A stretch of 62,081 nucleotides of DNA from a virus: positions 1-62,081 of the IMG/VR virus record IMGVR_UViG_3300008954_000054. One strand, given 5' to 3'. A program made the translations under genes and the position numbers. A model generated the notes under the pieces. That model was not told the DNA's origin. It saw only the letters and a list, made by a program, of their open reading frames with translations, and searched no databases. Below, piece by piece: positions 1-62,081 of the stretch; positions within the stretch are counted from its first letter, which is position 1, and each line of letters begins with the position of its first letter.

Positions 1-264
1 CTCACCTTCGGCCACGCCTCGGTCTCTGACCGGCTCTCTGAGAAAGAAGGACTCCGAGCAGCCTCCGGGGACCCCAGCATCGTTGAGTGCTGGGAATGGG
101 AGCGGAGGTACTTCTACGGCAAAGAAGTGACGTGGTTCGTCTATTTCCTCGCCTTGGAAGCGTGGAGTGCCCTGGTGGGGGTGGTGGTCTTCCTCTTCCA
201 TCGGAAGTGGAGAGCCCACTGGAGAGCCTACAAGTCAGTTACCGAAGAGACCGGACCAGAATAG
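1..264 (+). CDS. Partial membrane protein, 5' end outside window
   Basis: Frame 1 is open from the first base to a TAG at 262-264, giving 87 residues with no start codon, so the gene begins before the window. The middle of the peptide has an aromatic/hydrophobic stretch (TWFVYFLALEAW then SALVGVVVFLF) that would make one membrane segment. It is followed by a basic tail with HRKWRAHWRAYK, suggesting a cytoplasmic C-terminus. It converges on the minus-strand gene ending at 228 and overlaps it by 37 bases, as other accessory genes here do. Function is unknown. An open frame of this length could arise by chance in GC-rich DNA, but the membrane segment with a positive-inside tail favours a real gene. 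Confidence 0.5.
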   Translation, partial: LTFGHASVSDRLSEKEGLRAASGDPSIVECWEWERRYFYGKEVTWFVYFLALEAWSALVGVVVFLFHRKWRAHWRAYKSVTEETGPE

Positions 265-608
265 GGATAGGGATAGGAGTAAAGCCCACCCGCCCGCACG
301 TAGAAGGTGTCCCCATCAGAGCAGGCGGCGAAGATGACGTTGGCCTCTTCTGGGGAGCACTCTCCAGAAGGGATGCTCATCTCCTCGATCGACTGGACAA
401 GCGCATTGGCCTCAGCCCACTCAGGATCCTTGAAAAAGCGGAAACGAACCCCCGCGGCTTCCAGGGCTTTCACCATGTCCCTTTGGGGAGCCCCTGAGGA
501 CCACTTCGTCGGTGGTCTGGGATAGTAGAAGTGTAAGAGATTGATTCGGACTCCCCGGCGAGTACAGCCGGGGTGAGTCGGGTCGCCTTGGAACTCCAGA
601 CCGAACAT
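228..608 (-). CDS. Hypothetical accessory protein
   Basis: Small protein of about 126 residues with no family I recognise. It is rich in Cys, Pro and aromatic residues and ends in a Tyr/Pro-rich tail (YSYPYPYSG). I chose the ATG at 608, preceded by GAGG at 5 bases. A GTG at 614 in the same frame, preceded by AAGGA, is an equally plausible start two codons earlier. A TCGTAT element lies 18 bases upstream of the ATG, so the gene appears to have its own promoter. It is a single-gene unit downstream of the tail-fibre operon and converges with a membrane-protein gene at the left edge. Confidence 0.75.
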   Translation of the reverse strand: MFGLEFQGDPTHPGCTRRGVRINLLHFYYPRPPTKWSSGAPQRDMVKALEAAGVRFRFFKDPEWAEANALVQSIEEMSIPSGECSPEEANVIFAACSDGDTFYVRAGGLYSYPYPYSGPVSSVTDL

Positions 609-613
609 GATCA

Positions 614-638
614 CCTCGGTCCTTCTATACGACCGAGG
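614..638 (-). promoter_or_regulatory. TCGTAT promoter-like element inside an inverted repeat
   Basis: On the minus strand TCGTAT (627-632) lies 18 bases before the ATG at 608. It overlaps an 8-bp inverted repeat, CCTCGGTC (614-621) with GACCGAGG (631-638), whose 9-base loop carries most of the TATA part. The same hexamer precedes seven other accessory units in this window. Whether it acts as promoter DNA or as an RNA hairpin at the 5' end is inference. Confidence 0.5.
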
Positions 639-649
639 CTCGGATAGTT

Positions 650-1408
650 TCAGAAGAGGATCGAGTAGGCGGCGAGGTATCTCTTCGTGGACGTGCTTCG
701 GTTCACGAAAGCGAGCCTCAAGGTGGCGGACTTCACGCAGAAGCCTGTAGGCTCCAATCTGCCTACCTGCGTCCAGGCGAGCCCGTCATTGAGACTCAGG
801 TGGACCTCAAAATCCCCAGGCTCCTGGTTGGTCTCCGTGACGGACTTGACCGCGGGGGAGTTAGTCCCGCTGGTCGCCCCGTAGGAGGATCGAATGTCGT
901 GGCTGGTGGAGAAATCATAGATCTGCCACCAGACCATAAACTCGTCCGCCCCGACGCCGCTGGTCTGAGCTGAGATATCAATGGAGTCTGTGACTACGCA
1001 GCCGGGGCGAACCGGTGTCACCATGGCATTCTGGGAGAGGATCGCAGTCATACAGGGAGCGGTGCCCGTCGCTGCGGGGCCCGTACCCCGACCTGTCTGC
1101 ACCCGAGCAATCGCGGATCCCGGCCCGGTGGTGCTGAGGTCCAGGTCAGCCACGTCGGATGCAGACAGGAGAGGGTTGAAAACGATGTTCCCGTATTGGG
1201 GATACTGAGCGAGTAACCCAGCTTGAGCCAAGCTGGAGACGTCTCCCCCATCCACAGGAGAGATGTACGAAGCCGGACCCACCTCGACCTTGGCCCCATC
1301 CGGGACGGGAATAATGAACTTCCCGTTGAATGGAGTGGGATCGCCCACCGCCGGGGTCTTCTCGACCTGAAGAATCTTCAGATCTGCGAAGTTTCCGAGG
1401 ATCCTCAT
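650..1408 (-). CDS. Virion structural protein, tail-fibre region
   Basis: A 252-residue protein, last gene of the fibre block. Its ATG overlaps the stop of the upstream 3412-aa gene (ATGA), so translation is probably coupled. The N-terminal half has short beta-prone stretches (GKFIIPVPDGAKVEVGPASY). The C-terminal half reads like a beta-sandwich ending in TLRLAFVNRS and YLAAYSILF. There is no signal peptide or membrane segment. Its size and place right after a giant fibre gene suit a distal fibre piece, an attachment cap or a fibre-associated chaperone, but nothing in the sequence decides between these. No catalytic motif was seen. Confidence 0.85.
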   Translation of the reverse strand: MRILGNFADLKILQVEKTPAVGDPTPFNGKFIIPVPDGAKVEVGPASYISPVDGGDVSSLAQAGLLAQYPQYGNIVFNPLLSASDVADLDLSTTGPGSAIARVQTGRGTGPAATGTAPCMTAILSQNAMVTPVRPGCVVTDSIDISAQTSGVGADEFMVWWQIYDFSTSHDIRSSYGATSGTNSPAVKSVTETNQEPGDFEVHLSLNDGLAWTQVGRLEPTGFCVKSATLRLAFVNRSTSTKRYLAAYSILF

Positions 1409-4400
1409 CGGTCATTCCCCAGGTGGTTGACGTTCTCCACATAGGCGGTGCCGTCTGCGGTCTCGACCTCAAAGGCCGCCTTCACGCTACCCACCCAGCA
1501 ACCCGCTCCGGTGGAATTGGTCACGTCGCCATTACCCGCGGTGATTTCCAGGTACACCCGAGCCCCTGGAGGCAACATAGACCCAGATGGGGCCGCGATA
1601 CCGTACCTCTCCAAGATGTAGTCCAGCCAGTTGCCCACCTTGAAGGGCCTGTCCTTCGGACGGAAGCTCCCAGGAGTCAGCCGGCGACCGAACTTCTGGA
1701 TGCTGGCCGAGTCCGTCGCGTCGAAGTCATCCCCAACCGGGGTGAGCGCGATCGTGAAGGCGTGGGGACAGGTCGTAGGGACATTGTTGATCGCTGATCC
1801 GGCGTTGATATCCGGAGCCTTCGGGTTCTCGCCGCCATGAGCGACCACGATCCCTGTCAACGCCTGCGGGCAGACAGCAGGCGGGGTCGTACCCGAGAAA
1901 TCATCCATGTCCGGCCAGAGACCGCTGGTGAAGGCCGAACGAATTCCGCCGCTCGTAAGGGAGGACCGAGGCAGAGGGCTTGCGAGCACAAGGGAGTCAT
2001 CCCGAGCCCCCCAGACGCTCGCCGTGAAGTCCTGAGAGCCCCAGACAATCGGGTTGTGGGCGTTCCCCAGATAACTGATGGAGCCGTGAAGGTCGTTCGC
2101 TGAGGACTCACTGGAGCAGCCGAAGCCGTACTCGGGATCTCCGGTACGCCAGTCAGACTCCGCGCCTGGAGTGTTGGAGGGGCCCGCGTCCACCCAACGC
2201 TCCATCACGTTGGGCATGATATCCCCGGCTTCCCGGTTCACGTACAGGGGAACCACGACGGCACCGCCCGCCTTGTGAGTCCCTGTGTTGTCGTCGTGGT
2301 TGTACATGACCGTAGGAGCCCGGCCACCGAAGGGGCTGATTCCCGGACCTGAAGCGTAGGGGTGCTCCTCAAGGGAGATCCCCGACTTGAACTCGCGGGC
2401 GTGTGAACCCGGAAGCTCCACGATCAGGTTGAACGCCATGTAGTAGGGGGCCAACGGATCACCGCTGGTGTCCACATAGCCCGGGGTGGCTTCCTCACCT
2501 CGGCTGGGGAGATTGTTGCCCCAGACGCCGAAGTTTACCCAGAGCCGAAGCAGTCGAGCACCCTTGGGCTGCTTCCCCGGGAAGGGAGAGGCGATTCCGC
2601 CACCCGGCTGCATCGCCTGGGTGAAGGCGTCCGTCAGGTCCACCCGGAGGGTGGGCATCGGCTCCTCTGCGTCCCGCTGGTTGTCCGGGCTGGGAACCCA
2701 GAGCTGCCACCAAGCAGGTCCAGGAGTCCAGACGTAATTCCGTCCGGTGTCCGCATTCCAAAGCAGCGTACCCGTCCGGCCGGAGACCATTGACCGATCC
2801 ATCAGTACCCAGGGCGTCGAGAGATCGAACCCAAGCCCCGAGGTGGTGTTGGTCATCACCTTGGGCCCTGTTCCAACATCTACGTCGCCAGAGGTCGTGG
2901 CTCCCGGGACTACCCAGGTGCTCGACTTCATGTTGTTGGGGGAGATGGTGACGATCCGCTCGCGAGCGACCGGCTGGATGGCGTACTGCATCACGTAGTT
3001 GTGTCCCCGAGAGGGGATCTCCCCCGACACCGTGTCCGGCCAGAATCCATAAACCCCAAGAGGGGAATAGAGCAGAGGCCGACCTCGTCCTGAGTCTCCG
3101 TTGGTACCAGAGACCACTCGACCCACCTTGATCAGCTCAGTGTAATACTCCTCGCAGTCTCCCCCGAGGATCAAATCCGCGGTGGTCGGGCACCGGTTGA
3201 TCCGGAAGATATCCACCTGCTCGTCGATATCATCGCCAGGGTACGGGTTTCCACCCACCCATGCCTTCGTGGTCAGGGAAGCCCCTGCTTCGGACTGCGA
3301 AGCCAAGAGCGTGTTGAACCGGTACTTCGCCGGCCTCTTCAGGTGGACATAAGACCCCGAGTGCTCTTCCGTCAGGGGAGCTGAGAACACCCACCGGAGA
3401 CCGGCAGCGGCAGACCGAGAGAAATGCTGGCTGTTGTCTACGATGGGGAGGGCGTTGTTTCGATCACCGAAGCCCCGGTCAAGCTGAGAGGCGTGACCCG
3501 GGTAGGAGTGGAACCCGATCGACATGGGATCACGAGCGTTCCCCGCTGTCGGCATCGTGTGACCGGTAGACGTAGAGAGCCACTCCACCCGGAGTGCTGC
3601 CCGGTTGCCTGTCACCTGAGCCGCTTGGGTAGCGGTGAGCAGGCTCAGGTCGTAGGTGACCTCCAGGGAAGCCCCGTTGCTGGACCAGACAATGAACTGA
3701 ACCCCGAAAGAGGTCGAGAGCCCGTTGAACGCTGCCGTGCTGTTCAACAACGTCACGATCCCATCCGGGTCTGCGGAACCCGGAGCCAGGATGGTAGGCC
3801 CAGCCGTGTAGAATGAAGCCCCGGTGTTGTCCGTAATCCACAGGGACATGTTGCCGAAGTCACCCGGCGTCCCGGACATGAGAGATTGATTCGTCCGGAA
3901 GTTGCTCGCAGCCTCAAGCAAAGGAGCCCGAGCGACCAGCGGAAGAGCCCCATCGAAAGTGGTGGAGTGTTTCTTCGCGTCACCCTCTCGACGAAGCTTC
4001 CGAACTACGGCTACCGAAGTCGTCAGAGCCGCATTTGCTCCGGTCCCGTCGAACTCGTTCACAATAGCTGGCTGGACCTCGTAGTTGTCCAGCACGTCAA
4101 TGACGACCCACCATCCCGTGTACTTATAGTTGTACGTCCCGCAGATGTAGATCATCCGACCTACATCCCCCGCTCCGAAGTCACCCCCAGGGGGTTTGAA
4201 GGAGTACCGGGTGGAGTAGAAGATCGCGTCGGCGGAGTCGATAGACGTCGTGGGATCCGTGGCGTCCGTCCACGGCGGAATGAGGCCGCCCCCTACTCCC
4301 CGAGGCCCGAGCACCGGGACAAACTCCACGTTCGGAGTGATCCGATACCGGTGACCCACCAGGGGCCGACGAACCTGCTCAATTTCCTGATCCGAAGCAG

Positions 4401-7400
4401 CGACCACGACGGTGACCGTGTCAATCCGATCACCGAAGCCGTTGGAGGTACCGTTCACCGTGTCCGCTTCCGGGTCTTCGCTCACGTCCACGTAGGGCCC
4501 GATATCGTAGACCACCTGAAGCTCGTTGGTCACGCCCCCGTGGTTGATGGTAATGCTCCCGTTGATCGGACCGCGGGTGCCATTCCCCAACTCTCCGGAG
4601 AGGGTGTTCACGTTCGTGTAAGCGAACTCTCGACCCAGGTGCCCGGCGGTGAAGAAGCACCCGTTGGACACATCCTCGATGACCATCCCATCGAGGATCC
4701 GCATCTGCTCCGCGGTCCCGCTATTGGGGTAGTCCCCCGTAACGCTGCGGCTGCGAGAGTGCCGGTACGCCTGAGACAGGACCCCCGGACCTGCTTCGTG
4801 GGAAGCCGGCCCTTCGGTCCTGTCCCCATCCTTGGTCCTCTCCGCGGAAGAGAAACACATCTCGGGGCTGATTCCGAAATCCGTGGTCTTGTTGGCCCGG
4901 AATTCATACAGCGGGGTGTCCGTCGGGGTGCTTCCCACCGCGGTGTCGGTGACGAAATCCGCCCACCCGCTACCCGCCATCGTCGGGGGGCCCTTCGGGA
5001 GGAGGAGACACTCCCCGAATGTCGGGACCTCAATCCCACGGATACCCGAGCTGGGTGCCCCCAGAAGGGCGTTCATACCCTGGTGACCACCCTTGGCGTC
5101 GATTACCCGGAAGGGCCTCTCATAGCGGACGGTACCCGGCGAGCGGAACCTGATGCCCGACCAGGGAGCCGGGAAGAGGCTGTCATTCGGTGTGATGTGG
5201 ATATTGGGTTCGTCCGTACCTCCCAGATCAGGACTGGTCCTGGCGATGAGCAGTCGGGCGGGGCTCGCGAATGAACTCGCCGCGACAGCGTTCTCCTTCA
5301 ACCTGAAGGGCAACCCCTGAGCCGCTCGGGCATCTTCAAACTGGAGAGAGCCGTGGGGGCCTACGACCGTGGCGTCCTCAAAGAATTCAACAGTGTTGAA
5401 CGTAGAGGGGACGCTGGGGGCCCCGTGGCTCCGAGACCTGAAGTGGGAGGTCAGGGGCCACGCCGACGCCTGACCGACGACGGAGAATCCCGCGAGGGTC
5501 TCCATCTCTACCGGACGGGGAGTTGCCCGGAAGGCGGAAGCCATCACCAGACCGAGGCCGCCATCCAACAGGACACCGGGACCAAGTCGCTGAGTGTGTC
5601 CGACGAAGCTGACACGCCCCGCCCTGTCCATCGCGAATTCTCCCCAGGTGCTCGCAGAGGAGAGGTCGTCGAGCCCGTCAGCCCGAGCCGTCGCATGGAC
5701 TACCGCTCGGGCATAGACGTGGTGGGTGGTGGTCGTGCCGGGAGTCCCGGACCAGGAGAACCAAGCGTGGCTGGTGACCCGTCCCCGGGAGTCTTCAGAG
5801 GATCGAATACCCAACAGCCGAGCCGCTCCTGGGAGCGGCCAGCGATCGGTACCCGGACCATCCCGGAAGACCGGGATCATCTCCATCGGGAGATCTTCCC
5901 GCCCGAGCCAGCTCGGATCCAGGCTCATCCCGTGGATGCCCTGCGGGGCACCAGTCGGAGAACCTCCGGGATCCACTACGTCCGCGACGTAAACCTTTTC
6001 CGTCGCCTGGATATCCGCGTAAATGCCCCAGGGGTGACCCTGAAGCTGGTTGGCCCGGACACTCTCCGGAACAAAGCTTTCAAGGGTCGCCGCGACGTTA
6101 GCATCATTCGCAGGCGGGACCGCGTACCTCTCAACGCGGAGCTGGAGGACAGAGACGACGGCGGAGGCCGGGAGAGTGCCGTCTTCCATGTCCCGGATGT
6201 TTGCGGTCGATCCCGTCTGACCGGTCGCGAGGGAAGTCAGAGCCGGGAACTTGCTCTCCAGCTCAGCACTCAACCCGGACATGGTGATCACCGGAGCCCC
6301 GACGATCCTCCACACCCCGTTGTTGTTGTCGCTGGTGTATCCCCCAGACGTATCCTCAAGCTGGAGATACTTGCCCTCAAGGAAAGGCATCAGGACAGGC
6401 ATGTCCGGATTGCCAACCCACCACGCTGCCCGAAGAGCACCGATCGCGTCGGCCCCCCGGATCAAGTCGTCCTGGGTACCGGGCCAGTCAAGCTGACCCG
6501 ATGCCATGAGGAAGGCGTGGAGGTCGGCCCGGGTCAGACCCAGGCTTACCGTCGCCTCCTGAATGAACATGGTCTCGGCAGCACTACCCGCTCGTCGAGC
6601 AGCTCCGAAACCGGAGATCGCGTGAGCCATCCCGTTGTCGTAGCCACCCGTTGCAGCGGGGCCGACCTCCATGAGGTTCCACCCGACGGAGCCCTTAACG
6701 GCCAACATCCGACGGACGTAGGCAGTCGCCTGCGTGGAGGCCAGAGGGCGGGGATTGGTCAACCAGATCTGAGCGTCACCAGACACCCTGAGACCCGCCA
6801 CACCGCCGACATGGGCTCCCCCGGCGTAAGACCCCTTGGGGAGCCTCTGGAGGCTCTCAGAGGTGCTCTCACCGGTCGCAAGGCCCTGATCGTAAACGCC
6901 ACCTGAGTCCGGGGCGGGCCAGTCGAGGTTACCCAGGGCGACCGAAGTCGAAAAGACCCCGCTCTCAAGGAAGGTGGTGGTGACCTGAAGAGGGGAAGCC
7001 GCGAGACCCTCTCCCACAACCGGCGTGGTAAACGAGACACCGGGGAGAGCTGAAGGCCCGATCAGGCTGATGAGGTCTACTCGACCTCCGCCGACCAGGA
7101 CACCGGAGAATGAAGATGTAGCTGTGGTGTCTGCCGAGCCTCCGTCAAGCCCCTGTCCGTACTCATCCGACGTGTTGGTCAGTGCCGTATTGGCGTGCTT
7201 CGCCAGTGACCTGAAAGCGGAAGCGAACTGGTTGAATCCCGGTCGGGGAATGATCGAGACTTCCAGGTCCGTCGAAGCGGTGTTCGCCGTAGGGGAGAAC
7301 GCTCCAATGGACGTGGGCTGGAAGCCCTGAGGGAGGAGATGACCATCCGTGGTCTCGTAAGTCCCTCGGGAGACCACCAACAGCTCGCCCGTGTTGGTAG

Positions 7401-10400
7401 AAGTATCCCAAGCCAGCACCCGCCCCTCAAAGGCTTCCGTGGTGCCGTCCCTGATGCCCGTAACCAGATCCCCGGCGGCGATCGAATTGGGAGCCACCGA
7501 AGGTGAGTCGAACTCCGTTCCAGTCGCCGTCACCTCGATGAGGAAGGACGGGTAGCCGACCTGGGAAGTCGCTGTCAGAAGACAGGAGAACCCCATCTCC
7601 CCATGCGGGGAGAGACCGTAGCTCACCCAGATATCCGCGAGTCCGGCAGCGGAACCCGTCGTCCGGTCGATAACCGTCAGATCCTCGGCACCCCAGACCC
7701 ACCGGCCCATGTAGCCGTACTCATAACCCTTGTCAGGCCACGCCTGAGCCGGCGTCGATCCCGGCTCCAGGTCTGTCCCCACTTGGAAGACCGGCGCCCG
7801 ACGAGGACCAGCGAACCAATCCGAGCCATGCCCGCGAAGGATCTCGATCCGAGCCCGAAGAGGACTCGATGCCGTGCTCTTGACGCGGTGAGATCCGACG
7901 AGATGCCCTAGCGGACGAACACCATTCTGGGAGAAACCGAGATCCGTGGCTCCCGAGTTGGCCGCCGCTTCCGAAGGGAAGTCACCCGCAACCGGAGGCG
8001 AGGGAGTGTCATTGGCGTCGTCCCCGAAAAAGAGCCCACAGGTGGGGATCTCGTAAGGGTCCGGGTCGAAGTCCCCAGCGAGGAGCCCCGCGATATCCCC
8101 TGACGAGTCCTCCGCGTTGACTCGCCCGACCTCAATCATGACATTGTAGAAGTCCTGAGCAGACGCGCTAGCGTCACCAGAACCCCACCCACCGCAGATG
8201 AGGCAGACCGTCTCCGAGCCCGTCGGGTGACGGGCATCCCCTGGTCCAATGAAGAGGAACTGACGCTCTCCAACAGGGGCTCCAGTCGGAGCCGCGATCG
8301 ACCCGGCAGCGGCACCGCCAATCCAGGCGTTCGGGGAAGCCGAGACCCCCGCGGGGGTCTCGTAGAACCCCGCATCGTCCAGCTTGTCCCCAACATACCC
8401 GGCGTAGGTGGTCTCGTAGAGAGCCTGATTCAGGAAAGCTGCGACCTCATCCGGATCCGTGGACGTGATCGTCGTGTCGTAGTTCAGAACGAGGGTAGCC
8501 CACTTGCTGCCGTTGTCGTTCTTGGGATCTGCGGAGAACACCGACAGAGCGAACCCAGAGGCCACGCTGGTGGTGAACGGGTTGAGGGCGTTGATTACCT
8601 GAGACTCCAGGTAATACTGAGCCGGGAGGACCCGGACCTGTCGGCCGGACACAAGGAGCCGCTCAGTGGCCCCACTCCCCTCCGTTGTTGATGGAGAGGA
8701 GGCCGGGGTGAGCCCGGAATAATGGCTGTTGATCGCCGTCTGGATATCAGTGGGGCTATCACTCCCCACCGCCGTGTAAGCGAACCAGTTGAGGGGGTTC
8801 GCGGGGGCCTCGGCATACTCCCGGGCGGTGATCAGCTTCCCACCAGCACGCCCGAAGATCTTAGCGTCTACCACCAGCCGCACACCGGCTACCAGCGGCG
8901 TCCAAGAGGCGTTCTCTGCCGACGCGATGGTGGAGCCTTCCACCACGGCACAGAGCCCCGCCACGTTGGTCGGGAGAGCCGTCTGGAAGACCGAAGAAGC
9001 CTCATCCACCACGAGGTCAAACTGATTCGGCGGGGAGGCAGAATCAGGGATCGTAGCGTTAACCGAAGAGACCTGCTCCACTCGGTTGAGGAACCGGGTG
9101 CTGGAGAGCGTCCCGGCTGCGAAATCTAGCGACAAGGAGGCGTAGAGACGTCCCCTCGCCACCTCCAACCCGACCTCGTTGTCCTCAGAGTCCGAAGCCC
9201 AGGAGGGTGCTGTGGTCGTCCACCGGTTCGACTTCGTATCGAGGAAGAGACGGGCCACCTCTGACGAGCCGCCCAGAGGGAAGCCCGCCCTCAACTCCGC
9301 CGCCGGCCCCTGGACCGCAGTTGGGGTGATCAGCAGAGAACCATCCGGCTGAGCCGTCAAATCACCGTAGGCGATTCGCCATGTACCTGACCGCCACTTT
9401 GCACCATAGGTGGTATCCAGGCGGAGATCGCCGTCGCCCTTCCTCAGAACCACGGTCGCCGGAACGGTGAACGGAATGGCGGCGTCCGTCGCCACACCAG
9501 TCAGGTCAAACGTCGTACCCGTGACGTTCCCGAGCCCGGTCCAGAAAATCCGACCCTGGCTCAACCCGAGAGGGCTTCCCCCCTCGTAAAGCACTTCGGC
9601 GGAACCCGTCTCCGGCCAGTTGGCCGAGTTGGTCCCCGTCAAGGTCATAGTGTGCGGGTTGCTGCCAGCCGCATGAGCAGTCAGCGTCGCGTGAACCCGA
9701 CCCCCGAACACATCCCGCTGCGTCGCGGAAGAATAGCCCAGGGTCGCGGACTCCAGATCGCCACCCGTGACCCGTAGCCCCACGCCCGTCTGCCCTGACT
9801 CACGGGAATACGGGACACAGGCAGCGAAGAGCACCACCTCACCCCGAGGGTTGTTTCCCCCGGAACCGATGATCCCCGCCGGGACAATCGCCCCCCCGGA
9901 GGACGCCGGGGGTGCGTGGGAGAGGTAAACGAGTCCGCCAGCGTAGTCCACCTCGATGAACTGGCTGTCTGTAGTGACCGAAGGATCGATCACCACATCC
10001 CGAGTGTAGATCGGCCGGCTGAAATCCGGGACCGCGTCCCCACCGCCGTCATCCTTCGCAGGGAAGAGCACCATCCGGAAGCCCAGGTCCAACAAGCTCC
10101 CAGGATCCGCCTGCCCGGTCCCGGATTCTGTATCGAAGATGGACCGATCCGCCCGACCCGGGCTCCCGCCAGAAGGCACCTTGCCGGAGGCATCGATCTT
10201 GGTCGTTCTGCGGACCCACTCCGGATCGATCAGATTCCCGAGCCTCGCCGCCTCAACCCGGTCCAGATCGAAATCACCCGTGAACAACTCGCTGATGGCA
10301 TCGTGGAGCGTGAAAGTCACCTCCACCTTGGCAGCACCGGTATGCCCCGTGGTGTCAAAGTAAGGACCGGGGCCGAAGAAGTACCGACCCGTCGCCGGGT

Positions 10401-11643
10401 CCACTTCAGGCAACCTCTTGAGCTGGTACTCGTCCGCGGCAGAGGCGTCCACGATCTCGTAGTAGCCAAGAAGGGCCGCCTCATCTCCGTGAGACAGGGC
10501 CGCCCCGTCTACCAGATTGACACCCGTGACCCGGACAACCTTGCCGGCGTCTCCCGCAACGACAGGGCTCCCCGCAATATCCTGAATCCGCCAGATCCCA
10601 GGACCGTCAGCAGGGGTGCCGCCGCCGTATTCCACCACACCTTGCATGGTCCTGCGGGCTACAGGGATGGGCGTCGCCGCCTGTCCGCCGTAAGAAGCCA
10701 CCTCACCTGCCGTTGAGGTAGCCTCAAACCCTCCGTCCTCCCACACCTTGTAAGGAGGGTAGAAGCCGGAAGAAGCCGTGTTCTCCGGCGGCACCACGAC
10801 AAAGATCCGCTCCCGCCCCACTGCGGGGCCGGAACCCGGCATACCAACCAGCCTCGTAACCTGAGGCTGGAAGAGCATGATGGAACGGAGGGCCGGGTTC
10901 AAAGGAATCGTGAAGACGCTGGACAACCTCTTTTCAGAGGCCAGCGTGATCACCCCGCCCGTGTAGGAGGACACCCGGAAGATTTCAAACCGAGCGGACC
11001 CCACATACTTGCTCAGCGGAGTCAGCCCATTGACCCCAGCCGCCAGGGTGCCGTCCACGGATCCCGTGTCCGAGATCACCAGATAGAGGCCCCCGTTGTA
11101 GGCAGAGATCCCCGTCCCGGAGAGGTTGTAGGCTTCTGCGAGATCGGCGGCAGACCGCGAGCCGCTAGGCCCGTCCGCCATCGTCAGAGTGTCATTGTTC
11201 CCTACAGATCCGACCGTCCACTGCCAGTCGCAGAAGGGAGAGGCCTTCGTGGGTCCAATGACATGGAAAGCGATCGGGTGACCGAGCAGCGAGGGGCCCT
11301 TTGGCCCGAACCGATGGGAGCCGTGGTCATAGGGCCTGAAGTTAATCTCAGGGTGGCCCGCGAGACCAAGTCGAGAGTCGATGGTCTGAACGTCGTGGGG
11401 GAACGCCGTCGCTGTCGATCCGCTCTTGTCCGCATTGCTGGAGTCGGGCTCCTGAGTCGCCTGGAAGCTCCGCTCAAGAGAACCAGCCCAGGAACCAGCG
11501 AGACCCGAGACGACCTCACTGCTCTGAATCTGAGCAACGCGGCTCAGATGCTCCTGCCAAGCCTCGCGAACGAAATCCGTGGCAGCCCTGTTCTCCAGAG
11601 CCTTGCGTAGGCGGATCAGGGTTTCGTCGTCACGAGTCGCCAT
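1405..11643 (-). CDS. Giant 3412-aa tail-fibre/adhesin-like virion protein
   Basis: One uninterrupted frame of 10.2 kb. The start is the ATG at 11643, with GGGAGC upstream. The first 80 residues look helical and polar (RLRKALENRAATDFVREAW), perhaps the attachment end. The rest is beta-rich with many Gly, Thr, Ser and Trp and no membrane segments. A short module built around a G..NG.W.I or GYYEI pattern appears near 10420-10560, 6290-6370 and 4095-4175 and resembles modules in other structural genes here. Few cysteines, no protease or glycosidase signature recognised. The role is inferred from position (fibre block, co-transcribed with the 252-aa gene) and composition: a very long fibre or large appendage on the baseplate. 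It could also be a decoration protein. Confidence 0.93.
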   Translation of the reverse strand: MATRDDETLIRLRKALENRAATDFVREAWQEHLSRVAQIQSSEVVSGLAGSWAGSLERSFQATQEPDSSNADKSGSTATAFPHDVQTIDSRLGLAGHPEINFRPYDHGSHRFGPKGPSLLGHPIAFHVIGPTKASPFCDWQWTVGSVGNNDTLTMADGPSGSRSAADLAEAYNLSGTGISAYNGGLYLVISDTGSVDGTLAAGVNGLTPLSKYVGSARFEIFRVSSYTGGVITLASEKRLSSVFTIPLNPALRSIMLFQPQVTRLVGMPGSGPAVGRERIFVVVPPENTASSGFYPPYKVWEDGGFEATSTAGEVASYGGQAATPIPVARRTMQGVVEYGGGTPADGPGIWRIQDIAGSPVVAGDAGKVVRVTGVNLVDGAALSHGDEAALLGYYEIVDASAADEYQLKRLPEVDPATGRYFFGPGPYFDTTGHTGAAKVEVTFTLHDAISELFTGDFDLDRVEAARLGNLIDPEWVRRTTKIDASGKVPSGGSPGRADRSIFDTESGTGQADPGSLLDLGFRMVLFPAKDDGGGDAVPDFSRPIYTRDVVIDPSVTTDSQFIEVDYAGGLVYLSHAPPASSGGAIVPAGIIGSGGNNPRGEVVLFAACVPYSRESGQTGVGLRVTGGDLESATLGYSSATQRDVFGGRVHATLTAHAAGSNPHTMTLTGTNSANWPETGSAEVLYEGGSPLGLSQGRIFWTGLGNVTGTTFDLTGVATDAAIPFTVPATVVLRKGDGDLRLDTTYGAKWRSGTWRIAYGDLTAQPDGSLLITPTAVQGPAAELRAGFPLGGSSEVARLFLDTKSNRWTTTAPSWASDSEDNEVGLEVARGRLYASLSLDFAAGTLSSTRFLNRVEQVSSVNATIPDSASPPNQFDLVVDEASSVFQTALPTNVAGLCAVVEGSTIASAENASWTPLVAGVRLVVDAKIFGRAGGKLITAREYAEAPANPLNWFAYTAVGSDSPTDIQTAINSHYSGLTPASSPSTTEGSGATERLLVSGRQVRVLPAQYYLESQVINALNPFTTSVASGFALSVFSADPKNDNGSKWATLVLNYDTTITSTDPDEVAAFLNQALYETTYAGYVGDKLDDAGFYETPAGVSASPNAWIGGAAAGSIAAPTGAPVGERQFLFIGPGDARHPTGSETVCLICGGWGSGDASASAQDFYNVMIEVGRVNAEDSSGDIAGLLAGDFDPDPYEIPTCGLFFGDDANDTPSPPVAGDFPSEAAANSGATDLGFSQNGVRPLGHLVGSHRVKSTASSPLRARIEILRGHGSDWFAGPRRAPVFQVGTDLEPGSTPAQAWPDKGYEYGYMGRWVWGAEDLTVIDRTTGSAAGLADIWVSYGLSPHGEMGFSCLLTATSQVGYPSFLIEVTATGTEFDSPSVAPNSIAAGDLVTGIRDGTTEAFEGRVLAWDTSTNTGELLVVSRGTYETTDGHLLPQGFQPTSIGAFSPTANTASTDLEVSIIPRPGFNQFASAFRSLAKHANTALTNTSDEYGQGLDGGSADTTATSSFSGVLVGGGRVDLISLIGPSALPGVSFTTPVVGEGLAASPLQVTTTFLESGVFSTSVALGNLDWPAPDSGGVYDQGLATGESTSESLQRLPKGSYAGGAHVGGVAGLRVSGDAQIWLTNPRPLASTQATAYVRRMLAVKGSVGWNLMEVGPAATGGYDNGMAHAISGFGAARRAGSAAETMFIQEATVSLGLTRADLHAFLMASGQLDWPGTQDDLIRGADAIGALRAAWWVGNPDMPVLMPFLEGKYLQLEDTSGGYTSDNNNGVWRIVGAPVITMSGLSAELESKFPALTSLATGQTGSTANIRDMEDGTLPASAVVSVLQLRVERYAVPPANDANVAATLESFVPESVRANQLQGHPWGIYADIQATEKVYVADVVDPGGSPTGAPQGIHGMSLDPSWLGREDLPMEMIPVFRDGPGTDRWPLPGAARLLGIRSSEDSRGRVTSHAWFSWSGTPGTTTTHHVYARAVVHATARADGLDDLSSASTWGEFAMDRAGRVSFVGHTQRLGPGVLLDGGLGLVMASAFRATPRPVEMETLAGFSVVGQASAWPLTSHFRSRSHGAPSVPSTFNTVEFFEDATVVGPHGSLQFEDARAAQGLPFRLKENAVAASSFASPARLLIARTSPDLGGTDEPNIHITPNDSLFPAPWSGIRFRSPGTVRYERPFRVIDAKGGHQGMNALLGAPSSGIRGIEVPTFGECLLLPKGPPTMAGSGWADFVTDTAVGSTPTDTPLYEFRANKTTDFGISPEMCFSSAERTKDGDRTEGPASHEAGPGVLSQAYRHSRSRSVTGDYPNSGTAEQMRILDGMVIEDVSNGCFFTAGHLGREFAYTNVNTLSGELGNGTRGPINGSITINHGGVTNELQVVYDIGPYVDVSEDPEADTVNGTSNGFGDRIDTVTVVVAASDQEIEQVRRPLVGHRYRITPNVEFVPVLGPRGVGGGLIPPWTDATDPTTSIDSADAIFYSTRYSFKPPGGDFGAGDVGRMIYICGTYNYKYTGWWVVIDVLDNYEVQPAIVNEFDGTGANAALTTSVAVVRKLRREGDAKKHSTTFDGALPLVARAPLLEAASNFRTNQSLMSGTPGDFGNMSLWITDNTGASFYTAGPTILAPGSADPDGIVTLLNSTAAFNGLSTSFGVQFIVWSSNGASLEVTYDLSLLTATQAAQVTGNRAALRVEWLSTSTGHTMPTAGNARDPMSIGFHSYPGHASQLDRGFGDRNNALPIVDNSQHFSRSAAAGLRWVFSAPLTEEHSGSYVHLKRPAKYRFNTLLASQSEAGASLTTKAWVGGNPYPGDDIDEQVDIFRINRCPTTADLILGGDCEEYYTELIKVGRVVSGTNGDSGRGRPLLYSPLGVYGFWPDTVSGEIPSRGHNYVMQYAIQPVARERIVTISPNNMKSSTWVVPGATTSGDVDVGTGPKVMTNTTSGLGFDLSTPWVLMDRSMVSGRTGTLLWNADTGRNYVWTPGPAWWQLWVPSPDNQRDAEEPMPTLRVDLTDAFTQAMQPGGGIASPFPGKQPKGARLLRLWVNFGVWGNNLPSRGEEATPGYVDTSGDPLAPYYMAFNLIVELPGSHAREFKSGISLEEHPYASGPGISPFGGRAPTVMYNHDDNTGTHKAGGAVVVPLYVNREAGDIMPNVMERWVDAGPSNTPGAESDWRTGDPEYGFGCSSESSANDLHGSISYLGNAHNPIVWGSQDFTASVWGARDDSLVLASPLPRSSLTSGGIRSAFTSGLWPDMDDFSGTTPPAVCPQALTGIVVAHGGENPKAPDINAGSAINNVPTTCPHAFTIALTPVGDDFDATDSASIQKFGRRLTPGSFRPKDRPFKVGNWLDYILERYGIAAPSGSMLPPGARVYLEITAGNGDVTNSTGAGCWVGSVKAAFEVETADGTAYVENVNHLGNDR

Positions 11644-11688
11644 GCAATTAGCTCCCGGTAGCCTGAGGCACCTCTACCGAAGGGCCGG

Positions 11689-11694
11689 CTATAG
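11689..11694 (-). promoter_or_regulatory. CTATAG element before the 3412-aa gene
   Basis: CTATAG sits within GGCTATAGCC, 45 bases upstream of the ATG at 11643. CTATAG also lies 23-36 bases upstream of the structural-gene starts at 22251, 34532 and 42524. It may mark the transcription start of each structural block. The hexamer is self-complementary, so orientation is taken from the downstream gene. Confidence 0.35.
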
Positions 11695-11728
11695 CCCTCA
11701 TATTGAGAGGTAATTTCCAGGGGCCAGA

Positions 11729-11734
11729 TCGTAT
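11729..11734 (+). promoter_or_regulatory. TCGTAT promoter-like element for the split moron
   Basis: TCGTAT followed by GACCC lies 23 bases before the ATG at 11758. The spacing nearly equals that at 24171, 34680 and 40252 (22-23 bases). A GGAG ribosome site lies between element and start codon. Confidence 0.5.
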
Positions 11735-11757
11735 GACCCAGCAACCGGAGTAGATAA

Positions 11758-12186
11758 ATGAGTCTCTTCCTTTCCCTGGTCGTCGGGGCTACCCTGCTCG
11801 CCATCCTCCTCGCGGGCTCCCTAAAGCAGAAGCCACGGAAGCCGCCCCCCCTCGCCCTGGTAGGACCAGCCCCGTACATCGGGCCGGCGACCCACACCCA
11901 CTCCTCAATGGGGACTCCCTACGGGAAGGAGCTGCCCTGGCAGGAAGCCACCCCGGACGGACACCTCGCGTGGGCTCACGTCCTGCTGGGCTCCGCTCCG
12001 CTGGATGAAGGAGCGGGCTACTTCCACAACGTCGGCCACGAAGCTGTCGTGCTGAAGACGGATCTCTCGCCGGAGCTGGTGGCAGCGTCCATCGCAACCA
12101 CCTCTGGGCTTCAGGGGCAGGTGCGACGCAGCGGATCCTACCCGAACACCTACCGCTGGATCAGCTACGAGGTCTCCTCGACGGAG
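11758..12186 (+). pseudogene. 5' part of a membrane-anchored moron gene split by an insertion
   Basis: Starts at ATG 11758 behind GGAG. It encodes an N-terminal membrane anchor (MSLFLSLVVGATLLAILLAG), a basic/proline-rich linker, and a globular part ending at EVSSTE. The native frame ends here: downstream of 12186 the frame runs open to 13008 only as antisense of a methyltransferase gene. The missing last 20 codons lie after the second repeat (15120-15182). Joining 11758-12186 to 15120-15182 gives an intact 163-residue protein ending SIEVRRLT, so the gene was clearly interrupted. The protein family is not recognised; with one N-terminal anchor it may sit in the host inner membrane. As it stands, a 416-residue chimera could be made, whose C-terminal two thirds is probably meaningless. 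Confidence 0.8.
12012..12186 (+). repeat. 175-bp direct repeat, left copy
   Basis: Matches 14945-15119 over 175 bases, in the same orientation, with a single difference: G at 12128 versus A at 15061, changing Arg to His. It lies wholly within the coding region of the split moron and abuts the left edge of the methyltransferase cassette. Sequence similarity stops abruptly at both ends. Confidence 0.95.
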
Positions 12187-12225
12187 TCGGACGACTGCTC
12201 CATGGAGTGTGTATCCGAAGGTCTC

Positions 12226-13329
12226 TTACCAACCGAGCGAGAGTTGACCTCCAATGCCCTTTCGCACCACTTTTCCGGTTCTCCGCCGCTCCAAGGCCAC
12301 CAGCACCGCTTCCCCAAGCCGCCGAGCCAAGAGGGGGGGCACGGCATTTCCCACTTGGTGGGCAGTTGGTACAGTCTTGCCAACAAAGATGAAATCGTCG
12401 GGGAAGCTCTGAAGACGAGCGGCCTCACGCATGGTGATGTTCCGGTCGGCCACCGGGTGGGCGAAACGGCCGCGGGTAAAACTATTACACTTGGTGGTGA
12501 TGGTTCCCGCAGGCTTATCCCAGTGGAGACGACCGTAAACGCCTCGGTGGCCAGCCTTTTCCACGCTGACCCGGTGACATGGAAGACGGAGTTCCTCGGG
12601 GATATCTGCTCGGCCGCCGCCCATTGGGACGTGGGAAATACGCCGGCGATTCTGGGCCGAGATGTTGTCTCGGTTGTGATTGGGAATTCTGGATGCGGCC
12701 TCCGGACGGGCAAACGGACACGGAAGGTCGCCTATAGCGTCACGAACTGTAGACCACGACTCCGAATTGTGGGTCGGTTCCGGCCAAATGAAAGCCTTGG
12801 GGCGATCGACTCGTTCGCCGACCAAAAACGCACGTTTTCGATGTTGAGGCACACCAAAATCAGCGGCATTCAATGTGTTCACATCGGTTCGGTAACCGAG
12901 AGTTCTTGCAAATTCAATCGCTTGAGACAATTGCGCCTTGCCCCTCCTGTTGCGGATGGCGGCGACATTCTCCATGATGAAGAACTCAGGCTCCATCTCA
13001 CCAACTAACCGAATGAAATCGAGTACGAGTTGGTTTCGATCGTCTTCGTTGCTTCCCCGTCGCTGTCGGGAAAAACCCTGACATGGAGGGCCGCCGACAA
13101 CAAGAGCGGGGTCTCCTCGATACAAATTAGCCTTGGCGAGCAGCATGTCCCCATGTAGCGTCGAGGCATCAGCCTCCAACACATGGTCGCCGAGGTTGTG
13201 GCGGTGGGTTCTGACGGCCTCCGTGTTCCAGTCGAAGGCGGCGCCTAAGCGGAAGCCGGCTTGGAGCAAGCCAAAAGCGAACCCGCCGGCTCCGGCGAAG
13301 CAGTCGATAGCAACGGGAAGGTCGCTCAC
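12226..13329 (-). CDS. DNA (cytosine-5) methyltransferase B
   Basis: A 367-residue enzyme transferring a methyl group from S-adenosylmethionine to C5 of cytosine in a specific DNA site. All key motifs are present in order: FAGAGG for cofactor binding (11-16), GGPPCQGFS with catalytic Cys83, MENV (119-122), QHRKR (162-166), a target-recognition region (about 170-270), then REAARLQSFP (301-310) and VGNAVPP (326-332). Length is typical for a compact C5 enzyme. Its GTG start overlaps the stop of methyltransferase A (GTGA), so it is translationally coupled. No restriction endonuclease or Vsr gene is adjacent, making it an orphan enzyme that may protect phage DNA from host restriction. The target sequence cannot be read from the protein. 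Confidence 0.96.
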   Translation of the reverse strand: MSDLPVAIDCFAGAGGFAFGLLQAGFRLGAAFDWNTEAVRTHRHNLGDHVLEADASTLHGDMLLAKANLYRGDPALVVGGPPCQGFSRQRRGSNEDDRNQLVLDFIRLVGEMEPEFFIMENVAAIRNRRGKAQLSQAIEFARTLGYRTDVNTLNAADFGVPQHRKRAFLVGERVDRPKAFIWPEPTHNSESWSTVRDAIGDLPCPFARPEAASRIPNHNRDNISAQNRRRISHVPMGGGRADIPEELRLPCHRVSVEKAGHRGVYGRLHWDKPAGTITTKCNSFTRGRFAHPVADRNITMREAARLQSFPDDFIFVGKTVPTAHQVGNAVPPLLARRLGEAVLVALERRRTGKVVRKGIGGQLSLGW

Positions 13330-14627
13330 TTGAGCCTCTTGGTGTGCTTGCGACCAGGGATGCTGCTCGAGAACGAGTTGCTGGTCGGCTCCAATACATC
13401 ACCGTCCGTGTTCATCTCGACGACCTCGTTCGGATCGCGGGACAACTCCGTCAAGATGTGAGCAGCCAGATGAGCGGCGAATTGCGGCGGCACGGCGTTG
13501 CCAATCTGCTGAAACCTGTCGTCAAATGGTCCCTCAAACATCCAAGAGGAGGGGAAGGCTTGCAACAGGGCCGCTTCTCGGATGGACAGGCCACGGTCTT
13601 GTTCCGGATGAACGTACCGACCGCTGGCCGGATTGCGGGAGTAGCCGGTGATCGTGTTGGCAGGTCGATCCCAGAACATGCGCCCGTAAACATCACGGTA
13701 ACCATCCACTCTGTCGAGGCACTTTGGACCTACGCCGGGTGGTCTTGAGCCGCCGTCCTTGGGGATTTGTCGAATCGTAGCGACGGTGCTGGCTCGGTGT
13801 CGGGTACAGGCATGCATCGGATCGTCGGGTGACGGGGAGCGGGGCCCGATGGGAGGCAGGTGCCCAATGGCGGAGCGTACGGTGCGGTAGTCAGCGCTGT
13901 CGGTCAGGAAGGGGTCAGGCATTCGGAATGGGCGTGGAGAGGCCAACACCAGGGCTCGGAATCGGGCCTGAGGTACACCAAAACCAGCAAGGTTGTGGAT
14001 GCGGGCCCGCACAATGTAGTCGGGATCGAGCAATTTCTTCAGGGACTGAAAACGGTCTAAGTACTTATGAGCCAGCAACTCCGGCACATTTTCCATGACT
14101 ATGAAGTCAGGGTTGAGACGGCGTGCGATGCGAGCAAAGGCGTCTACGAGGTGGTTGCGTTCGTCAGATTCCCGGCGAAGGCGCTTTCCGTGAGCGGAGA
14201 AGCCCTGACACGGGGGCCCCCCGATGAGAACCTTGGGGGCCCCCGAAACGAGGCCGAGGCTACTCAAGAAGTTGTCGATGTTGTCATCGGATGCCGCGAC
14301 AACGGCCAGATCTTCTCGTCGCACCCGTACCGGCAGGTTGCGGTCGAACGTGTCGGCCGCGTGGGGGTCGAGGTCTGCCGCACCCGCCAGTCGGAAACTG
14401 TTGATAGAGCGCCCGATAGCTTCAAAGCCGGCAGCAAGCCCACCACAACCGCAGAAGAGGTCAATGACTTCGATCGGGCCGGAGGCCGGGGGGGCTTGAG
14501 GATCGAAGGCGGCGACAGCCTGCTCCGCTATCGCGCGGAGTGGATACCGAGCCCCTTCTCCGCCTTGGCCCTCTCGACTTGTGGCCAACGGTTTCGGCTG
14601 AATCTGGCTGGACGGGACAATTCTCAT
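13326..14627 (-). CDS. DNA (cytosine-5) methyltransferase A
   Basis: A 433-residue C5-cytosine methyltransferase. Motifs: DLFCGCGG (56-63), GGPPCQGFS with catalytic Cys140, MENV (178-181), QARFR (220-224), a variable recognition region (about 225-320), IREAALLQAFP (349-359) and IGNAVPP (375-381). I chose the ATG at 14627 because it overlaps the stop of the small regulator gene (TGATG) and lies just upstream of the conserved region. The frame stays open upstream to 14750 but would then overlap the regulator. A 50-residue N-terminal extension precedes motif I, and a Ser/Lys-rich tail follows motif X. It differs clearly from enzyme B in the recognition region, so the pair probably modifies two different sites. 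Confidence 0.96.
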   Translation of the reverse strand: MRIVPSSQIQPKPLATSREGQGGEGARYPLRAIAEQAVAAFDPQAPPASGPIEVIDLFCGCGGLAAGFEAIGRSINSFRLAGAADLDPHAADTFDRNLPVRVRREDLAVVAASDDNIDNFLSSLGLVSGAPKVLIGGPPCQGFSAHGKRLRRESDERNHLVDAFARIARRLNPDFIVMENVPELLAHKYLDRFQSLKKLLDPDYIVRARIHNLAGFGVPQARFRALVLASPRPFRMPDPFLTDSADYRTVRSAIGHLPPIGPRSPSPDDPMHACTRHRASTVATIRQIPKDGGSRPPGVGPKCLDRVDGYRDVYGRMFWDRPANTITGYSRNPASGRYVHPEQDRGLSIREAALLQAFPSSWMFEGPFDDRFQQIGNAVPPQFAAHLAAHILTELSRDPNEVVEMNTDGDVLEPTSNSFSSSIPGRKHTKRLK

Positions 14628-14836
14628 CAGGGCTGCTTCCGGTTGACGGGGTCGAAGAGGGGGCGTTGTTCGGGGAAGCCGACCGCGTCCAGGTGTTGCT
14701 TGATCAGGTGATCTGCAAACGTGCTTTTCTTGCGGCATGTCTGCTCGCAATAGGCTTGGTAGCGCTCATACTCAACAAGGCTGAGGCAGACGGTGATGCG
14801 TCGAGTGGTCTGGTGCTGTTTGCTCTCCGCAGGCAT
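14627..14836 (-). CDS. Small ribbon-helix-helix-like regulator
   Basis: A 69-residue protein. The ATG at 14836 is preceded by GAGAGAGGAG at good spacing; an upstream TTG in frame lies inside the promoter and is rejected. After a short polar start, RRITVCLS would form the DNA-contacting strand, and two helices follow (LVEYERYQAYCEQTC and KSTFADHLIKQHLDAV), the usual order of an Arc/MetJ/CopG-type domain. The tail is proline-rich. It is the first gene of the methyltransferase operon and its stop overlaps the start of methyltransferase A. Its promoter carries repeated TGCGC elements, so it may control the operon, much as C proteins do in restriction-modification systems. The family call comes from pattern only. 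Confidence 0.65.
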   Translation of the reverse strand: MPAESKQHQTTRRITVCLSLVEYERYQAYCEQTCRKKSTFADHLIKQHLDAVGFPEQRPLFDPVNRKQP

Positions 14837-14857
14837 GGGTCGCTCCTCTCTCCCGGC

Positions 14858-14887
14858 AGTATAACAAGCCTGCACAAGATTGCGCAA
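14858..14887 (-). promoter_or_regulatory. Sigma70-like promoter of the methyltransferase operon
   Basis: On the minus strand TTGCGC (14882-14887) is followed after 18 bases by TATACT (14858-14863), 21 bases before the ATG at 14836. Both hexamers are close to bacterial sigma70 consensus. The -35 box overlaps one of three TGCGC elements. It does not resemble the TCGTAT elements of the phage genes, which suggests the cassette arrived with its own bacterial-style promoter. Confidence 0.65.
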
Positions 14888-14927
14888 AACATCTCAAAAG
14901 TGCGCACTCTTACGTCATAGTGCGCTA
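14880..14927. promoter_or_regulatory. Three TGCGC operator-like elements spaced 20 bp apart
   Basis: TGCGC begins at 14881, 14901 and 14921, exactly two DNA turns apart. The first lies in the palindrome TTGCGCAA (14880-14887), the second in AGTGCGCACT (14900-14909) and the third in the half-matching AGTGCGCT (14920-14927). Being on one face of the helix and overlapping the -35 box, they are good candidates for binding by the regulator at 14627-14836. Confidence 0.6.
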
Positions 14928-14944
14928 TTCGCCGAAGGAAGCGA

Positions 14945-15119
14945 AGCGGGCTACTTCCACAACGTCGGCCACGAAGCTGTCGTGCTGAAGACGGATCTCT
15001 CGCCGGAGCTGGTGGCAGCGTCCATCGCAACCACCTCTGGGCTTCAGGGGCAGGTGCGACACAGCGGATCCTACCCGAACACCTACCGCTGGATCAGCTA
15101 CGAGGTCTCCTCGACGGAG
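14945..15119 (+). repeat. 175-bp direct repeat, right copy
   Basis: Second copy of the sequence at 12012-12186, with one substitution (A at 15061). It is joined on its left to the cassette promoter region and on its right to the genuine 3' end of the split moron gene. Confidence 0.95.
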
Positions 15120-15182
15120 GCCCGACGCCGGGACTTCGGAACCTACACCCGATTCTCTATCGAAGTCCGGCGCCTGACATAG
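14945..15182 (+). pseudogene. 3' part of the split moron gene
   Basis: Carries the C-terminal half of the interrupted protein: the duplicated segment (from AGYFHNVGHEAVV to EVSSTE) plus the native end ARRRDFGTYTRFSIEVRRLT and a TAG at 15180-15182. There is no ATG or ribosome site; the frame is open leftward to a TTG at 14880 inside the cassette promoter. It is probably untranslated. Its last 26 bases overlap the 3' end of the lipoprotein-like gene on the minus strand, a convergent arrangement that probably predates the insertion. Confidence 0.8.
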
Positions 15183-15849
15183 TCACCTCGATAGCGACGT
15201 AGGTGTAGCGGTCATCCTGAGTAGGGACGCTCCCCGTAGTCACCACTAGCGTGTGGTCTCCCCGATCCCACTCGCGGTAGACTCGGACATATCCCCACTC
15301 GACTGCGTAGAAGAAGGGGACTTGGCTGCTCTCCCAATCCCGACAACGGAAGTTGGTGAAGTAGCCCTGAGCGGAGGGGTTGCTCCAATCGCAGTGCTTC
15401 CCGGGCGTCCGGGAAGGGGTCGGGAGGGAGCGCATCCTTCCCCGGCCCTCCTTCAACCAGAGTGCCTCATCCCAGACGAAGGACTCTTCGTACTCCCCCT
15501 TGAGGGACGCCGTGAGAGCCTCGAAATAAGCCCACTCTTCGTCGGTGGATCGCTCAGGGCTGTAGAAGAGCTGGCTGTCGTTCCCAGGGTACAACGGCTC
15601 CGGGAGGAACAACCACTGAACCAGTGTCCCCCCTTCGTCGAACCTGTACTCCGTCTCCCCCGCAACCCCCATCCGAGTCTCCTTGTACCGGAGAATACCG
15701 GACTGGACCAGGAGAGGCGGGAGGCCCTGATGGGCGTGGCGGACCAGATGCTCGGAGGAGCCCAGCGGGGGCCCCATCATGTCAAAGGTCACGGGGCCCT
15801 TGTCACAAGCCAGGGTCAGCAGGCAGAAAATCGTCGGGGGAAGTCTCAT
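15157..15849 (-). CDS. Putative lipoprotein or secreted accessory protein
   Basis: A 230-residue protein. It begins with a short hydrophobic segment, MRLPPTIFCLLTLAC, followed by DKG. Cys15 preceded by TLA resembles a lipobox but with a poor -3 position, so lipid attachment is uncertain. The mature part is rich in Trp, Tyr and acidic residues (WAYFEALTASLKGEYEESF). It has two further cysteines near residues 153 and 169 that could pair outside the cytoplasm. No enzyme family is recognised. The ATG at 15849 lies 26 bases after a TCGTAT element, so it is a single-gene unit. An exported moron might alter the host surface, for example to block superinfection; that is only a guess from location and signal. 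Confidence 0.75.
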   Translation of the reverse strand: MRLPPTIFCLLTLACDKGPVTFDMMGPPLGSSEHLVRHAHQGLPPLLVQSGILRYKETRMGVAGETEYRFDEGGTLVQWLFLPEPLYPGNDSQLFYSPERSTDEEWAYFEALTASLKGEYEESFVWDEALWLKEGRGRMRSLPTPSRTPGKHCDWSNPSAQGYFTNFRCRDWESSQVPFFYAVEWGYVRVYREWDRGDHTLVVTTGSVPTQDDRYTYVAIEVTMSGAGLR

Positions 15850-15875
15850 CTCATTGCTCAGTAGTTCCCTTCCCT

Positions 15876-15881
15876 ATACGA
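15876..15881 (-). promoter_or_regulatory. TCGTAT promoter-like element
   Basis: Minus-strand TCGTAT followed by AGGG, 26 bases before the ATG at 15849. It is flanked by a 4-bp inverted pair (GTTC and GAAC), as at several other copies. Confidence 0.5.
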
Positions 15882-15917
15882 ACCCGCCCAGGAAACTTTC
15901 CGAAGAAAGATTCCAAG

Positions 15918-15948
15918 AAACCTGTGGGCCCGCGTATATAGGGGGTTT
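15918..15948 (-). terminator. Possible hairpin at the end of the 1004-aa gene
   Basis: AAACC and GGTTT pair around a 21-base loop that itself contains GGGCCC. The hairpin overlaps the TAA stop at 15947-15949. There is no clear T-run, so it may end transcription weakly or separate the fibre operon from the lipoprotein unit. Confidence 0.2.
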
Positions 15949-18900
15949 ACGAGCGGATAATTTCCAAACCCACGAGGCCGCGGAGGTTATCTACGGTGCC
16001 GCTGCTACCCCCCTGCTCCAGGTTGAGGGCCTTCCCTCCGGCGGTATCCTTGATGATAACCTTCACGAGGACCGGGACGGTCCCTTCAGCGGAGACGAAG
16101 AGAGTCGCCGCTGGACCTACGTGGACCCGCACCTGACACTCCACAACGCCCGAGACAGCGTCCACATCATCAAACGTGGCAGGTCCCGTGACCTGACAGC
16201 CGGCTCCATCTTGGAAGGAATCCTGCTTGCTAGGGCCGGCACCGTCGCCCCGCCCAAGGTCCATCCAGGTCGTCCGTCCAGGGACCTTGACCAGGATAGC
16301 AATCTCCGGAGCCCCAGGCCCGGGAGGATCGTAAGCGAAATCGTTGAGGAGAAGGCCCTTCACCTTGAGAGTGAATAGGGCTGAACCTTCGGCTGCAACC
16401 GGGGTACCCGAATTCTTGAACCCTACATCGAAGGCTCGGATGTAGATCCGGTCTCCAGTCTCCGAGCTGTAATCCGGCTGGTCTGCGGCGATATCAGAAT
16501 CCCCTGAAGGACCGGAGGGACGCATCCCGGAGCTGTAGTCGTGCTGGGGGAAAATCAACACGCCTGCGCTGGGGAAAGCAGACGCCACCCCGTCCGAGAG
16601 GGGCGGGTTCCGATCCGGGAGACCCGCGACCTGAAGCTCTCCCGCAGGGATGGAGCTGAGATGGTTCCCAAGCTGCACCCAGGAACTCGTATCGTAGCCC
16701 GAGACCGCCGTAGTCCCCGCTCGTACAGGGACGTCAATCGCAGAAGAGGCCCCGCCGAGCCCTGGCCCCACCAGGAGAGCCTGATCTCCCGCCGACACCC
16801 CCGGGAAGGTAGCATCATAGCGGTAGACCTCATCAAGGAACCGCTCCTCTACGTCCTTCTGAGCCGTCTGAGTACCCGCCGCCGCAGTGGTCGCCGTCGC
16901 GGGGTTGGCATACACGGACTCATCGGTGCTGTGGAAGAGCAGGGTGTCCCCGTTGGTCTCCAGAATCGTTGTTCCATACACGGCCGTCGCCGCTGCGCTG
17001 TTCCCCAGGGGACGACGGATAAACATCCTGACCCGAGCATCCCTGGAGAAGCTGGGAGCCGAATCGTCCCCCGTGGGCTGGAAGCCTGTACCGGCGATCG
17101 TAAAATCAGCCTTGTCCGTGAGACCAGGAGGGGCGACCAGGGAGAAAGGACCGTCAGTGTCCCCGAGATGAGTCATGTTCATCTCAATCCGGCCTGCCTT
17201 GGACGTGCCTGTACCAGCGGGCACGGAAAAGGTCGTCCCCTGAGCGAACGGGCCCACCCAGAGGAAACCGACGTCAGGGCCTTCCAAGCCAGAAGAAGCG
17301 GGGGTCCCGTTCCCCACTCGATAGCTGCTATCCCAGACCCCCGTCGCCTCCATCGGGAGCGACGTGATCTTCCAGGGGTTGAGCTGGGTGGACGGGATGA
17401 AGTAGCTGACACCGCTCAACACCTGGACGTTCACCGGAGAACCCGGGTCAAAGGTGTAGACCGTGTTGACAAACACGGGAGCCGCCGTGCCGTCATCATC
17501 CTCGATATGAGCACCGCGGACGATGCGGTAGCTCCCCGCCGGATCGAAGGGCGAGGAACCCGTGGAGAGGTTGGCCGGAAGCTCCACGTTGGTCCAATTG
17601 ACGATATTGGCAGACCATAGGGCACTGTCCGCAGGGGAGGTGCCGTCCACCACGAGGGCCTCAAAAGCGGCCTCCGTCTTGAAGTGGAGGAGCAGGAAGG
17701 AGCCGATATCCCGGGCGTCGCCGCCAGCTACCGTGGGGAACTCGAACCGCTGACGGAAACGAGCCAATTGGAAGGTCCAATAGGTCGTCTCAAAATCGGT
17801 GAAATCACCCGCCTGAGTGAGATCCGTCCCTGCATTGAGGGCGATTGTCGGCTTGCTGAAATAGCGAGTCCGCTCTGCCGTCGGTGTGAATCGCAACCCC
17901 GTCGAGGTGCTGTAGTCGTTCAGGTAGGGCAACCTGTATCGGAAGAAGTTGTTGTCATCCCGGTTGTCCGCCGCTCCCGCGAGTGTGGGAGCCGACGCGG
18001 AGGTAGTTCCCCCGAGGATATCGAAGCCCAGACGGGTCATGCCGACCGTCGTGTCCGCCGCCGGGGGGGAGACGCCACCCGTGGAAGAGACTCCCGTGTG
18101 CAACTCAGAGAGATCAAACTGACCTGTTGCTCGCCCAGGGAAGGTATAGGGATCAAAGCCGTCTGAAGTCGAGTCTCCCAGCGTGAACATCCCGCCCGGG
18201 TCACCGTCGCATCCAGAAACCTTCCCCGATCCAAGGGAGAGAGCGGCGATGCACCGAAGGTTCTGAGCCTGACCGGTGAAATCCGCAAGGGTTCCTCCGG
18301 CTGGGAAGTACAGGAGAGCCAACACGCCTCGATCAGCGGGGTAAACCGCGCCGCTGACTACAGCGTAGCTGTTCCCTGATCCGGGCTTCGGCATCACCCG
18401 AGCGGTCTCGATGACCGCACTCCCCCGAGTGAACCCGCCCTGATAAGTGTCCCCTGAACCCCCGCCCGTATAAGTCCCGTCCGCGACGTTGAAGGTGCTG
18501 TCCGTTGAGGGGTCATTCCCCGGCGTCGTGAAGCCGTCAGCGTACTTCGGGAGGACGTGGAAATAGGGGTAGATATCCGTGTCAGCGTTGGGGGCTGTTA
18601 TGTCCGGACATGTCACCACACCATTAGCGACGAGGCCGGCGTCGTTCAGCTTCAGGACTCCCCAATCCGGGACACCAGAGAACGTCAGGTAGCTGAGATC
18701 CTTCCCCAGACCAGGAGGTCGGGGCGGAACCAGAGCAGCCAGCTCGTCAAAACCCTCCTGCGTGCTGTCTCCGTCAAAGGAGCCCGACTCGTCTTCCAGA
18801 GCGATGGCTGACGCCGCGTGAGCGGCTGTCGGGTCATCAACATGCCCGCTGACGCTGGAAACCCCGCCCGCGCTTGGGGCAAGGGAAACAGCCTCAACGC

Positions 18901-18961
18901 TGTCCTGGGCAGCGAGACCCGACCCGACCTGGAGGTCACCGGGGTTGTTACTACGAGGCAT
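15947..18961 (-). CDS. 1004-aa virion structural protein, fibre block
   Basis: The ATG at 18961 overlaps the upstream stop (TGATG), coupling it to the 1096-aa gene. The N-terminus is polar and low-complexity (Ser/Ala/Gly/Asp-rich, about residues 1-60). A long beta-rich body follows, with repeated DPAGSYRIV-like and VLSGVSYFI-like strands. The C-terminal 150 residues look like a beta-sandwich (APEIAILVKVPGRTTWMDLG, then VPVLVKVIIKDTAGGKALNL) and may be a receptor-binding or capping domain. No signal peptide, membrane segment or catalytic motif. Most probably part of a tail fibre or other surface appendage, judged from place, size and composition. Confidence 0.92.
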   Translation of the reverse strand: MPRSNNPGDLQVGSGLAAQDSVEAVSLAPSAGGVSSVSGHVDDPTAAHAASAIALEDESGSFDGDSTQEGFDELAALVPPRPPGLGKDLSYLTFSGVPDWGVLKLNDAGLVANGVVTCPDITAPNADTDIYPYFHVLPKYADGFTTPGNDPSTDSTFNVADGTYTGGGSGDTYQGGFTRGSAVIETARVMPKPGSGNSYAVVSGAVYPADRGVLALLYFPAGGTLADFTGQAQNLRCIAALSLGSGKVSGCDGDPGGMFTLGDSTSDGFDPYTFPGRATGQFDLSELHTGVSSTGGVSPPAADTTVGMTRLGFDILGGTTSASAPTLAGAADNRDDNNFFRYRLPYLNDYSTSTGLRFTPTAERTRYFSKPTIALNAGTDLTQAGDFTDFETTYWTFQLARFRQRFEFPTVAGGDARDIGSFLLLHFKTEAAFEALVVDGTSPADSALWSANIVNWTNVELPANLSTGSSPFDPAGSYRIVRGAHIEDDDGTAAPVFVNTVYTFDPGSPVNVQVLSGVSYFIPSTQLNPWKITSLPMEATGVWDSSYRVGNGTPASSGLEGPDVGFLWVGPFAQGTTFSVPAGTGTSKAGRIEMNMTHLGDTDGPFSLVAPPGLTDKADFTIAGTGFQPTGDDSAPSFSRDARVRMFIRRPLGNSAAATAVYGTTILETNGDTLLFHSTDESVYANPATATTAAAGTQTAQKDVEERFLDEVYRYDATFPGVSAGDQALLVGPGLGGASSAIDVPVRAGTTAVSGYDTSSWVQLGNHLSSIPAGELQVAGLPDRNPPLSDGVASAFPSAGVLIFPQHDYSSGMRPSGPSGDSDIAADQPDYSSETGDRIYIRAFDVGFKNSGTPVAAEGSALFTLKVKGLLLNDFAYDPPGPGAPEIAILVKVPGRTTWMDLGRGDGAGPSKQDSFQDGAGCQVTGPATFDDVDAVSGVVECQVRVHVGPAATLFVSAEGTVPVLVKVIIKDTAGGKALNLEQGGSSGTVDNLRGLVGLEIIRS

Positions 18962-21900
18962 CAGCTACTCACCGTCAACAAGAGGTTGCGAGTCCGATAA
19001 ACCGCGGCACAGGTTCGGTTACCTGAGTCCACGAATCGGACAGTGTTTTCCTCGTCCAACTCTGCAAGGCGACTGACCACCACCAACAACACCTCATCCT
19101 TCCGGAAGAGCAGCGAGTCCGCCGTCGCTCGGGCCAGGAAAGGAATGAAGACCTTGTGGCGGACGACTCCGCTGAGACCCTGGGCGAACGCGGTAGGCCG
19201 GTAAGAGGAGGTGTCCGAGACCTTGTACATTGCCCGGAACTCAACATCCTTGTCCGCAGACGAGAACGTGAAGTTCCCGGTGCCGTCTACAGGAACCAGC
19301 CCACGGAGGTTGAGCAACCCTGTCTCTGCGTTGAAATCGTCAATGGAGATGTTGCTCGTCGCCGCGAAGTACCACTCACCTGGGAAGTTGCTGGTCCCGT
19401 CGTCGTTGACGGGAATCTGATCCAGGGGAGCCAGATACGGGTAAGGCAGATCGACCGACCCCATCCCTACCTGACCCGTCCACAGCCCCTCGGACATAAC
19501 CAGAGGTTCTACCGTCAGGGGATCCGGAAGCTCGCTCATCGGAGCGTTTCGAGTGCCCACAGTTTGAGGTGCGTTGCTACGGAAGTAAACCCCGACCTGA
19601 TAGCCGCCCCCGCTGGCACCATAGTTCGGGACCGGGTCCTGAGCGAAATACGTGATCTGGCAGAGGGTCTGCCCCGCTCCGGAGAGAGGATCCTTGGACG
19701 GTGATCCACCCGCAGTGTCGAGCACGATCTTTCGGCTACTCGACCCGTACTCGGTAGACGCAGCGGCTACATCATGTGCCTGAGAAGCCACCTGATCCGT
19801 AACCCCCGTGAGGTGAGACCCTGACCCGTAGATCCGGCGAAGAGGGTGGATGTTGGTCGTGTCCCGTGAGACCACCGTGTCCGTGATAGGGGTACCTGAT
19901 CCGAAACCGGTCCCGGGGTCGTTCGCTATATACTCCAGCCCGACCTCACGATAACCGCTACGGAAAGTCGGGCTCAAGAGATTCTCCATGTCGCCGGGGC
20001 GTTGGCTGGTGGCGTTCTCCAGAACCGGACCACGAGGCCAGGGGCCAGCGTCCGGGCTCAAGGTCACGTCCGGGGTATCCGTGACGCCCACACCCATCGG
20101 GTAGGTCAGCTCAACCTCAAGGAAGACCCGCCGCTGAGAACCAACGTCCGAGCTGGTGCCCACCATCGCATGATCAGGGTTCCCAGAGTCGCCCCCGTTC
20201 ACCTGAACCTCATTAGCGTCCAGAGTGAGCTGGAGATGACCCGTCCCGACCCCGGTGATGGACTTGAACTGGACCGCCTGATCTACAGCGGTGGTGTAGT
20301 GCCCGTCATCATGCCACGCCCCGAGAACATCCGTAATCATCGTCCCTGGAGGAGCGAAATCAAGAACACTCGCGTTGTGACCAGGACCGGGGCCCGAGAA
20401 GGTCGCGTTCGCGGGATCAAAAGCCCCCATCGTGGAAGCATTCAACTCCGTCAAGTCCAGGTTGAGAACGTCGCCCTCACCCCAGCCATTCCAGGCTCCA
20501 TTCGCCTGGGCCACATACTTCCCAGGGTATGTCCCTGAGTCATAGGAAGGCACGAACTCGAAAACCACCCGCTCGACCACCGCCTGATCAGCAAATCGTC
20601 GAGCGACGTGATCGAAATTCCGGATCGTGTCACCGCGAGTTGTCGAACCGCTCGTGGGGTTGTTTCCGCCGTGGGTCGTGTCTCGGCCAATCTGATTGCA
20701 GACCAGGAACTTCGTGGACACATCACCCGAGCCTGACCCGAGGGTCTGCTTGTCCGAAGCGTCCACAGCCCAGGTAGCCGTCTGCCCGTCAAGGAGACTC
20801 TGCATCTGGAATTGCAGCTCAGCGGCGAAGTCAAAGCCCATCGCCGCGACGTGCCGCCGGAGGTCAAGGAGGTCCCGGCTGTTAATCGCGTCCGAGAAGG
20901 CGCCGTCAGGACGATCGGACTCTCCCACCGCAATGACACCAACCTGAGGATTCGTGAACCCCGTGTGCGTGCTGGGGAGCCCTCCGTTCGCGTTCGTCTG
21001 CGGATCCCAACCTGATCCAGCCCCCCCGTTGTAGGAGTTGTTCCGCCGGAACACGAAACATACCGGGATGGCGTAGACGAAACCATCTACCGTGCCCAGA
21101 GCACTCGCCGCAGTGGAGGAACCATCACCCGCGACCCACAACCCGCTGTCCTCTCGATCATAGGCGACAGCGGAGCTGTTGGAGCTGGTAGAAGACAGGT
21201 CCGCGGCGACAAAGGGATAGCCAGCGACCGGGCTGGCTTCCGCCCCTTGAGCGAGAATCGCGGTGTTGGAGAAACCCTCGGGCTGTGTCTTGTGGTTGAC
21301 CGCGATGGTCTGACCCGTCGTGCGAAGCCGATACTGGACCTGCACCCGCTTGGTCGTCTCCGCGTCCACCACCGTGTCCTCGATATCATCATCAAGCCAC
21401 ACGCCGCTGGGAGAGTCTACATTGCCGTGCCGGTAGATCTTGTCCTGAGCAGGCTTGTTCGCCGTATCAGAACCCCCAGCCAGAGTCGCCCCGGATAGGA
21501 CGAAAGCCGTCGCATCGCTAGTCGCCAGAGTGATCGAGTTGCCGGCGGCGCCTGGGGTCGCGGCCTTGACGGTGACCGTGTCCGTTCCGTTGGACGCCGC
21601 GGTCACCGTCGTGATGTAGGTCCCGATAGCCGAAGCGAGGTTGGACGCCGTCAGAACATCCGACGCCCCAATCAAAAACTCGTTCGCCCCGGGAGCAGCA
21701 GCCCTCGCCGTCAGCACAGTCCCGTCAATGGTCGTTGTGTCCCCGTCGTCCATATTGGAGGTGACCGTCTGAATAGTCCCGGACGCCCGAGGGGACCGAG
21801 AAACCAGGGCTCGCCACACCTCCAAGAAGACAAAATCTGTCCGCTTCACGTCCGGGGCTGAGCCCCCGAAGACCGGAGCCGAGTCCAGGGTGATCAGGTT

Positions 21901-22251
21901 GTCTCCGCTCGTGGTGGTCCCCGTAAACTCAACCACCACAGGCATCCCGGCGACTACAGCGGTCCTCCTCGTCATATGGAAGGCGTCAACCGCAAATCCG
22001 GGATCCGCAGGAAGATCAAAGCTGAAATCGGCGTACCCGTTGTGTCGAGTCTGACCCCTGAGCCAACCCGAGGGATGCTGCCATTGGCGGAGCAAGCCCC
22101 GAACCTCTTGAGCGATATCCCCCGGGAGGTTCAAATCCGCGTCCAAGACCGGATGACCCGCCTGCATCACCACGGCATCGAAGGACCGCTCCCCTGCGGG
22201 GAGATGCCGCGATACATCTGATCCCGAGAAATACTTATCGCGGTTCGCCAC
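18961..22251 (-). CDS. 1096-aa virion structural protein with DUF6519-like start
   Basis: Starts at a GTG (22251) behind GGAGG. The opening has the pattern Y.SG.DVSRHLPAGERSFDAVVMQAGHPVLDADLN, like the conserved QQGR..LDADWNE start of DUF6519-type phage proteins, which often lie in baseplate/fibre regions. Around residues 160-270 is a Gly/Thr/Ala-rich domain (TTTIDGTVL, PGANEFLIGAS, TASNLASAIGTYI, ATPGAAGNSITLATSD) of a kind repeated in many phage virion proteins. The rest is beta-rich. It is probably the baseplate-proximal part of a fibre, since the conserved start is at the N-terminus. It is followed directly by the 1004-aa gene. The family match is from memory of the pattern. Confidence 0.92.
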   Translation of the reverse strand: MANRDKYFSGSDVSRHLPAGERSFDAVVMQAGHPVLDADLNLPGDIAQEVRGLLRQWQHPSGWLRGQTRHNGYADFSFDLPADPGFAVDAFHMTRRTAVVAGMPVVVEFTGTTTSGDNLITLDSAPVFGGSAPDVKRTDFVFLEVWRALVSRSPRASGTIQTVTSNMDDGDTTTIDGTVLTARAAAPGANEFLIGASDVLTASNLASAIGTYITTVTAASNGTDTVTVKAATPGAAGNSITLATSDATAFVLSGATLAGGSDTANKPAQDKIYRHGNVDSPSGVWLDDDIEDTVVDAETTKRVQVQYRLRTTGQTIAVNHKTQPEGFSNTAILAQGAEASPVAGYPFVAADLSSTSSNSSAVAYDREDSGLWVAGDGSSTAASALGTVDGFVYAIPVCFVFRRNNSYNGGAGSGWDPQTNANGGLPSTHTGFTNPQVGVIAVGESDRPDGAFSDAINSRDLLDLRRHVAAMGFDFAAELQFQMQSLLDGQTATWAVDASDKQTLGSGSGDVSTKFLVCNQIGRDTTHGGNNPTSGSTTRGDTIRNFDHVARRFADQAVVERVVFEFVPSYDSGTYPGKYVAQANGAWNGWGEGDVLNLDLTELNASTMGAFDPANATFSGPGPGHNASVLDFAPPGTMITDVLGAWHDDGHYTTAVDQAVQFKSITGVGTGHLQLTLDANEVQVNGGDSGNPDHAMVGTSSDVGSQRRVFLEVELTYPMGVGVTDTPDVTLSPDAGPWPRGPVLENATSQRPGDMENLLSPTFRSGYREVGLEYIANDPGTGFGSGTPITDTVVSRDTTNIHPLRRIYGSGSHLTGVTDQVASQAHDVAAASTEYGSSSRKIVLDTAGGSPSKDPLSGAGQTLCQITYFAQDPVPNYGASGGGYQVGVYFRSNAPQTVGTRNAPMSELPDPLTVEPLVMSEGLWTGQVGMGSVDLPYPYLAPLDQIPVNDDGTSNFPGEWYFAATSNISIDDFNAETGLLNLRGLVPVDGTGNFTFSSADKDVEFRAMYKVSDTSSYRPTAFAQGLSGVVRHKVFIPFLARATADSLLFRKDEVLLVVVSRLAELDEENTVRFVDSGNRTCAAVYRTRNLLLTVSS

Positions 22252-22287
22252 GTAGCCTCCGAAGGACTCGACCTTACCTGCTGCCTG

Positions 22288-22293
22288 CTATAG
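22288..22293 (-). promoter_or_regulatory. CTATAG element before the 1096-aa gene
   Basis: CTATAG lies 36 bases before the GTG start at 22251, comparable to 33 bases at 34532 and 45 at 11643. Confidence 0.35.
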
Positions 22294-22312
22294 AGCGCCT
22301 ACCGGAAGAGGA

Positions 22313-22969
22313 CTACGATTCGCCTTCATTGGTGACCCAGAAGTCTCGGGTCAGCATAGAAGCTCGCCCCTCAGACATGCTTATGGCTTCCTTTACCCGC
22401 AGGCCGATCCCTGACTTGAGCGTCTGCGAACCCTGCTTGAGACGATGAAGGTTCAAATACACAATCTCTTGCGCGGTCACGTCCACGAACCCAACAAGAA
22501 GCTGGGAAGGGTCGTCCGCGAGGAGGAGGCTATGACCCTCAAGGGCTCTCGCCCTCATCGTCTTCAAGTAACTATCCAACGAATCAGGCCGGATAACCGC
22601 TCGCCAGTCCGAATTTGGGTTCCGCCCTGTGTCTATGTCGTCTGAAGGCAGGGGATCCCCGGACCAGAAGGCTTCCGTCAGAAGGAACGCCCGTCCAGCC
22701 GGGTACCGGATTGCTTCCCGGATTCTTTGAGCTTGGGAGCCCGCCGGCTCATCGTCACCGCCTCCCCATCCCTTGATGTATCGAAGGCCCACCTTGAAGG
22801 ACTCGCCTGTATCCTTATCCACGAAGCCAATATGTCGAGTCCGAGGGTTATCCTCGCTCTCCAAGGAGGCCCCCGCCTCTACCCGAAGCTTGATCTCCGC
22901 AAGAAACTCGTCGAAGGAGTAGAACTCAACGATCCTACCCAGATCAAAGACACCGTGCCCTTTTTTCAT
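22313..22969 (-). CDS. Accessory protein with an internal duplication
   Basis: A 218-residue protein. I chose the ATG at 22969 (MKKGHGVFDLG) because AGAGGG precedes it; the frame is open further upstream without a good ribosome site. Two halves align by eye. The first has FDEFLAEIKLRVEAGASL, IGFVDKDTGE and RIREAIRYPAGRAFLLTEAFW. The second has LDSYLKTMRARALEGHSL, VGFVDVTAQE and RVKEAISMSEGRASMLTRDFW. Each unit is roughly 90 residues: helix, strand pair, helix, then an aromatic end. The family is not recognised. The duplication suggests a pseudo-dimer, perhaps a binding protein. It lies at the left edge of an accessory cluster and points away from it. Confidence 0.85.
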   Translation of the reverse strand: MKKGHGVFDLGRIVEFYSFDEFLAEIKLRVEAGASLESEDNPRTRHIGFVDKDTGESFKVGLRYIKGWGGGDDEPAGSQAQRIREAIRYPAGRAFLLTEAFWSGDPLPSDDIDTGRNPNSDWRAVIRPDSLDSYLKTMRARALEGHSLLLADDPSQLLVGFVDVTAQEIVYLNLHRLKQGSQTLKSGIGLRVKEAISMSEGRASMLTRDFWVTNEGES

Positions 22970-23008
22970 CTCTCTTCCCTCTATGCCTGGGCACATTACC
23001 CGAGATAC

Positions 23009-23014
23009 TCGTAT
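23009..23014 (+). promoter_or_regulatory. TCGTAT promoter-like element for the accessory cluster
   Basis: TCGTAT followed by AAGAG, flanked by CTC and GAG. It lies 29 bases before a TTG that opens a 37-codon frame and 132 bases before the GTG of the next larger gene. It probably drives 23044-24125. Confidence 0.45.
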
Positions 23015-23043
23015 AAGAGCGTGACCCTCAAACCGAGCAACCT

Positions 23044-23157
23044 TTGACACCGCTCCAAGAACTCTGCTGCCTCGTAGGATTCCCGGCCAGCATCGACCGA
23101 GACCTGCTCATCACGAGAGCCGTGAGCCGACACTGCGGAGGCAACCGTGTTCCCTAG
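23044..23157 (+). CDS. Possible small leader protein, TTG start
   Basis: A 37-codon frame from TTG 23044 to TAG 23155-23157, reading TPLQELCCLVGFPASIDRDLL, then ITRAVSRHCGGNRVP. It fills the space between the TCGTAT element and the GTG of the next gene, and overlaps that gene by 11 bases, as coupled phage genes often do. It has three cysteines and a rare start, and only a weak ribosome site. It may instead be untranslated leader. Confidence 0.3.
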   Translation: MTPLQELCCLVGFPASIDRDLLITRAVSRHCGGNRVP

Positions 23158-23593
23158 CCACGACCTGTCCGGTCTCTATGGCTTCCTCTCCCCTTCCCAG
23201 GGTCAGCAGTTGGCAGCCCTGGAGAAGGACTACCGGAGGCTCCTCGCAGCCGCGGAAAAGGACCGTCAGATTCTCCTCGGCGTGCTCGACACCATCGGAG
23301 TGCGGCTGGACGAGCTGGTCCCGGACCCCGAGGTAGCCAAGGCCCGGGTTCTCCACTATATGAACCTCTGGAAGGAGGATAGGGCAGACTCCTCCCGATG
23401 GCAGGAGATCGACCAGGAAGACGAATCGACGTGGCCCCCGAACAACGAGTGGACTCTCAACTGGAACGAGAGTGAGTGGTACGTCGAGGTCCCCGGGAAT
23501 TTCCGAGGGATGGTGGACGAGTCCCCTGAACACTTCCACGGGATCAAATACCTCATCCTCTCCTTCCACGGGAAGGTGCCCGGTGGATCCTGA
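23147..23593 (+). CDS. Hypothetical accessory protein
   Basis: A 148-residue protein. The GTG at 23147 has GGAGG five bases upstream, and an in-frame stop lies just before at 23123. Residues 15-55 are strongly helical and charged (GQQLAALEKDYRRLLAAAEKD), likely a coiled coil. The C-terminal half is acidic and Trp-rich (DESTWPPNNEWTLNW, ESEWYVEV). No family is recognised. It overlaps the downstream DUF262 gene by 11 bases, so the two are probably made together and might act together. Confidence 0.85.
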   Translation: MFPSHDLSGLYGFLSPSQGQQLAALEKDYRRLLAAAEKDRQILLGVLDTIGVRLDELVPDPEVAKARVLHYMNLWKEDRADSSRWQEIDQEDESTWPPNNEWTLNWNESEWYVEVPGNFRGMVDESPEHFHGIKYLILSFHGKVPGGS

Positions 23594-24125
23594 ATCCTGG
23601 CCCGCCGCCCTCCCCAGCGGCAGCACCTACGCCAATATCCAACATCCGGTACTCGCCCGAAGTCAATCGCACAAAGAGCCCGTGAGAGCGATCCTAGGCC
23701 CCTATCGGCGGGGTGAGCTGGTCGTCCCCGACTACCAGAGGGGGCGAGTCTGGACGCCTCGACAGCAGGCGGAATTCACGGGCTTCCTGCTGGAAGGCGG
23801 ACCCGTCCCCGCGATCTTCATCCGAGACGTGGACACCGACGATGGGTTCCGAGACGAGCTGGTAGACGGGCAGCAACGGATCCTCGCCCTCATCGCGTGG
23901 GAAGATGAGAAGATCCCCGCGATCCTGCCCTCGCAGAACCGCTGCATCTGGAAGCGAGATATGGAGTGGCCCGGCTGGAGGATGAACATCTGCCTACCGG
24001 TTGGCCGTTTCCGAGGAACCCGAGCAGAAGCCATGAGCCTCTACCTCGCCATCAACACCAAGGGGACGCCGCATACACAAGCGGAACTCGACCGGGTTCG
24101 GGGAATGTTGGAAAAGGAGAGGTAA
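23583..24125 (+). CDS. DUF262 (GmrS/ParB-like) domain protein
   Basis: A 180-residue protein from GTG 23583, which has GGGAAGG upstream; the frame is open further upstream but overlaps the previous gene. It carries the hallmarks of the DUF262 N-terminal domain: VPDYQRGRVWTPRQQAEF (48-65), PVPAIFIRD (75-82) and VDGQQRILAL (94-103), then INTKGTPHTQAEL near the end. In GmrSD-type enzymes this ParB/Srx-like fold binds nucleotide and drives cleavage of modified DNA. Here there is only this domain and no GmrD/HNH nuclease part, and the usual length is several hundred residues, so it may be a regulator, a stand-alone nicking enzyme or an antagonist of a host system. It shares a transcript with 23147-23593. 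Confidence 0.88.
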   Translation: MDPESWPAALPSGSTYANIQHPVLARSQSHKEPVRAILGPYRRGELVVPDYQRGRVWTPRQQAEFTGFLLEGGPVPAIFIRDVDTDDGFRDELVDGQQRILALIAWEDEKIPAILPSQNRCIWKRDMEWPGWRMNICLPVGRFRGTRAEAMSLYLAINTKGTPHTQAELDRVRGMLEKER

Positions 24126-24141
24126 CTCTTAGGGGGTTGGT

Positions 24142-24147
24142 TCGTAT
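24142..24147 (+). promoter_or_regulatory. TCGTAT promoter-like element
   Basis: TCGTAT followed by ACCCC, 23 bases before the ATG at 24171, with GGAG in between. A GGTT/AACC pair brackets the element. It would start a second transcript for 24171-25232. Confidence 0.5.
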
Positions 24148-24170
24148 ACCCCATTAACCTGGAGTTGAAC

Positions 24171-24389
24171 ATGTCCCCCCGACTCATCAACCTCACCAAG
24201 AGAATTCTCCGGGCGCGTTCCGTCATCGCGGCGGACGTGAATCGGGCGAGTCCTGAGAACGACCTCCTGAGAGGGGTCGCTGGGAGCCTGTCTCACCTCA
24301 CCCGGGATATCGCGACCCTGACCGTTCTCATGGAGAACGAGGGTGCCGCCTGGGAGGAAATCCTCGCTCATCTGGAGAACAGCTCGTGA
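24171..24389 (+). CDS. Small helical hypothetical protein
   Basis: A 72-residue protein. The ATG at 24171 has GGAG at good spacing. It is nearly all helix: LINLTKRILRARSVIAADVN, then a second amphipathic stretch LSHLTRDIATLTVLMENEG. It ends with a Glu-rich segment. No cysteines, signal or membrane part. It could be a small DNA-binding or scaffold protein, but nothing decides. Its TGA overlaps the GTG of the next gene (GTGA), so the two are coupled. Confidence 0.8.
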   Translation: MSPRLINLTKRILRARSVIAADVNRASPENDLLRGVAGSLSHLTRDIATLTVLMENEGAAWEEILAHLENSS

Positions 24390-24676
24390 CCGTCGAACGT
24401 TTCGTCAAGTCTCCTGGGGAAGCCCCCTCCACCACCCTCCCCGACGGCTCCACGATGACCGTCTACGGCGACCACACGCCCACCTGGGTCCGCCTCCCGC
24501 CGGACCTGGGAGGCGCCCGAGTGGCCGTGACCCACGCCCGGGAAGTGACGTGCCCCATGATGGGCTGCGGGAGTCACCGGGGCTTCGTTACCTCCGCGCC
24601 CGCTCCCAGGGACGGGATGATCGCCTTGGTGGAATGCCCAGAGTCCTCCCGGATCTTCTGGGTTCGGGTTCAGTGA
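24386..24676 (+). CDS. Small protein with possible zinc site
   Basis: A 96-residue protein starting at a GTG that overlaps the previous stop. The first half is rich in Pro, Thr and Asp and looks like a beta-hairpin fold. The second half has Cys pairs: VTCPMMGCGSHRGF and VECP, with a nearby His, so one metal site with three Cys and a His is conceivable. The C-terminus (RIFWVRVQ) is strand-like. No family recognised. It lies in the middle of a three-gene unit whose partners are also unknown. Confidence 0.75.
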   Translation: MTVERFVKSPGEAPSTTLPDGSTMTVYGDHTPTWVRLPPDLGGARVAVTHAREVTCPMMGCGSHRGFVTSAPAPRDGMIALVECPESSRIFWVRVQ

Positions 24677-24710
24677 GACTCGCCTGGAGTCTCCTCTCGG
24701 AGGCTGAGAC

Positions 24711-25232
24711 GTGAACCTCCCAGACTTATGCGAAGCCCTCGGGATCCCTTATTCTCCGGACACCGCCCATCGTACCGAAGACAAGATGTGGGAGACCCCC
24801 TGGGATGGGAAGCAGCTCCACGGGGCTTGTGAGGGCGGCCTGAGTCGTGAAGCGGACCTCTTTCACGATATCGGACACTGGCTAGTGGCGTCTCCTGACC
24901 GCCGACACCTCATCGGTTTCGGTCTAGGACCGTCCTACGACGGAGCTGGGGGGGATCAAAAAGACGATCCCCTCTTCAAAGCCTATGTCCTGGTGGAACC
25001 GGAAGTCCAAGCCTCCGCCGTTGGAATCCTACTCCACGCACAACAGGATCCAACTCAGGCCGGCTTCCATGCCGACGAACATGGCTGGTTTGACCCCGGG
25101 GATCGCTGGACAGATCTCCGAGAATCTATCCGGAAAGAGATCCCGGAACGAGTCCTCGTGCTCCTAGAATCCGCTGGTGTGGAGATTGACTGGTCCTGCA
25201 TCGATTTCAGGAAGTCAACCCCTCCTCAGTGA
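24711..25232 (+). CDS. Hypothetical accessory protein, His/Asp-rich
   Basis: A 173-residue protein from GTG 24711 behind CGGAGG. It contains many His and Asp residues in short groups: HGACEGGLSREADLFHDIGHWL, later GILLHAQQD and GFHADEHGWFDPGD. The FHDIGHW and HADEHGW groups could bind metal, so a metal-dependent enzyme is possible, but the spacing does not match a family I know. The split moron at 11758 also has a HNVGHE group near the end of its anchor region, so a distant relation between the two is conceivable. It converges with 25207-25518 and overlaps it by 26 bases. Confidence 0.8.
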   Translation: MNLPDLCEALGIPYSPDTAHRTEDKMWETPWDGKQLHGACEGGLSREADLFHDIGHWLVASPDRRHLIGFGLGPSYDGAGGDQKDDPLFKAYVLVEPEVQASAVGILLHAQQDPTQAGFHADEHGWFDPGDRWTDLRESIRKEIPERVLVLLESAGVEIDWSCIDFRKSTPPQ

Positions 25233-25518
25233 CCGTGAATTCATCCCGCTCCGTCACCTCGTTCATCTCCTTGGAGTCCGGTGCATACTCCTTGGGGAGA
25301 CCCTTGACCTTCAAACGGTCAATCCCATCCCCATCCACGAACACCTTGACGACCCGACTGGAACCCCAGACCCCGAGTAGTTCCACGGCTCCAAGGAAAC
25401 GACAGATCTTCTGGACGGTCTCGGGTCTCCCCGAGATTTTCAAGTCCACCGTCTCGGTCTCCTGAGCCTGACGACGAAGCCAATGGCCGGCAACACGAGA
25501 GGATGAGGGTTTGGACAC
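25207..25518 (-). CDS. Small hypothetical accessory protein
   Basis: A 103-residue protein. I place the start at GTG 25518 because a perfect AGGAGG lies six bases upstream; ATG 25536 and GTG 25560 in the same frame have no convincing ribosome site. The middle (TVDLKISGRPETVQKICRFLGAVELLG) alternates strand and helix as in a small ferredoxin-like alpha/beta domain. A strand pair (VVKVFVDGDGIDRLKVKGL) and a charged tail follow. A CTCTAT element sits about 25 bases before the start, similar in spacing to the TCGTAT elements. No function can be given. Confidence 0.75.
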   Translation of the reverse strand: MSKPSSSRVAGHWLRRQAQETETVDLKISGRPETVQKICRFLGAVELLGVWGSSRVVKVFVDGDGIDRLKVKGLPKEYAPDSKEMNEVTERDEFTVTEEGLTS

Positions 25519-25657
25519 GGTAACCTCCTGTTCCATCCAGGAACATAGAGGGACTACCACCTCAAACGAAACGACCTAGCTCGTCCCGTGACGACAAGCA
25601 GAGCAGGTTTTCATGCCTGGGATATTAGGTTTTCCCTACCCGCTACGTCAAGTGATT

Positions 25658-26305
25658 TTAACCCGAGCTGATCCGCCACGTAACCCCGAAACGAGCCGTT
25701 GCGGCGATCGTGACGACCCCGTGGGTCAAGTAGTTCGCGAGGATATCGTAGTTGGTGAGGTCCACCGTCGTATCCCGAGTCGGGTAGGTGTCCGGGTTAT
25801 GGTTCTTCACCGCGACGTTGGAGGAGATGGTGGACAACAAGCCCATCTCATTGAGAGGGCCTACAGCCTCTCCCTCCCCGAACGAGACCGTATAGTCCAC
25901 GATGTTGGTCGGGTAGCTGACCGCTGCCCCATCAGTATCCCGATAGACGACGGAGCTGAAGGCTTTCCGGGCGATCTCAGCGTTGAGCTTCCGCTGAGCC
26001 TTGTCAGGAGCGTCAGGGGACAGCAGGGCTCCTGTAGCCCCGGTACCCACCGCCAACATGTTGATCCCGTTGGTTCGACTGGAAGGATCCTTGAGGAGGA
26101 TCGCGGCTAGGATGCCGGCGTCGTGGGTGATGAGGTTCCGCTTGTGGAACTTGTGGAGGGTTCGCCCGGTCTTCGCATCCCAGGCGTGGAAGAACACCTC
26201 CCCGATCTTCTGACCCGGAGCCGGGTCAGCGTAATGGAAGTGGAAAGCCATCGACACGTCATCGCCGCCGGGCTTCATCTCGTCGTAGTGAATGATGTTG
26301 CTCAT
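25658..26305 (-). CDS. 215-aa virion structural protein, fibre block
   Basis: Starts at ATG 26305 behind GAGGA, 29 bases after the stop of the 1749-aa gene. It has one compact beta-rich domain: HFHYADPAPGQKIGEVFFHAWDAKTG, then HDAGILAAILLKDP, AVGTGATGALL, and a C-terminus with YDILANYLTHGVVTIAATA, FGVTWRISS. This pattern (GTGATGAL..PD near the middle and a final strand) resembles short phage tail proteins found beside fibres. No signal peptide. It may be a fibre tip, connector or decoration protein. It is the last gene of the block starting at 34532. Confidence 0.9.
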   Translation of the reverse strand: MSNIIHYDEMKPGGDDVSMAFHFHYADPAPGQKIGEVFFHAWDAKTGRTLHKFHKRNLITHDAGILAAILLKDPSSRTNGINMLAVGTGATGALLSPDAPDKAQRKLNAEIARKAFSSVVYRDTDGAAVSYPTNIVDYTVSFGEGEAVGPLNEMGLLSTISSNVAVKNHNPDTYPTRDTTVDLTNYDILANYLTHGVVTIAATARFGVTWRISSG

Positions 26306-26334
26306 AAAGTCCTCGATGCCACCTTACCGGGGCC

Positions 26335-29300
26335 TCAGTTAGCTGCTTCCACGGAACCATCCGTGATCGTCGGAGCGTCCACGGCAGCCCCACCGAGAAG
26401 AACGAATTCGCTGCCATCCAGAGCGACCCCGCCCGCCAGGAGACTCTCCTGGTTGAGAGCGACGAGCCCCGGACCCCAGGGGGCCGCTCTGGAGTAGAGC
26501 CCGGCACCGTCCGTGATTCGATACGCGGCAGCCCCGTTGCCTTCCGCCCCTGCGGTGCCGTTGCCCCCATCGACGGTCGCCGGAGGAGCATTGTCCGTCC
26601 CCAGAGCGACCGTGTCCTCAAGAGCCGTCTCACTCCCAACATCATTGGCGTCGGTCAAAACCGACCGGATCTTGAGATCCCAGGAGACCCGCTTTCGGGT
26701 GGGGCTCCGGGTCGATTGACCGGAGTGCTGAGCATTGGGCCAGAGGAGCATGGTGCCTGGGCCCAGAGTCCCTCCGGTGTACACTCCCCCAGAGCAGAAG
26801 AACAGGCTCGTTTGCTGGTGGCTGTTGTCCAGGCTGTCCTGAATCAGGGCATCTGACTTGACCGCCTGTTCGGTAAACTGCGTCCCCTCCAGCGTGATCT
26901 CAATCAGCCCCTCACCGATAGCAGGACCATCGCAGAGCATAGAGAGGAGTCCTTCCTCCCCCCCATCGTCCGCCTCAAAGAAGTCCAGGGATTCATAGCG
27001 GGCGTCGGGGTCCTTCGTCTGAACCGTCCGATAGGGGTCGTTCAGGATGAAATCCATGTCCCCGAGCGTGTCGTTGGGGTCGTTGACCCGCGACCCGTGC
27101 TGGACCTCCGTGGTTGTCGTTCCCAGCTCGCTCTTGGGGAAGGGGGGAGTCCCCTCGTTCAACCGGGTGACCGTTTGATGGAAAGCCTGCCCCTGGAGGT
27201 ACGTGCTGGTAACCGGACCCCCAGGAGCGAAAGTCACCGTCACCCCGGAGGTGGGGTCAGTCAACGCCGTCGTCAGGGTGATCGTCTGGGCGTCCGCGTC
27301 GAAAGTCCAAGCGGAGGAACTGAGTACGACCCCACCCGCAGTCACCGAGAAGACCCGACTCGCGTTGATGTGGGCGGGGCGGAGGGAGACCAGGGTGGCA
27401 GTCAAGGGAGTGACTACCACGGTCTCCACCGACACATCTGTCCCCAGCTCGCCGCTGTGGATGATGTTGCCGCGGTTGAGAACCATGTGGTGCGGCGAGA
27501 TGAAGTCTTCTGTCGGATACTGGTAGATCCGGTAGCGGACTTCTTTCCATCTCTGCTGGGTAATCGAGCCCGCCCCTAAAGCCCCCCAACGGACCATTCC
27601 GAAGGACTCGCTGGACCGCGGGAGGTCCCGGTACTCTACGTTGATCCACGCCGCGGAAGGCTCCGTGGTCTCCGTCGCGAAGTCCCCATCATACCCTGAA
27701 GGCAGGTCCATATCGGGGCGGAGGAGACTGACTCCCCAGGCCGGATCCCGATGGAGACGGAGACGAATCGGGCTCCTCCAATCCATTTCCTGAAGCGTGG
27801 CTGCCGTAGAGGAGTTGACTGCGTCGGTCCCGTCCGTCCGGGGTAGCCGCCAATGGTCAATATCCCCCGGCGTTGTCCCTACGAAGATGCCGAGAGTACG
27901 CTTGGCGGTGGCGGGAGGAAGCTCTTGGACGCTGAAGGAATCGACGTCCATTGAAAACGCCGTGTCGGCCCCCATCGCACCCACAAACGCCATTGTATCC
28001 GTGGTCGCGAGGGTAAAATCGGTGAGCGTCGCCGTCCCCTGGAGGACGTCGTCCACCAGGAGGGAGACCACACCCGTCGTGGGATCCGCCAACACTCGAT
28101 AGACGTGATGAGCCGCATCAGTCCAGTCAAAGCTGAAGGTCGCGATCGGGGTCCCGTCGCTGTGTAGGATCACCCTCGCCGGGTTGGCGAGGAAACCCAC
28201 GGCTACCGTCCGAGCCGCTGGCGCGGTGCCTACCTCCGCTCCCCAGACAGGCCCCATTTCATCAGACCCGTTCGCCGTGTAGCTGAGCACGGCAGCCCGA
28301 GCCTCGATGATCCGACCTCCGCTGGCTGGGGTTTTCAGGTCGGAAAACCATGTCCCCGTCTGACCGACGACCTGGGTAATCCTGATGAGCGAGTTTTCAG
28401 CCGCCGCCGTGATATCCAAACCCGTAGCCGCGGTCCAACCGGCTCCCGCTGGTGTCTCAAGCCCGGAGAGAGACGCCTCGCTCAAGGTCAGGAGAGATCG
28501 GGTGGAGCCCGACTCCTGGTAGAGCAACGTCCCGAGCTGAACCTTCCGAGTCGCGTCGTCAATAACGAGGGTGGCGTCCCCCGGAGCGGTCCCGCTGTCC
28601 AGCCAGAAATGAGCATCCAGATCGAGATACCTGGGTGCTGTCAAATGAGGCTCGACCCGACCATAGCCAAACGTCGTGGCCCCCCCCGAAGACCCTCTCA
28701 GGAGAAGTGTATCCCCGGAGCTGTCGATCTCCGAAGTCCCGAAAGACTGCGTGATGAACCACTTGTTGTTGCTGTCGTTCTCGGGCTTGGCCCCCATCTC
28801 TGCCGCGACGACCACCCCTCGGGAGTGGTAAGTGGTCGCGTCCGGAGTCACCCCGTATCGACGGAAAGCCCACCGAGATCGGCTCTTCGCCGCTTCAGAC
28901 AAAGACCCGAAGAAGAACTGCCCCTGGTCTCCCGTAGGGAGGAGCAACCCGGTCTGAGCAGGAAACGCGGTCGCAGAAGATAGGCTCGCAGCTTTTCCCG
29001 CCAACTCCCCCGCGATATGTAGCTCCGCCTGTCCGGTCTCCGGGGTCGCCGCCAACCGAAGCGTCGTGAGGGTGCTGGACCAGTCCGTCTCAAAATAAAC
29101 CGTAGGGTTGTCATTCCCCCACAGCTTGTAATCTGCCGGGAAGGACGACTTCAGGACCACCGTGCTCGTCCCGTTCGTCAAATGCGAAATCGAGCTGACG
29201 GTGTAAATCCCAGCTTGGTTCCCCGAGAGTACCTGAAGCCGAGTGTCCTCCGCGATGTTCTGAGGGAGGAGGCTCGTCGTAGCGGAGAATGTAGTCGCCG

Positions 29301-31584
29301 CCGTGATTTCTACCTGGACCCCCAACCCGATCTGCCAAGAAGCCACCAGATCGGGCCTGGAGGCGTCTTTGAGCAGGCCGATATGCTTGACCCCGTTAAC
29401 GTCGAGACAGCCCGCCAGGAACAAGCTCAGGCTGTTGTGGAAGCCAAAACCGACACCGCAGAAGACCCCGGTAGCCGTGTAGGACTCCACCAGGATTCGA
29501 GCAGAATCCGTGACCGAAGAAGAATAGGAGAAATCCCCCTCGCGGTGATAGACAGCGGCGGTCGTCGCCCCCTGATCATCAACGATCCAGGTCTTGTCTG
29601 CGAAGTTCCCAGACCCGGACTCCGTCCCCGTAAGACCCCACCCTGAGGATTGCGGGTCGTCAGGGCCTTCAAACGCAATCGCGACTCCCGGAGGAGTCCG
29701 GGTCATGTCGTGGAGTCCCGCCCTATGGGGGTCCCGGTTGAGCAAGAGCGTAGAGGAGTTGAGTAGAGCACTCTGCTCCCGCTCAAATCCCATATACCGG
29801 TGTCCGATGAACTTGGGCTTCTTACGGGCCGGGGGGCCTAGGACCACGCTCATCGGGAAGCGGTTGGACTTGGCGACTCCGTTTGGAGAACTCGTTGAGG
29901 TGGTGTTTCTGCCCTGGGGATGATCCCACTGATTGAGAACCAGCCCGAGCGTGTTGAGTCCAGAGAGCGAAATCAAAGGAGTCTGGAACCAAGTGTAATC
30001 CACCTGGACCGTCATCTCCCCGATCGGCATTCTCGGGATAGGGGTCGCCAGCGTCACGAGACCCGTATACGGGTTGATCTGGCTGATGGTCACCGCGGTT
30101 CCGTTGACCCGGACAGTCACGTCCTCTTTAGCAGCAGGGGTTCCATCGCCCCACCCCTTCACTAGCGGGCCCCGCTGAGTCTGCAATGTGGAGAGAGCGA
30201 GCCCGTCATCCCCCGTGAAAGTCGTAGTGCCGCCATGAACGAAGTTCCAGGCGGAGGAGAACACCGTCTGACTGCTGGTGAAGTCGAGGCTCTTGAGGGG
30301 GAGCTGAGTCACCCCGTGCGTGACCCCCAGGGTGAACTGACAACCCGGAGAGATAGTCGGAGAGCCGTCTAGAGCCGTAGAGGCTGCGGAGAGAAGAGGG
30401 GTGTCGTTGAAAAGGAAGCCGAAGAGGGACCCCTTCTGATTCCGAACGACCGTGATCTTGGACTGGTTACTGGACCAAGCCGCCGGCACCTGCGCTGTGT
30501 AGGAACCGCTAACGATATCCAACACATCGACACTGCTGACCCGCTTGAGCGAGATGCTGAGCTGGACCGATCCGTCTGAAACTATCCAGGTCCCGAGAGT
30601 CGTGTCCCCCAGAGCGGGGCTGTAGGTCGCGGAGGTTGGGTCGATGACCAGATCGACCCGGTAAGAGGACCCCGCCTGAATCTTCCCCGTCGTGTCTTGG
30701 AAGCTCCAGCCATAGGTGTCCCCTTCCGCTTTTGTCAAAAGCAGACCTGAGACAGCCACCGCTGACGACCCGACGCCGACTTCCACCCCCGTGAATCCTG
30801 TCGCCGCTGTAGGGAGCACGTCACCGTCATAGTCGATCGCTGTCGCGGGACCGATCTCCGCCGTGTAAGCGGCGGTCGTCTGCCCTTTCACCGTCAGGAC
30901 AACTTGATCGGCCTGAGGCTGGTCTACCTCGGTGACCGCGAGAGTCACCGGGTAGCTGGAGGTAAAGACATAAGCGGAAGTCGTCTCGATACCGGGAGAG
31001 AACTCCGTCTCCGTCAGCATGTCCTGACTGAAATCTACCTGGAGGCTGTCCCCCGCGGTCGGGGTGACCGTGAACGTCGGAGTCGAACCCAGGGAGTAAA
31101 AACTCGCAGTCCAGACCGAGTCTACCTCGTTATCTGAGAGATCCGTGACCCCCGAAACAGCGATAAGATAGCTGCCGCCCAGAGTCGTCCCTGAATGGGT
31201 CACGATGACGCTGGTGTAGCCGCCATAGGAACCTTTCACCCCGCCGGCCACACTCGTCGCTGTCGCAGGTGCTCCGAGGGTCGGCGTGAAGGTGTAGTTC
31301 GTGGCGTCCTTCAAAACGGCGTCGTCTTTCATCTCTTCGGAGAAGAAGACTTCAACCCGGGAGCCATCGAGTGACTGAGCCGACGTGACCCGAGGGCTCG
31401 TAATATCCGACGAGCCATAAGGACCCGTTCCGTAAGGGCTGCCGCCGTATCCACCACCAGGAGGATAGGGGCTCCGCGGGAGCAAGGCTCCGCCATAAGG
31501 CGAGAAGCCATATTCCGGGCCGCCGTAGCCATACCCTGCTGGTGGGCTCGGGATATAGAGCCCGCTGACAGGATCAATAGGCAT
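26335..31584 (-). CDS. 1749-aa virion protein with Ig-like and lectin-like parts
   Basis: The ATG at 31584 overlaps the stop of the upstream gene (TGATG). The first 60 residues are Gly/Tyr/Pro-rich (YGYGGPEYGFSPYGG then GGGYGGSPYGTGPYGSS). SbsA/Big-type Ig-like repeats follow, with characteristic openings SLDGSRVEVFFSEEM and AGDSLQVDFSQDM and endings DLSDNEVDSVW. The middle (about residues 600-1250) has several jelly-roll segments of laminin-G/concanavalin type, for example GVFCGVGFGFHNSLSLFL and HHVYRVLADPTTGVVSLLVDD. A LQVLSGNQAGIYTVSSI module is near residue 790. No catalytic residues were recognised. Ig and lectin-like units suit binding of host surface sugars, so this is a good candidate fibre or receptor-binding protein. 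Confidence 0.93.
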   Translation of the reverse strand: MPIDPVSGLYIPSPPAGYGYGGPEYGFSPYGGALLPRSPYPPGGGYGGSPYGTGPYGSSDITSPRVTSAQSLDGSRVEVFFSEEMKDDAVLKDATNYTFTPTLGAPATATSVAGGVKGSYGGYTSVIVTHSGTTLGGSYLIAVSGVTDLSDNEVDSVWTASFYSLGSTPTFTVTPTAGDSLQVDFSQDMLTETEFSPGIETTSAYVFTSSYPVTLAVTEVDQPQADQVVLTVKGQTTAAYTAEIGPATAIDYDGDVLPTAATGFTGVEVGVGSSAVAVSGLLLTKAEGDTYGWSFQDTTGKIQAGSSYRVDLVIDPTSATYSPALGDTTLGTWIVSDGSVQLSISLKRVSSVDVLDIVSGSYTAQVPAAWSSNQSKITVVRNQKGSLFGFLFNDTPLLSAASTALDGSPTISPGCQFTLGVTHGVTQLPLKSLDFTSSQTVFSSAWNFVHGGTTTFTGDDGLALSTLQTQRGPLVKGWGDGTPAAKEDVTVRVNGTAVTISQINPYTGLVTLATPIPRMPIGEMTVQVDYTWFQTPLISLSGLNTLGLVLNQWDHPQGRNTTSTSSPNGVAKSNRFPMSVVLGPPARKKPKFIGHRYMGFEREQSALLNSSTLLLNRDPHRAGLHDMTRTPPGVAIAFEGPDDPQSSGWGLTGTESGSGNFADKTWIVDDQGATTAAVYHREGDFSYSSSVTDSARILVESYTATGVFCGVGFGFHNSLSLFLAGCLDVNGVKHIGLLKDASRPDLVASWQIGLGVQVEITAATTFSATTSLLPQNIAEDTRLQVLSGNQAGIYTVSSISHLTNGTSTVVLKSSFPADYKLWGNDNPTVYFETDWSSTLTTLRLAATPETGQAELHIAGELAGKAASLSSATAFPAQTGLLLPTGDQGQFFFGSLSEAAKSRSRWAFRRYGVTPDATTYHSRGVVVAAEMGAKPENDSNNKWFITQSFGTSEIDSSGDTLLLRGSSGGATTFGYGRVEPHLTAPRYLDLDAHFWLDSGTAPGDATLVIDDATRKVQLGTLLYQESGSTRSLLTLSEASLSGLETPAGAGWTAATGLDITAAAENSLIRITQVVGQTGTWFSDLKTPASGGRIIEARAAVLSYTANGSDEMGPVWGAEVGTAPAARTVAVGFLANPARVILHSDGTPIATFSFDWTDAAHHVYRVLADPTTGVVSLLVDDVLQGTATLTDFTLATTDTMAFVGAMGADTAFSMDVDSFSVQELPPATAKRTLGIFVGTTPGDIDHWRLPRTDGTDAVNSSTAATLQEMDWRSPIRLRLHRDPAWGVSLLRPDMDLPSGYDGDFATETTEPSAAWINVEYRDLPRSSESFGMVRWGALGAGSITQQRWKEVRYRIYQYPTEDFISPHHMVLNRGNIIHSGELGTDVSVETVVVTPLTATLVSLRPAHINASRVFSVTAGGVVLSSSAWTFDADAQTITLTTALTDPTSGVTVTFAPGGPVTSTYLQGQAFHQTVTRLNEGTPPFPKSELGTTTTEVQHGSRVNDPNDTLGDMDFILNDPYRTVQTKDPDARYESLDFFEADDGGEEGLLSMLCDGPAIGEGLIEITLEGTQFTEQAVKSDALIQDSLDNSHQQTSLFFCSGGVYTGGTLGPGTMLLWPNAQHSGQSTRSPTRKRVSWDLKIRSVLTDANDVGSETALEDTVALGTDNAPPATVDGGNGTAGAEGNGAAAYRITDGAGLYSRAAPWGPGLVALNQESLLAGGVALDGSEFVLLGGAAVDAPTITDGSVEAAN

Positions 31585-34532
31585 CAGTCAATCCGGAAGA
31601 GTAGCTCGAAATAGGTACCTGACCCGTTGAAGGCGCCATTGTCCGACGCGAAGCTAGCCGTCCAGCGGTCTCCATCGGAGAAGCTCAGGTCAGCCGCGTT
31701 TGCGGTCAACGTTACCGGGGTCACCGTCGCTGGGCTCAACGTGTTCATATCGAAGGGGGTGGCATTGAGAACCGTGTTCCCCGTCGCTTCGTTGGTCACC
31801 GACAAGTCGTAGGCTCCCGTTGAGTTGACAGTCTGCATGTAGACCGTCACCCGCACCAGCGTGCAATCCCAGGAGACCCACCCGCGATGGTTCACCGTGG
31901 AAGCGGGAGCCGGAGCTACGTTGAACTGGAAGGGGATCTGATAAGAAGAGACCGCCTCCGGGGTGGCATCGCTAGCCGCTCGGAAGTACAGGGCTCCCTG
32001 CTGGAGGCCCCCAGACCCGTCGCTGACGAAAATAGCTCCCTTCCCGGCAGCCGTCGTCGGGGCCGCCGCTTCGTCGAAGATCAATCCCGTGGGATCAATC
32101 AAGCCCGGGACCGTCAGCTTGCCCGTGACCGCATCATAGACGAGGTCATTGACCCCGTTCCCAATCGTGACCTGCTGGGTGCCAGAGCAGGACATGTCCA
32201 CGAAGGTCGGGTAGGTGCCCGCTGTAAAGGTAGCCCCCCCGGCGACCGTAAAGTCACCCAGAGCGGCGTTGACACCGGCATCGGCGGAGAGGAAGAAGAC
32301 CTCCGCCGTAGAGCCCAGGGCGACCGTCGTTACAGTAATGACGCCAGCGGCTTCAGCAGCCGTGAGCCCCTTGAGAGCGGAGAGCTTGGTCACCACCTGA
32401 GCCAGCGTATCCGCTGAGTCCAAGCTCGCGGTGACAGCCCCCATGCTCGTGGCGAAGGTCACATCCCCGGTGACCCCGATGGGATCTGCCGAAGCGGCAT
32501 TCGCTTCCAAAGTAGCCGCCGTCGCCGCCGTGGGATCCACCAGACGAACCGATGAAGCGGTCGATCCGGTCAACTCCTGACCGGGGACAAGGAACAAGGT
32601 TCCTGCGTCGCCGCCATTCGCCGGGTCGTAAGCTGCGCCCGCGATCAGATACAGGTCCGCGGCGTTGGGTGGGGTCGCGTCCGGAAGGGAATCCCCCCCT
32701 TGAAGGACCAGATTCCCGATATCCGAGCCGGAGACGCCGCTCTCCGTCTGAATCAGCAAGTTGTAATTCCGAGCCAGGACTTCCTGGCTTCGTGCCTGGA
32801 TTCGGGCGTTCCCTTCCGCGTGGGCTACATCTGCGGGGATGACTGCCCAGCCCAGGGAGATCTGAGGACCCGCTCCGTAGGGGTTCGGGTCAAGAGAAAT
32901 CTCCGGCTTGGTCAAAGCCCCGAGCGAAACCGCTCCCACGACCTCCAAGCCGCCGTCGGTGTTGCCGGCAGGCGGGGGATCTGAAGGGCTAGCGGCGTCT
33001 ACGATCTGAACCGCCCCCTGATCCGCGATGATCGTCCGCCCACCACCGGAAGCCGCGACGCCATTGTCATAGGCGTCATCCAACGAGGTGACCAGGACGG
33101 AGAGACCATGAAGTTCATCCAGGGCGGCCTGGACCTCCGCCGCGGTCATCCCCGTGGTGCTGTTGTCGTAGAAGAGGGTGCTAGAGAGTACCGTCGCCGC
33201 GATGGTGGGCGAGCCTGTAGTAGAGACCCCACCGTGATAGGTAGAGCCCGCGTGGAGGGCTCCAGTCCCCGAGACGCCCGTGTCGTCAATGGTGATGGAC
33301 CCGTCCACCCAACACCAGCGGAGACGGGCTCTCACGTCCCCGGAGATAGCTCCCCCGCTCGGGTGAATCGCGAGCGGAGTCCCCGTCCCGTCCATCTCAA
33401 TCCGCGTATACTCCAAGAGGAGCAACTCCGCTGACGACTGGATGCCCGTAGCTCCCGTTCCGCTGGTCTGAACCAGACACCCCACCATCGTACAGGTGGC
33501 CGAAGCGTCCAGGGCGAGGTTGATATCAGCTCCGCTCGGGCCCTTGAACTTGCAGCGGTGAAACTCCGCCGTGGTGCTGCTGCCCGTCTGGGTATACGCC
33601 AACCGATCTGCGGCCCCACCCGACGCGAATTCGATCCAGCAGTCGTGGGCCAGAAGAGATCCCCCGCTCAAATCCAGAGCGGGACCCTGGCTAGCTGAAA
33701 TCCCATCCTGAACAACATGGCAGCGGTAGAGGACCAGCTCCCCCGCCCCCGACTTGTCCAGCGTCGCGGATGCCGAGGTGTTGACATTCTCCAGGGTCAG
33801 CCCCGAGACAGAACAACGATCCCCGCTGTTCGTCAGTGGAGCTGTGTGCAACCCCCGAAGAGCGGCGACGTTGTTGTCCTCGTGTCCCTTCTGATTCCCA
33901 GGCCACCCAACGAGGTGAACGTGGGCCTTCAGGGTGAGATCTTCCGCGTAGACACCCGGCCGGATGGCGATGACGTAAGGCGAAGCCAGGGTGGCTCCTG
34001 CCGTGTCCGCGGCATCAATCGCCGCCTGAACCGTGCTGTGATCCGCGTACCCGGTCGCGGATCCATCCACGTACAGGATCTTCCCCGAGGCCGACACCGA
34101 CTTGCAGAAAGCCAGGAGCGTCTGAAAGTTGGCGTTCTGCTCGTTGGTCCAACCCTCGGTGTCCACGTCTACCGGGATCGTTCCCGTGCCATCCCGCCGC
34201 TCACCAGCAGCGACCAGCTTGAGACTTCCAAACACCGTCAGAACACGCAAGCGGACATGCTGCGTGCTCTCGGAGCCGAGCCCGGCGTCTACCGTCAGGC
34301 GGACCAGATAGGGGCCTTCCTTGTCCGCGACGAAGCCGCCCGGAGACACCGCAGTGACGTCCCCGGAGAACGTCGCTGTGCTGCCCTCAGGCACGAAAGC
34401 GAGGGTCCAGGCGTAGGTGGTCGCGGAATCCACCGAGGAGACCGTGACGGTATCTCCAACGCCTACATCGTCGCGGCTCTGCCCATCAAGCTGAGACAGC
34501 CCGTTGACCAAACTACGGATGTTGGCGGCCAT
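31584..34532 (-). CDS. Beta-helix tail-fibre/tailspike-like protein
   Basis: A 982-residue protein. I chose the ATG at 34532 (MAANIRSL), preceded by GAGGAG, over an upstream in-frame start. A PKD/Ig-like domain (ATTYAWTLAF, GPYLVRLTVDAG) comes first. A pectinesterase-like right-handed beta-helix follows from about residue 145 to 450: ILYVDGSATGYADHSTVQAA, AIRPGVYAEDLTLKAHVHL, then rungs such as CSVSGLTLENVN and HDCWIEF. After a MTAAEVQAALDEL linker comes a region with small beta domains, and a C-terminal sandwich (VRVTVYMQTVNSTGAYDLSV). Beta-helix domains in phage fibres bind or cleave surface polysaccharide; no catalytic triad was identified. It heads the fibre transcript. Confidence 0.93.
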   Translation of the reverse strand: MAANIRSLVNGLSQLDGQSRDDVGVGDTVTVSSVDSATTYAWTLAFVPEGSTATFSGDVTAVSPGGFVADKEGPYLVRLTVDAGLGSESTQHVRLRVLTVFGSLKLVAAGERRDGTGTIPVDVDTEGWTNEQNANFQTLLAFCKSVSASGKILYVDGSATGYADHSTVQAAIDAADTAGATLASPYVIAIRPGVYAEDLTLKAHVHLVGWPGNQKGHEDNNVAALRGLHTAPLTNSGDRCSVSGLTLENVNTSASATLDKSGAGELVLYRCHVVQDGISASQGPALDLSGGSLLAHDCWIEFASGGAADRLAYTQTGSSTTAEFHRCKFKGPSGADINLALDASATCTMVGCLVQTSGTGATGIQSSAELLLLEYTRIEMDGTGTPLAIHPSGGAISGDVRARLRWCWVDGSITIDDTGVSGTGALHAGSTYHGGVSTTGSPTIAATVLSSTLFYDNSTTGMTAAEVQAALDELHGLSVLVTSLDDAYDNGVAASGGGRTIIADQGAVQIVDAASPSDPPPAGNTDGGLEVVGAVSLGALTKPEISLDPNPYGAGPQISLGWAVIPADVAHAEGNARIQARSQEVLARNYNLLIQTESGVSGSDIGNLVLQGGDSLPDATPPNAADLYLIAGAAYDPANGGDAGTLFLVPGQELTGSTASSVRLVDPTAATAATLEANAASADPIGVTGDVTFATSMGAVTASLDSADTLAQVVTKLSALKGLTAAEAAGVITVTTVALGSTAEVFFLSADAGVNAALGDFTVAGGATFTAGTYPTFVDMSCSGTQQVTIGNGVNDLVYDAVTGKLTVPGLIDPTGLIFDEAAAPTTAAGKGAIFVSDGSGGLQQGALYFRAASDATPEAVSSYQIPFQFNVAPAPASTVNHRGWVSWDCTLVRVTVYMQTVNSTGAYDLSVTNEATGNTVLNATPFDMNTLSPATVTPVTLTANAADLSFSDGDRWTASFASDNGAFNGSGTYFELLFRID

Positions 34533-34565
34533 GCAGCTCCTCAACCAGTTTCTACTCGCTGGGGG

Positions 34566-34571
34566 CTATAG
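34566..34571 (-). promoter_or_regulatory. CTATAG element before the fibre transcript
   Basis: CTATAG lies 33 bases before the ATG at 34532, in a 147-base divergent intergenic region that also holds a TCGTAT element for the plus-strand gene at 34680. Confidence 0.35.
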
Positions 34572-34651
34572 GCGGACCATTGACCAGCAGGAGTAGGGTC
34601 ACATATGAACGCCCAATTCCACGAGCCACTCTGAGAATTTCAGAGCCCGAG

Positions 34652-34657
34652 TCGTAT
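34652..34657 (+). promoter_or_regulatory. TCGTAT promoter-like element
   Basis: TCGTAT followed by TCTCC, 22 bases before the ATG at 34680, with AGAGAGG as ribosome site. GAG and CTC flank the element. Confidence 0.5.
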
Positions 34658-34679
34658 TCTCCTGTAGAGAGGCATCGAC

Positions 34680-34922
34680 ATGACCTGCCAGGGAACGCTG
34701 AAAGAAACTCTCCGGGTTCAGACCCGGCTACTGGAAGAGCTACACCGAGCAGAGAGGGAAACGGACAAGTGGTTCCCCCACCAGAACAAGGGACAGTTCT
34801 GTGCCCTCGTCAGAAACTCGCTGGAGGCGGCTGAGGCGATCCTCGGTCCTCATGACCCGGTCATGGCGGGGGCCTGGACCATGTTCGACCAGTACGCCGG
34901 GATCTACAAGAGGGGCGGCTAG
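34680..34922 (+). CDS. Small helical accessory protein
   Basis: An 80-residue protein, alone on the plus strand between two structural operons. It is almost entirely helical: LKETLRVQTRLLEELHRAERE, then GQFCALVRNSLEAAEAIL, and a short end WTMFDQYAGIYKRGG. No family is recognised. The TAG stop overlaps the TAG of the convergent tail gene at 34919 within CTAG, a four-base overlap with no room for a separate terminator. It has its own TCGTAT element. Confidence 0.82.
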   Translation: MTCQGTLKETLRVQTRLLEELHRAERETDKWFPHQNKGQFCALVRNSLEAAEAILGPHDPVMAGAWTMFDQYAGIYKRGG

Positions 34923-36214
34923 ATATAGAACTGAGCCGACACGTCTTCCGCCGAGACGACCTTCGGTACCCGCATCCCGAGCCGGTCTACGGTCACCTCA
35001 TACGCTTGCCCTGTCCCCACCGCGGGCATTCTCTTCCGCAACCGGAGAATGCTGGGGGCCGCTCGAACCTTGGTAGCGGGTCCAGATGCCGTCCCTACCG
35101 GACCACCAGACGCCCCCAGGAGCGTCTTGAGGAGATAAGTCCCGATGTTGGCCCCAGCCGTGAAAGTGATCGTCTCTCCCTCCACAGCCTGTCCAAAATC
35201 CTGGGAGGCGTCTTCGATCACGTCCTCCGTGACGGTCGCTGTCCCGGTCAAGCCGGTAGGCGAGGTCGTGTAGCTCCTCGCTGTGCTGTCGTTACCCGCT
35301 GGGAAGACGAGTACATCGCGGACCTCATAGCGGCCGATATTATCCCCTGCCGAGAGCACCAGGAGAGCGTCGGCGGAGATGCTGGTGAAGTCCCGGGAGG
35401 GATCCGAGAATAGAGTCCGATCCGTGTGCGTCTCCCCCGCCGTCCCCGTAATGGACTTCGCCCCGTAGCAGTAACCCCGGAGATCGTCGTAGTAATAGTT
35501 CTCGACGGTCCATGAAACCGTGTCCGTGAACACATCTCCGAAGGCATCCCGGAACAAATGCCTGTACTCATAGAGAGTGTGGGCAGGCTTAAGAGCCTTC
35601 AGAACCAGCCGGACGTTCTCCTGAAGTATGATCGGGTCCTCTTCCGGCCACTCGGTTCCACCCTCCCGCTCGACGTTCACCTCAAAAGTAAATTGGTCGT
35701 CGAACCCCCAAGCGGTCCCCTCATCATGAGCATGAGCCACCTTGTCAATGACGGTTACGTCAGCGGTGGTGAGAAGATCTACTCCTTCTTCCATTGTGGC
35801 CCGGGTGGCTCCCTTCAAGAGCAGAACCACCATGTTCTTCAGAAAGGCCCGATAGGTTACGTCCCCATCGATCTGGGGAATCGACCCATGACGGAGAGAC
35901 TCCGGGAAGATGAGCTGACCGAGAATCTGCCAGAGGAATTCAGCCCGCGTGTAGTCGAAGTCCGTATCTAAGAAGACCTGCTGAGCCCCGACCTGAATCC
36001 TCGCCAGCTCCTCCGCGAGAGCCTGGAACTGGAGGGTGTACCAGGGGCCGTTGACCTGGGCGATGTAGTTCGACGGGAGCACCTTGAGGAAGGCCGCCAT
36101 GACCTTCTGCGTCTGGGCTTCGACTCGGTTCTCATAGTCCTGACCAGAGAGGTCCGCCTGAGCGGGGTTCTGCTCAATGAGGTCAGGGAGCCCGTGCTGG
36201 GTAGGATCCGCCAT
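34919..36214 (-). CDS. Baseplate protein, gpI-like tail protein
   Basis: A 431-residue protein directly downstream of the J-like and 157-aa genes, where P2-type phages place tail protein I. The N-terminal half is helical with the layout seen in such proteins: KVMAAFLKVLPSNY, QFQALAEELARIQ, LWQILGQLIFP, YRAFLKNMVVLLLKGATRA, and LKPAHTLYEYRHLFRDAF. The C-terminal half carries two copies of a short beta module, ALLVLSAGDNIGRYEVRDV and ETITFTAGANIGTYLLKTL, also found in the larger fibre and baseplate proteins here. It probably links the baseplate wedge to the fibres. The ATG overlaps the upstream stop (TGATG). The gpI relation rests mainly on gene order. Confidence 0.85.
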   Translation of the reverse strand: MADPTQHGLPDLIEQNPAQADLSGQDYENRVEAQTQKVMAAFLKVLPSNYIAQVNGPWYTLQFQALAEELARIQVGAQQVFLDTDFDYTRAEFLWQILGQLIFPESLRHGSIPQIDGDVTYRAFLKNMVVLLLKGATRATMEEGVDLLTTADVTVIDKVAHAHDEGTAWGFDDQFTFEVNVEREGGTEWPEEDPIILQENVRLVLKALKPAHTLYEYRHLFRDAFGDVFTDTVSWTVENYYYDDLRGYCYGAKSITGTAGETHTDRTLFSDPSRDFTSISADALLVLSAGDNIGRYEVRDVLVFPAGNDSTARSYTTSPTGLTGTATVTEDVIEDASQDFGQAVEGETITFTAGANIGTYLLKTLLGASGGPVGTASGPATKVRAAPSILRLRKRMPAVGTGQAYEVTVDRLGMRVPKVVSAEDVSAQFYI

Positions 36215-36687
36215 CAGACGTTGAACCGCTTCCGAGCGTCCGCAGGAGAGGAGCCGTTGGGGAGATAAACCGCCCCGTCACCGATCCAACGGTTTCCGAC
36301 TTGATACTCCAGCACCCACTTTTCCGTGTTGAGCCGACCCATAGCTCTGACGCCGCTGTCCGGACCAAGGCCCCGCACCCGATAGGGAGTCCCCTCATAC
36401 TCGAAATGATCCACCCCATGACGAGCCAGCCGGATCCGTCGGGATCCGTCGTAGAGTCTCCACGCCATCCCGTCACCGGAATAGTCGTAGCTGGCTTGCT
36501 CTTCGACCCATCCCCGGATCCGCTCCAGGGACTCGTCGAAGATCAGCTCAAGAACGGCACCGTCCGGGCGAGCAGAACCCACGGGGGTCATGGTGACCTT
36601 GCGGAGACCCCGGCCGAACTCCTCCTCGGCTTCCATTTGAACCAGCTCCAGGTTGTCCTTTCGCGATTCCACAATCACGCCGATCAT
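36214..36687 (-). CDS. 157-aa baseplate-region structural protein
   Basis: Compact protein between the J-like and gpI-like genes, overlapping both by 1-4 bases. It has strand-rich segments (GAVLELIFDE, MAWRLYDGSRRIRLARHGVDH, TPYRVRGLGPD, KWVLEYQVGNRW) and two helices near the start. No signal or membrane segment. A minor baseplate wedge part is likely, given that the block is otherwise all baseplate. No family is recognised. Confidence 0.88.
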   Translation of the reverse strand: MIGVIVESRKDNLELVQMEAEEEFGRGLRKVTMTPVGSARPDGAVLELIFDESLERIRGWVEEQASYDYSGDGMAWRLYDGSRRIRLARHGVDHFEYEGTPYRVRGLGPDSGVRAMGRLNTEKWVLEYQVGNRWIGDGAVYLPNGSSPADARKRFNV

Positions 36688-39600
36688 GCCGAATCCTCGT
36701 CGTAGGTGAAGGTGAGGGTGCCCACGCTCAGATAGGCCGCCTTGCTCGGGTCGATGTTCTTCGCACCCGTGTCCGTCCCCACAATATAGGTCACCGTGTA
36801 ATCGTGCTCTGAAGGGGCATCAGCCGCAGCCAGGGAAATGACTACCCGATTCGCGGTCAACTCCTTCAGCCGATCTTCTTTCTCCTGGTCCGTCTCATAC
36901 CCAGCGGCGTCCAAGGTCGTGTCATCCGTCAAGCCCTCGATCAGATGACCATCTGAGCCGATGATATAGGCTCGACCCGCGGCGAGGCCCAACGCCGTCT
37001 GAGGCGGCACAATCTGGAGATCCAACTCGTCGTCGTCCTGATAGACCCCGCGATACTCCGTGGACGCACCCCCTCCGGTTGTCGTCGCGGCGTCCAGCTC
37101 CTCTTCAATCAACCACACGCTGATCTCAGGAGTGGACCAGGAGGCAAGGTAGGTGACGTCTCCTGACTGGTCGGTTCGCAGAGCCTCCCGAATCACCTGT
37201 GACCCAGCTTGCCTCACCATGAGGGTGAGAGGCTCCACCACATAGGAGACTTGAGTGGCCCCGCCGATAGACCCGGTGACGTTGGATTGCCGAAGCGGCT
37301 CGCCAAGCCGAAGCCCGCTGAAGAGATTTTCGAGGTTGGTCCGAATGGCTGAATCCGCGGCTGCTTGATCGGCTCTCTTCTTCAATACGACCGTAGCTGA
37401 AATATCTACCGGGATTTTCACCGCGTCTTTGACCAGGATATCGCTGCACACATGGCGGGAGCTATCCAGGTCTCCCTGAGCGACTGAGACCACCTGATTG
37501 ACTTCGTACTCAACCGTGAAGTTCTCGTCGTGCTTATAGCTGATCAGGACGGAAGCCCCTGAGGCGATGTTCCCTCCCTCGACTCTCTTGACGGACACCG
37601 CAGTCGTCTGATTCCCTTCGACGATGGTGTAGTCACTCACTCCAGAGCTGTCGTTGGGGCCCCGGTGAGTCGTGAGCCCGTCTGAAGACTTCACCACCAG
37701 AGTCCGCGAATCACACCCGAGGTTGTTCAGGTACTCCAGGTACTCCCCAATCAGAGTGTGAGCCTCATCCGTCACCTGGATGCTATCCCCGCTGGGTGTC
37801 AGCACCCCAGCGGAGTTCGTCGTCCCCGTGATCAAGAGATAGTCTCCCGCCTTGGTAGACCTCCCGATCCCCAAAGGGGCCTCCGGGTGGTAGAGCGCAT
37901 AGGCGGCGGAAGCCAGCTCGCCGCTGATCACCCCTGTCACGGACTTGATCGAACGAGCCGGCTGACGAGGCAACGTAAACTTGCTCCCTGTCCTATAGCG
38001 ATAATCCCCCAACACCACGTCCGTCAGGGTCACAGCAGGCTGGGCGACGCTGGTGTCCAGAACGATGGTGTCGTAGCTGGAGATGGTCACGTCGTCCAAG
38101 GTGAACACCTGACCCGTGCTGGCGTTTCTCAGTTCATACCCCGCGTCGGAGTCGTCCAACATCTCAACGATCGGGTTCTCCAGGGAGAGATTAGCGTCCA
38201 CCGCCCGGAAAGTGAGATCAGCGGGATCCCCGACGACTTCAAATTGAACGTCCTGCTTGATTTCAAAGGTGAAGGCGAAGGTGTCTGTGACCTTCGCCAC
38301 GTTCTCCCCCTGGAGCCAAACATCCACCTTTCCGCCGACATGCTTGGAGCCGTCGTAGTCTCGTTGCATCAGCGTTTCGCCTGCGGTCACCACCTCCGCT
38401 TGAAGGACGCCGGACACATCTGCCGCGATCTGTAGGAGACCCCGCTCCGTCCCTGAGTCCACGCTGGCGAGAGCGTTCTGACACCGCTCCGCGAGTTCCT
38501 TGTTGGACTCCGAATTTTTACCGCCGAAGGTCGCTGCCGCGTTGCTGACCGAGAGCCCGAGAGACCGAGCTGCGTTGCTCTGGATGGTCCGAATCTGACC
38601 TGCCCCAACCTCACCGGCAGATCCCACAGAAGAAGCCTTCACCGGCAGCGTAACCGACCAACGACCCGTGGAAGGGTTGTAGTGGCTGGCAAGACTGGAC
38701 AGGCTGATACTCCCCGCCCGGGTGGTCTTGAAAGAAACCGAGCCTGAAGAAACTGTCGTCCCGATCGCCACCGTCAAAGTCCGAGTCGGCTGGGAGGTCG
38801 TGTAAAAAGTCACCTCCCCCCGAGCAAACTGACCCGCCCGACGGGTCGCTCCATAACGAGCCGCCAAGGCTTCAAACCCGCGATCAATGAGACTCTGAAC
38901 GTCAGAGTTGCTCGTCAGGAAGAATGCCTTCTTCAACGCCTGCTTGTACGTCGAAGCGGATACGTCCACGCTGCTGCCCGTGCCTGAGGGGTCGTCGATC
39001 AGCAACAGCGAAGAGAAGCTCGCCATTCGGTGCAAGAAATCCTGAATGAAACGAAGCCGTTCCGCTTCCGCCATCGCAGGATCGATCACGGTATCCCTGA
39101 GGACACTCCCCGGACCCACTTTGATTTGAGGATTGCTCCGATAGATGGCGGCGACCATCGTCCTGGTAAGCTGTTGACGAGTCCTCGCGGGGAAACTCCC
39201 AAGCGTGTTGGTCACCGTCACGGGGCGAGCCGCTACCTCCGATGAGTACCCGGATTCAATCTCTCTCCGGGTGGTCGAGTCGTAGTAAATCGCCGTGACC
39301 ACGTAATAGAGAGGGTCCTCGACCCGAGTCGCGGCGAAGTCGCCATTGGAGATCGTGGCCGGGGTAGAAGTCGGCCCCCCTGATCGAACGTGGTCGAAGC
39401 TGTATGAGGTGATCTGGCGAACGGTGTCGATCTGAGCCGTCACCCGCACATCTGTCGCCGTCTCCGGGATCTCCAGCTTGTCGTCAAAATCGCTCTGGAG
39501 GAGGAGATCCTTGCTGTCTACCTGCGTGCCAACAACCCGGACATAGAGAGGATCCGAAGCGTGGTCTCCTGCGGCGTCCAGCTTGATCGAGTTGTCCGCC

Positions 39601-40148
39601 GTGATTGACCCGACGGAGGTTACCTCTTCCTCCGTCGTACCCGAATCCACCGGGCTCAAGTTGATGAGCTGGTACCCCGTGGTACCCCCGCCGGACTCCG
39701 TCGAAGCGTAGAAGTTGTACCCGATAACGTTGGAATCGGAGAGGCCCTCGACCTTGATCCGAACCTTGTTGTCAAAGCTCTCGACCGAGATGTTCGTAGG
39801 GGCATTCGCGACAACCCCCACGTCCGCTTCCTGAACCAGGGTCGCCTCAATCACCACAGGCTCACTGACCTGTCCTGTGGACGCAATGGACCTCACCTGG
39901 AGGTTGTTCACTCCAGCGATGAGCGGGAGACCATCCGGGTACGCCGCCGGGTTGGGCAGAGTCCAAGCCGTACCCGTGAAGTACACAAGGTCCGGGTCCG
40001 AGACGAACGCTCCACCCCGAACCGAGACCTCCATGTCTACCGTGCTGGAGTCCATCGTCCCTGAGAAGAACCGAGTCCCCAAGGTAGTCGAGAACTTCCA
40101 TGAAGCCCGAGCCACGCTATCCGAGCCCGTTACCACCGGGGCAGCCAT
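36684..40148 (-). CDS. Baseplate J-like protein
   Basis: A 1154-residue baseplate wedge protein; J/gp6-like proteins form the ring of the baseplate. The J-like core is seen at about residues 325-365 (YRSNPQIKVGPGSVLRDTV, then DPAMAEAERLRFIQDFLHR), with GVNNLQVRSI and Ig-like domains before it. Downstream are the expected helical and strand blocks, including ERCQNALASVDSGTERGLLQ near residue 560 and VVLKKRADQAAADSAIRTNLENLF near 920. P2 J has about 300 residues, so this is a much enlarged version with added beta domains, as in jumbo phages. The ATG at 40148 has GTGAGG upstream. It heads a three-gene operon with 36214-36687 and 34919-36214. Confidence 0.88.
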   Translation of the reverse strand: MAAPVVTGSDSVARASWKFSTTLGTRFFSGTMDSSTVDMEVSVRGGAFVSDPDLVYFTGTAWTLPNPAAYPDGLPLIAGVNNLQVRSIASTGQVSEPVVIEATLVQEADVGVVANAPTNISVESFDNKVRIKVEGLSDSNVIGYNFYASTESGGGTTGYQLINLSPVDSGTTEEEVTSVGSITADNSIKLDAAGDHASDPLYVRVVGTQVDSKDLLLQSDFDDKLEIPETATDVRVTAQIDTVRQITSYSFDHVRSGGPTSTPATISNGDFAATRVEDPLYYVVTAIYYDSTTRREIESGYSSEVAARPVTVTNTLGSFPARTRQQLTRTMVAAIYRSNPQIKVGPGSVLRDTVIDPAMAEAERLRFIQDFLHRMASFSSLLLIDDPSGTGSSVDVSASTYKQALKKAFFLTSNSDVQSLIDRGFEALAARYGATRRAGQFARGEVTFYTTSQPTRTLTVAIGTTVSSGSVSFKTTRAGSISLSSLASHYNPSTGRWSVTLPVKASSVGSAGEVGAGQIRTIQSNAARSLGLSVSNAAATFGGKNSESNKELAERCQNALASVDSGTERGLLQIAADVSGVLQAEVVTAGETLMQRDYDGSKHVGGKVDVWLQGENVAKVTDTFAFTFEIKQDVQFEVVGDPADLTFRAVDANLSLENPIVEMLDDSDAGYELRNASTGQVFTLDDVTISSYDTIVLDTSVAQPAVTLTDVVLGDYRYRTGSKFTLPRQPARSIKSVTGVISGELASAAYALYHPEAPLGIGRSTKAGDYLLITGTTNSAGVLTPSGDSIQVTDEAHTLIGEYLEYLNNLGCDSRTLVVKSSDGLTTHRGPNDSSGVSDYTIVEGNQTTAVSVKRVEGGNIASGASVLISYKHDENFTVEYEVNQVVSVAQGDLDSSRHVCSDILVKDAVKIPVDISATVVLKKRADQAAADSAIRTNLENLFSGLRLGEPLRQSNVTGSIGGATQVSYVVEPLTLMVRQAGSQVIREALRTDQSGDVTYLASWSTPEISVWLIEEELDAATTTGGGASTEYRGVYQDDDELDLQIVPPQTALGLAAGRAYIIGSDGHLIEGLTDDTTLDAAGYETDQEKEDRLKELTANRVVISLAAADAPSEHDYTVTYIVGTDTGAKNIDPSKAAYLSVGTLTFTYDEDSA

Positions 40149-40223
40149 CAGACCTCACTCCAAGTCATCTCAACCAACCCAACCTGATAAAGCCAATACC
40201 GCAGGTAACTTTTTCTCCCACAC

Positions 40224-40229
40224 TCGTAT
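40224..40229 (+). promoter_or_regulatory. TCGTAT promoter-like element
   Basis: TCGTAT followed by ATACCC, 22 bases before the ATG at 40252, with GAGGAG in between. It lies in a 103-base divergent region upstream of the baseplate J gene. Confidence 0.5.
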
Positions 40230-40251
40230 ATACCCGTAAGAGGAGTTCAGA

Positions 40252-40476
40252 ATGAACCTGCCCGGCTACGATTCATGGAAGATCGACGGAAACCGAACTT
40301 ACTGCTACGACTGCGGGGAATACTGGTATGAAGCCTACGGGTGTGCCTGCGACGAGGGTGATGTGCCCGACGACCAGGACTACCCGGACGAGAACCCGGC
40401 CCCGGCTTGTGGAGACCCCGAGTGCGAGGAGCCCGAGTGCCAGCCCGTCGGTGGGGATTTCTCTCTCCCCTTCTGA
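40252..40476 (+). CDS. Small acidic cysteine-rich protein
   Basis: A 74-residue protein with a strong GAGGAG ribosome site. Cysteines come in pairs: YCYDCGEYWYEAYGCACDEG, then ACGDPECEEPEC. The first four could form a zinc-ribbon-like site. The chain is very acidic between them (DVPDDQDYPDEN) and ends in a short hydrophobic tail. Small acidic proteins of this kind often bind host proteins or mimic nucleic acid; that is a guess. It is followed 31 bases later by a second plus-strand gene with its own TCGTAT element. Confidence 0.82.
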   Translation: MNLPGYDSWKIDGNRTYCYDCGEYWYEAYGCACDEGDVPDDQDYPDENPAPACGDPECEEPECQPVGGDFSLPF

Positions 40477-40493
40477 AAAACTCCGGGGGTCGG

Positions 40494-40499
40494 TCGTAT
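40494..40499 (+). promoter_or_regulatory. TCGTAT promoter-like element close to a start codon
   Basis: TCGTAT followed by AGGGGACC and only 8 bases before the ATG at 40508, unlike the 18-29 bases elsewhere. GGTC and GACC flank the core, as at 608. If transcription starts right after TATA, the leader would be about 8 bases and contain GGGGA. Confidence 0.45.
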
Positions 40500-40507
40500 A
40501 GGGGACC

Positions 40508-41149
40508 ATGAGCTACATCGCGACCCCTTCCCGCAGTACCCTGCCCACCTCCATGAAGAGTCGCTTCTACGACTCCTTCCAGCCCCGGACGTGGTCCGAG
40601 CTGGCGGAGCACGCCGGCATGTCCTCCCGCCCGGCGTACTACTCCGGGCGGGGGGTAAACCGCGGGGACCTCGGCTATCGCGAGCTGACCTGCATCTACC
40701 GCTACCTGGAGGCCGGAGCCAGTCAACGGCACTTTCCGGAGACCGCTCCCGAAGGATTCATCTCGATGGTCCTGAGCATCGAGATCCTCTCGGCCACCGC
40801 TTTCCTCAATCACTTGAGGGACCTCGCCAACAACGGCTGGGTCTGGTACGAGGCCGCCCCCAAGGAGCAGCACATCGCGGTGGACCGGAATGAGGATGGG
40901 AGTCCCGGCCCCGGGGCGATGGCTCAGACGCTCTTCGGAATCGTGGGGAAGAGAGAGAGAAACACGAGGATGGAAACTCGGGAGACCAAGGGTTTCCAGC
41001 GGTCCTTCCTGGCGAAGATCGACCAGAGCCACAGGATGCCACCTCGGGAGACACCTGAGGTGTCGGAATACTGCTGGGGGGCTGGGTGGGGCGAGGACGT
41101 TTCCGACTACGATGAGTGGCTGGGGGAGCCCTGGCCGCCGCCGGATTGA
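40508..41149 (+). CDS. Hypothetical accessory protein
   Basis: A 213-residue protein. ATG 40508 has only GGGGA upstream; an internal ATG at 40553 has no ribosome site. It is rich in Arg, Trp and Tyr. A helical stretch near residue 90 (ISMVLSIEILSATAFLNHL) is hydrophobic but too charged at its end to be a clear membrane segment. The N-terminal part TWSELAEHAGMSSRPAYYSGRG resembles a short helix-turn-helix, which might suggest DNA binding. The C-terminus is acidic and Trp-rich (DVSDYDEWLGEPWPPPD). It ends two bases before the stop of the convergent gp25-like gene. Confidence 0.8.
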   Translation: MSYIATPSRSTLPTSMKSRFYDSFQPRTWSELAEHAGMSSRPAYYSGRGVNRGDLGYRELTCIYRYLEAGASQRHFPETAPEGFISMVLSIEILSATAFLNHLRDLANNGWVWYEAAPKEQHIAVDRNEDGSPGPGAMAQTLFGIVGKRERNTRMETRETKGFQRSFLAKIDQSHRMPPRETPEVSEYCWGAGWGEDVSDYDEWLGEPWPPPD

Positions 41150-41151
41150 TA

Positions 41152-42225
41152 TCAGAGCCCGAGGCTTAGTCCGTTGCTCCCCATCAGGGCGACAGCACCG
41201 GGGACGGTGAACACCGTGGTGACCACCACGGGCTCCCCTGAGGCGTTGTAGGCGACCACGTCGATCATGAAGGACGTCTGATCGCTGACATGAGGAGTGA
41301 CCTCGATCGAGGCGACTCGATACAGCTTTTCCTTCAGGCTCACACGCTGGTACCGAGCCTGATGGGTTTGGGCTTCCTGCAACTTGGCGAGAGCGTTCTG
41401 AACATCCTCTTGGAGGAGTGTCGCGACAGCCCCGATTGCCTTGTGGCCGGTGCGGCTCATCAACAGGCTCCCGTACCAGGAGTGATACGGGTTGGAACCA
41501 CGGCGGGTGAGGAGGATCTTCAAGGCCGCCTGCTGGAGCAGGTTCTCATCCTCGACCAGGACCACATCACCTGAGATACTGAACCGCCAGTCGTTCTCCA
41601 CGAAGGTCGCCCGACAGCGGAGACAACGCTGCGGCGGGACAGAATAGGTGACCTTGAAATTCGCCTGTTGCTTGACCGGCTTGACGAACTTCGGGAACCT
41701 GTTGGTGATCGTGTCCTGTCGCGTCGCGAGACCCCACCCGGGATACAGCTCCTTCCCGCGAGAAGCATACTGGCCTCCGAATCCAAGGGCGGCGGTAGCC
41801 GTCCCGCTGACTTGAATCCGAGAGGCCGGGCCGATGGCAGCCCCGTCGGTGAAGGCAAGATGCCCGCTCTCGTTCTCTGGAACCACATCCGACAGAACCG
41901 GGAGCAGCTTCCTGACAACAGCATCCGTCGTCACCCTGTACCCGGTCGGGAGAGTCACGGTCGCCGTCTCACCACTCCCGGTCACCGTCAGGGTCTCTGA
42001 CCCCGCGGGGATGTAGAACGGACCACTGGAAGCCCCCTTGAGCCGAGCAGGGATAGAGAACCCGCCGGAGGGGATATAGAAGCTGTTGTTGACCATCACC
42101 CGGACCAGCCCGGCGGCACCCACCGGCTGCATCGTCTCCAAAGAAACCCTGTCCGACCCGAGAGCCACAGGTTCCTCAATAGAGATATGAGGGCAAGGCC
42201 ACCCGAGTTGGATCTCCTGGCTCAC
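41152..42225 (-). CDS. Baseplate wedge protein, gp25/W-like domain at C-terminus
   Basis: A 357-residue protein, last in the long operon. Its C-terminal 120 residues have the gp25/W layout: ENLLQQAALKILLTRRGSNP (about 225-244), SWYGSLL, DVQNALAKLQEAQ, then strands RVASIEVTPH, FMIDVVAYNASGEPVVVTTVF. gp25 joins sheath to baseplate and triggers sheath contraction; W proteins have about 110-130 residues, so this one has a 220-residue N-terminal addition of beta type. That addition ends with RCLRC (about 199-203) before VENDWRF; further cysteines for a complete metal site are not evident. Its ATG overlaps the stop of 42222-42524. It lies upstream of J, as W does in P2-like phages. Confidence 0.82.
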   Translation of the reverse strand: MSQEIQLGWPCPHISIEEPVALGSDRVSLETMQPVGAAGLVRVMVNNSFYIPSGGFSIPARLKGASSGPFYIPAGSETLTVTGSGETATVTLPTGYRVTTDAVVRKLLPVLSDVVPENESGHLAFTDGAAIGPASRIQVSGTATAALGFGGQYASRGKELYPGWGLATRQDTITNRFPKFVKPVKQQANFKVTYSVPPQRCLRCRATFVENDWRFSISGDVVLVEDENLLQQAALKILLTRRGSNPYHSWYGSLLMSRTGHKAIGAVATLLQEDVQNALAKLQEAQTHQARYQRVSLKEKLYRVASIEVTPHVSDQTSFMIDVVAYNASGEPVVVTTVFTVPGAVALMGSNGLSLGL

Positions 42226-42524
42226 CTGTACTTCCTGAGAACCCCCTCAAGAACACCCCGGAGAGACCGACCCCCAGGGTCACCGCCACGACGGATATCT
42301 CGGACAGCTCGGGCGATCTCCGAGTGGGAGTCCGCCAGGGAGGGGCCACCGTCCCGACGGTCCAGGACGTCCACGACGTCCTCCAGCATCCCGAAAGGGT
42401 CGGAGAGTTCCTTGATCGCCCACACAAGATCGCTCCGGTCACTGGCGACCAGAGCCCTCAAGAGAGCCGGGCGAATCTCCGGGTTCTGGTGAGCGAGACG
42501 AATAACTTTGCGGCGAAGCGACAT
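42222..42524 (-). CDS. Small helical structural-operon protein
   Basis: A 100-residue protein. The start is ATG 42524 (MSLRRKVIRLAHQNP) behind GCAGAGG; an open frame continues upstream but overlaps the previous gene without a ribosome site. It is helical and charged, with RRKVIRLAHQNPEIRPALLRAL at the start. This pattern, a helix pair with H-x-NPE-x-R-x-x-LL, is typical of small proteins that mark baseplate or packaging clusters in large phages. The C-terminal half is Arg/Gly-rich. It could be a chaperone or small wedge part. It is coupled to the gp25-like gene through ATGA. Confidence 0.82.
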   Translation of the reverse strand: MSLRRKVIRLAHQNPEIRPALLRALVASDRSDLVWAIKELSDPFGMLEDVVDVLDRRDGGPSLADSHSEIARAVRDIRRGGDPGGRSLRGVLEGVLRKYR

Positions 42525-42547
42525 GGTAGACCTCTGCCTTTGAATAG

Positions 42548-42553
42548 CTATAG
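42548..42553 (-). promoter_or_regulatory. CTATAG element before the 100-aa gene
   Basis: CTATAG is 23 bases before the ATG at 42524, in a 34-base gap between two structural genes. It may add an internal promoter for the end of the operon. Confidence 0.3.
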
Positions 42554-42558
42554 AGGGA

Positions 42559-43383
42559 TTAAAGCTCGGTCCCCACCTCGTAGTCCTCATCTGACATAAG
42601 GAAGGGGTAATAAGCCAGGGCATCCTCATTCGGGGTGTCCATATCTCGCACCCCGTCCTCATCTTCAGCGTAGAAGACTGCGTCGATAAAGCTAACCAGG
42701 GAAGCGACGTTAAACTCCCGATTGAAGTCCTCTCGATTCACGCTGTTCAAGGCACCCACGGTGCCCCCTACAGCCAGAATGATTCTGGTGACTTCTTGCT
42801 CAAGCTGCTCTCGCAAATCCGCGAGCTTGATAATCCGAGCCTCCAGGTCATGACGCTTCGCTCGGATTTCCTGGGAGACCCATCGACGGCTGTGGTCCAC
42901 ATGGAAGACCGCTCGATCGATATTATCCCGGCGAACCCTCCCGCCGGTTCTAGGGGCAGGATCGTTGCCGATGCTCATGTACCCCCCGTCATACTGCGTG
43001 GCGTTGATGCTCCCTTGCTTGGGGTACACAACGCCCCCGCCCGGATACGCCTCGCTGGTCACCCCATCGTTGTAGGAAGTCTGGTCCGGGAGCAGAAAAT
43101 GGCTGATGCTCATCGGATTACCCCCCTGAGCGACATACGCCTGAACCAGCTTCCCTAGCGAAGACCGCTCGGGGACAAAGAATCCCACCCGCTGCTCTGA
43201 AGCCACGCGATTCCCCTGATCATCCTCCGTCGTCTGATACTCCACCAGGACATACCCGATCCGAACCAGCTCAGCCCGGATCACAGCGAGGCGGTTACCC
43301 ACATCACGTCGCTCCTCCAAGACGAAGCGGCGAAAGTCCCGCCAAGACCCCTGACGGAACATCCCGAGCCAACCAAAGGACAC
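42559..43383 (-). CDS. 274-aa virion structural protein
   Basis: Starts at GTG 43383, with GGAGG six bases upstream. N-terminal helices (WRDFRRFVLEERRDVGNRLAV) lead into a small beta region (YVLVEYQTTEDDQG, RVGFFVPERSS), a Gly/Tyr-rich stretch, and a C-terminal coiled-coil helix pair (IRAKRHDLEARIIKLADLREQ then EVTRIILAVGGTV). The layout suits a baseplate component between the 801-aa protein and the wedge. No enzyme signature. It sits one base after the stop of the 801-aa gene. Confidence 0.88.
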   Translation of the reverse strand: MSFGWLGMFRQGSWRDFRRFVLEERRDVGNRLAVIRAELVRIGYVLVEYQTTEDDQGNRVASEQRVGFFVPERSSLGKLVQAYVAQGGNPMSISHFLLPDQTSYNDGVTSEAYPGGGVVYPKQGSINATQYDGGYMSIGNDPAPRTGGRVRRDNIDRAVFHVDHSRRWVSQEIRAKRHDLEARIIKLADLREQLEQEVTRIILAVGGTVGALNSVNREDFNREFNVASLVSFIDAVFYAEDEDGVRDMDTPNEDALAYYPFLMSDEDYEVGTEL

Positions 43384-43384
43384 C

Positions 43385-45790
43385 TCAACCCTCCTCAGGG
43401 AAGAAGAGCTTGAGCAACTCGATCGTCACTGACGGCAACCCGCCAGCGACCACGACGACCCCGGCTCCATAGGAGGAGGCTGCATCTGAAGGCTTGTTCT
43501 CCGCAGTAACCAGCCCACTCACCAGCCCATCCGTCCCGTTCCCCGTCACCACCAGCCCGTTCATCGACGGGAACTGGAAGTCCAGCATCCTCTGAATGAG
43601 GGCGTTGATCTTCACGATCAACGCCTGAATCTGGAGGATGCGAGCCTCCACGAAGGCGATGTAAGCGAGGATCGCCTCAACGATAGAGTCCGCCGCCGCT
43701 TTCAAACCTTCCAGCCAATCAAGGAGCTGCTGGAGAGCGTTCTCCAGGTAAGGAATTCCCTGGGGGAGCAGCTTGTACGCCACCCAGGCGCCGTCCTCTG
43801 CCGGGAGAGAGCTGGATGCCGAAGCGATGTTCAGGACAGCCGCAGCAGCCGCGTAGACCTCAGCCGTCAGAACGTTCCGACAGAAGAACGTCTCAGTAGC
43901 CGTGAAATACACCGGGGAGCTATCCACGGACCCCTTCACAATTACCCCTCGCATCCTCTGGCCGAATCCGGGTCCCCGGTCCATCAAGTGCAAGCGAGCC
44001 CTGCCGGATCTCTGTTGGGAGACGGTGGTCCCCCCAAACGAAAATGGATTCCTCGTAATCCCTGTCGAAGCCGTGGACTCCAAGGCTCCGATCAGCGTCG
44101 TGCTGTCCGACCACTGCCAATCCAGAAGCGGCTCACCGAGCCCGACAACGTGTTCCTCCACCGCCGCCCCCAGGGTGCTCGACTGGCGGATCATCAGGTT
44201 CGCCATGTTGCGGCACCGATAAAGCACCTGCCGGCGAAACACCTGCGGGTCAGAGGGCTGCTTCCGGAACCAGTCTGAGGGGTTCCGGATCATCTGGGGA
44301 ACAAGGGTGTCCGCGAGATCTTCCAGGCCCGTTGCGGTGAGGGCATACCCGGGCCTGAACGTGTCTGACACAGGCAGATCCGACCGGGACAACACCATGA
44401 CGATCAGGGCTGCCGTCACCGTATCAAAATACTGAGCTTCCTGGGGGAAGCTCACCACCACGGCATCGCTGGTGGGGCCTTTGTCGCTCTCCTCCACGGA
44501 AGACCCCGACGCCTGCACCATCACGGGTTGTTTCAAAGCCGACCGACCGATCACATCAGACGGGCTGACAAGGTACTGGAAAGCCGTGCTCGTCGTCACC
44601 GCGTCCGAGACCGCAGAGACCCGGACGTATAAAGTCGTCGCAGGATCGTCATCCAGGGTCACCGAGGCCGCTCCGGTTGATCCGTCCCGAACCACCTCCG
44701 CGTGGTAAGGCATGTCTTCTGCGTTCAGGGTCACCTGATATCCCTGGCCCGGGACCATCGTGGTCGTCAGGGAGTTTTCCACGTAGAAAACCCGCTGGAA
44801 GACGTACCTGTCGCCTTGCTTCAAAGCCTCCAAAGGAATCGGCGTCGCCTCCGCGGGCGACTTGAAAGCATAGATCCAGACTTTGCCTGGACCACGGGTG
44901 CCGTCGCTGTTGAGAGCCTCCAGGCTCTCAAGGTCTCCGCTCAAAGCATCGTAGCCACCGTAGAGACGGAAAGCCTTCCCACCCTCCCCCACGAACACGC
45001 CACCGATCCGGGTCTCCTGTCCGTCCCCGTCCGTCTTGGGATCGGAGATCGGAGCCTCCCACCCGATCAAGAGACCCTCCTTGAGGGTGCTGACCTCAAT
45101 CAGGAAGCCGTCCGGGGCTGGCATCGGATACGAGACCCCGCCAGCGATGACAGAAGCCATCCTCCACCGGATCTGGACAGAGACCGGGAGTTCTTCCCGC
45201 CTGAGAAGCTGCCCCAACTGCTTGAACCCAGCGATTCCGGTAGACTCGTTGCCATACCCCACCTCCAAGCCCACCGGCTTGGAGTAAAGCTGCATCCGGC
45301 CCTCTCTCATCCCAAAGAACCGCTTGATCAGCTTGATCACTCGGATGATGAGCTGGATGTTCGTAATATCGACGTTCACATAGAGGAAGATGGCTACCGC
45401 AGTCGTCCGCCCGCTGAAATCCGGTCGGGTAGGGTCCGCTCGGTTGACCAGCCGCGCCAGCATCCTCCGCTCATAGGCGGAGAAGCCACCCAGGATATCC
45501 TTGTATGGAGCCTCAATCTTCAGGTCGCCCGAGTAGTAGATCCCAATGTCCCGGATATCCTGAAGGAGACCCTCAATGGTCGAAATGATGGCTTCCAGAA
45601 TGGCGATCAGGGGATCGAGGAAGCCGATCAGGAACGCCTTGACGAAGTTGAGGATGGTGAGGGCGATGTTGAGGATCGCGAGCAGAGCCGTCGCGACGGA
45701 GTCAATCTGCTCCGCAAATGTCTGAAGCTGCTCCGGCACCCCGGGCTTCATCTGCACCCAGGTACCTGACCCGACCTCGACCTCTGGCAC
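43385..45790 (-). CDS. 801-aa structural protein with long hydrophobic helices
   Basis: GTG start at 45790, overlapping the previous stop (TAGTG), behind GAGGAGG. After 20 residues there is a long hydrophobic/amphipathic helical region (residues about 25-85: VATALLAILNIALTILNFV, FLIGFLDPLIAILEAIISTI). A second one lies near residues 690-760 (LQQLLDWLEGLKAAADSI, AILAYIAFVEARILQIQALI). Between them lies a large beta-rich body with fibronectin-like strands. The two helical regions may pack into a bundle or pass through a membrane. A tape-measure or membrane-penetrating baseplate role is conceivable, but the protein is short for a tape measure and mainly beta, so I leave it as an unassigned tail/baseplate protein. 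Confidence 0.88.
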   Translation of the reverse strand: MPEVEVGSGTWVQMKPGVPEQLQTFAEQIDSVATALLAILNIALTILNFVKAFLIGFLDPLIAILEAIISTIEGLLQDIRDIGIYYSGDLKIEAPYKDILGGFSAYERRMLARLVNRADPTRPDFSGRTTAVAIFLYVNVDITNIQLIIRVIKLIKRFFGMREGRMQLYSKPVGLEVGYGNESTGIAGFKQLGQLLRREELPVSVQIRWRMASVIAGGVSYPMPAPDGFLIEVSTLKEGLLIGWEAPISDPKTDGDGQETRIGGVFVGEGGKAFRLYGGYDALSGDLESLEALNSDGTRGPGKVWIYAFKSPAEATPIPLEALKQGDRYVFQRVFYVENSLTTTMVPGQGYQVTLNAEDMPYHAEVVRDGSTGAASVTLDDDPATTLYVRVSAVSDAVTTSTAFQYLVSPSDVIGRSALKQPVMVQASGSSVEESDKGPTSDAVVVSFPQEAQYFDTVTAALIVMVLSRSDLPVSDTFRPGYALTATGLEDLADTLVPQMIRNPSDWFRKQPSDPQVFRRQVLYRCRNMANLMIRQSSTLGAAVEEHVVGLGEPLLDWQWSDSTTLIGALESTASTGITRNPFSFGGTTVSQQRSGRARLHLMDRGPGFGQRMRGVIVKGSVDSSPVYFTATETFFCRNVLTAEVYAAAAAVLNIASASSSLPAEDGAWVAYKLLPQGIPYLENALQQLLDWLEGLKAAADSIVEAILAYIAFVEARILQIQALIVKINALIQRMLDFQFPSMNGLVVTGNGTDGLVSGLVTAENKPSDAASSYGAGVVVVAGGLPSVTIELLKLFFPEEG

Positions 45791-46014
45791 TAAGAGCCTC
45801 CTCCATGCTTGATCCTATCCACCTGCTCGTATAGCTCCGCTACCCGGTTCTGGTCCTGCTCCAACTGATGCTCCAAGAGAGCCTTCACCTGAAGCAACGC
45901 CTCCTTTTGCTTTTCCACCAGAGGAGATTTCCGAACACCTCCAGGTGATTCACGCCAGGAGTCTTGTTGGATTCCCAGGGCTTCAAGCTGAGCCTGAATC
46001 TCTTCAAGCGTCAT
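45790..46014 (-). CDS. Small coiled-coil protein
   Basis: A 74-residue protein, overlapping the neighbouring genes on both sides by single bases. Two helices: TLEEIQAQLEALGIQQDSW, then after a Pro/Gly turn, KQKEALLQVKALLEHQLEQ followed by DQNRVAELYEQVDRIKHGGG. The second has clear heptads of Leu/Val. It probably works as a chaperone or small connector for the giant protein just upstream in the operon, whose own C-terminus is also coiled coil. Confidence 0.85.
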   Translation of the reverse strand: MTLEEIQAQLEALGIQQDSWRESPGGVRKSPLVEKQKEALLQVKALLEHQLEQDQNRVAELYEQVDRIKHGGGS

Positions 46015-49000
46015 CAGGTGCCCTCCATGCTCTCTTGAATCTGGAGCAGGTTTTCCTGCTCCTCCAACCGCTCTTCCAGGCTCTCATCAAATCTCTCCAC
46101 CGCGGGGAGAGTCCCCGTGACCCGGTGAGATCGGTAGTTGATCCAGGTGTAGCGGAGGTTTCTGAATCTGTCCGTCCGGTCCAGGGGGTCATCCAGCCGA
46201 TCCGGGAGCACCGGCCTTCCCTCTCCGTCACCCTGAAAATCGGAGTACGGATCGCTGAAAGAAGCGTAGGCAGGAGGGGTCAGGTAGTCCAACCTGAGGT
46301 CCAGGCACCAGAAACGCCGACCGAGGACGCTGAGACAGTCACTCGTGTTGGCGTAGGGGGACACGAGTACCAGCCCCTCGATATCCGTAATCAGGTCGTT
46401 GAAAGGCACCCCGAGCCCGTTGGGGTACGGGCCGATATCCGTGATGTGCTCCTCAGACTGGAAATCGAGGTAGCTCCCCGAAGCGTCCCCTTCCATCGGG
46501 ACCGCCATCTCCTCCATCCAAGAGAGCATCCTCTCCCGCATGAACAGGATGAGGTCGATCGTCTCCGTACTGAAGAGACTGGAGGGCCTGATGATTTTGT
46601 AGCTGAAGTGCTCTACCGAGTAGTTGTCCGCAGCGTAGCTGTCCCCCCCATCCGAAGGAGCTGTGGGGCGGAGGTCATTCTGATTCTCCCTCCCGCCTAC
46701 CGCCCAGGGAGCCGTGGAAGCGTTCACCGTAGGCAAGACCACATACTCATAGCCCACCCCGCCGAACACCACGTCACTCCCGTCTCCGGCGAAGGTGTGG
46801 GCCGGAGAGACGACGATCTTGTCCGGCTCCACGCTGGTCACCCAATAGTGGCCCCGGTTGTCATCCAGGTCGCTCGGACCCCTCGCCTCATAAGGCCCAC
46901 CGGGCACGTCCCGATCAGGACAGGAAACGTCGCCAAAGGGACGCATCCCGTCTTCTACCGGGGACGCCGGGTTGCCGGATGCCCCGACCAGGGAGCCCGC
47001 GGGGTCTACCAGGAGAATATCCCCCGCCTGGATTCCCAGGGTGGTGTAGTCCAGCCCGGAATCTCCATCCTTCAACTCGTTGACGGTCTCGACCCGGCCA
47101 CCCTCCCCCGCCAGGGGGTCACCTGTCTGGTCAAGCAGAACCGCGTCTGTGATGTAGCTGAGTAGCTCCTCGTTGGATTGCTGGTGGGGCACCGGGGCTC
47201 GCTTCAGGTAAATCTGGAAGCGGGCTCCTGAGGCCACTGAGAGCCCTGGGGGGCGCAACTTCAGCGTTGTCCCTGACTGGATAACGGCGACCTCCGCTTG
47301 GCTGAGAACAACACCCTCCCCATCCAGAACTCGCACCGCATCTCCAACGCTGACATTCACATCAGCGTCCTCGAAATCCCCAAGCTGGGTTCCCCCGGCC
47401 GCGGTAAACACCCGCGTCCCGGCGTCATAGGACCAGGAGGTCCCTTCGCGAATCTCGTAAGCGAAGCGGAGAGGAGATAGGTTCGACGAGATATCCAGCG
47501 TCAAGGCGTGCCAACGTCGAATCCGACGAACCTCAAAGGTGACGGCTTCCGTCGCGGACCCCCCAAAGCTGCTGGGATCGCGCATCCCAACCAGGAGGCC
47601 CGTGCCGGAGTTGCTGGCGTCCACCACCTTGAGGAGACCGTCCCCGAGATCTTGAACCGGGGTCGGAGTGCTAGGCTCAAAGAAGATCCCCGCGGCAGCC
47701 CGGAAACCTGCCGTACCCGTCTGGTCAGCGGAGCTGTTCAAGACAAACTGGTCTCCAACTACGGGACAGGTGATCCCCTTCACCGCAGAAGAAGCCCCAC
47801 CCCGGATCGTCTCCCACTCCGCCGCCGTCATCCCTGAGATATCCACGTAGTCGGGGACGCCCGCGAAGTAGGTCGCCACTGAGCTGGTGTAAATCGCAGG
47901 ATCAGCCGTGGACCTCTCAGAGACCACCAGAGAGCCCGCCGTGCCCTGAAGCGTCATCCCCGAGGTGTAGCTGTATGTCTCGGAGCCGCCCTCTTTCGGG
48001 TCATACACCGTCAGGTGAAGAAGTCCGGCGGCGGTCGTCGTCCCGCTGTCATAGCCTACAGCGTTGGCTTCAAGGAGCGACCCGATCTTGTCGTTCATCG
48101 GGAGGTAGACCATCCCGCTGACTCGCTGGCCTGCGACGAGGGTTGCCCAGAAAGTCGCTGCGGACACCGCAGTTACCCCGTCAGCCTCCAACACCGTAGC
48201 GTCATTTACGGTGAAGGTCCGAGAGGGCACATCCAAGCTGGTGTAGGTCACCTGGACGGTCAAGGAATAGTTCCCGACGTTCACCAGGACAAAGAGGGTG
48301 CCCCCCGAAGCATCCCAGGCGATACCGTTTGCCGGCTCATTCGTGGTCTGGAGAGCGTCCACCGTGATCGTCCCCGCCCCGTCATCCCAGGACGAAATGA
48401 CGGGGAACACCACGTTCAACCATGCCCCTGAACTAGGCGCCGCAGCCTTGGCAGAGACCTCCGCGTATCCTGTCGGGGCCGCCGGGTTGGAGTCCGCCAC
48501 CGACCCCCGAATCACATAGGTCCCGGCGGTAGCCGCAGCTTCCCCAGAACCCGACGCCGTGATCCGGCAGAGGTCCCCAATCTCGATGTTCGACAGCCCC
48601 GCGGCGGTAGTGGGATCCGTGATCCCCGTGAGGCTATTGAGAGGGCCTCCAGCGACAGCCGTGCCGGTGCAAATAGCCGCCGCTTCATTCTCCCCCGAGC
48701 TGGGGATAGCGGAGAAGGAAATACTGGATGCCGGAGTCAGAGAGGAATCGTCACCCAGAGCTGCCGAGTGAGCCTCAAACGCCATCACCTTGAGAGAGCC
48801 TTCCTCGTCCCCAGCTCCCGAAGACCCCGCAGCCGCGAACGTCTCAGAGACCCCTCCACCGCTGGCCCGCGGGAGGAAGGTGAAAGCAAAGCCTCCGTTG
48901 ACCTCTGCCGGAGCGTTCACCGTCAGGAGTGCGGCCTCTCCTGTCACCTGAGTTACCGAGAGGCCGCACTCCACCGAAACCGCGTTCGCAGTCTCAGTAC

Positions 49001-52000
49001 CCCGCTCCAATGCACGCCGGAAATCGATCCGCTCGTTGAAAGTCAGCCTGTCCGTTCCGATGTAAGCGGTCTGACTCCCTCCTGCGGTCGCGTCGATAGA
49101 GAGGGAGAAGTCTCTGTAGGTGCCACCCCCGATATTCAGGACAGCTCCCGCTGCCCCACGGAGGATGACGGACTGCCCATAAAACTCCGGCACTGAGGTC
49201 AAAGTCGCAGGGGATCCCGCCCCATCACCCGTCACCGTCGAGCCTGTGATCGTCACCGTCTCCAGAGGATCCCCGGCAGCGTCGAAGATCTGGAGAATGA
49301 TCGAATTGGTGTTGGGATAGGCCGGGTAGCCCACGAGGTTGTTCCAGCCTCCGTTGGCCTGATTGTCGTCCGCCCCATCGTTGAGGTAGATCCCGCCCAG
49401 GCTGGCGATGCTGAGAGTCACGTCTGTCCCGTCATCCGTGATCTCCACCCCCGCCGTCCCGTAGGTCGGCGCGAGGTAAGCGACTGCGTGGTCCACCCGA
49501 TAGAAAATGTCGGACCCCACCTGAGTCGGAGAGACGAAGCGAGGGACCTCCAGGGCACCAGCAGAGACCGCCCCGATTTCTAGAAGCCCCTCCATCCCAT
49601 CGTCTACAGCCTGACCCGACTGAACCAGCAGGAGATCGAACTCTTCGACAGGACCAACTCCCGAGTGTGCTACGAAGGTCGGAGAGAGATCCTGACTGGT
49701 GAGGAGAGTCGCCGGGGGCTGAGCCCCACTCGCCGCCGCGAGGAGTTGACCATCCGAGCCAACGATCTCATCGGGGTACACTCCCCGATCCCCACTCACA
49801 GCGTCCGGGCCCAGGACCGCACGAAAAGTGCTCGCTGCCTTCCCCAAGCGGTCAAGCTCCGTATTCGCGGCCCCCATGTAGGGGATGGTGTAGTCGCCGG
49901 AGTCGTTCGTCGTGGCCCCCAGAAGAGCCGGGAAGGCGAAGGGCTTCTTCCGACCGTTGGCGAATTCGATATCCGCCTCAATCGTCGTCATCGGAGCCGG
50001 GACCTTCTGACCCGTAATCTCCTTGAGCATTAAGGGAGAGGGGTCCTGAATGCTCGGAAGGGTGTTGTCCACGAAGAGACCACGCCGTCTCTTCTGCCCG
50101 AGCTGGAAGCGACGATACAGGTTCGTCTGGTCCTCAATCTCCTTCAACTCCTTCCGGGTCGGGGGATCACTCAACTCCAGGGTTTCCAGATCCAGCCCGC
50201 CCGGAGGCACGATGAACACCGTGTCTCCCTGAGAGAGACTCAAGGTGCTGGATTCCAACTCCCCCGCCCCAACCTGGAACAACTCCGAGGCGTCCGTAAT
50301 CAGATTGCCCTGGTCATCTGCGAAGGTCAGCACGCACCCGGAAATGACCTCCCCGATGTAGACCGCCTTGTACCGGGGGTTCATCTCAAAATCACCCAGG
50401 GCAGCCGGGATCGAACTGATCACCGTCCCCGTCCCCGCCTCGTAGATGCTCCCGTTGGGCTTACCAAAAGCGACCTGCTGGTACAGCCGAGTGTCCGGGT
50501 CCACCGCCTTGAAAGCAGGTGTGTGAAGCTCGGCGTCCCCCGTAGAGAGATCCGACAAGGAACCCCCATTGGCCGAGAGCTGCGTGAGATCGGGCCAACC
50601 ATCATCCCCCACGGGGAAATCCTTCAACGGAAGGACCGTCGCGATCACCGCGGGGCGGGGATTAGATGAGAACGAGGCGTCTACGTCGGGGAACCCCGTC
50701 GCGCTGAAAGCCCAGATACGAGCCCGAGGATACCTGTCCCGAGCATCGCAGTCCGTCACCTGGGTGAACTCCCCCCACGCAGGGTTGCTCATGACCCCGA
50801 TCGTTGTCCGGAAGGTCGAGCCAAACACAGCCGGCTCTCCCCGGAACAGGGAAGGGGGCTCCAGCATTTTGAGGAAAGCGTACTGCCCTACGTCCCCCGT
50901 CGCCAGATTGGCCTGCATCCCAGGATACAAGGTGGTGAACACCAGAGCGGCCTCTGGGAAGAGCCTGGACAGGTGGTGCGGGTCTGCCATACGGGCATAG
51001 CGACCCTTGATCCAGAAGAAGGGGAGGCTGATGCTCATCTTCGGGAACCCCGGGCCCGTCAAAACCCGGTCGTCCATGTCATTCTGGATATAGTCCCGCT
51101 GGGTCTGGATGTAGAACTTCACAAGGAACCCATCCATCGGATCGCCTTCCACCTCCTTCGTGTCGCTGGTTTGCGTAGCCGATTCCGGGTCTACGATCGG
51201 GTCTCCCTCAACCACCCGGAAGCTGCCCGAAGCAGCCTCAAAGAGATCCGCCCAGATCAACCTCGGGTTCAGGTGACCCGTGATTTCATCCTCGTACCCC
51301 GGGGGAGGGTACGCCTTGTGGCGTCCAACCAGGAATCGAAACTTCCCGTCGCGATCACCGATCACCAGACCGCTGATCGTCTCCTGAATCTGCTCAAAGG
51401 CAACCACCGCTGAGTTGTAGAAAGAGATGAAGGTGCGGGCTGCCCTGTCCCGATCCAAGAGATCCGCCCGCTCAGCAAGGAGCCCGACCGTTCCGTAGGA
51501 CCAATTATCCGTACTCGCCCCAGAAGTGACCGCGGGGCCCGAGTGCGGGAAACTACCCGACGCCGCTGAAGCCGCAGCCTGAGCTACCTCCCCCATGTAA
51601 GTCGAGAGAGGCACCGCTCGACAGTAAAACGTGTCCGGGCTCCGGAACGTGTAGGTCCCCTGAAGGACGCCACCCAGATAGCCATTCGCCGCATCCGGGA
51701 TCGTGACAAAGGCATAAGACGCCTTGAACCGCGGAAAAATCAGAACCCCGCCGGAAAAGAAAGGCCCGATCTCGCGAACCCGAGTGTACCGGAGAGCCAG
51801 ATATTGTCCGGCCGCCAAAGCAGCCTGCCTGGGTTCCAACAGCTCCACCCGTCCGGTCGTCGGATCGAGGGAGAACTCCGTGGTCTCGGTGAGTGTCCTC
51901 CCTGGGAGGGGATTCCCATCGCCGTCTACTTCACCGAACAGGACAAGCTCGTAGTCCTCGAAAGGCAGGAGGGGGTAGACCCCGTCGAACTCCCGAGCCC

Positions 52001-55000
52001 CCGGAGGGTAGATCGGTCGAACGGAGAGCTTGACCGCGTCCTGTCCGTAGTTGTACCCAGCGAGGAACGGGCTGCTGACCTCGATAGTCGTGTAGCGACC
52101 ATCATCCGACAACAGGCTCCCTGAGATATGGTGAGGTACCCCGCCAATCTCCAGCAGGTGTCCCGTCCGAGCGTACTGGCGGACGTCTCCTTGAAAGACG
52201 ATCCTCATCATGCCGCGATCAACCGGCTCATACTCCGCCGTGACGGTCAGGAGGAACCCCGCTCGGGCTCCCGTGGCGTCTCCATCTACCACCGTGGCGA
52301 CTGCTTCCGAAGACAGGAAAGCCTCGGCGTCATGACCAGGAGCCCGAGACCCCACTTCCTCCTGCATCGTCGGGTACAGGGTCACCGTGGTCTTATCCGT
52401 GGACGCCGAATAGCTGGATGACTTGATGTAAAAGACGACCGGACCTACCCTGAAGGTCATTCCAGCCACCAACTCAGCCGTGCGGTTAGTCTCCAGGGTG
52501 AACGAGCTGGTGTTGGCTGCGAGGAAAAACGGGGGCCGATACACCGGACGCTGGCTTACCGTGTATGTCTGCTCGCCTCCAAATGCCTCATAGACGGCAT
52601 AATTGAGGGTGACGACCGCGCTGCTGTCCACAGCTTCAGCGAAGTGAAGCTCATCGTCATCAAAGTTCACGACCACCGAAGTCGTGTTCCCATAGTTCTG
52701 TAGCTCCGGGCCCACCCACACGCGCATCAGGACCGCCTGAGCAACCGTCCGACCATCGCTGTTGAAAGCATAGGTGGTCTCGTCTACCCGAGTAGCGACC
52801 TCCTGCCTGATGTACACCGGCAGCTTTTCAGTCACCTGAACCGGCACGCCGTCGTCGTCCAGCTTCTTTTCGCCCTGGCTGTCCGCCTGGAAGTAGTCCA
52901 CCTCCACGAGCTGACCATCCCGGAGAGCCTGGGGCAGATAGAGGGCCCCCATCATAGGGCTGATCCGAGCATCCAGCCCGGCCTCCGTGATGAGCTGCTC
53001 CACGAAATACGCCGTGACCCCGGCATAGGAAGCCATGTCCGCCGCAGAGAGGTTCAGCTCCCCGGTGAGTGGGTCGTACTCCACCACCCCAGCCGAAAGA
53101 TCGGTCGGATCCGTAAACGCCTGGAGGTAATAGACCTCGTCCGAGGCGTGATCGGTCAGGGTGTCTGCTCCGAAATTCAACTGGCCCTCTACAGGACTCC
53201 CCGCGACCCCATACTCAATCTGATCACCTGAGAGATCTGTGGTCAGGGACGAGACCCCCACGAGGTTCGACGCCCCGGTGGTGTACACCGAGGAACCCAC
53301 CTGAATCGAAAAGGCGTCATTGACGAAATGAGCCTCAGCGAGATCGGGGACCGCCAGGGCATCATTCGCTACCAGCCCCAGGCGAGTCTGAGTCAACCCG
53401 GTCAGGGTCGCAGACGGATCCGTGCTCGCTTGTCCGAAGCGAAGCGAGATGATCCGCCCACTGCTCAAAGCTTCCGACAGGACTGCCTGAAGCCTCGCCG
53501 CAGCCTGAGCGGCTGCGTTCACAGGGACCGCCCCCACCGAGTGCAGGAGCCGAACCTTAAAAGGCTCCTCTGAGAGATGATTGAATTCCTGATAGACCAG
53601 ATCCGCGACAACCCCGGGGTCATAGACCTCCCTAGAGTAGCTCTTGTACACCGTCCATGTGACCTGCGAAGCCGCCGCCTGGAAGGGCACCCCCGCGGCT
53701 ACCGTGAGCGTCCCCCCAGAGACACCAGAGATGACATAGGTTCCCTGATTGTCCCCGCTCGTCACCTGAAGCCAGTAATCCGCGAGGACACCCAGAGCGG
53801 CCCAATCCGAGACGTTGCTGTCCGTGAACGCACCAGGGAGAGCCGCTGCCCCGTTGGAGCCCGACGCGACTTCACCACCAACCACCTCGATGAGATGAAC
53901 GATCCCCGGGTCGCCGTCATCCGGGAGGAGATACTCCACCCCCTGAGTCAACAACGTGAGAGGGCCGCCGTCCTCCGACGAATACAAGCCCCCACCGCTA
54001 ATCACAGCAGGATGCAGGGAGTCTCCGACGACGAGCTGATTCCCGAACGCCAGATGCCGCGTCGGGTGCTCCACCGCGGAGGTCACCGTTGCCGAATCCA
54101 ACCACCCGAAGCGGGAATTCGGGAAGTTATAGAGCACCTCCGTCATGTGGTTGAGATACTTGAAATTGATCCCGTCCACGAGACGGAAGAACATCCCGGA
54201 GTCGTACCCCGGAATATCCAACAGGGGTGCCTGATCGACGAAAAAGTAGGGGGAGGCCCCCACGGACTTGGAGAGCACCTCGCCGCTGAAGCGGCTCCGA
54301 GAACGGAAATCCGGCTTATCCTTGGAGCGGTCTCGGTTCAGGGGACTCCGATAGACTCCGAAGCTCATACCGGAATCGGGCAACCACGTCTCTCCCCCCG
54401 CCGGGTCCACTCTCCAACCGGGGAGGAACCCCAGAGCAGCGGAGCCTGACAGCTCTCGGTCAGAGGGGGCCCCGCTTGTAGTCGAGCCAAAGCCGATCTC
54501 CACCGTCCCCGTAGTCAGGCTAGCCCCCTGGAGGATCACCCGACCCCGACTCGCCGTGACTGCGGTGGCGTGCCCCCCTGCCGTGGTGACGGCAGCCTGG
54601 AGATCCGCGGCGACCTGAGCCGCCGTAAATTCCTCCGCAGTCCCTACGACGGAAACCAACCCCGCTGAAGTCCAATCGACATTCGTCGTATCGATTCGGA
54701 AAGCGAGAGCCTCCGTCCCGTCAAGACTGAAAGGCTCTTGGACACGAGAGTAAATCCGAGCTTCGGGAGCATAGACAGCCGGGGTCACCATCGCGTGTCG
54801 GAAGTAGATGCTCTCCCCGGAGAATTGTCGGCGGTCTTTCAGCCCGACAGCGACCCGAGGGATATCCGCCCCGGTGTCCTCAGACTGCAAGGCAACCCAG
54901 ATCCTCCCGCGGCGGATCAAGAAGGCGAAGTCCGGGAGGCTGTCTGAGTTTCCGAGACCCTTTTCAAACTCGACGATATTCGTCGTGTGGAAAGCCCCTT

Positions 55001-56591
55001 CCCGAGTAAAGAAGACCTTGTCTCCGGGGGCCTCCAGGGAGCGGACCATCCCGGTCCCCCCGGCTCGCGACCTCCATGTAGAAGTCGTAGTGGGCTCCGT
55101 GCCGGAGTTGTCGTACACCCGGAGAGCCCCAGAGACCCCGGGGAACGGGAGGGGCTGAGCCTCGGGGAGATAAAACTTGCTGGTTGCGTCTACCGTCTGA
55201 ACGGTAGAGCCATCCGACTCCGTCAACTGGCATGGGGAAGGGAGCGGGACCGACGAGGTCGTCAGGGAGACACCGTCGTAGACCACCTCACAAGCAAGGT
55301 AGAGCACGTCGAATCCAACGGCGTCCGGATCTGCCTTATCAATGTCCGTCTGAGAAAGCTTGATCCGTCCAGTGGACTTCGCCCAATAAACCTGCCCTTC
55401 GCTCACGGAACCCGGAAGGTCGGCCTCCGTGTCCACAGCCACAGGCGTCAGATACCTCCGCGACCCCAGGCTGATAAAGGGCCTGTCCGTAGGTCCGGGG
55501 ACAGGGCAGAGGAACAGCCCTCCGGCGGCGTCCTTCAGAGCACCCAGGGAACCCGTAGAGGTCTCCTGAAAGTCTTCAAACAGGTACCAGATCGTCTTCC
55601 CGGCGTGGGTCTCCAGAAAGTCGGTGTGGAACCGGAGGATGCCATTCGCCACCCCCAACACAGCATCCGGAGTGTTGCTCACCGGGAAGACGTACTCGGT
55701 ATCTTCCGCGTCTTCATCCGAGATGACCAGGACCGTGACTGGAAGAGAGGAGGCCGAAGCGTCATCCCCGACCCGAACCATCGCGTAGGCATCTTGAGCT
55801 GCGGGATCCCCCGGGAGGTTGTCTCCTACCGAAAAACGAGAGGGACGGGGTACCAACAGATAGTTGGTGTCTGGGAGCAGGGTCCCGATATTGACGGGGG
55901 CGGTCCCCTTGAAAGGCCCCCACCGCTGAGCCTTCCCATTCCAGCCGAAGCGAGTAGCGTACTGGTCATTTCGAGTCCACCAGAACCGCTGCCCCGCCAG
56001 GACGTAGGTCACCGAGGAAACCGCATCTCCGCGAGCTACTGAGACCCCGTCCCCCAACGCCGTCAAGGTAGTGGAAGAGAGGGTGACCAAGCCAGCATCG
56101 GCGTCCTGGGAGTCGAAGTCCTCGGCGGCATCGGGACCCGCCTCGATTGGATTGTCCGGATCGTCCCCCCGGAGAATCGTGACCTTCCGGATAGAAGAGA
56201 GGCTCCGCCCAGCATTATCCGTGATCACCAGACGAGTGCTGGCGTCCGTCTTGACCGAGCTGTCGGAGGTGTCCGTGACGCTGATGGATCCCGGGGGGAC
56301 GACCCCGACCCCCTCGTCAGTCACCGCCCAGGCGTTGTCCTCAACCATCGAGAGGTTAGAGCTATTCGCTGCCCAGATCAGGTATTCCTGAACCCCGCTG
56401 ACTGGATGTTGGAGCACCGCTGCCCTGTACATGTCGGCGTAGGGCTCCACGAGATCCCCTGGGAGAGCGTAGCTCCCTGGGAGGTCCCGAATGTCTCGCA
56501 GGACACCGGAGTCTCCGTCCGCCGTAGAGATGGCGTTGGACGGAGCACTCCGTGGTGAACGCAGAACATATCCAGTAAGGTCGAAAGCCAC
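46014..56591 (-). CDS. Giant 3525-aa baseplate/tail structural protein
   Basis: A single 10.6-kb frame starting at GTG 56591, with a strong GAGGAG. The chain is beta-rich with many small domains. Near residues 615-720 is a phage virion domain (EPFSLDGTEALAFRI, EFTAAQVAADLQAAVTTAGG, SGSAALGFLPGW). A short module with the pattern G.. .G.Y.I..V occurs near 53735-53800 (YWLQVTSGDNQGTYVISGV) and 46780-47060 (GIQAGDILLVDP, NRGHYWVTSV). The last 50 residues are a charged coiled coil (FDESLEERLEEQENLLQIQ). Too beta-rich for a tape measure. Placed between the spike and wedge genes, it is likely a huge baseplate or tail-tip protein, or the base of the fibres. No enzyme motif recognised. Confidence 0.93.
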   Translation of the reverse strand: MAFDLTGYVLRSPRSAPSNAISTADGDSGVLRDIRDLPGSYALPGDLVEPYADMYRAAVLQHPVSGVQEYLIWAANSSNLSMVEDNAWAVTDEGVGVVPPGSISVTDTSDSSVKTDASTRLVITDNAGRSLSSIRKVTILRGDDPDNPIEAGPDAAEDFDSQDADAGLVTLSSTTLTALGDGVSVARGDAVSSVTYVLAGQRFWWTRNDQYATRFGWNGKAQRWGPFKGTAPVNIGTLLPDTNYLLVPRPSRFSVGDNLPGDPAAQDAYAMVRVGDDASASSLPVTVLVISDEDAEDTEYVFPVSNTPDAVLGVANGILRFHTDFLETHAGKTIWYLFEDFQETSTGSLGALKDAAGGLFLCPVPGPTDRPFISLGSRRYLTPVAVDTEADLPGSVSEGQVYWAKSTGRIKLSQTDIDKADPDAVGFDVLYLACEVVYDGVSLTTSSVPLPSPCQLTESDGSTVQTVDATSKFYLPEAQPLPFPGVSGALRVYDNSGTEPTTTSTWRSRAGGTGMVRSLEAPGDKVFFTREGAFHTTNIVEFEKGLGNSDSLPDFAFLIRRGRIWVALQSEDTGADIPRVAVGLKDRRQFSGESIYFRHAMVTPAVYAPEARIYSRVQEPFSLDGTEALAFRIDTTNVDWTSAGLVSVVGTAEEFTAAQVAADLQAAVTTAGGHATAVTASRGRVILQGASLTTGTVEIGFGSTTSGAPSDRELSGSAALGFLPGWRVDPAGGETWLPDSGMSFGVYRSPLNRDRSKDKPDFRSRSRFSGEVLSKSVGASPYFFVDQAPLLDIPGYDSGMFFRLVDGINFKYLNHMTEVLYNFPNSRFGWLDSATVTSAVEHPTRHLAFGNQLVVGDSLHPAVISGGGLYSSEDGGPLTLLTQGVEYLLPDDGDPGIVHLIEVVGGEVASGSNGAAALPGAFTDSNVSDWAALGVLADYWLQVTSGDNQGTYVISGVSGGTLTVAAGVPFQAAASQVTWTVYKSYSREVYDPGVVADLVYQEFNHLSEEPFKVRLLHSVGAVPVNAAAQAAARLQAVLSEALSSGRIISLRFGQASTDPSATLTGLTQTRLGLVANDALAVPDLAEAHFVNDAFSIQVGSSVYTTGASNLVGVSSLTTDLSGDQIEYGVAGSPVEGQLNFGADTLTDHASDEVYYLQAFTDPTDLSAGVVEYDPLTGELNLSAADMASYAGVTAYFVEQLITEAGLDARISPMMGALYLPQALRDGQLVEVDYFQADSQGEKKLDDDGVPVQVTEKLPVYIRQEVATRVDETTYAFNSDGRTVAQAVLMRVWVGPELQNYGNTTSVVVNFDDDELHFAEAVDSSAVVTLNYAVYEAFGGEQTYTVSQRPVYRPPFFLAANTSSFTLETNRTAELVAGMTFRVGPVVFYIKSSSYSASTDKTTVTLYPTMQEEVGSRAPGHDAEAFLSSEAVATVVDGDATGARAGFLLTVTAEYEPVDRGMMRIVFQGDVRQYARTGHLLEIGGVPHHISGSLLSDDGRYTTIEVSSPFLAGYNYGQDAVKLSVRPIYPPGAREFDGVYPLLPFEDYELVLFGEVDGDGNPLPGRTLTETTEFSLDPTTGRVELLEPRQAALAAGQYLALRYTRVREIGPFFSGGVLIFPRFKASYAFVTIPDAANGYLGGVLQGTYTFRSPDTFYCRAVPLSTYMGEVAQAAASAASGSFPHSGPAVTSGASTDNWSYGTVGLLAERADLLDRDRAARTFISFYNSAVVAFEQIQETISGLVIGDRDGKFRFLVGRHKAYPPPGYEDEITGHLNPRLIWADLFEAASGSFRVVEGDPIVDPESATQTSDTKEVEGDPMDGFLVKFYIQTQRDYIQNDMDDRVLTGPGFPKMSISLPFFWIKGRYARMADPHHLSRLFPEAALVFTTLYPGMQANLATGDVGQYAFLKMLEPPSLFRGEPAVFGSTFRTTIGVMSNPAWGEFTQVTDCDARDRYPRARIWAFSATGFPDVDASFSSNPRPAVIATVLPLKDFPVGDDGWPDLTQLSANGGSLSDLSTGDAELHTPAFKAVDPDTRLYQQVAFGKPNGSIYEAGTGTVISSIPAALGDFEMNPRYKAVYIGEVISGCVLTFADDQGNLITDASELFQVGAGELESSTLSLSQGDTVFIVPPGGLDLETLELSDPPTRKELKEIEDQTNLYRRFQLGQKRRRGLFVDNTLPSIQDPSPLMLKEITGQKVPAPMTTIEADIEFANGRKKPFAFPALLGATTNDSGDYTIPYMGAANTELDRLGKAASTFRAVLGPDAVSGDRGVYPDEIVGSDGQLLAAASGAQPPATLLTSQDLSPTFVAHSGVGPVEEFDLLLVQSGQAVDDGMEGLLEIGAVSAGALEVPRFVSPTQVGSDIFYRVDHAVAYLAPTYGTAGVEITDDGTDVTLSIASLGGIYLNDGADDNQANGGWNNLVGYPAYPNTNSIILQIFDAAGDPLETVTITGSTVTGDGAGSPATLTSVPEFYGQSVILRGAAGAVLNIGGGTYRDFSLSIDATAGGSQTAYIGTDRLTFNERIDFRRALERGTETANAVSVECGLSVTQVTGEAALLTVNAPAEVNGGFAFTFLPRASGGGVSETFAAAGSSGAGDEEGSLKVMAFEAHSAALGDDSSLTPASSISFSAIPSSGENEAAAICTGTAVAGGPLNSLTGITDPTTAAGLSNIEIGDLCRITASGSGEAAATAGTYVIRGSVADSNPAAPTGYAEVSAKAAAPSSGAWLNVVFPVISSWDDGAGTITVDALQTTNEPANGIAWDASGGTLFVLVNVGNYSLTVQVTYTSLDVPSRTFTVNDATVLEADGVTAVSAATFWATLVAGQRVSGMVYLPMNDKIGSLLEANAVGYDSGTTTAAGLLHLTVYDPKEGGSETYSYTSGMTLQGTAGSLVVSERSTADPAIYTSSVATYFAGVPDYVDISGMTAAEWETIRGGASSAVKGITCPVVGDQFVLNSSADQTGTAGFRAAAGIFFEPSTPTPVQDLGDGLLKVVDASNSGTGLLVGMRDPSSFGGSATEAVTFEVRRIRRWHALTLDISSNLSPLRFAYEIREGTSWSYDAGTRVFTAAGGTQLGDFEDADVNVSVGDAVRVLDGEGVVLSQAEVAVIQSGTTLKLRPPGLSVASGARFQIYLKRAPVPHQQSNEELLSYITDAVLLDQTGDPLAGEGGRVETVNELKDGDSGLDYTTLGIQAGDILLVDPAGSLVGASGNPASPVEDGMRPFGDVSCPDRDVPGGPYEARGPSDLDDNRGHYWVTSVEPDKIVVSPAHTFAGDGSDVVFGGVGYEYVVLPTVNASTAPWAVGGRENQNDLRPTAPSDGGDSYAADNYSVEHFSYKIIRPSSLFSTETIDLILFMRERMLSWMEEMAVPMEGDASGSYLDFQSEEHITDIGPYPNGLGVPFNDLITDIEGLVLVSPYANTSDCLSVLGRRFWCLDLRLDYLTPPAYASFSDPYSDFQGDGEGRPVLPDRLDDPLDRTDRFRNLRYTWINYRSHRVTGTLPAVERFDESLEERLEEQENLLQIQESMEGT

Positions 56592-56600
56592 CTAGGCTCC

Positions 56601-57005
56601 TCAGTACAGCCCGTTGAGCAGAATGGTGTAATCCATCCCGCGGATCCTGCTTGGGATACCCGGAGGGTTGTGAACCACTACCGGGCGAAAAACCCACTCC
56701 CCATCCAGGCTAATCTTGCTCTCTTCCTCGCTGTACACCCCAGGGGCGAGACAATCGAGGAATCGGAAAAGAGTGGCTATATGTTGTCTACCCTGGTCTC
56801 TATTAGAAACCAGGAGAACCACCATCTCTCCCCGGAGAATATCCCTGGCCGCCTGGACCAGAAGGGTTGTGGTCCTCCCGGTCATGCGGGTCACCCTTTC
56901 AAGGGAAAGCCACTCTGCCCTGTCGGGACAGCTCAAGGCTTTGATAAGGAAGGTGTTGGGGTCTTCCAAACCAAGCTGGCGATAAACTCGGAGGTGCTCA
57001 GACAT
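56601..57005 (-). CDS. Small P-loop-like protein in the tail operon
   Basis: A 134-residue protein. Its ATG overlaps the TAA of the upstream gene (TAATG). Residues 38-55 read RVTRMTGRTTTLLVQAA, where GRTT followed by a hydrophobic helix resembles a shortened nucleotide-binding loop. MVVLLVSNRDQGR then looks like a following strand. A classical Walker A (GxxxxGK[ST]) is absent: no Lys. The C-terminus has IRGMDYTILLNGLY. It could be a remnant or variant P-loop protein, or only a look-alike. Such a gene among tail genes is unusual, since packaging ATPases normally lie elsewhere. No partner nuclease is visible. Confidence 0.8.
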   Translation of the reverse strand: MSEHLRVYRQLGLEDPNTFLIKALSCPDRAEWLSLERVTRMTGRTTTLLVQAARDILRGEMVVLLVSNRDQGRQHIATLFRFLDCLAPGVYSEEESKISLDGEWVFRPVVVHNPPGIPSRIRGMDYTILLNGLY

Positions 57006-57583
57006 TATAAGACTCCGCTGACAGAGGTTCCACTAGCCGGAGAGGGGCCCGCAGAACCGGCCACTCCACCAGTACCCGCCCCGGTCAGGAGCAACGCTGC
57101 GATAGCCGTCCCCAGGGCTCCGGAGACTTGCCCCATCTGCATACCGGACCACCCTTGACCTGCCATGTTGCCTTGGATCAGGGCAACGAGAGCCGGCCCA
57201 TTGGCGATCGTCACCTTGGATACGTCGGTTCCGGAGCCCACCCCAAAAGACTCTCCGAGGTAGATCCCCTTCGTCGTAAACTCAGAAGGGACAGCGACCC
57301 CGACCGCCCGAGCCAACGGGAGAGCGGTCGGGCCCAGGAGCCCGTAGGAGCTGAAGATCCCGGAGACCAGAGCCGGGTTGGCCGGGACCACCAACTTCCC
57401 CGTCACCACGCCACTCCCGCTAGCCCCGGAAGTCACTCCCTGGAGCATCAGGTTGGTCCTTAGACGGGACCACATCGCAGTAGACCGAGCGATAATGGAG
57501 GCCAGCCCGAGCCACTTCCGCCCCGTCATGTCTGGGGCGGAGGCCAGTAAAAGCTGCCCCAACCCCACCGCAGAAACCGGCAT
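57005..57583 (-). CDS. 192-aa Gly/Ala-rich structural protein
   Basis: A protein of low charge, rich in Gly, Ala, Ser and Val, with hydrophobic stretches such as VGLGQLLLASAP, GLLGPTALPLARAVGVAVP, and near the end GALGTAIAALLLTGAGTGG. The middle is polar with FTTKGIYLGESFGVG. The hydrophobic helices may be membrane-associated, or may pack inside the tail, as in small baseplate hub proteins. It is located just after the spike-like gene with a three-base gap. No family is recognised. Confidence 0.85.
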   Translation of the reverse strand: MPVSAVGLGQLLLASAPDMTGRKWLGLASIIARSTAMWSRLRTNLMLQGVTSGASGSGVVTGKLVVPANPALVSGIFSSYGLLGPTALPLARAVGVAVPSEFTTKGIYLGESFGVGSGTDVSKVTIANGPALVALIQGNMAGQGWSGMQMGQVSGALGTAIAALLLTGAGTGGVAGSAGPSPASGTSVSGVL

Positions 57584-57586
57584 ACC

Positions 57587-59941
57587 TCACCCCAGCCTAT
57601 GCCCAGGTGACCCCATGCCGTACAAGGCCAGGGGGAGGCCGGTCAGGGGATCTCTGTCCGTGTTGCAAAGGATCAAGCCCTTCTTCCCAGGACCAATCAG
57701 GGTCACTCCGGCCCCGCCCTGGACCGTCGCGGGCCCCACGCTCGCCATCCTCGCGGAGACGCTCCCGCTGATGGTCGAAGACCCGGCGATGGCTCTCACC
57801 GAGACTGACCCGACGACCGCCCGACCAGTGATTCCCGTGATGGAATTCGTCGTCCATTCATTTTGACCCGCCTTGTTCTGGACCGACCCGACCGTGGACT
57901 TGTTCCGGACATTGCCCACCCGAGTCCGGGTCTCCACATCTCCGATCCCCGTCGTATGTTGGGTCTTCCCCATGCTCACGTCGGTCTTCTTCACCACCCC
58001 GGTGGTCGGGATCGAAGTCGAAATGTTCTCTTCGACGTAGGGGCCATTGGTCGGCCGGAAGTCTTTCGGCCCGGAGGCGTTCAGCGTGTGCTTCCCGGTG
58101 GTAGTCGTTTCCACCGAGTTGCTCGTCTGACGAATCATGGTCCCCGCGGCGAGGGAAACCTCCGCGGAGGCGTTGAAGCCCATCGACGCCACATCACTCA
58201 GATCAAACTTGGGGGCTTTGATTTGAACCTGGGCTGCCTCCAACTTGAGGACCGTGCTGGCCTTCAAATGCAGGGAAGGCTGATCAGCCTCCCCCTTGCC
58301 CACCCCGGCCCCGGCCACGACTGCCCCTCGACCTGTATTGAGAGGCCCCTCCGCGGAGATGAGCACCCCACCGCCAGAGCGGACCAGGAAGCCGGCGTTA
58401 TCCTCCCGGCGGCCACCTGACTCGAAAACAACCGCCCCATCGCCCGCGAGGCGAAGGCTCTCCCCCGCCGGGGAACGACCCATCCACAACCGACCCCCGC
58501 GAGAGAGTGAACCTTCCAGGGAAGGCGATCCCGGGGGGCCTCCAAGAGACAACAGGGCTCTCCCAGACTTGGTTACAGACCACCACGTCGTAGGAGTGGC
58601 TCGTCCTGTAGGGGGCTGCATCCTGAACAGCATCGCGGCGTGATCGTCGAGACTCCCCGCGGCTCCCGGGACAAGAGCAGGGCGGGGAGTCTCCCCCTCC
58701 CCAAAGACCACTGGAGCCAGAGGCTTCCCGTAGGACTCCCGACCGGAGAGAGAGAACGGATCATTCCCAACAACCGTCCCGTAGACCACCTCCAGAAAGG
58801 CTCGATTAGCCGACTGAACAGATGTGGTCGCCTCCTCCGGGTTCGCGTTGGGGAGGCGGTCAGCGTCGAAGCTGTCCGTCTGCTCCGTAACCGGGAGAGT
58901 CCCGTCGGAGGTGTGAGACAGCTCGATTCGATATTCAGTAAGGGCGTCAGCTTCGGCTGAGCGGAAAGCATTATCCTGACTGGAGCCTTCCGCTACCCGA
59001 TAGGCAAGCTTGCCTCCATAGGCCCCTGAACCGGGGACCTTCGGGTCCAGACGGTAGCCGTCTGAAGAAATGAAGAGCCCCTGCTGGAGAAACGAACTAG
59101 GGTCTACCCAGGTATCAAAGTCCAGGTCTTCCGAGAAAACCGAGTGGGGACGGAGAGTATTCGGAGTCCCGGAGTACGCCTCCAGAGCGGTCTCAAAGAC
59201 CGGCTCTCCCTCCGAGTCAAGGAGCTGGACCGTATCCCAGAGCCTCCTCCCAGAGAACATCTGGGAGGGCAACAGGGTAGCGTCCCGTTGAACCATCCCA
59301 GCGTACACCCGGAATCCCGCCCCGGCGTGGAACTGCTGAAGGGACCGGACGACGATGGCTTGGTCTGCATCGCGAAGTCGGATCTCATTCGCCCGCCGGT
59401 TGGTCAACGTCGCGGACTCATCCAAGACCAGATCTGCACCCTGAGCACTGCTGGCGACGATATTCCCCGGCTGCATGTGGCGGAGCTTGTGACGGATGCG
59501 GTCCATCACCCCTTCCTGACGAATCGCATCCGAAGGGCTCTGGCTGTACTCCTCAGGGCTGAAGGGCTGGATAGGCATCCACTGGTGCCCGGACTGGACC
59601 CCGGGGATCACCCAATTGATGATCACCGGTTGTCGATTGTGACCGCTCTCCTGAGCCTTCCAGCCGATCTGACAGATATCCCCAGGCTGGGGGAGGGAGC
59701 CGAAGAAATGCCGCGACCCGGCCCCTGGGAAGGCCAGGGGAACCTCGGTCTCAAAGGTCTCTCCGGTCTCGATGCGGAGAACACAGGTGAAGTCTTCGTA
59801 GTTCACGCGAACGACCGCGGCGTACCCCATCGCGTACCGCTGGGGTCCCTGATTCGCAGACGAATCCAAGGGTCGCGGGGAGGCGAGGTCATACTTGATC
59901 TTGGAAGACCCCGGGCCCGGATTGTAGGTCACATCAGCCAT
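57587..59941 (-). CDS. Tail spike/hub-like protein with OB-fold and beta-helical tail
   Basis: A 784-residue protein. I chose the ATG at 59941 (MADVTYNPGPGS), overlapping the upstream stop by 8 bases; an open frame further upstream is less likely. Residues 40-115 look like the OB-fold of gp5/gpV/VgrG-type spikes: AAVVRVNYEDFTCVLRIETG, then GSLPQPGDICQIGWKA and QPVIINWVIPG. The middle is beta-rich. The last 250 residues consist of short repeating strands (EVSLAAGTMIRQTSN, VETTTTGKHTLN, GVVKKTDVSMGKTQHTTG, VGSVSVRAIAGSSTISGSV), as in a triple-stranded beta-helix spike, ending in GSPGHRLG. It probably forms the membrane-piercing tip of a contractile tail. No lysozyme domain was seen. Confidence 0.85.
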   Translation of the reverse strand: MADVTYNPGPGSSKIKYDLASPRPLDSSANQGPQRYAMGYAAVVRVNYEDFTCVLRIETGETFETEVPLAFPGAGSRHFFGSLPQPGDICQIGWKAQESGHNRQPVIINWVIPGVQSGHQWMPIQPFSPEEYSQSPSDAIRQEGVMDRIRHKLRHMQPGNIVASSAQGADLVLDESATLTNRRANEIRLRDADQAIVVRSLQQFHAGAGFRVYAGMVQRDATLLPSQMFSGRRLWDTVQLLDSEGEPVFETALEAYSGTPNTLRPHSVFSEDLDFDTWVDPSSFLQQGLFISSDGYRLDPKVPGSGAYGGKLAYRVAEGSSQDNAFRSAEADALTEYRIELSHTSDGTLPVTEQTDSFDADRLPNANPEEATTSVQSANRAFLEVVYGTVVGNDPFSLSGRESYGKPLAPVVFGEGETPRPALVPGAAGSLDDHAAMLFRMQPPTGRATPTTWWSVTKSGRALLSLGGPPGSPSLEGSLSRGGRLWMGRSPAGESLRLAGDGAVVFESGGRREDNAGFLVRSGGGVLISAEGPLNTGRGAVVAGAGVGKGEADQPSLHLKASTVLKLEAAQVQIKAPKFDLSDVASMGFNASAEVSLAAGTMIRQTSNSVETTTTGKHTLNASGPKDFRPTNGPYVEENISTSIPTTGVVKKTDVSMGKTQHTTGIGDVETRTRVGNVRNKSTVGSVQNKAGQNEWTTNSITGITGRAVVGSVSVRAIAGSSTISGSVSARMASVGPATVQGGAGVTLIGPGKKGLILCNTDRDPLTGLPLALYGMGSPGHRLG

Positions 59942-62072
59942 CACCCAGCTCCTCCTGAATCGTACCCACCTCCTGATCAATGCTGGAAGACGCATTCTCT
60001 ACCAGAGATGCCCGCCTCTCGCTGTCCGTTAGCTGCTCGATCGCCGCCGTCAAAAGCCCGGAAGTCTGCTCCTCGTACTCTCCCCGGAGGGCTCCTTGAT
60101 TCTCTGCCCAGGAGGTCGAAGCCTCAACCATCTGGTTAGAGAGCCACTGCGAGACGCTGTCCGGTTGCTCTACCTCCACATAGGCCGCTTCCCCTCCTTC
60201 AGCGAACGCCTGTAGGAACAGGTCTGCCTGAGCACCCTTGCACTCGCAGACCTCACGACTCAACGTGACCCCCATGTCGGCCAAGCTGTAAGCCGCGTTG
60301 ACAGCCGTGATCTTGAACACCCGCTCCGTCCCCACATTCGCCGGCCGGTTCATCAACCGCTGCTCAAAAACCGTCCGACCATCCCCATCTGGAGCGATGA
60401 TTCTGGATTGGGGAACCCCCTCTTGCTCAGCGAGAGCGGCTGCCGTCTCGGCGTCCAGGGTTCCACCCTCCCCAACAGGAGCATATCGCCCTGAACCCAG
60501 CTCACGGACGAAGTTTTCTACCGAGTTGATATCCGACCACGAAAAACCGTCCTCCATCGTCAGTTGCTCCCAAGAGCCCCCAGGGAGGACCGAAAGCCCT
60601 CGCCCATACCGATAGGAGCCGACCACCTCGTAGCCGTCTGCGTCGCTTACCGGGAACACCGGGGTGTACACGGACTTTGTCTCCGGGACCAGGGAATTAC
60701 CCGTATCCAGCCCATGCCCCTCTGACGTGTTCAGGAAATGACCCCCGCCTCGTACCTCGTCCAGGGCAGCAAAAAGATCGTTGACACGCTGACCGGCTCC
60801 ATCCCAGGCAGCCACCTTGTCCTCAAACGTTCGCCCCGAAGGGGGATCCGCCCGAACAGACCCCCACTCCGCTTCCAGGTCCGCATTCACCCCGTTGATC
60901 GCCCCCAGGCAGGCATCCGTGATGTAGATAGCCATCTCCCGAACGTAAGCGTCATTGACTATCTCCTGCGGCCCGATCACTACAACAGGATTGTCCGCCT
61001 GGAAGGACGCCCAGGACACACTCACGGTGGGGTAGACCGTCGCCGCTGCGGCGGCGACTTCATCAAAAATCCCGGCAAAGAGGGTCTCAGGAGCGGCACT
61101 GGTCGTCTGACTGCTCCTGAAAAGAGCCTCCATCCCGGCCTCAAGAGCCCCTCGATCCGCCGTAGGCAAACTCCCTGATTTGAAGTACGTCCGCATCACC
61201 ATCTTTGTGTAGGTGTGCTGGGCGAAACTCAAGGTCTGAATGAGATGGGTCGCGGTAACCTCCGGGTCTGGAGGAGGAGCGTTTGGGTCACGGGCTTCCG
61301 TGCTCGTGGGAGCCGCGAGAGGGATGCCATATCGGCAGGTGACGTCGCCAATCTGAACCTGACCTTCCCGGTCTACGAGACCCTTGATCGTCACGGGCGT
61401 CTCCAGGGCGTATTTCTCCCCGGTCGTCGGGATGCCGCCAGCCTCCTCATCTGCGATAAACTGCGGCATCCCCTGAGCGACCTGATCTTCCAGGGACGCC
61501 GTGTAATAGCGGTAATAGCCGGGAAGAGCCGCCCCAGGATTGAACGACGCCTTCATATCGTTGAGGGCATCAAGGTAGTTCCAGGTGGCCTTCCCATCCG
61601 GGATATCTGTCCAGACGGGGCCACCCGCTGCCCTGACCAACTCGTAGAACTGCGAAGCGTTGCTGTGGGCCGCCTCCAGGGTTGCCTCTCTCTCCGCCTG
61701 AGTCTCCCCGTCATAGGGATTGTTCTGGGCGTCACGAATCGATTGAACCTGCTCTAGAACCTGCTGCGGGGACTGGATCTCCACGACTGTCCCGTCATCC
61801 TGCCCGGAGTGAAGCATGAAGGGGCCCTGTAGCCACTGCTGCTCCGGCGTCATCTCCGTCTGAGCCTCGCCTAGGGAGAGCCGACCTGACAACCTCGCCG
61901 CCCGGATCAAGATGTTGATCCCCTCCGTCGTCGCGAGGTTCTCCAGATCCGCCCCGACGACGAAGAAGAGAGGGTTGATTGTCTCCGGGTCCAGAGCCAT
62001 GACGACATTCGGAACACCCACCAATCGAGGGTGACCGTCATCCCCGATCAACTGAAGAGGGAGCTTCGGCAT
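59934..62072 (-). CDS. 712-aa tail/baseplate structural protein, start near window edge
   Basis: The start is placed at ATG 62072 (MPKLPLQLIGDDGHP), but only nine bases remain before the window ends and no ribosome site is visible, so the true start could lie outside. It is mixed alpha/beta, acidic and Ala/Glu-rich, with HLIQTLSFAQHTYTKMVMRTYF in the middle and a long helical C-terminus (EYEEQTSGLLTAAIEQL, ERRASLVENASSSIDQEV). Three cysteines, including a CECKG group near residue 610. It is directly upstream of the spike-like gene and co-transcribed, so it may be a hub or tail-tip partner of the spike. No family recognised. Confidence 0.88.
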   Translation of the reverse strand: MPKLPLQLIGDDGHPRLVGVPNVVMALDPETINPLFFVVGADLENLATTEGINILIRAARLSGRLSLGEAQTEMTPEQQWLQGPFMLHSGQDDGTVVEIQSPQQVLEQVQSIRDAQNNPYDGETQAEREATLEAAHSNASQFYELVRAAGGPVWTDIPDGKATWNYLDALNDMKASFNPGAALPGYYRYYTASLEDQVAQGMPQFIADEEAGGIPTTGEKYALETPVTIKGLVDREGQVQIGDVTCRYGIPLAAPTSTEARDPNAPPPDPEVTATHLIQTLSFAQHTYTKMVMRTYFKSGSLPTADRGALEAGMEALFRSSQTTSAAPETLFAGIFDEVAAAAATVYPTVSVSWASFQADNPVVVIGPQEIVNDAYVREMAIYITDACLGAINGVNADLEAEWGSVRADPPSGRTFEDKVAAWDGAGQRVNDLFAALDEVRGGGHFLNTSEGHGLDTGNSLVPETKSVYTPVFPVSDADGYEVVGSYRYGRGLSVLPGGSWEQLTMEDGFSWSDINSVENFVRELGSGRYAPVGEGGTLDAETAAALAEQEGVPQSRIIAPDGDGRTVFEQRLMNRPANVGTERVFKITAVNAAYSLADMGVTLSREVCECKGAQADLFLQAFAEGGEAAYVEVEQPDSVSQWLSNQMVEASTSWAENQGALRGEYEEQTSGLLTAAIEQLTDSERRASLVENASSSIDQEVGTIQEELGDG

Positions 62073-62081
62073 GGTCGTCGC

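Follow-up and report, generated by a model that had tools for sequence, protein, structure and literature searches.

Comparisons of Helicobacter pylori genomes by Nobusato et al. 2000 (Gene 259:99) and by Furuta et al. 2010 reportedly revealed that restriction-modification (R-M) genes can insert with a long target duplication. Insertion of R-M systems with long, variable target duplications, on the order of 100 bp, is described in later papers, reviews among them (PMC3031569, PMC3874152, PMC1643837, PMC2749054, PMC4978471). LlaJI is described as two C5 methyltransferases with McrB/McrC-like restriction subunits (PMC1459862).

In the large environmental phage IMGVR_UViG_3300008954_000054, of which the whole 62,081-nt stretch analysed is termed the window, a small gene, X, is split by an apparently foreign operon of two methyltransferases. 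Like the bacterial R-M insertions, the locus combines modification genes, the lack of a recognised transposase, and flanks that directly repeat a long piece of the target, on a scale of ~100 bp. It differs from them in that the genome is that of a phage and the interrupted gene is a moron, and in comprising methyltransferases only, with no recognised restriction enzyme. With LlaJI the locus shares two tandem C5-cytosine methyltransferases, and McrB/McrC-like genes adjoin relatives of the phage pair; unlike LlaJI, the phage cassette carries no recognised restriction genes and a ribbon-helix-helix (RHH)-like regulator precedes the pair. The absence of a recognised partner nuclease is shared with the orphan (anti-restriction) methyltransferases of phages. 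Unlike these, the two present genes are preceded by a regulator of their own, and they interrupt a further moron gene and are accompanied by a 175-bp duplication. Some integrative elements carry the 3' end of their target gene, and the present insert is likewise bordered by two copies of a target-gene segment; unlike in those elements, no integrase was recognised in the cassette and X is left split rather than restored.

The original prediction held that no phage element with this layout had been described. For phages this stands, as neither an insertion with long target duplication nor a moron methyltransferase with flanking repeats was found in the titles and abstract openings searched; the layout itself, however, is described for bacterial R-M genes. 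As far as found, the insertion pattern is known from bacterial R-M genes and the phage setting is new.

Organization of the Locus

The features of the locus are as follows.

11644-15946, no strand: extra block of 4303 bp between the P1004 and P3412 genes, containing X, P230 and the cassette
11758-12186, plus strand: 5' part of X, codons 1-143, an open frame ending in the left repeat (codon score 0.232)
12012-12186, plus strand: left repeat copy (175 bp), with G at 12128
12187-14944, no strand: inserted cassette, 2758 bp, with foreign-type codon use in M1 and M2
12226-13329, minus strand: M1, C5-cytosine DNA methyltransferase, 367 aa; GTG start overlaps the M2 stop; PF00145 E 5.3e-60
13326-14627, minus strand: M2, C5-cytosine DNA methyltransferase, 433 aa; ATG overlaps the regulator stop; ORF open to 14750
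14627-14836, minus strand: ribbon-helix-helix-like regulator, 69 aa, with weak profile matches
14837-14944, minus strand: candidate operon control region, from sequence and a palindrome scan
14945-15119, plus strand: right repeat copy, with A at 15061; contig 3300007504_000014 begins exactly at 14945
15120-15182, plus strand: 3' end of X, last 20 codons and stop; joined frame open
15157-15849, minus strand: P230, an orphan convergent with X and overlapping its end by 26 bp

The two repeat copies, 2758 bp apart, are identical at 174 of 175 positions. The lone mismatch (12128 G, 15061 A) divides the repeat into exact runs of 116 and 58 bp; the coordinates and the single substitution claimed earlier for these repeats are exact. 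No other exact direct repeat in the window reaches 25 bp, and a simple composition estimate gives a chance expectation of ~6e-6 for such pairs. Joining 11758-12186 with 15120-15182 yields 163 codons and a stop, open with either repeat copy. The clean 163-codon gene that had been predicted is thus recovered, as is the claim that recombination between the repeats would reopen it. A phage terminal repeat was rejected as an explanation, since both copies are traversed by two contigs and the repeat is internal to the open frame of X.

A 175-bp repeat is long for short-read assembly, and a third contig, 3300007504_000014, breaks exactly at it: it opens with the first base of the right copy and has the A allele. 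Both facts would fit a wrong join of two sequences sharing 175 bp, for example a phage with intact X and a separate molecule bearing the cassette. Against such an artefact, a second assembly has an identical structure with both junctions present and six differences in 48,971 bp, so that two differing assemblies agree in gene order. In addition, the exact stretches left by the mismatch mean that an assembler using words of at least 118 bases could phase the copies, linking the G allele to X 5'-cassette and the A allele to cassette-X 3'. We consider an artefact quite improbable. As a separate observation, the start of contig 3300007504_000014 and its A allele fit a mixed population if the assembler words exceeded 117 bases.

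The Methyltransferase Operon

The stop and start codons of the regulator, M2 and M1 overlap, and the three genes therefore look like one operon. M1 and M2 score 204 and 163 bits with PF00145 (cut-off 22) and 168 and 143 bits with TIGR00675 (cut-off 100.65); the 474-aa ORF of M2 matches PF00145 at E 1.2e-47. The PCQG, ENV and QxRxR columns are invariant in a four-sequence alignment, and PCQ, ENV and QxRxR are named motifs of C5-cytosine DNA methyltransferases. The predicted content of the 2758 bp, a regulator-like gene and two DNA methyltransferases, was borne out by the PF00145 matches of both enzymes and by the 69-aa regulator-like ORF.

The assignment of the regulator is weaker. It has no Pfam match, its two best profile matches in the PDB are both weak (ParG, E 0.035; 2kel, E 0.12), and an Arc-like match in PHROGs is found at E 0.19. 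The predicted structure, of low confidence, has two helices and no strand. Relatives of the regulator lie upstream of other such methyltransferases (L084, L087, L092, L144). Inside the insert, a promoter-like sequence is formed by TTGCGC (14882-14887) and TATACT (14858-14863) with a spacing of 18 bp, and two TGCGC boxes, TTGCGCAA (14880-14887) and AGTGCGCACT (14899-14908), are candidate operators. These elements may act as promoter and operators of the operon.

No transposase or integrase was recognised when the regulator, M2 and M1 were compared with protein families, and Pfam gave nothing up to E 0.1 for ten further overlapping ORFs of the insert, the longest of 214 aa. No restriction gene, McrB-like and McrC-like subunits included, was recognised in 12187-14944. 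With no restriction enzyme recognised, the phage operon is probably an anti-restriction module. GACGC/GCGTC, the LlaJI-type recognition sequence, shows no signal of depletion in the phage (104 observed, 110.9 expected; 204 observed, 192.0 expected).

Two further modes of insertion were rejected. A transposon is disfavoured in that no transposase was recognised, no matching ends were seen by eye, and the repeat is far longer than ordinary target duplications. Integration at a tRNA or by a site-specific enzyme finds no tRNA in the window and no recognised integrase in the cassette.

Codon Use of the Insert and Its Target

The synonymous-codon score of M1 is -0.041, against 0.173 (sd 0.030, minimum 0.094, n=37) for phage segments, and that of M2 is 0.035, against 0.174 (sd 0.028, minimum 0.116, n=30). 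The joined X scores a phage-like 0.221. The repeat by itself scores 0.258, against 0.174 (sd 0.071, n=281) for 58-codon phage segments, and exceeds all 13 same-length segments of M1 and M2, whose maximum is 0.122. The regulator, at 0.077, lies inside the null for its own length, and the score of P230 is 0.209 (phage null 0.172, sd 0.038). By a cruder codon log-odds, joined X (0.104) and P230 (0.116) score lower than the remaining phage genes in the comparison (0.187-0.292), and M1 (-0.066), M2 (-0.008) and the regulator (-0.086) all fall below X and P230. G+C content hardly differs between insert (59.4%) and window (61.4%). Synonymous codon use marks M1 and M2 as foreign, and X and the repeat as phage-like.

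Since the repeat is of phage type, duplicated target DNA is the best reading of it, in preference to homology brought by a donor; a 174/175 repeat whose codon use is that of the target and not of the cassette is what identifies a target duplication here. This bears on one of the two modes of entry first proposed, the Campbell-type integration of a circle that bears the cassette together with 175 bp of X, through a single homologous crossover. Such an event yields exactly the observed layout, being the reverse of excision between the repeats. It would require, however, that the circle had first acquired its piece from this or a near-identical phage, the repeat being phage-like, and no replication or integration gene was recognised in the 2758 bp. 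A crossover of this kind is thus less well supported; we regard it as unlikely overall, weaker as an account of the first event and possible for later spread between phages.

The Junction in Related Phages

The P1004 and P3412 orthologues are only 48 bp apart in G004 and 47 bp apart in G006, and tblastn gives G005 the arrangement of G004. The whole X/P230 block is therefore missing in three of the four relatives examined, in two distinct arrangements; in the fourth, G009, P3412 was not found in the stretches examined. As three of the four relatives share this junction but have neither X nor its neighbour, the term moron fits, and the earlier description of a DNA-modification cassette within a moron gene agrees with this absence and with the foreign codon use of M1 and M2. 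From that codon use, and from distant relatives that have no X at all, we infer gain by insertion as the direction of change.

X has no Pfam match, a single chance-level match in PHROGs (E 0.27) and none in phage records at E up to 1; the whole region is likewise without a match in phage records. Because the libraries and phage records searched hold no homologue, the status of X as a gene rests on its open frame and codon use. P230 belongs to no family in Pfam, PHROGs or NCBIfam and has no match in the examined stretches of relatives. The search for an uninterrupted 163-aa gene in related phages, advised with the original prediction, returned no cassette-free X, either in viral_contigs (where records very near the window may be absent) or, at a convincing score, in nine related records.

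Two partial copies would also be left by an older tandem duplication, or by paralogous X genes flanking the operon. The 174/175 identity over a sharply bounded segment, together with the single open frame of X 5'-repeat-X 3', points instead to one recent event. Moreover, the nine related records gave one weak match to X (E 0.03, with two internal stops) and no convincing homologue. The two copies are very improbable as remains of this kind.

The Methyltransferase Pair at Other Loci

M1 lies directly downstream of M2 in 13 of 13 related loci surveyed, counting M2 matches longer than 300 residues at 43% or more; excluded were the G001 copy and L072, whose 91-residue M2 match (49%) is ended by the contig end. 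A Type ISP/IIG-like restriction enzyme stands beside the pair at L044 and L082, and a McrB/McrC-like pair beside the methyltransferases at L084 and L090. At three selected plasmid loci, where M2 matches have 37-39% identity, the methyltransferase has no annotated second one adjoining. Phage records contain 434 matches for M2 and 564 for M1, all below 60% identity.

Direct repeats of at least 30 bp and at least 90% identity that bracket a methyltransferase were sought at 109 related loci, 79 from among the top 80 of 488 matches, plus 30 others. Two loci have them: this cassette as it occurs in G001 (L080), and L100, where two tRNA-Met genes form the 77-bp repeat. A long flanking repeat was accordingly rejected as a general feature of such methyltransferases. 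No second long non-tRNA repeat being present among the 109 loci, many of which end at contig ends so that repeats may be missed, the phage insertion is a single event. The suggestion that the cassette occurs elsewhere with its own flanking repeat found no second site.

Proposed Origin of the Cassette

Our preferred reading, to which we assign a probability of roughly 0.7, is that an R-M-type modification operon (RHH-like regulator, M2 and M1) inserted by a copy-type event into the phage moron X, and that it is most likely protective. A self-contained operon of the kind found in bacterial R-M loci would have entered X through a replicative or break-repair event, splitting X in the carrier and duplicating 175 bp of the target. 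Its restriction gene would have been lost or never there. The operon most likely methylates phage DNA and thereby shields it against host restriction of the same specificity, and the regulator may autoregulate the operon. Homologous recombination between the repeats could remove or amplify the insert, removal leaving X open; on the present sequences, excision by this route is plausible.

Biological Implications

It has long been asked how R-M genes spread when no transposase is present, and the long target duplication was inferred from comparisons of bacterial genomes. The same scar is now seen in a phage, where the insert suggests how a phage may acquire a ready-made anti-restriction operon. 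Phages replicate in many copies and recombine readily, and the 175-bp repeat renders loss and exchange of the cassette directly measurable. Tentatively, and at well under even odds, the locus might be a reversible modification switch, in which recombination at the repeat would interconvert or exchange, within the population, phages that have the cassette (methylated, X split) and phages free of it (X intact). If so, one lineage would gain or lose protection against one type of host restriction.

Interrupted gene and repeat

The 62,081-bp window, a virus record, carries a 175-bp direct repeat at 12012-12186 and 14945-15119. The two copies lie 2758 bp apart and differ at one position (12128 G / 15061 A), so that the near-identical repeats of the original prediction are borne out, and no other exact direct repeat of at least 25 bp is present in the window. 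Gene X, the gene split by the cassette, starts at 11758 on the + strand and extends across the left copy; adding 15120-15182 gives, as had been claimed, an open frame of 163 codons, and either repeat copy can be used for this. With E values up to 1 allowed, X has no match among 50,697 phage records, and the sole match in nine related records is weak (E 0.03) with two stops inside. In viral_contigs, X is found in 3300007754_000004, its repeat part in 3300007504_000014, and neither in any further record, although that search may omit records that are very close to the window.

Cassette operon

The repeat copies enclose a single - strand operon:

14836-14627, - strand, regulator-like ORF, 69 aa, first operon gene
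14627-13326, - strand, M2, predicted C5-cytosine methyltransferase
13329-12226, - strand, M1, predicted C5-cytosine methyltransferase

The assignment of M1 and M2, which share 37% identity, as putative C5-cytosine methyltransferases is based on profile scores well above curated cut-offs, while a weak similarity makes the 69-aa ORF look like a ribbon-helix-helix regulator. Successive genes overlap at their ends: TGATG contains the stop of the regulator and the start of M2, and GTGA contains the stop of M2 and the start of M1. Upstream of the operon, still within the insert, are two promoter-like elements 18 bp apart, TTGCGC and TATACT, together with TGCGC palindromes. Ten other overlapping insert ORFs gave no Pfam match.

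Further methyltransferase-like genes of the same phage, together with a DnaB-like helicase, are located beyond the window in 1-35441 of the second assembly, IMGVR_UViG_3300007754_000004:

10398-11600, N6/N4-type methyltransferase-like gene
12972-13754, match to a phage DNA methyltransferase family
33772-35187, DUF4942-methyltransferase

Support from other assemblies

Over the 48,971 bp that it shares with the window, IMGVR_UViG_3300007754_000004 (84,412 bp) shows 6 differences, and it contains both junctions in the same layout. IMGVR_UViG_3300007504_000014 (52,688 bp) tracks the window over 47,137 bp with 21 differences, none in 14945-22934. Its first base is 14945, the start of the right repeat copy, as an assembly graph would give for a repeat with two left neighbours. 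On either side of the mismatch the copies agree exactly, over 116 and 58 bp; assembler words of at least 118 bases would therefore phase both copies correctly. With such words, the A allele carried at this contig start needs a second left context, for example a cassette-free X, which is only a hint. Separately, 12 of the 21 differences are clustered in 338 bp (59098-59435) of one gene (57587-59995), which suggests local recombination or a fast-changing segment.

The junction in relatives

A baseplate-J protein search gathered 11 loci, eight of them distant relatives (42-45% identity). Matches to P1004 and P3412, the genes bounding the block that holds X and the cassette, are 48 bp apart in G004 and 47 bp in G006, compared with 4303 bp in the window. 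G005 has the arrangement of G004 at one constant offset, and possibly both represent one phage. In G009, P252 comes after P1004, and P3412 was not found in the stretches examined. Because the matches nearly abut in G004, G005 and G006, X and the convergent orphan gene P230 are assigned as extra genes at this junction, with the operon nested inside X.

A second extra block (22252-25657) places ~3.4 kb between the P1096 gene and a 215-aa gene, whose G004 matches are adjacent. The codon scores (see next section) of the ORFs 22313-23050 (-0.009) and 23111-23626 (0.023) fall under the null minima of their lengths (0.080 and 0.045). A GmrSD_N domain match (E 3e-13) is located at 23472-24125 (+). The window also encodes giant proteins of 3412 aa (1405-11643) and 3525 aa (46014-56591); other large environmental phages have relatives of both, ~30% identical across long stretches.

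Codon use and mode of entry

A synonymous-codon score was trained on 15 window genes and compared with phage segments of equal codon length.

Codon scores and phage nulls
M1: -0.041; 367 codons, null 0.173, sd 0.030, minimum 0.094 (37 segments)
M2: 0.035; 433 codons, null 0.174, sd 0.028, minimum 0.116 (30 segments)
Regulator: 0.077; 69 aa, null 0.175, sd 0.064
Joined X: 0.221; 163 codons, null 0.173, sd 0.044 (95 segments)
P230: 0.209; 230 codons, null 0.172, sd 0.038 (66 segments)
Repeat alone: 0.258; 58 codons, null 0.174, sd 0.071 (281 segments)

Thirteen 58-codon segments of M1 and M2 score from -0.185 to 0.122, and the regulator stays inside the wide null for its length. By a cruder codon log-odds, the cassette genes (-0.086 to -0.008) lie below X (0.104) and P230 (0.116), and other phage genes are higher (0.187-0.292). 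G+C is nearly equal (insert 59.4%, window 61.4%). On the codon scores, M1 and M2 are foreign; for the repeat, the best reading is duplicated phage-type DNA rather than homology carried by the donor. Of the two entry modes proposed originally, copy-type insertion is thus preferred; the phage-type codon use of the repeat argues against a donor circle sharing that segment.

Origin of the operon

M2 matches of at least 43% over more than 300 residues were counted in 13 loci (viral contigs L081-L092 and the Saprospiraceae MAG locus L044; the copy in the second assembly and the 91-residue fragment L072 were excluded), and in all 13 an M1 relative follows immediately downstream in the same orientation. 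A Type ISP/IIG-like restriction enzyme comes after the pair in L044 and L082. An AAA and McrC-like pair adjoins the methyltransferases in L084 and L090, on the opposite strand in L090, resembling LlaJI as described in PMC1459862. L083, L085, L086, L087, L088, L089 and L091 have neighbouring ORFs that are roughly alike in size or arrangement; those of L092 were compared against PADLOC only. No restriction gene was recognised among the neighbours tested in L081, the closest locus surveyed (65%). A regulator relative accompanies the pair in three of the 12 viral loci and a single methyltransferase in L144; when these four records and L081 were searched again, it was recovered from all four but not from L081. 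Because relatives share the M2-M1 pairing and have restriction neighbours, the phage operon is probably the modification half of a restriction-modification (R-M)-type locus.

In L100, another methyltransferase and an ATPase-like gene (by eye) lie between two identical tRNA-Met genes (7540-11204), adjoined by an integrase-like ORF; this stretch is possibly a tRNA-linked cargo site.

Mechanism and function

Insertion with long target duplication has reportedly been described for R-M genes by Kobayashi's group. Later papers describe long, variable target duplications of the order of 100 bp for some R-M systems (PMC3874152), a derivation from Helicobacter pylori strain comparison (PMC1643837), and amplification via unequal crossing-over (PMC3031569). 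The claim that no phage element with this layout is described holds for searches of an open-licence library, which gave no phage case, but the layout itself is described for R-M genes.

Most likely, after a break or fork stall within X, foreign DNA would have served as the template from which the operon was copied, and copying would then have switched back to a different copy of X, 175 bp further upstream, duplicating that stretch. Recombination between the repeats could possibly delete the insert and leave X open; this insert-free product was not seen. The most likely role of the operon would be to shield the DNA of the phage against a host restriction enzyme of matching specificity.
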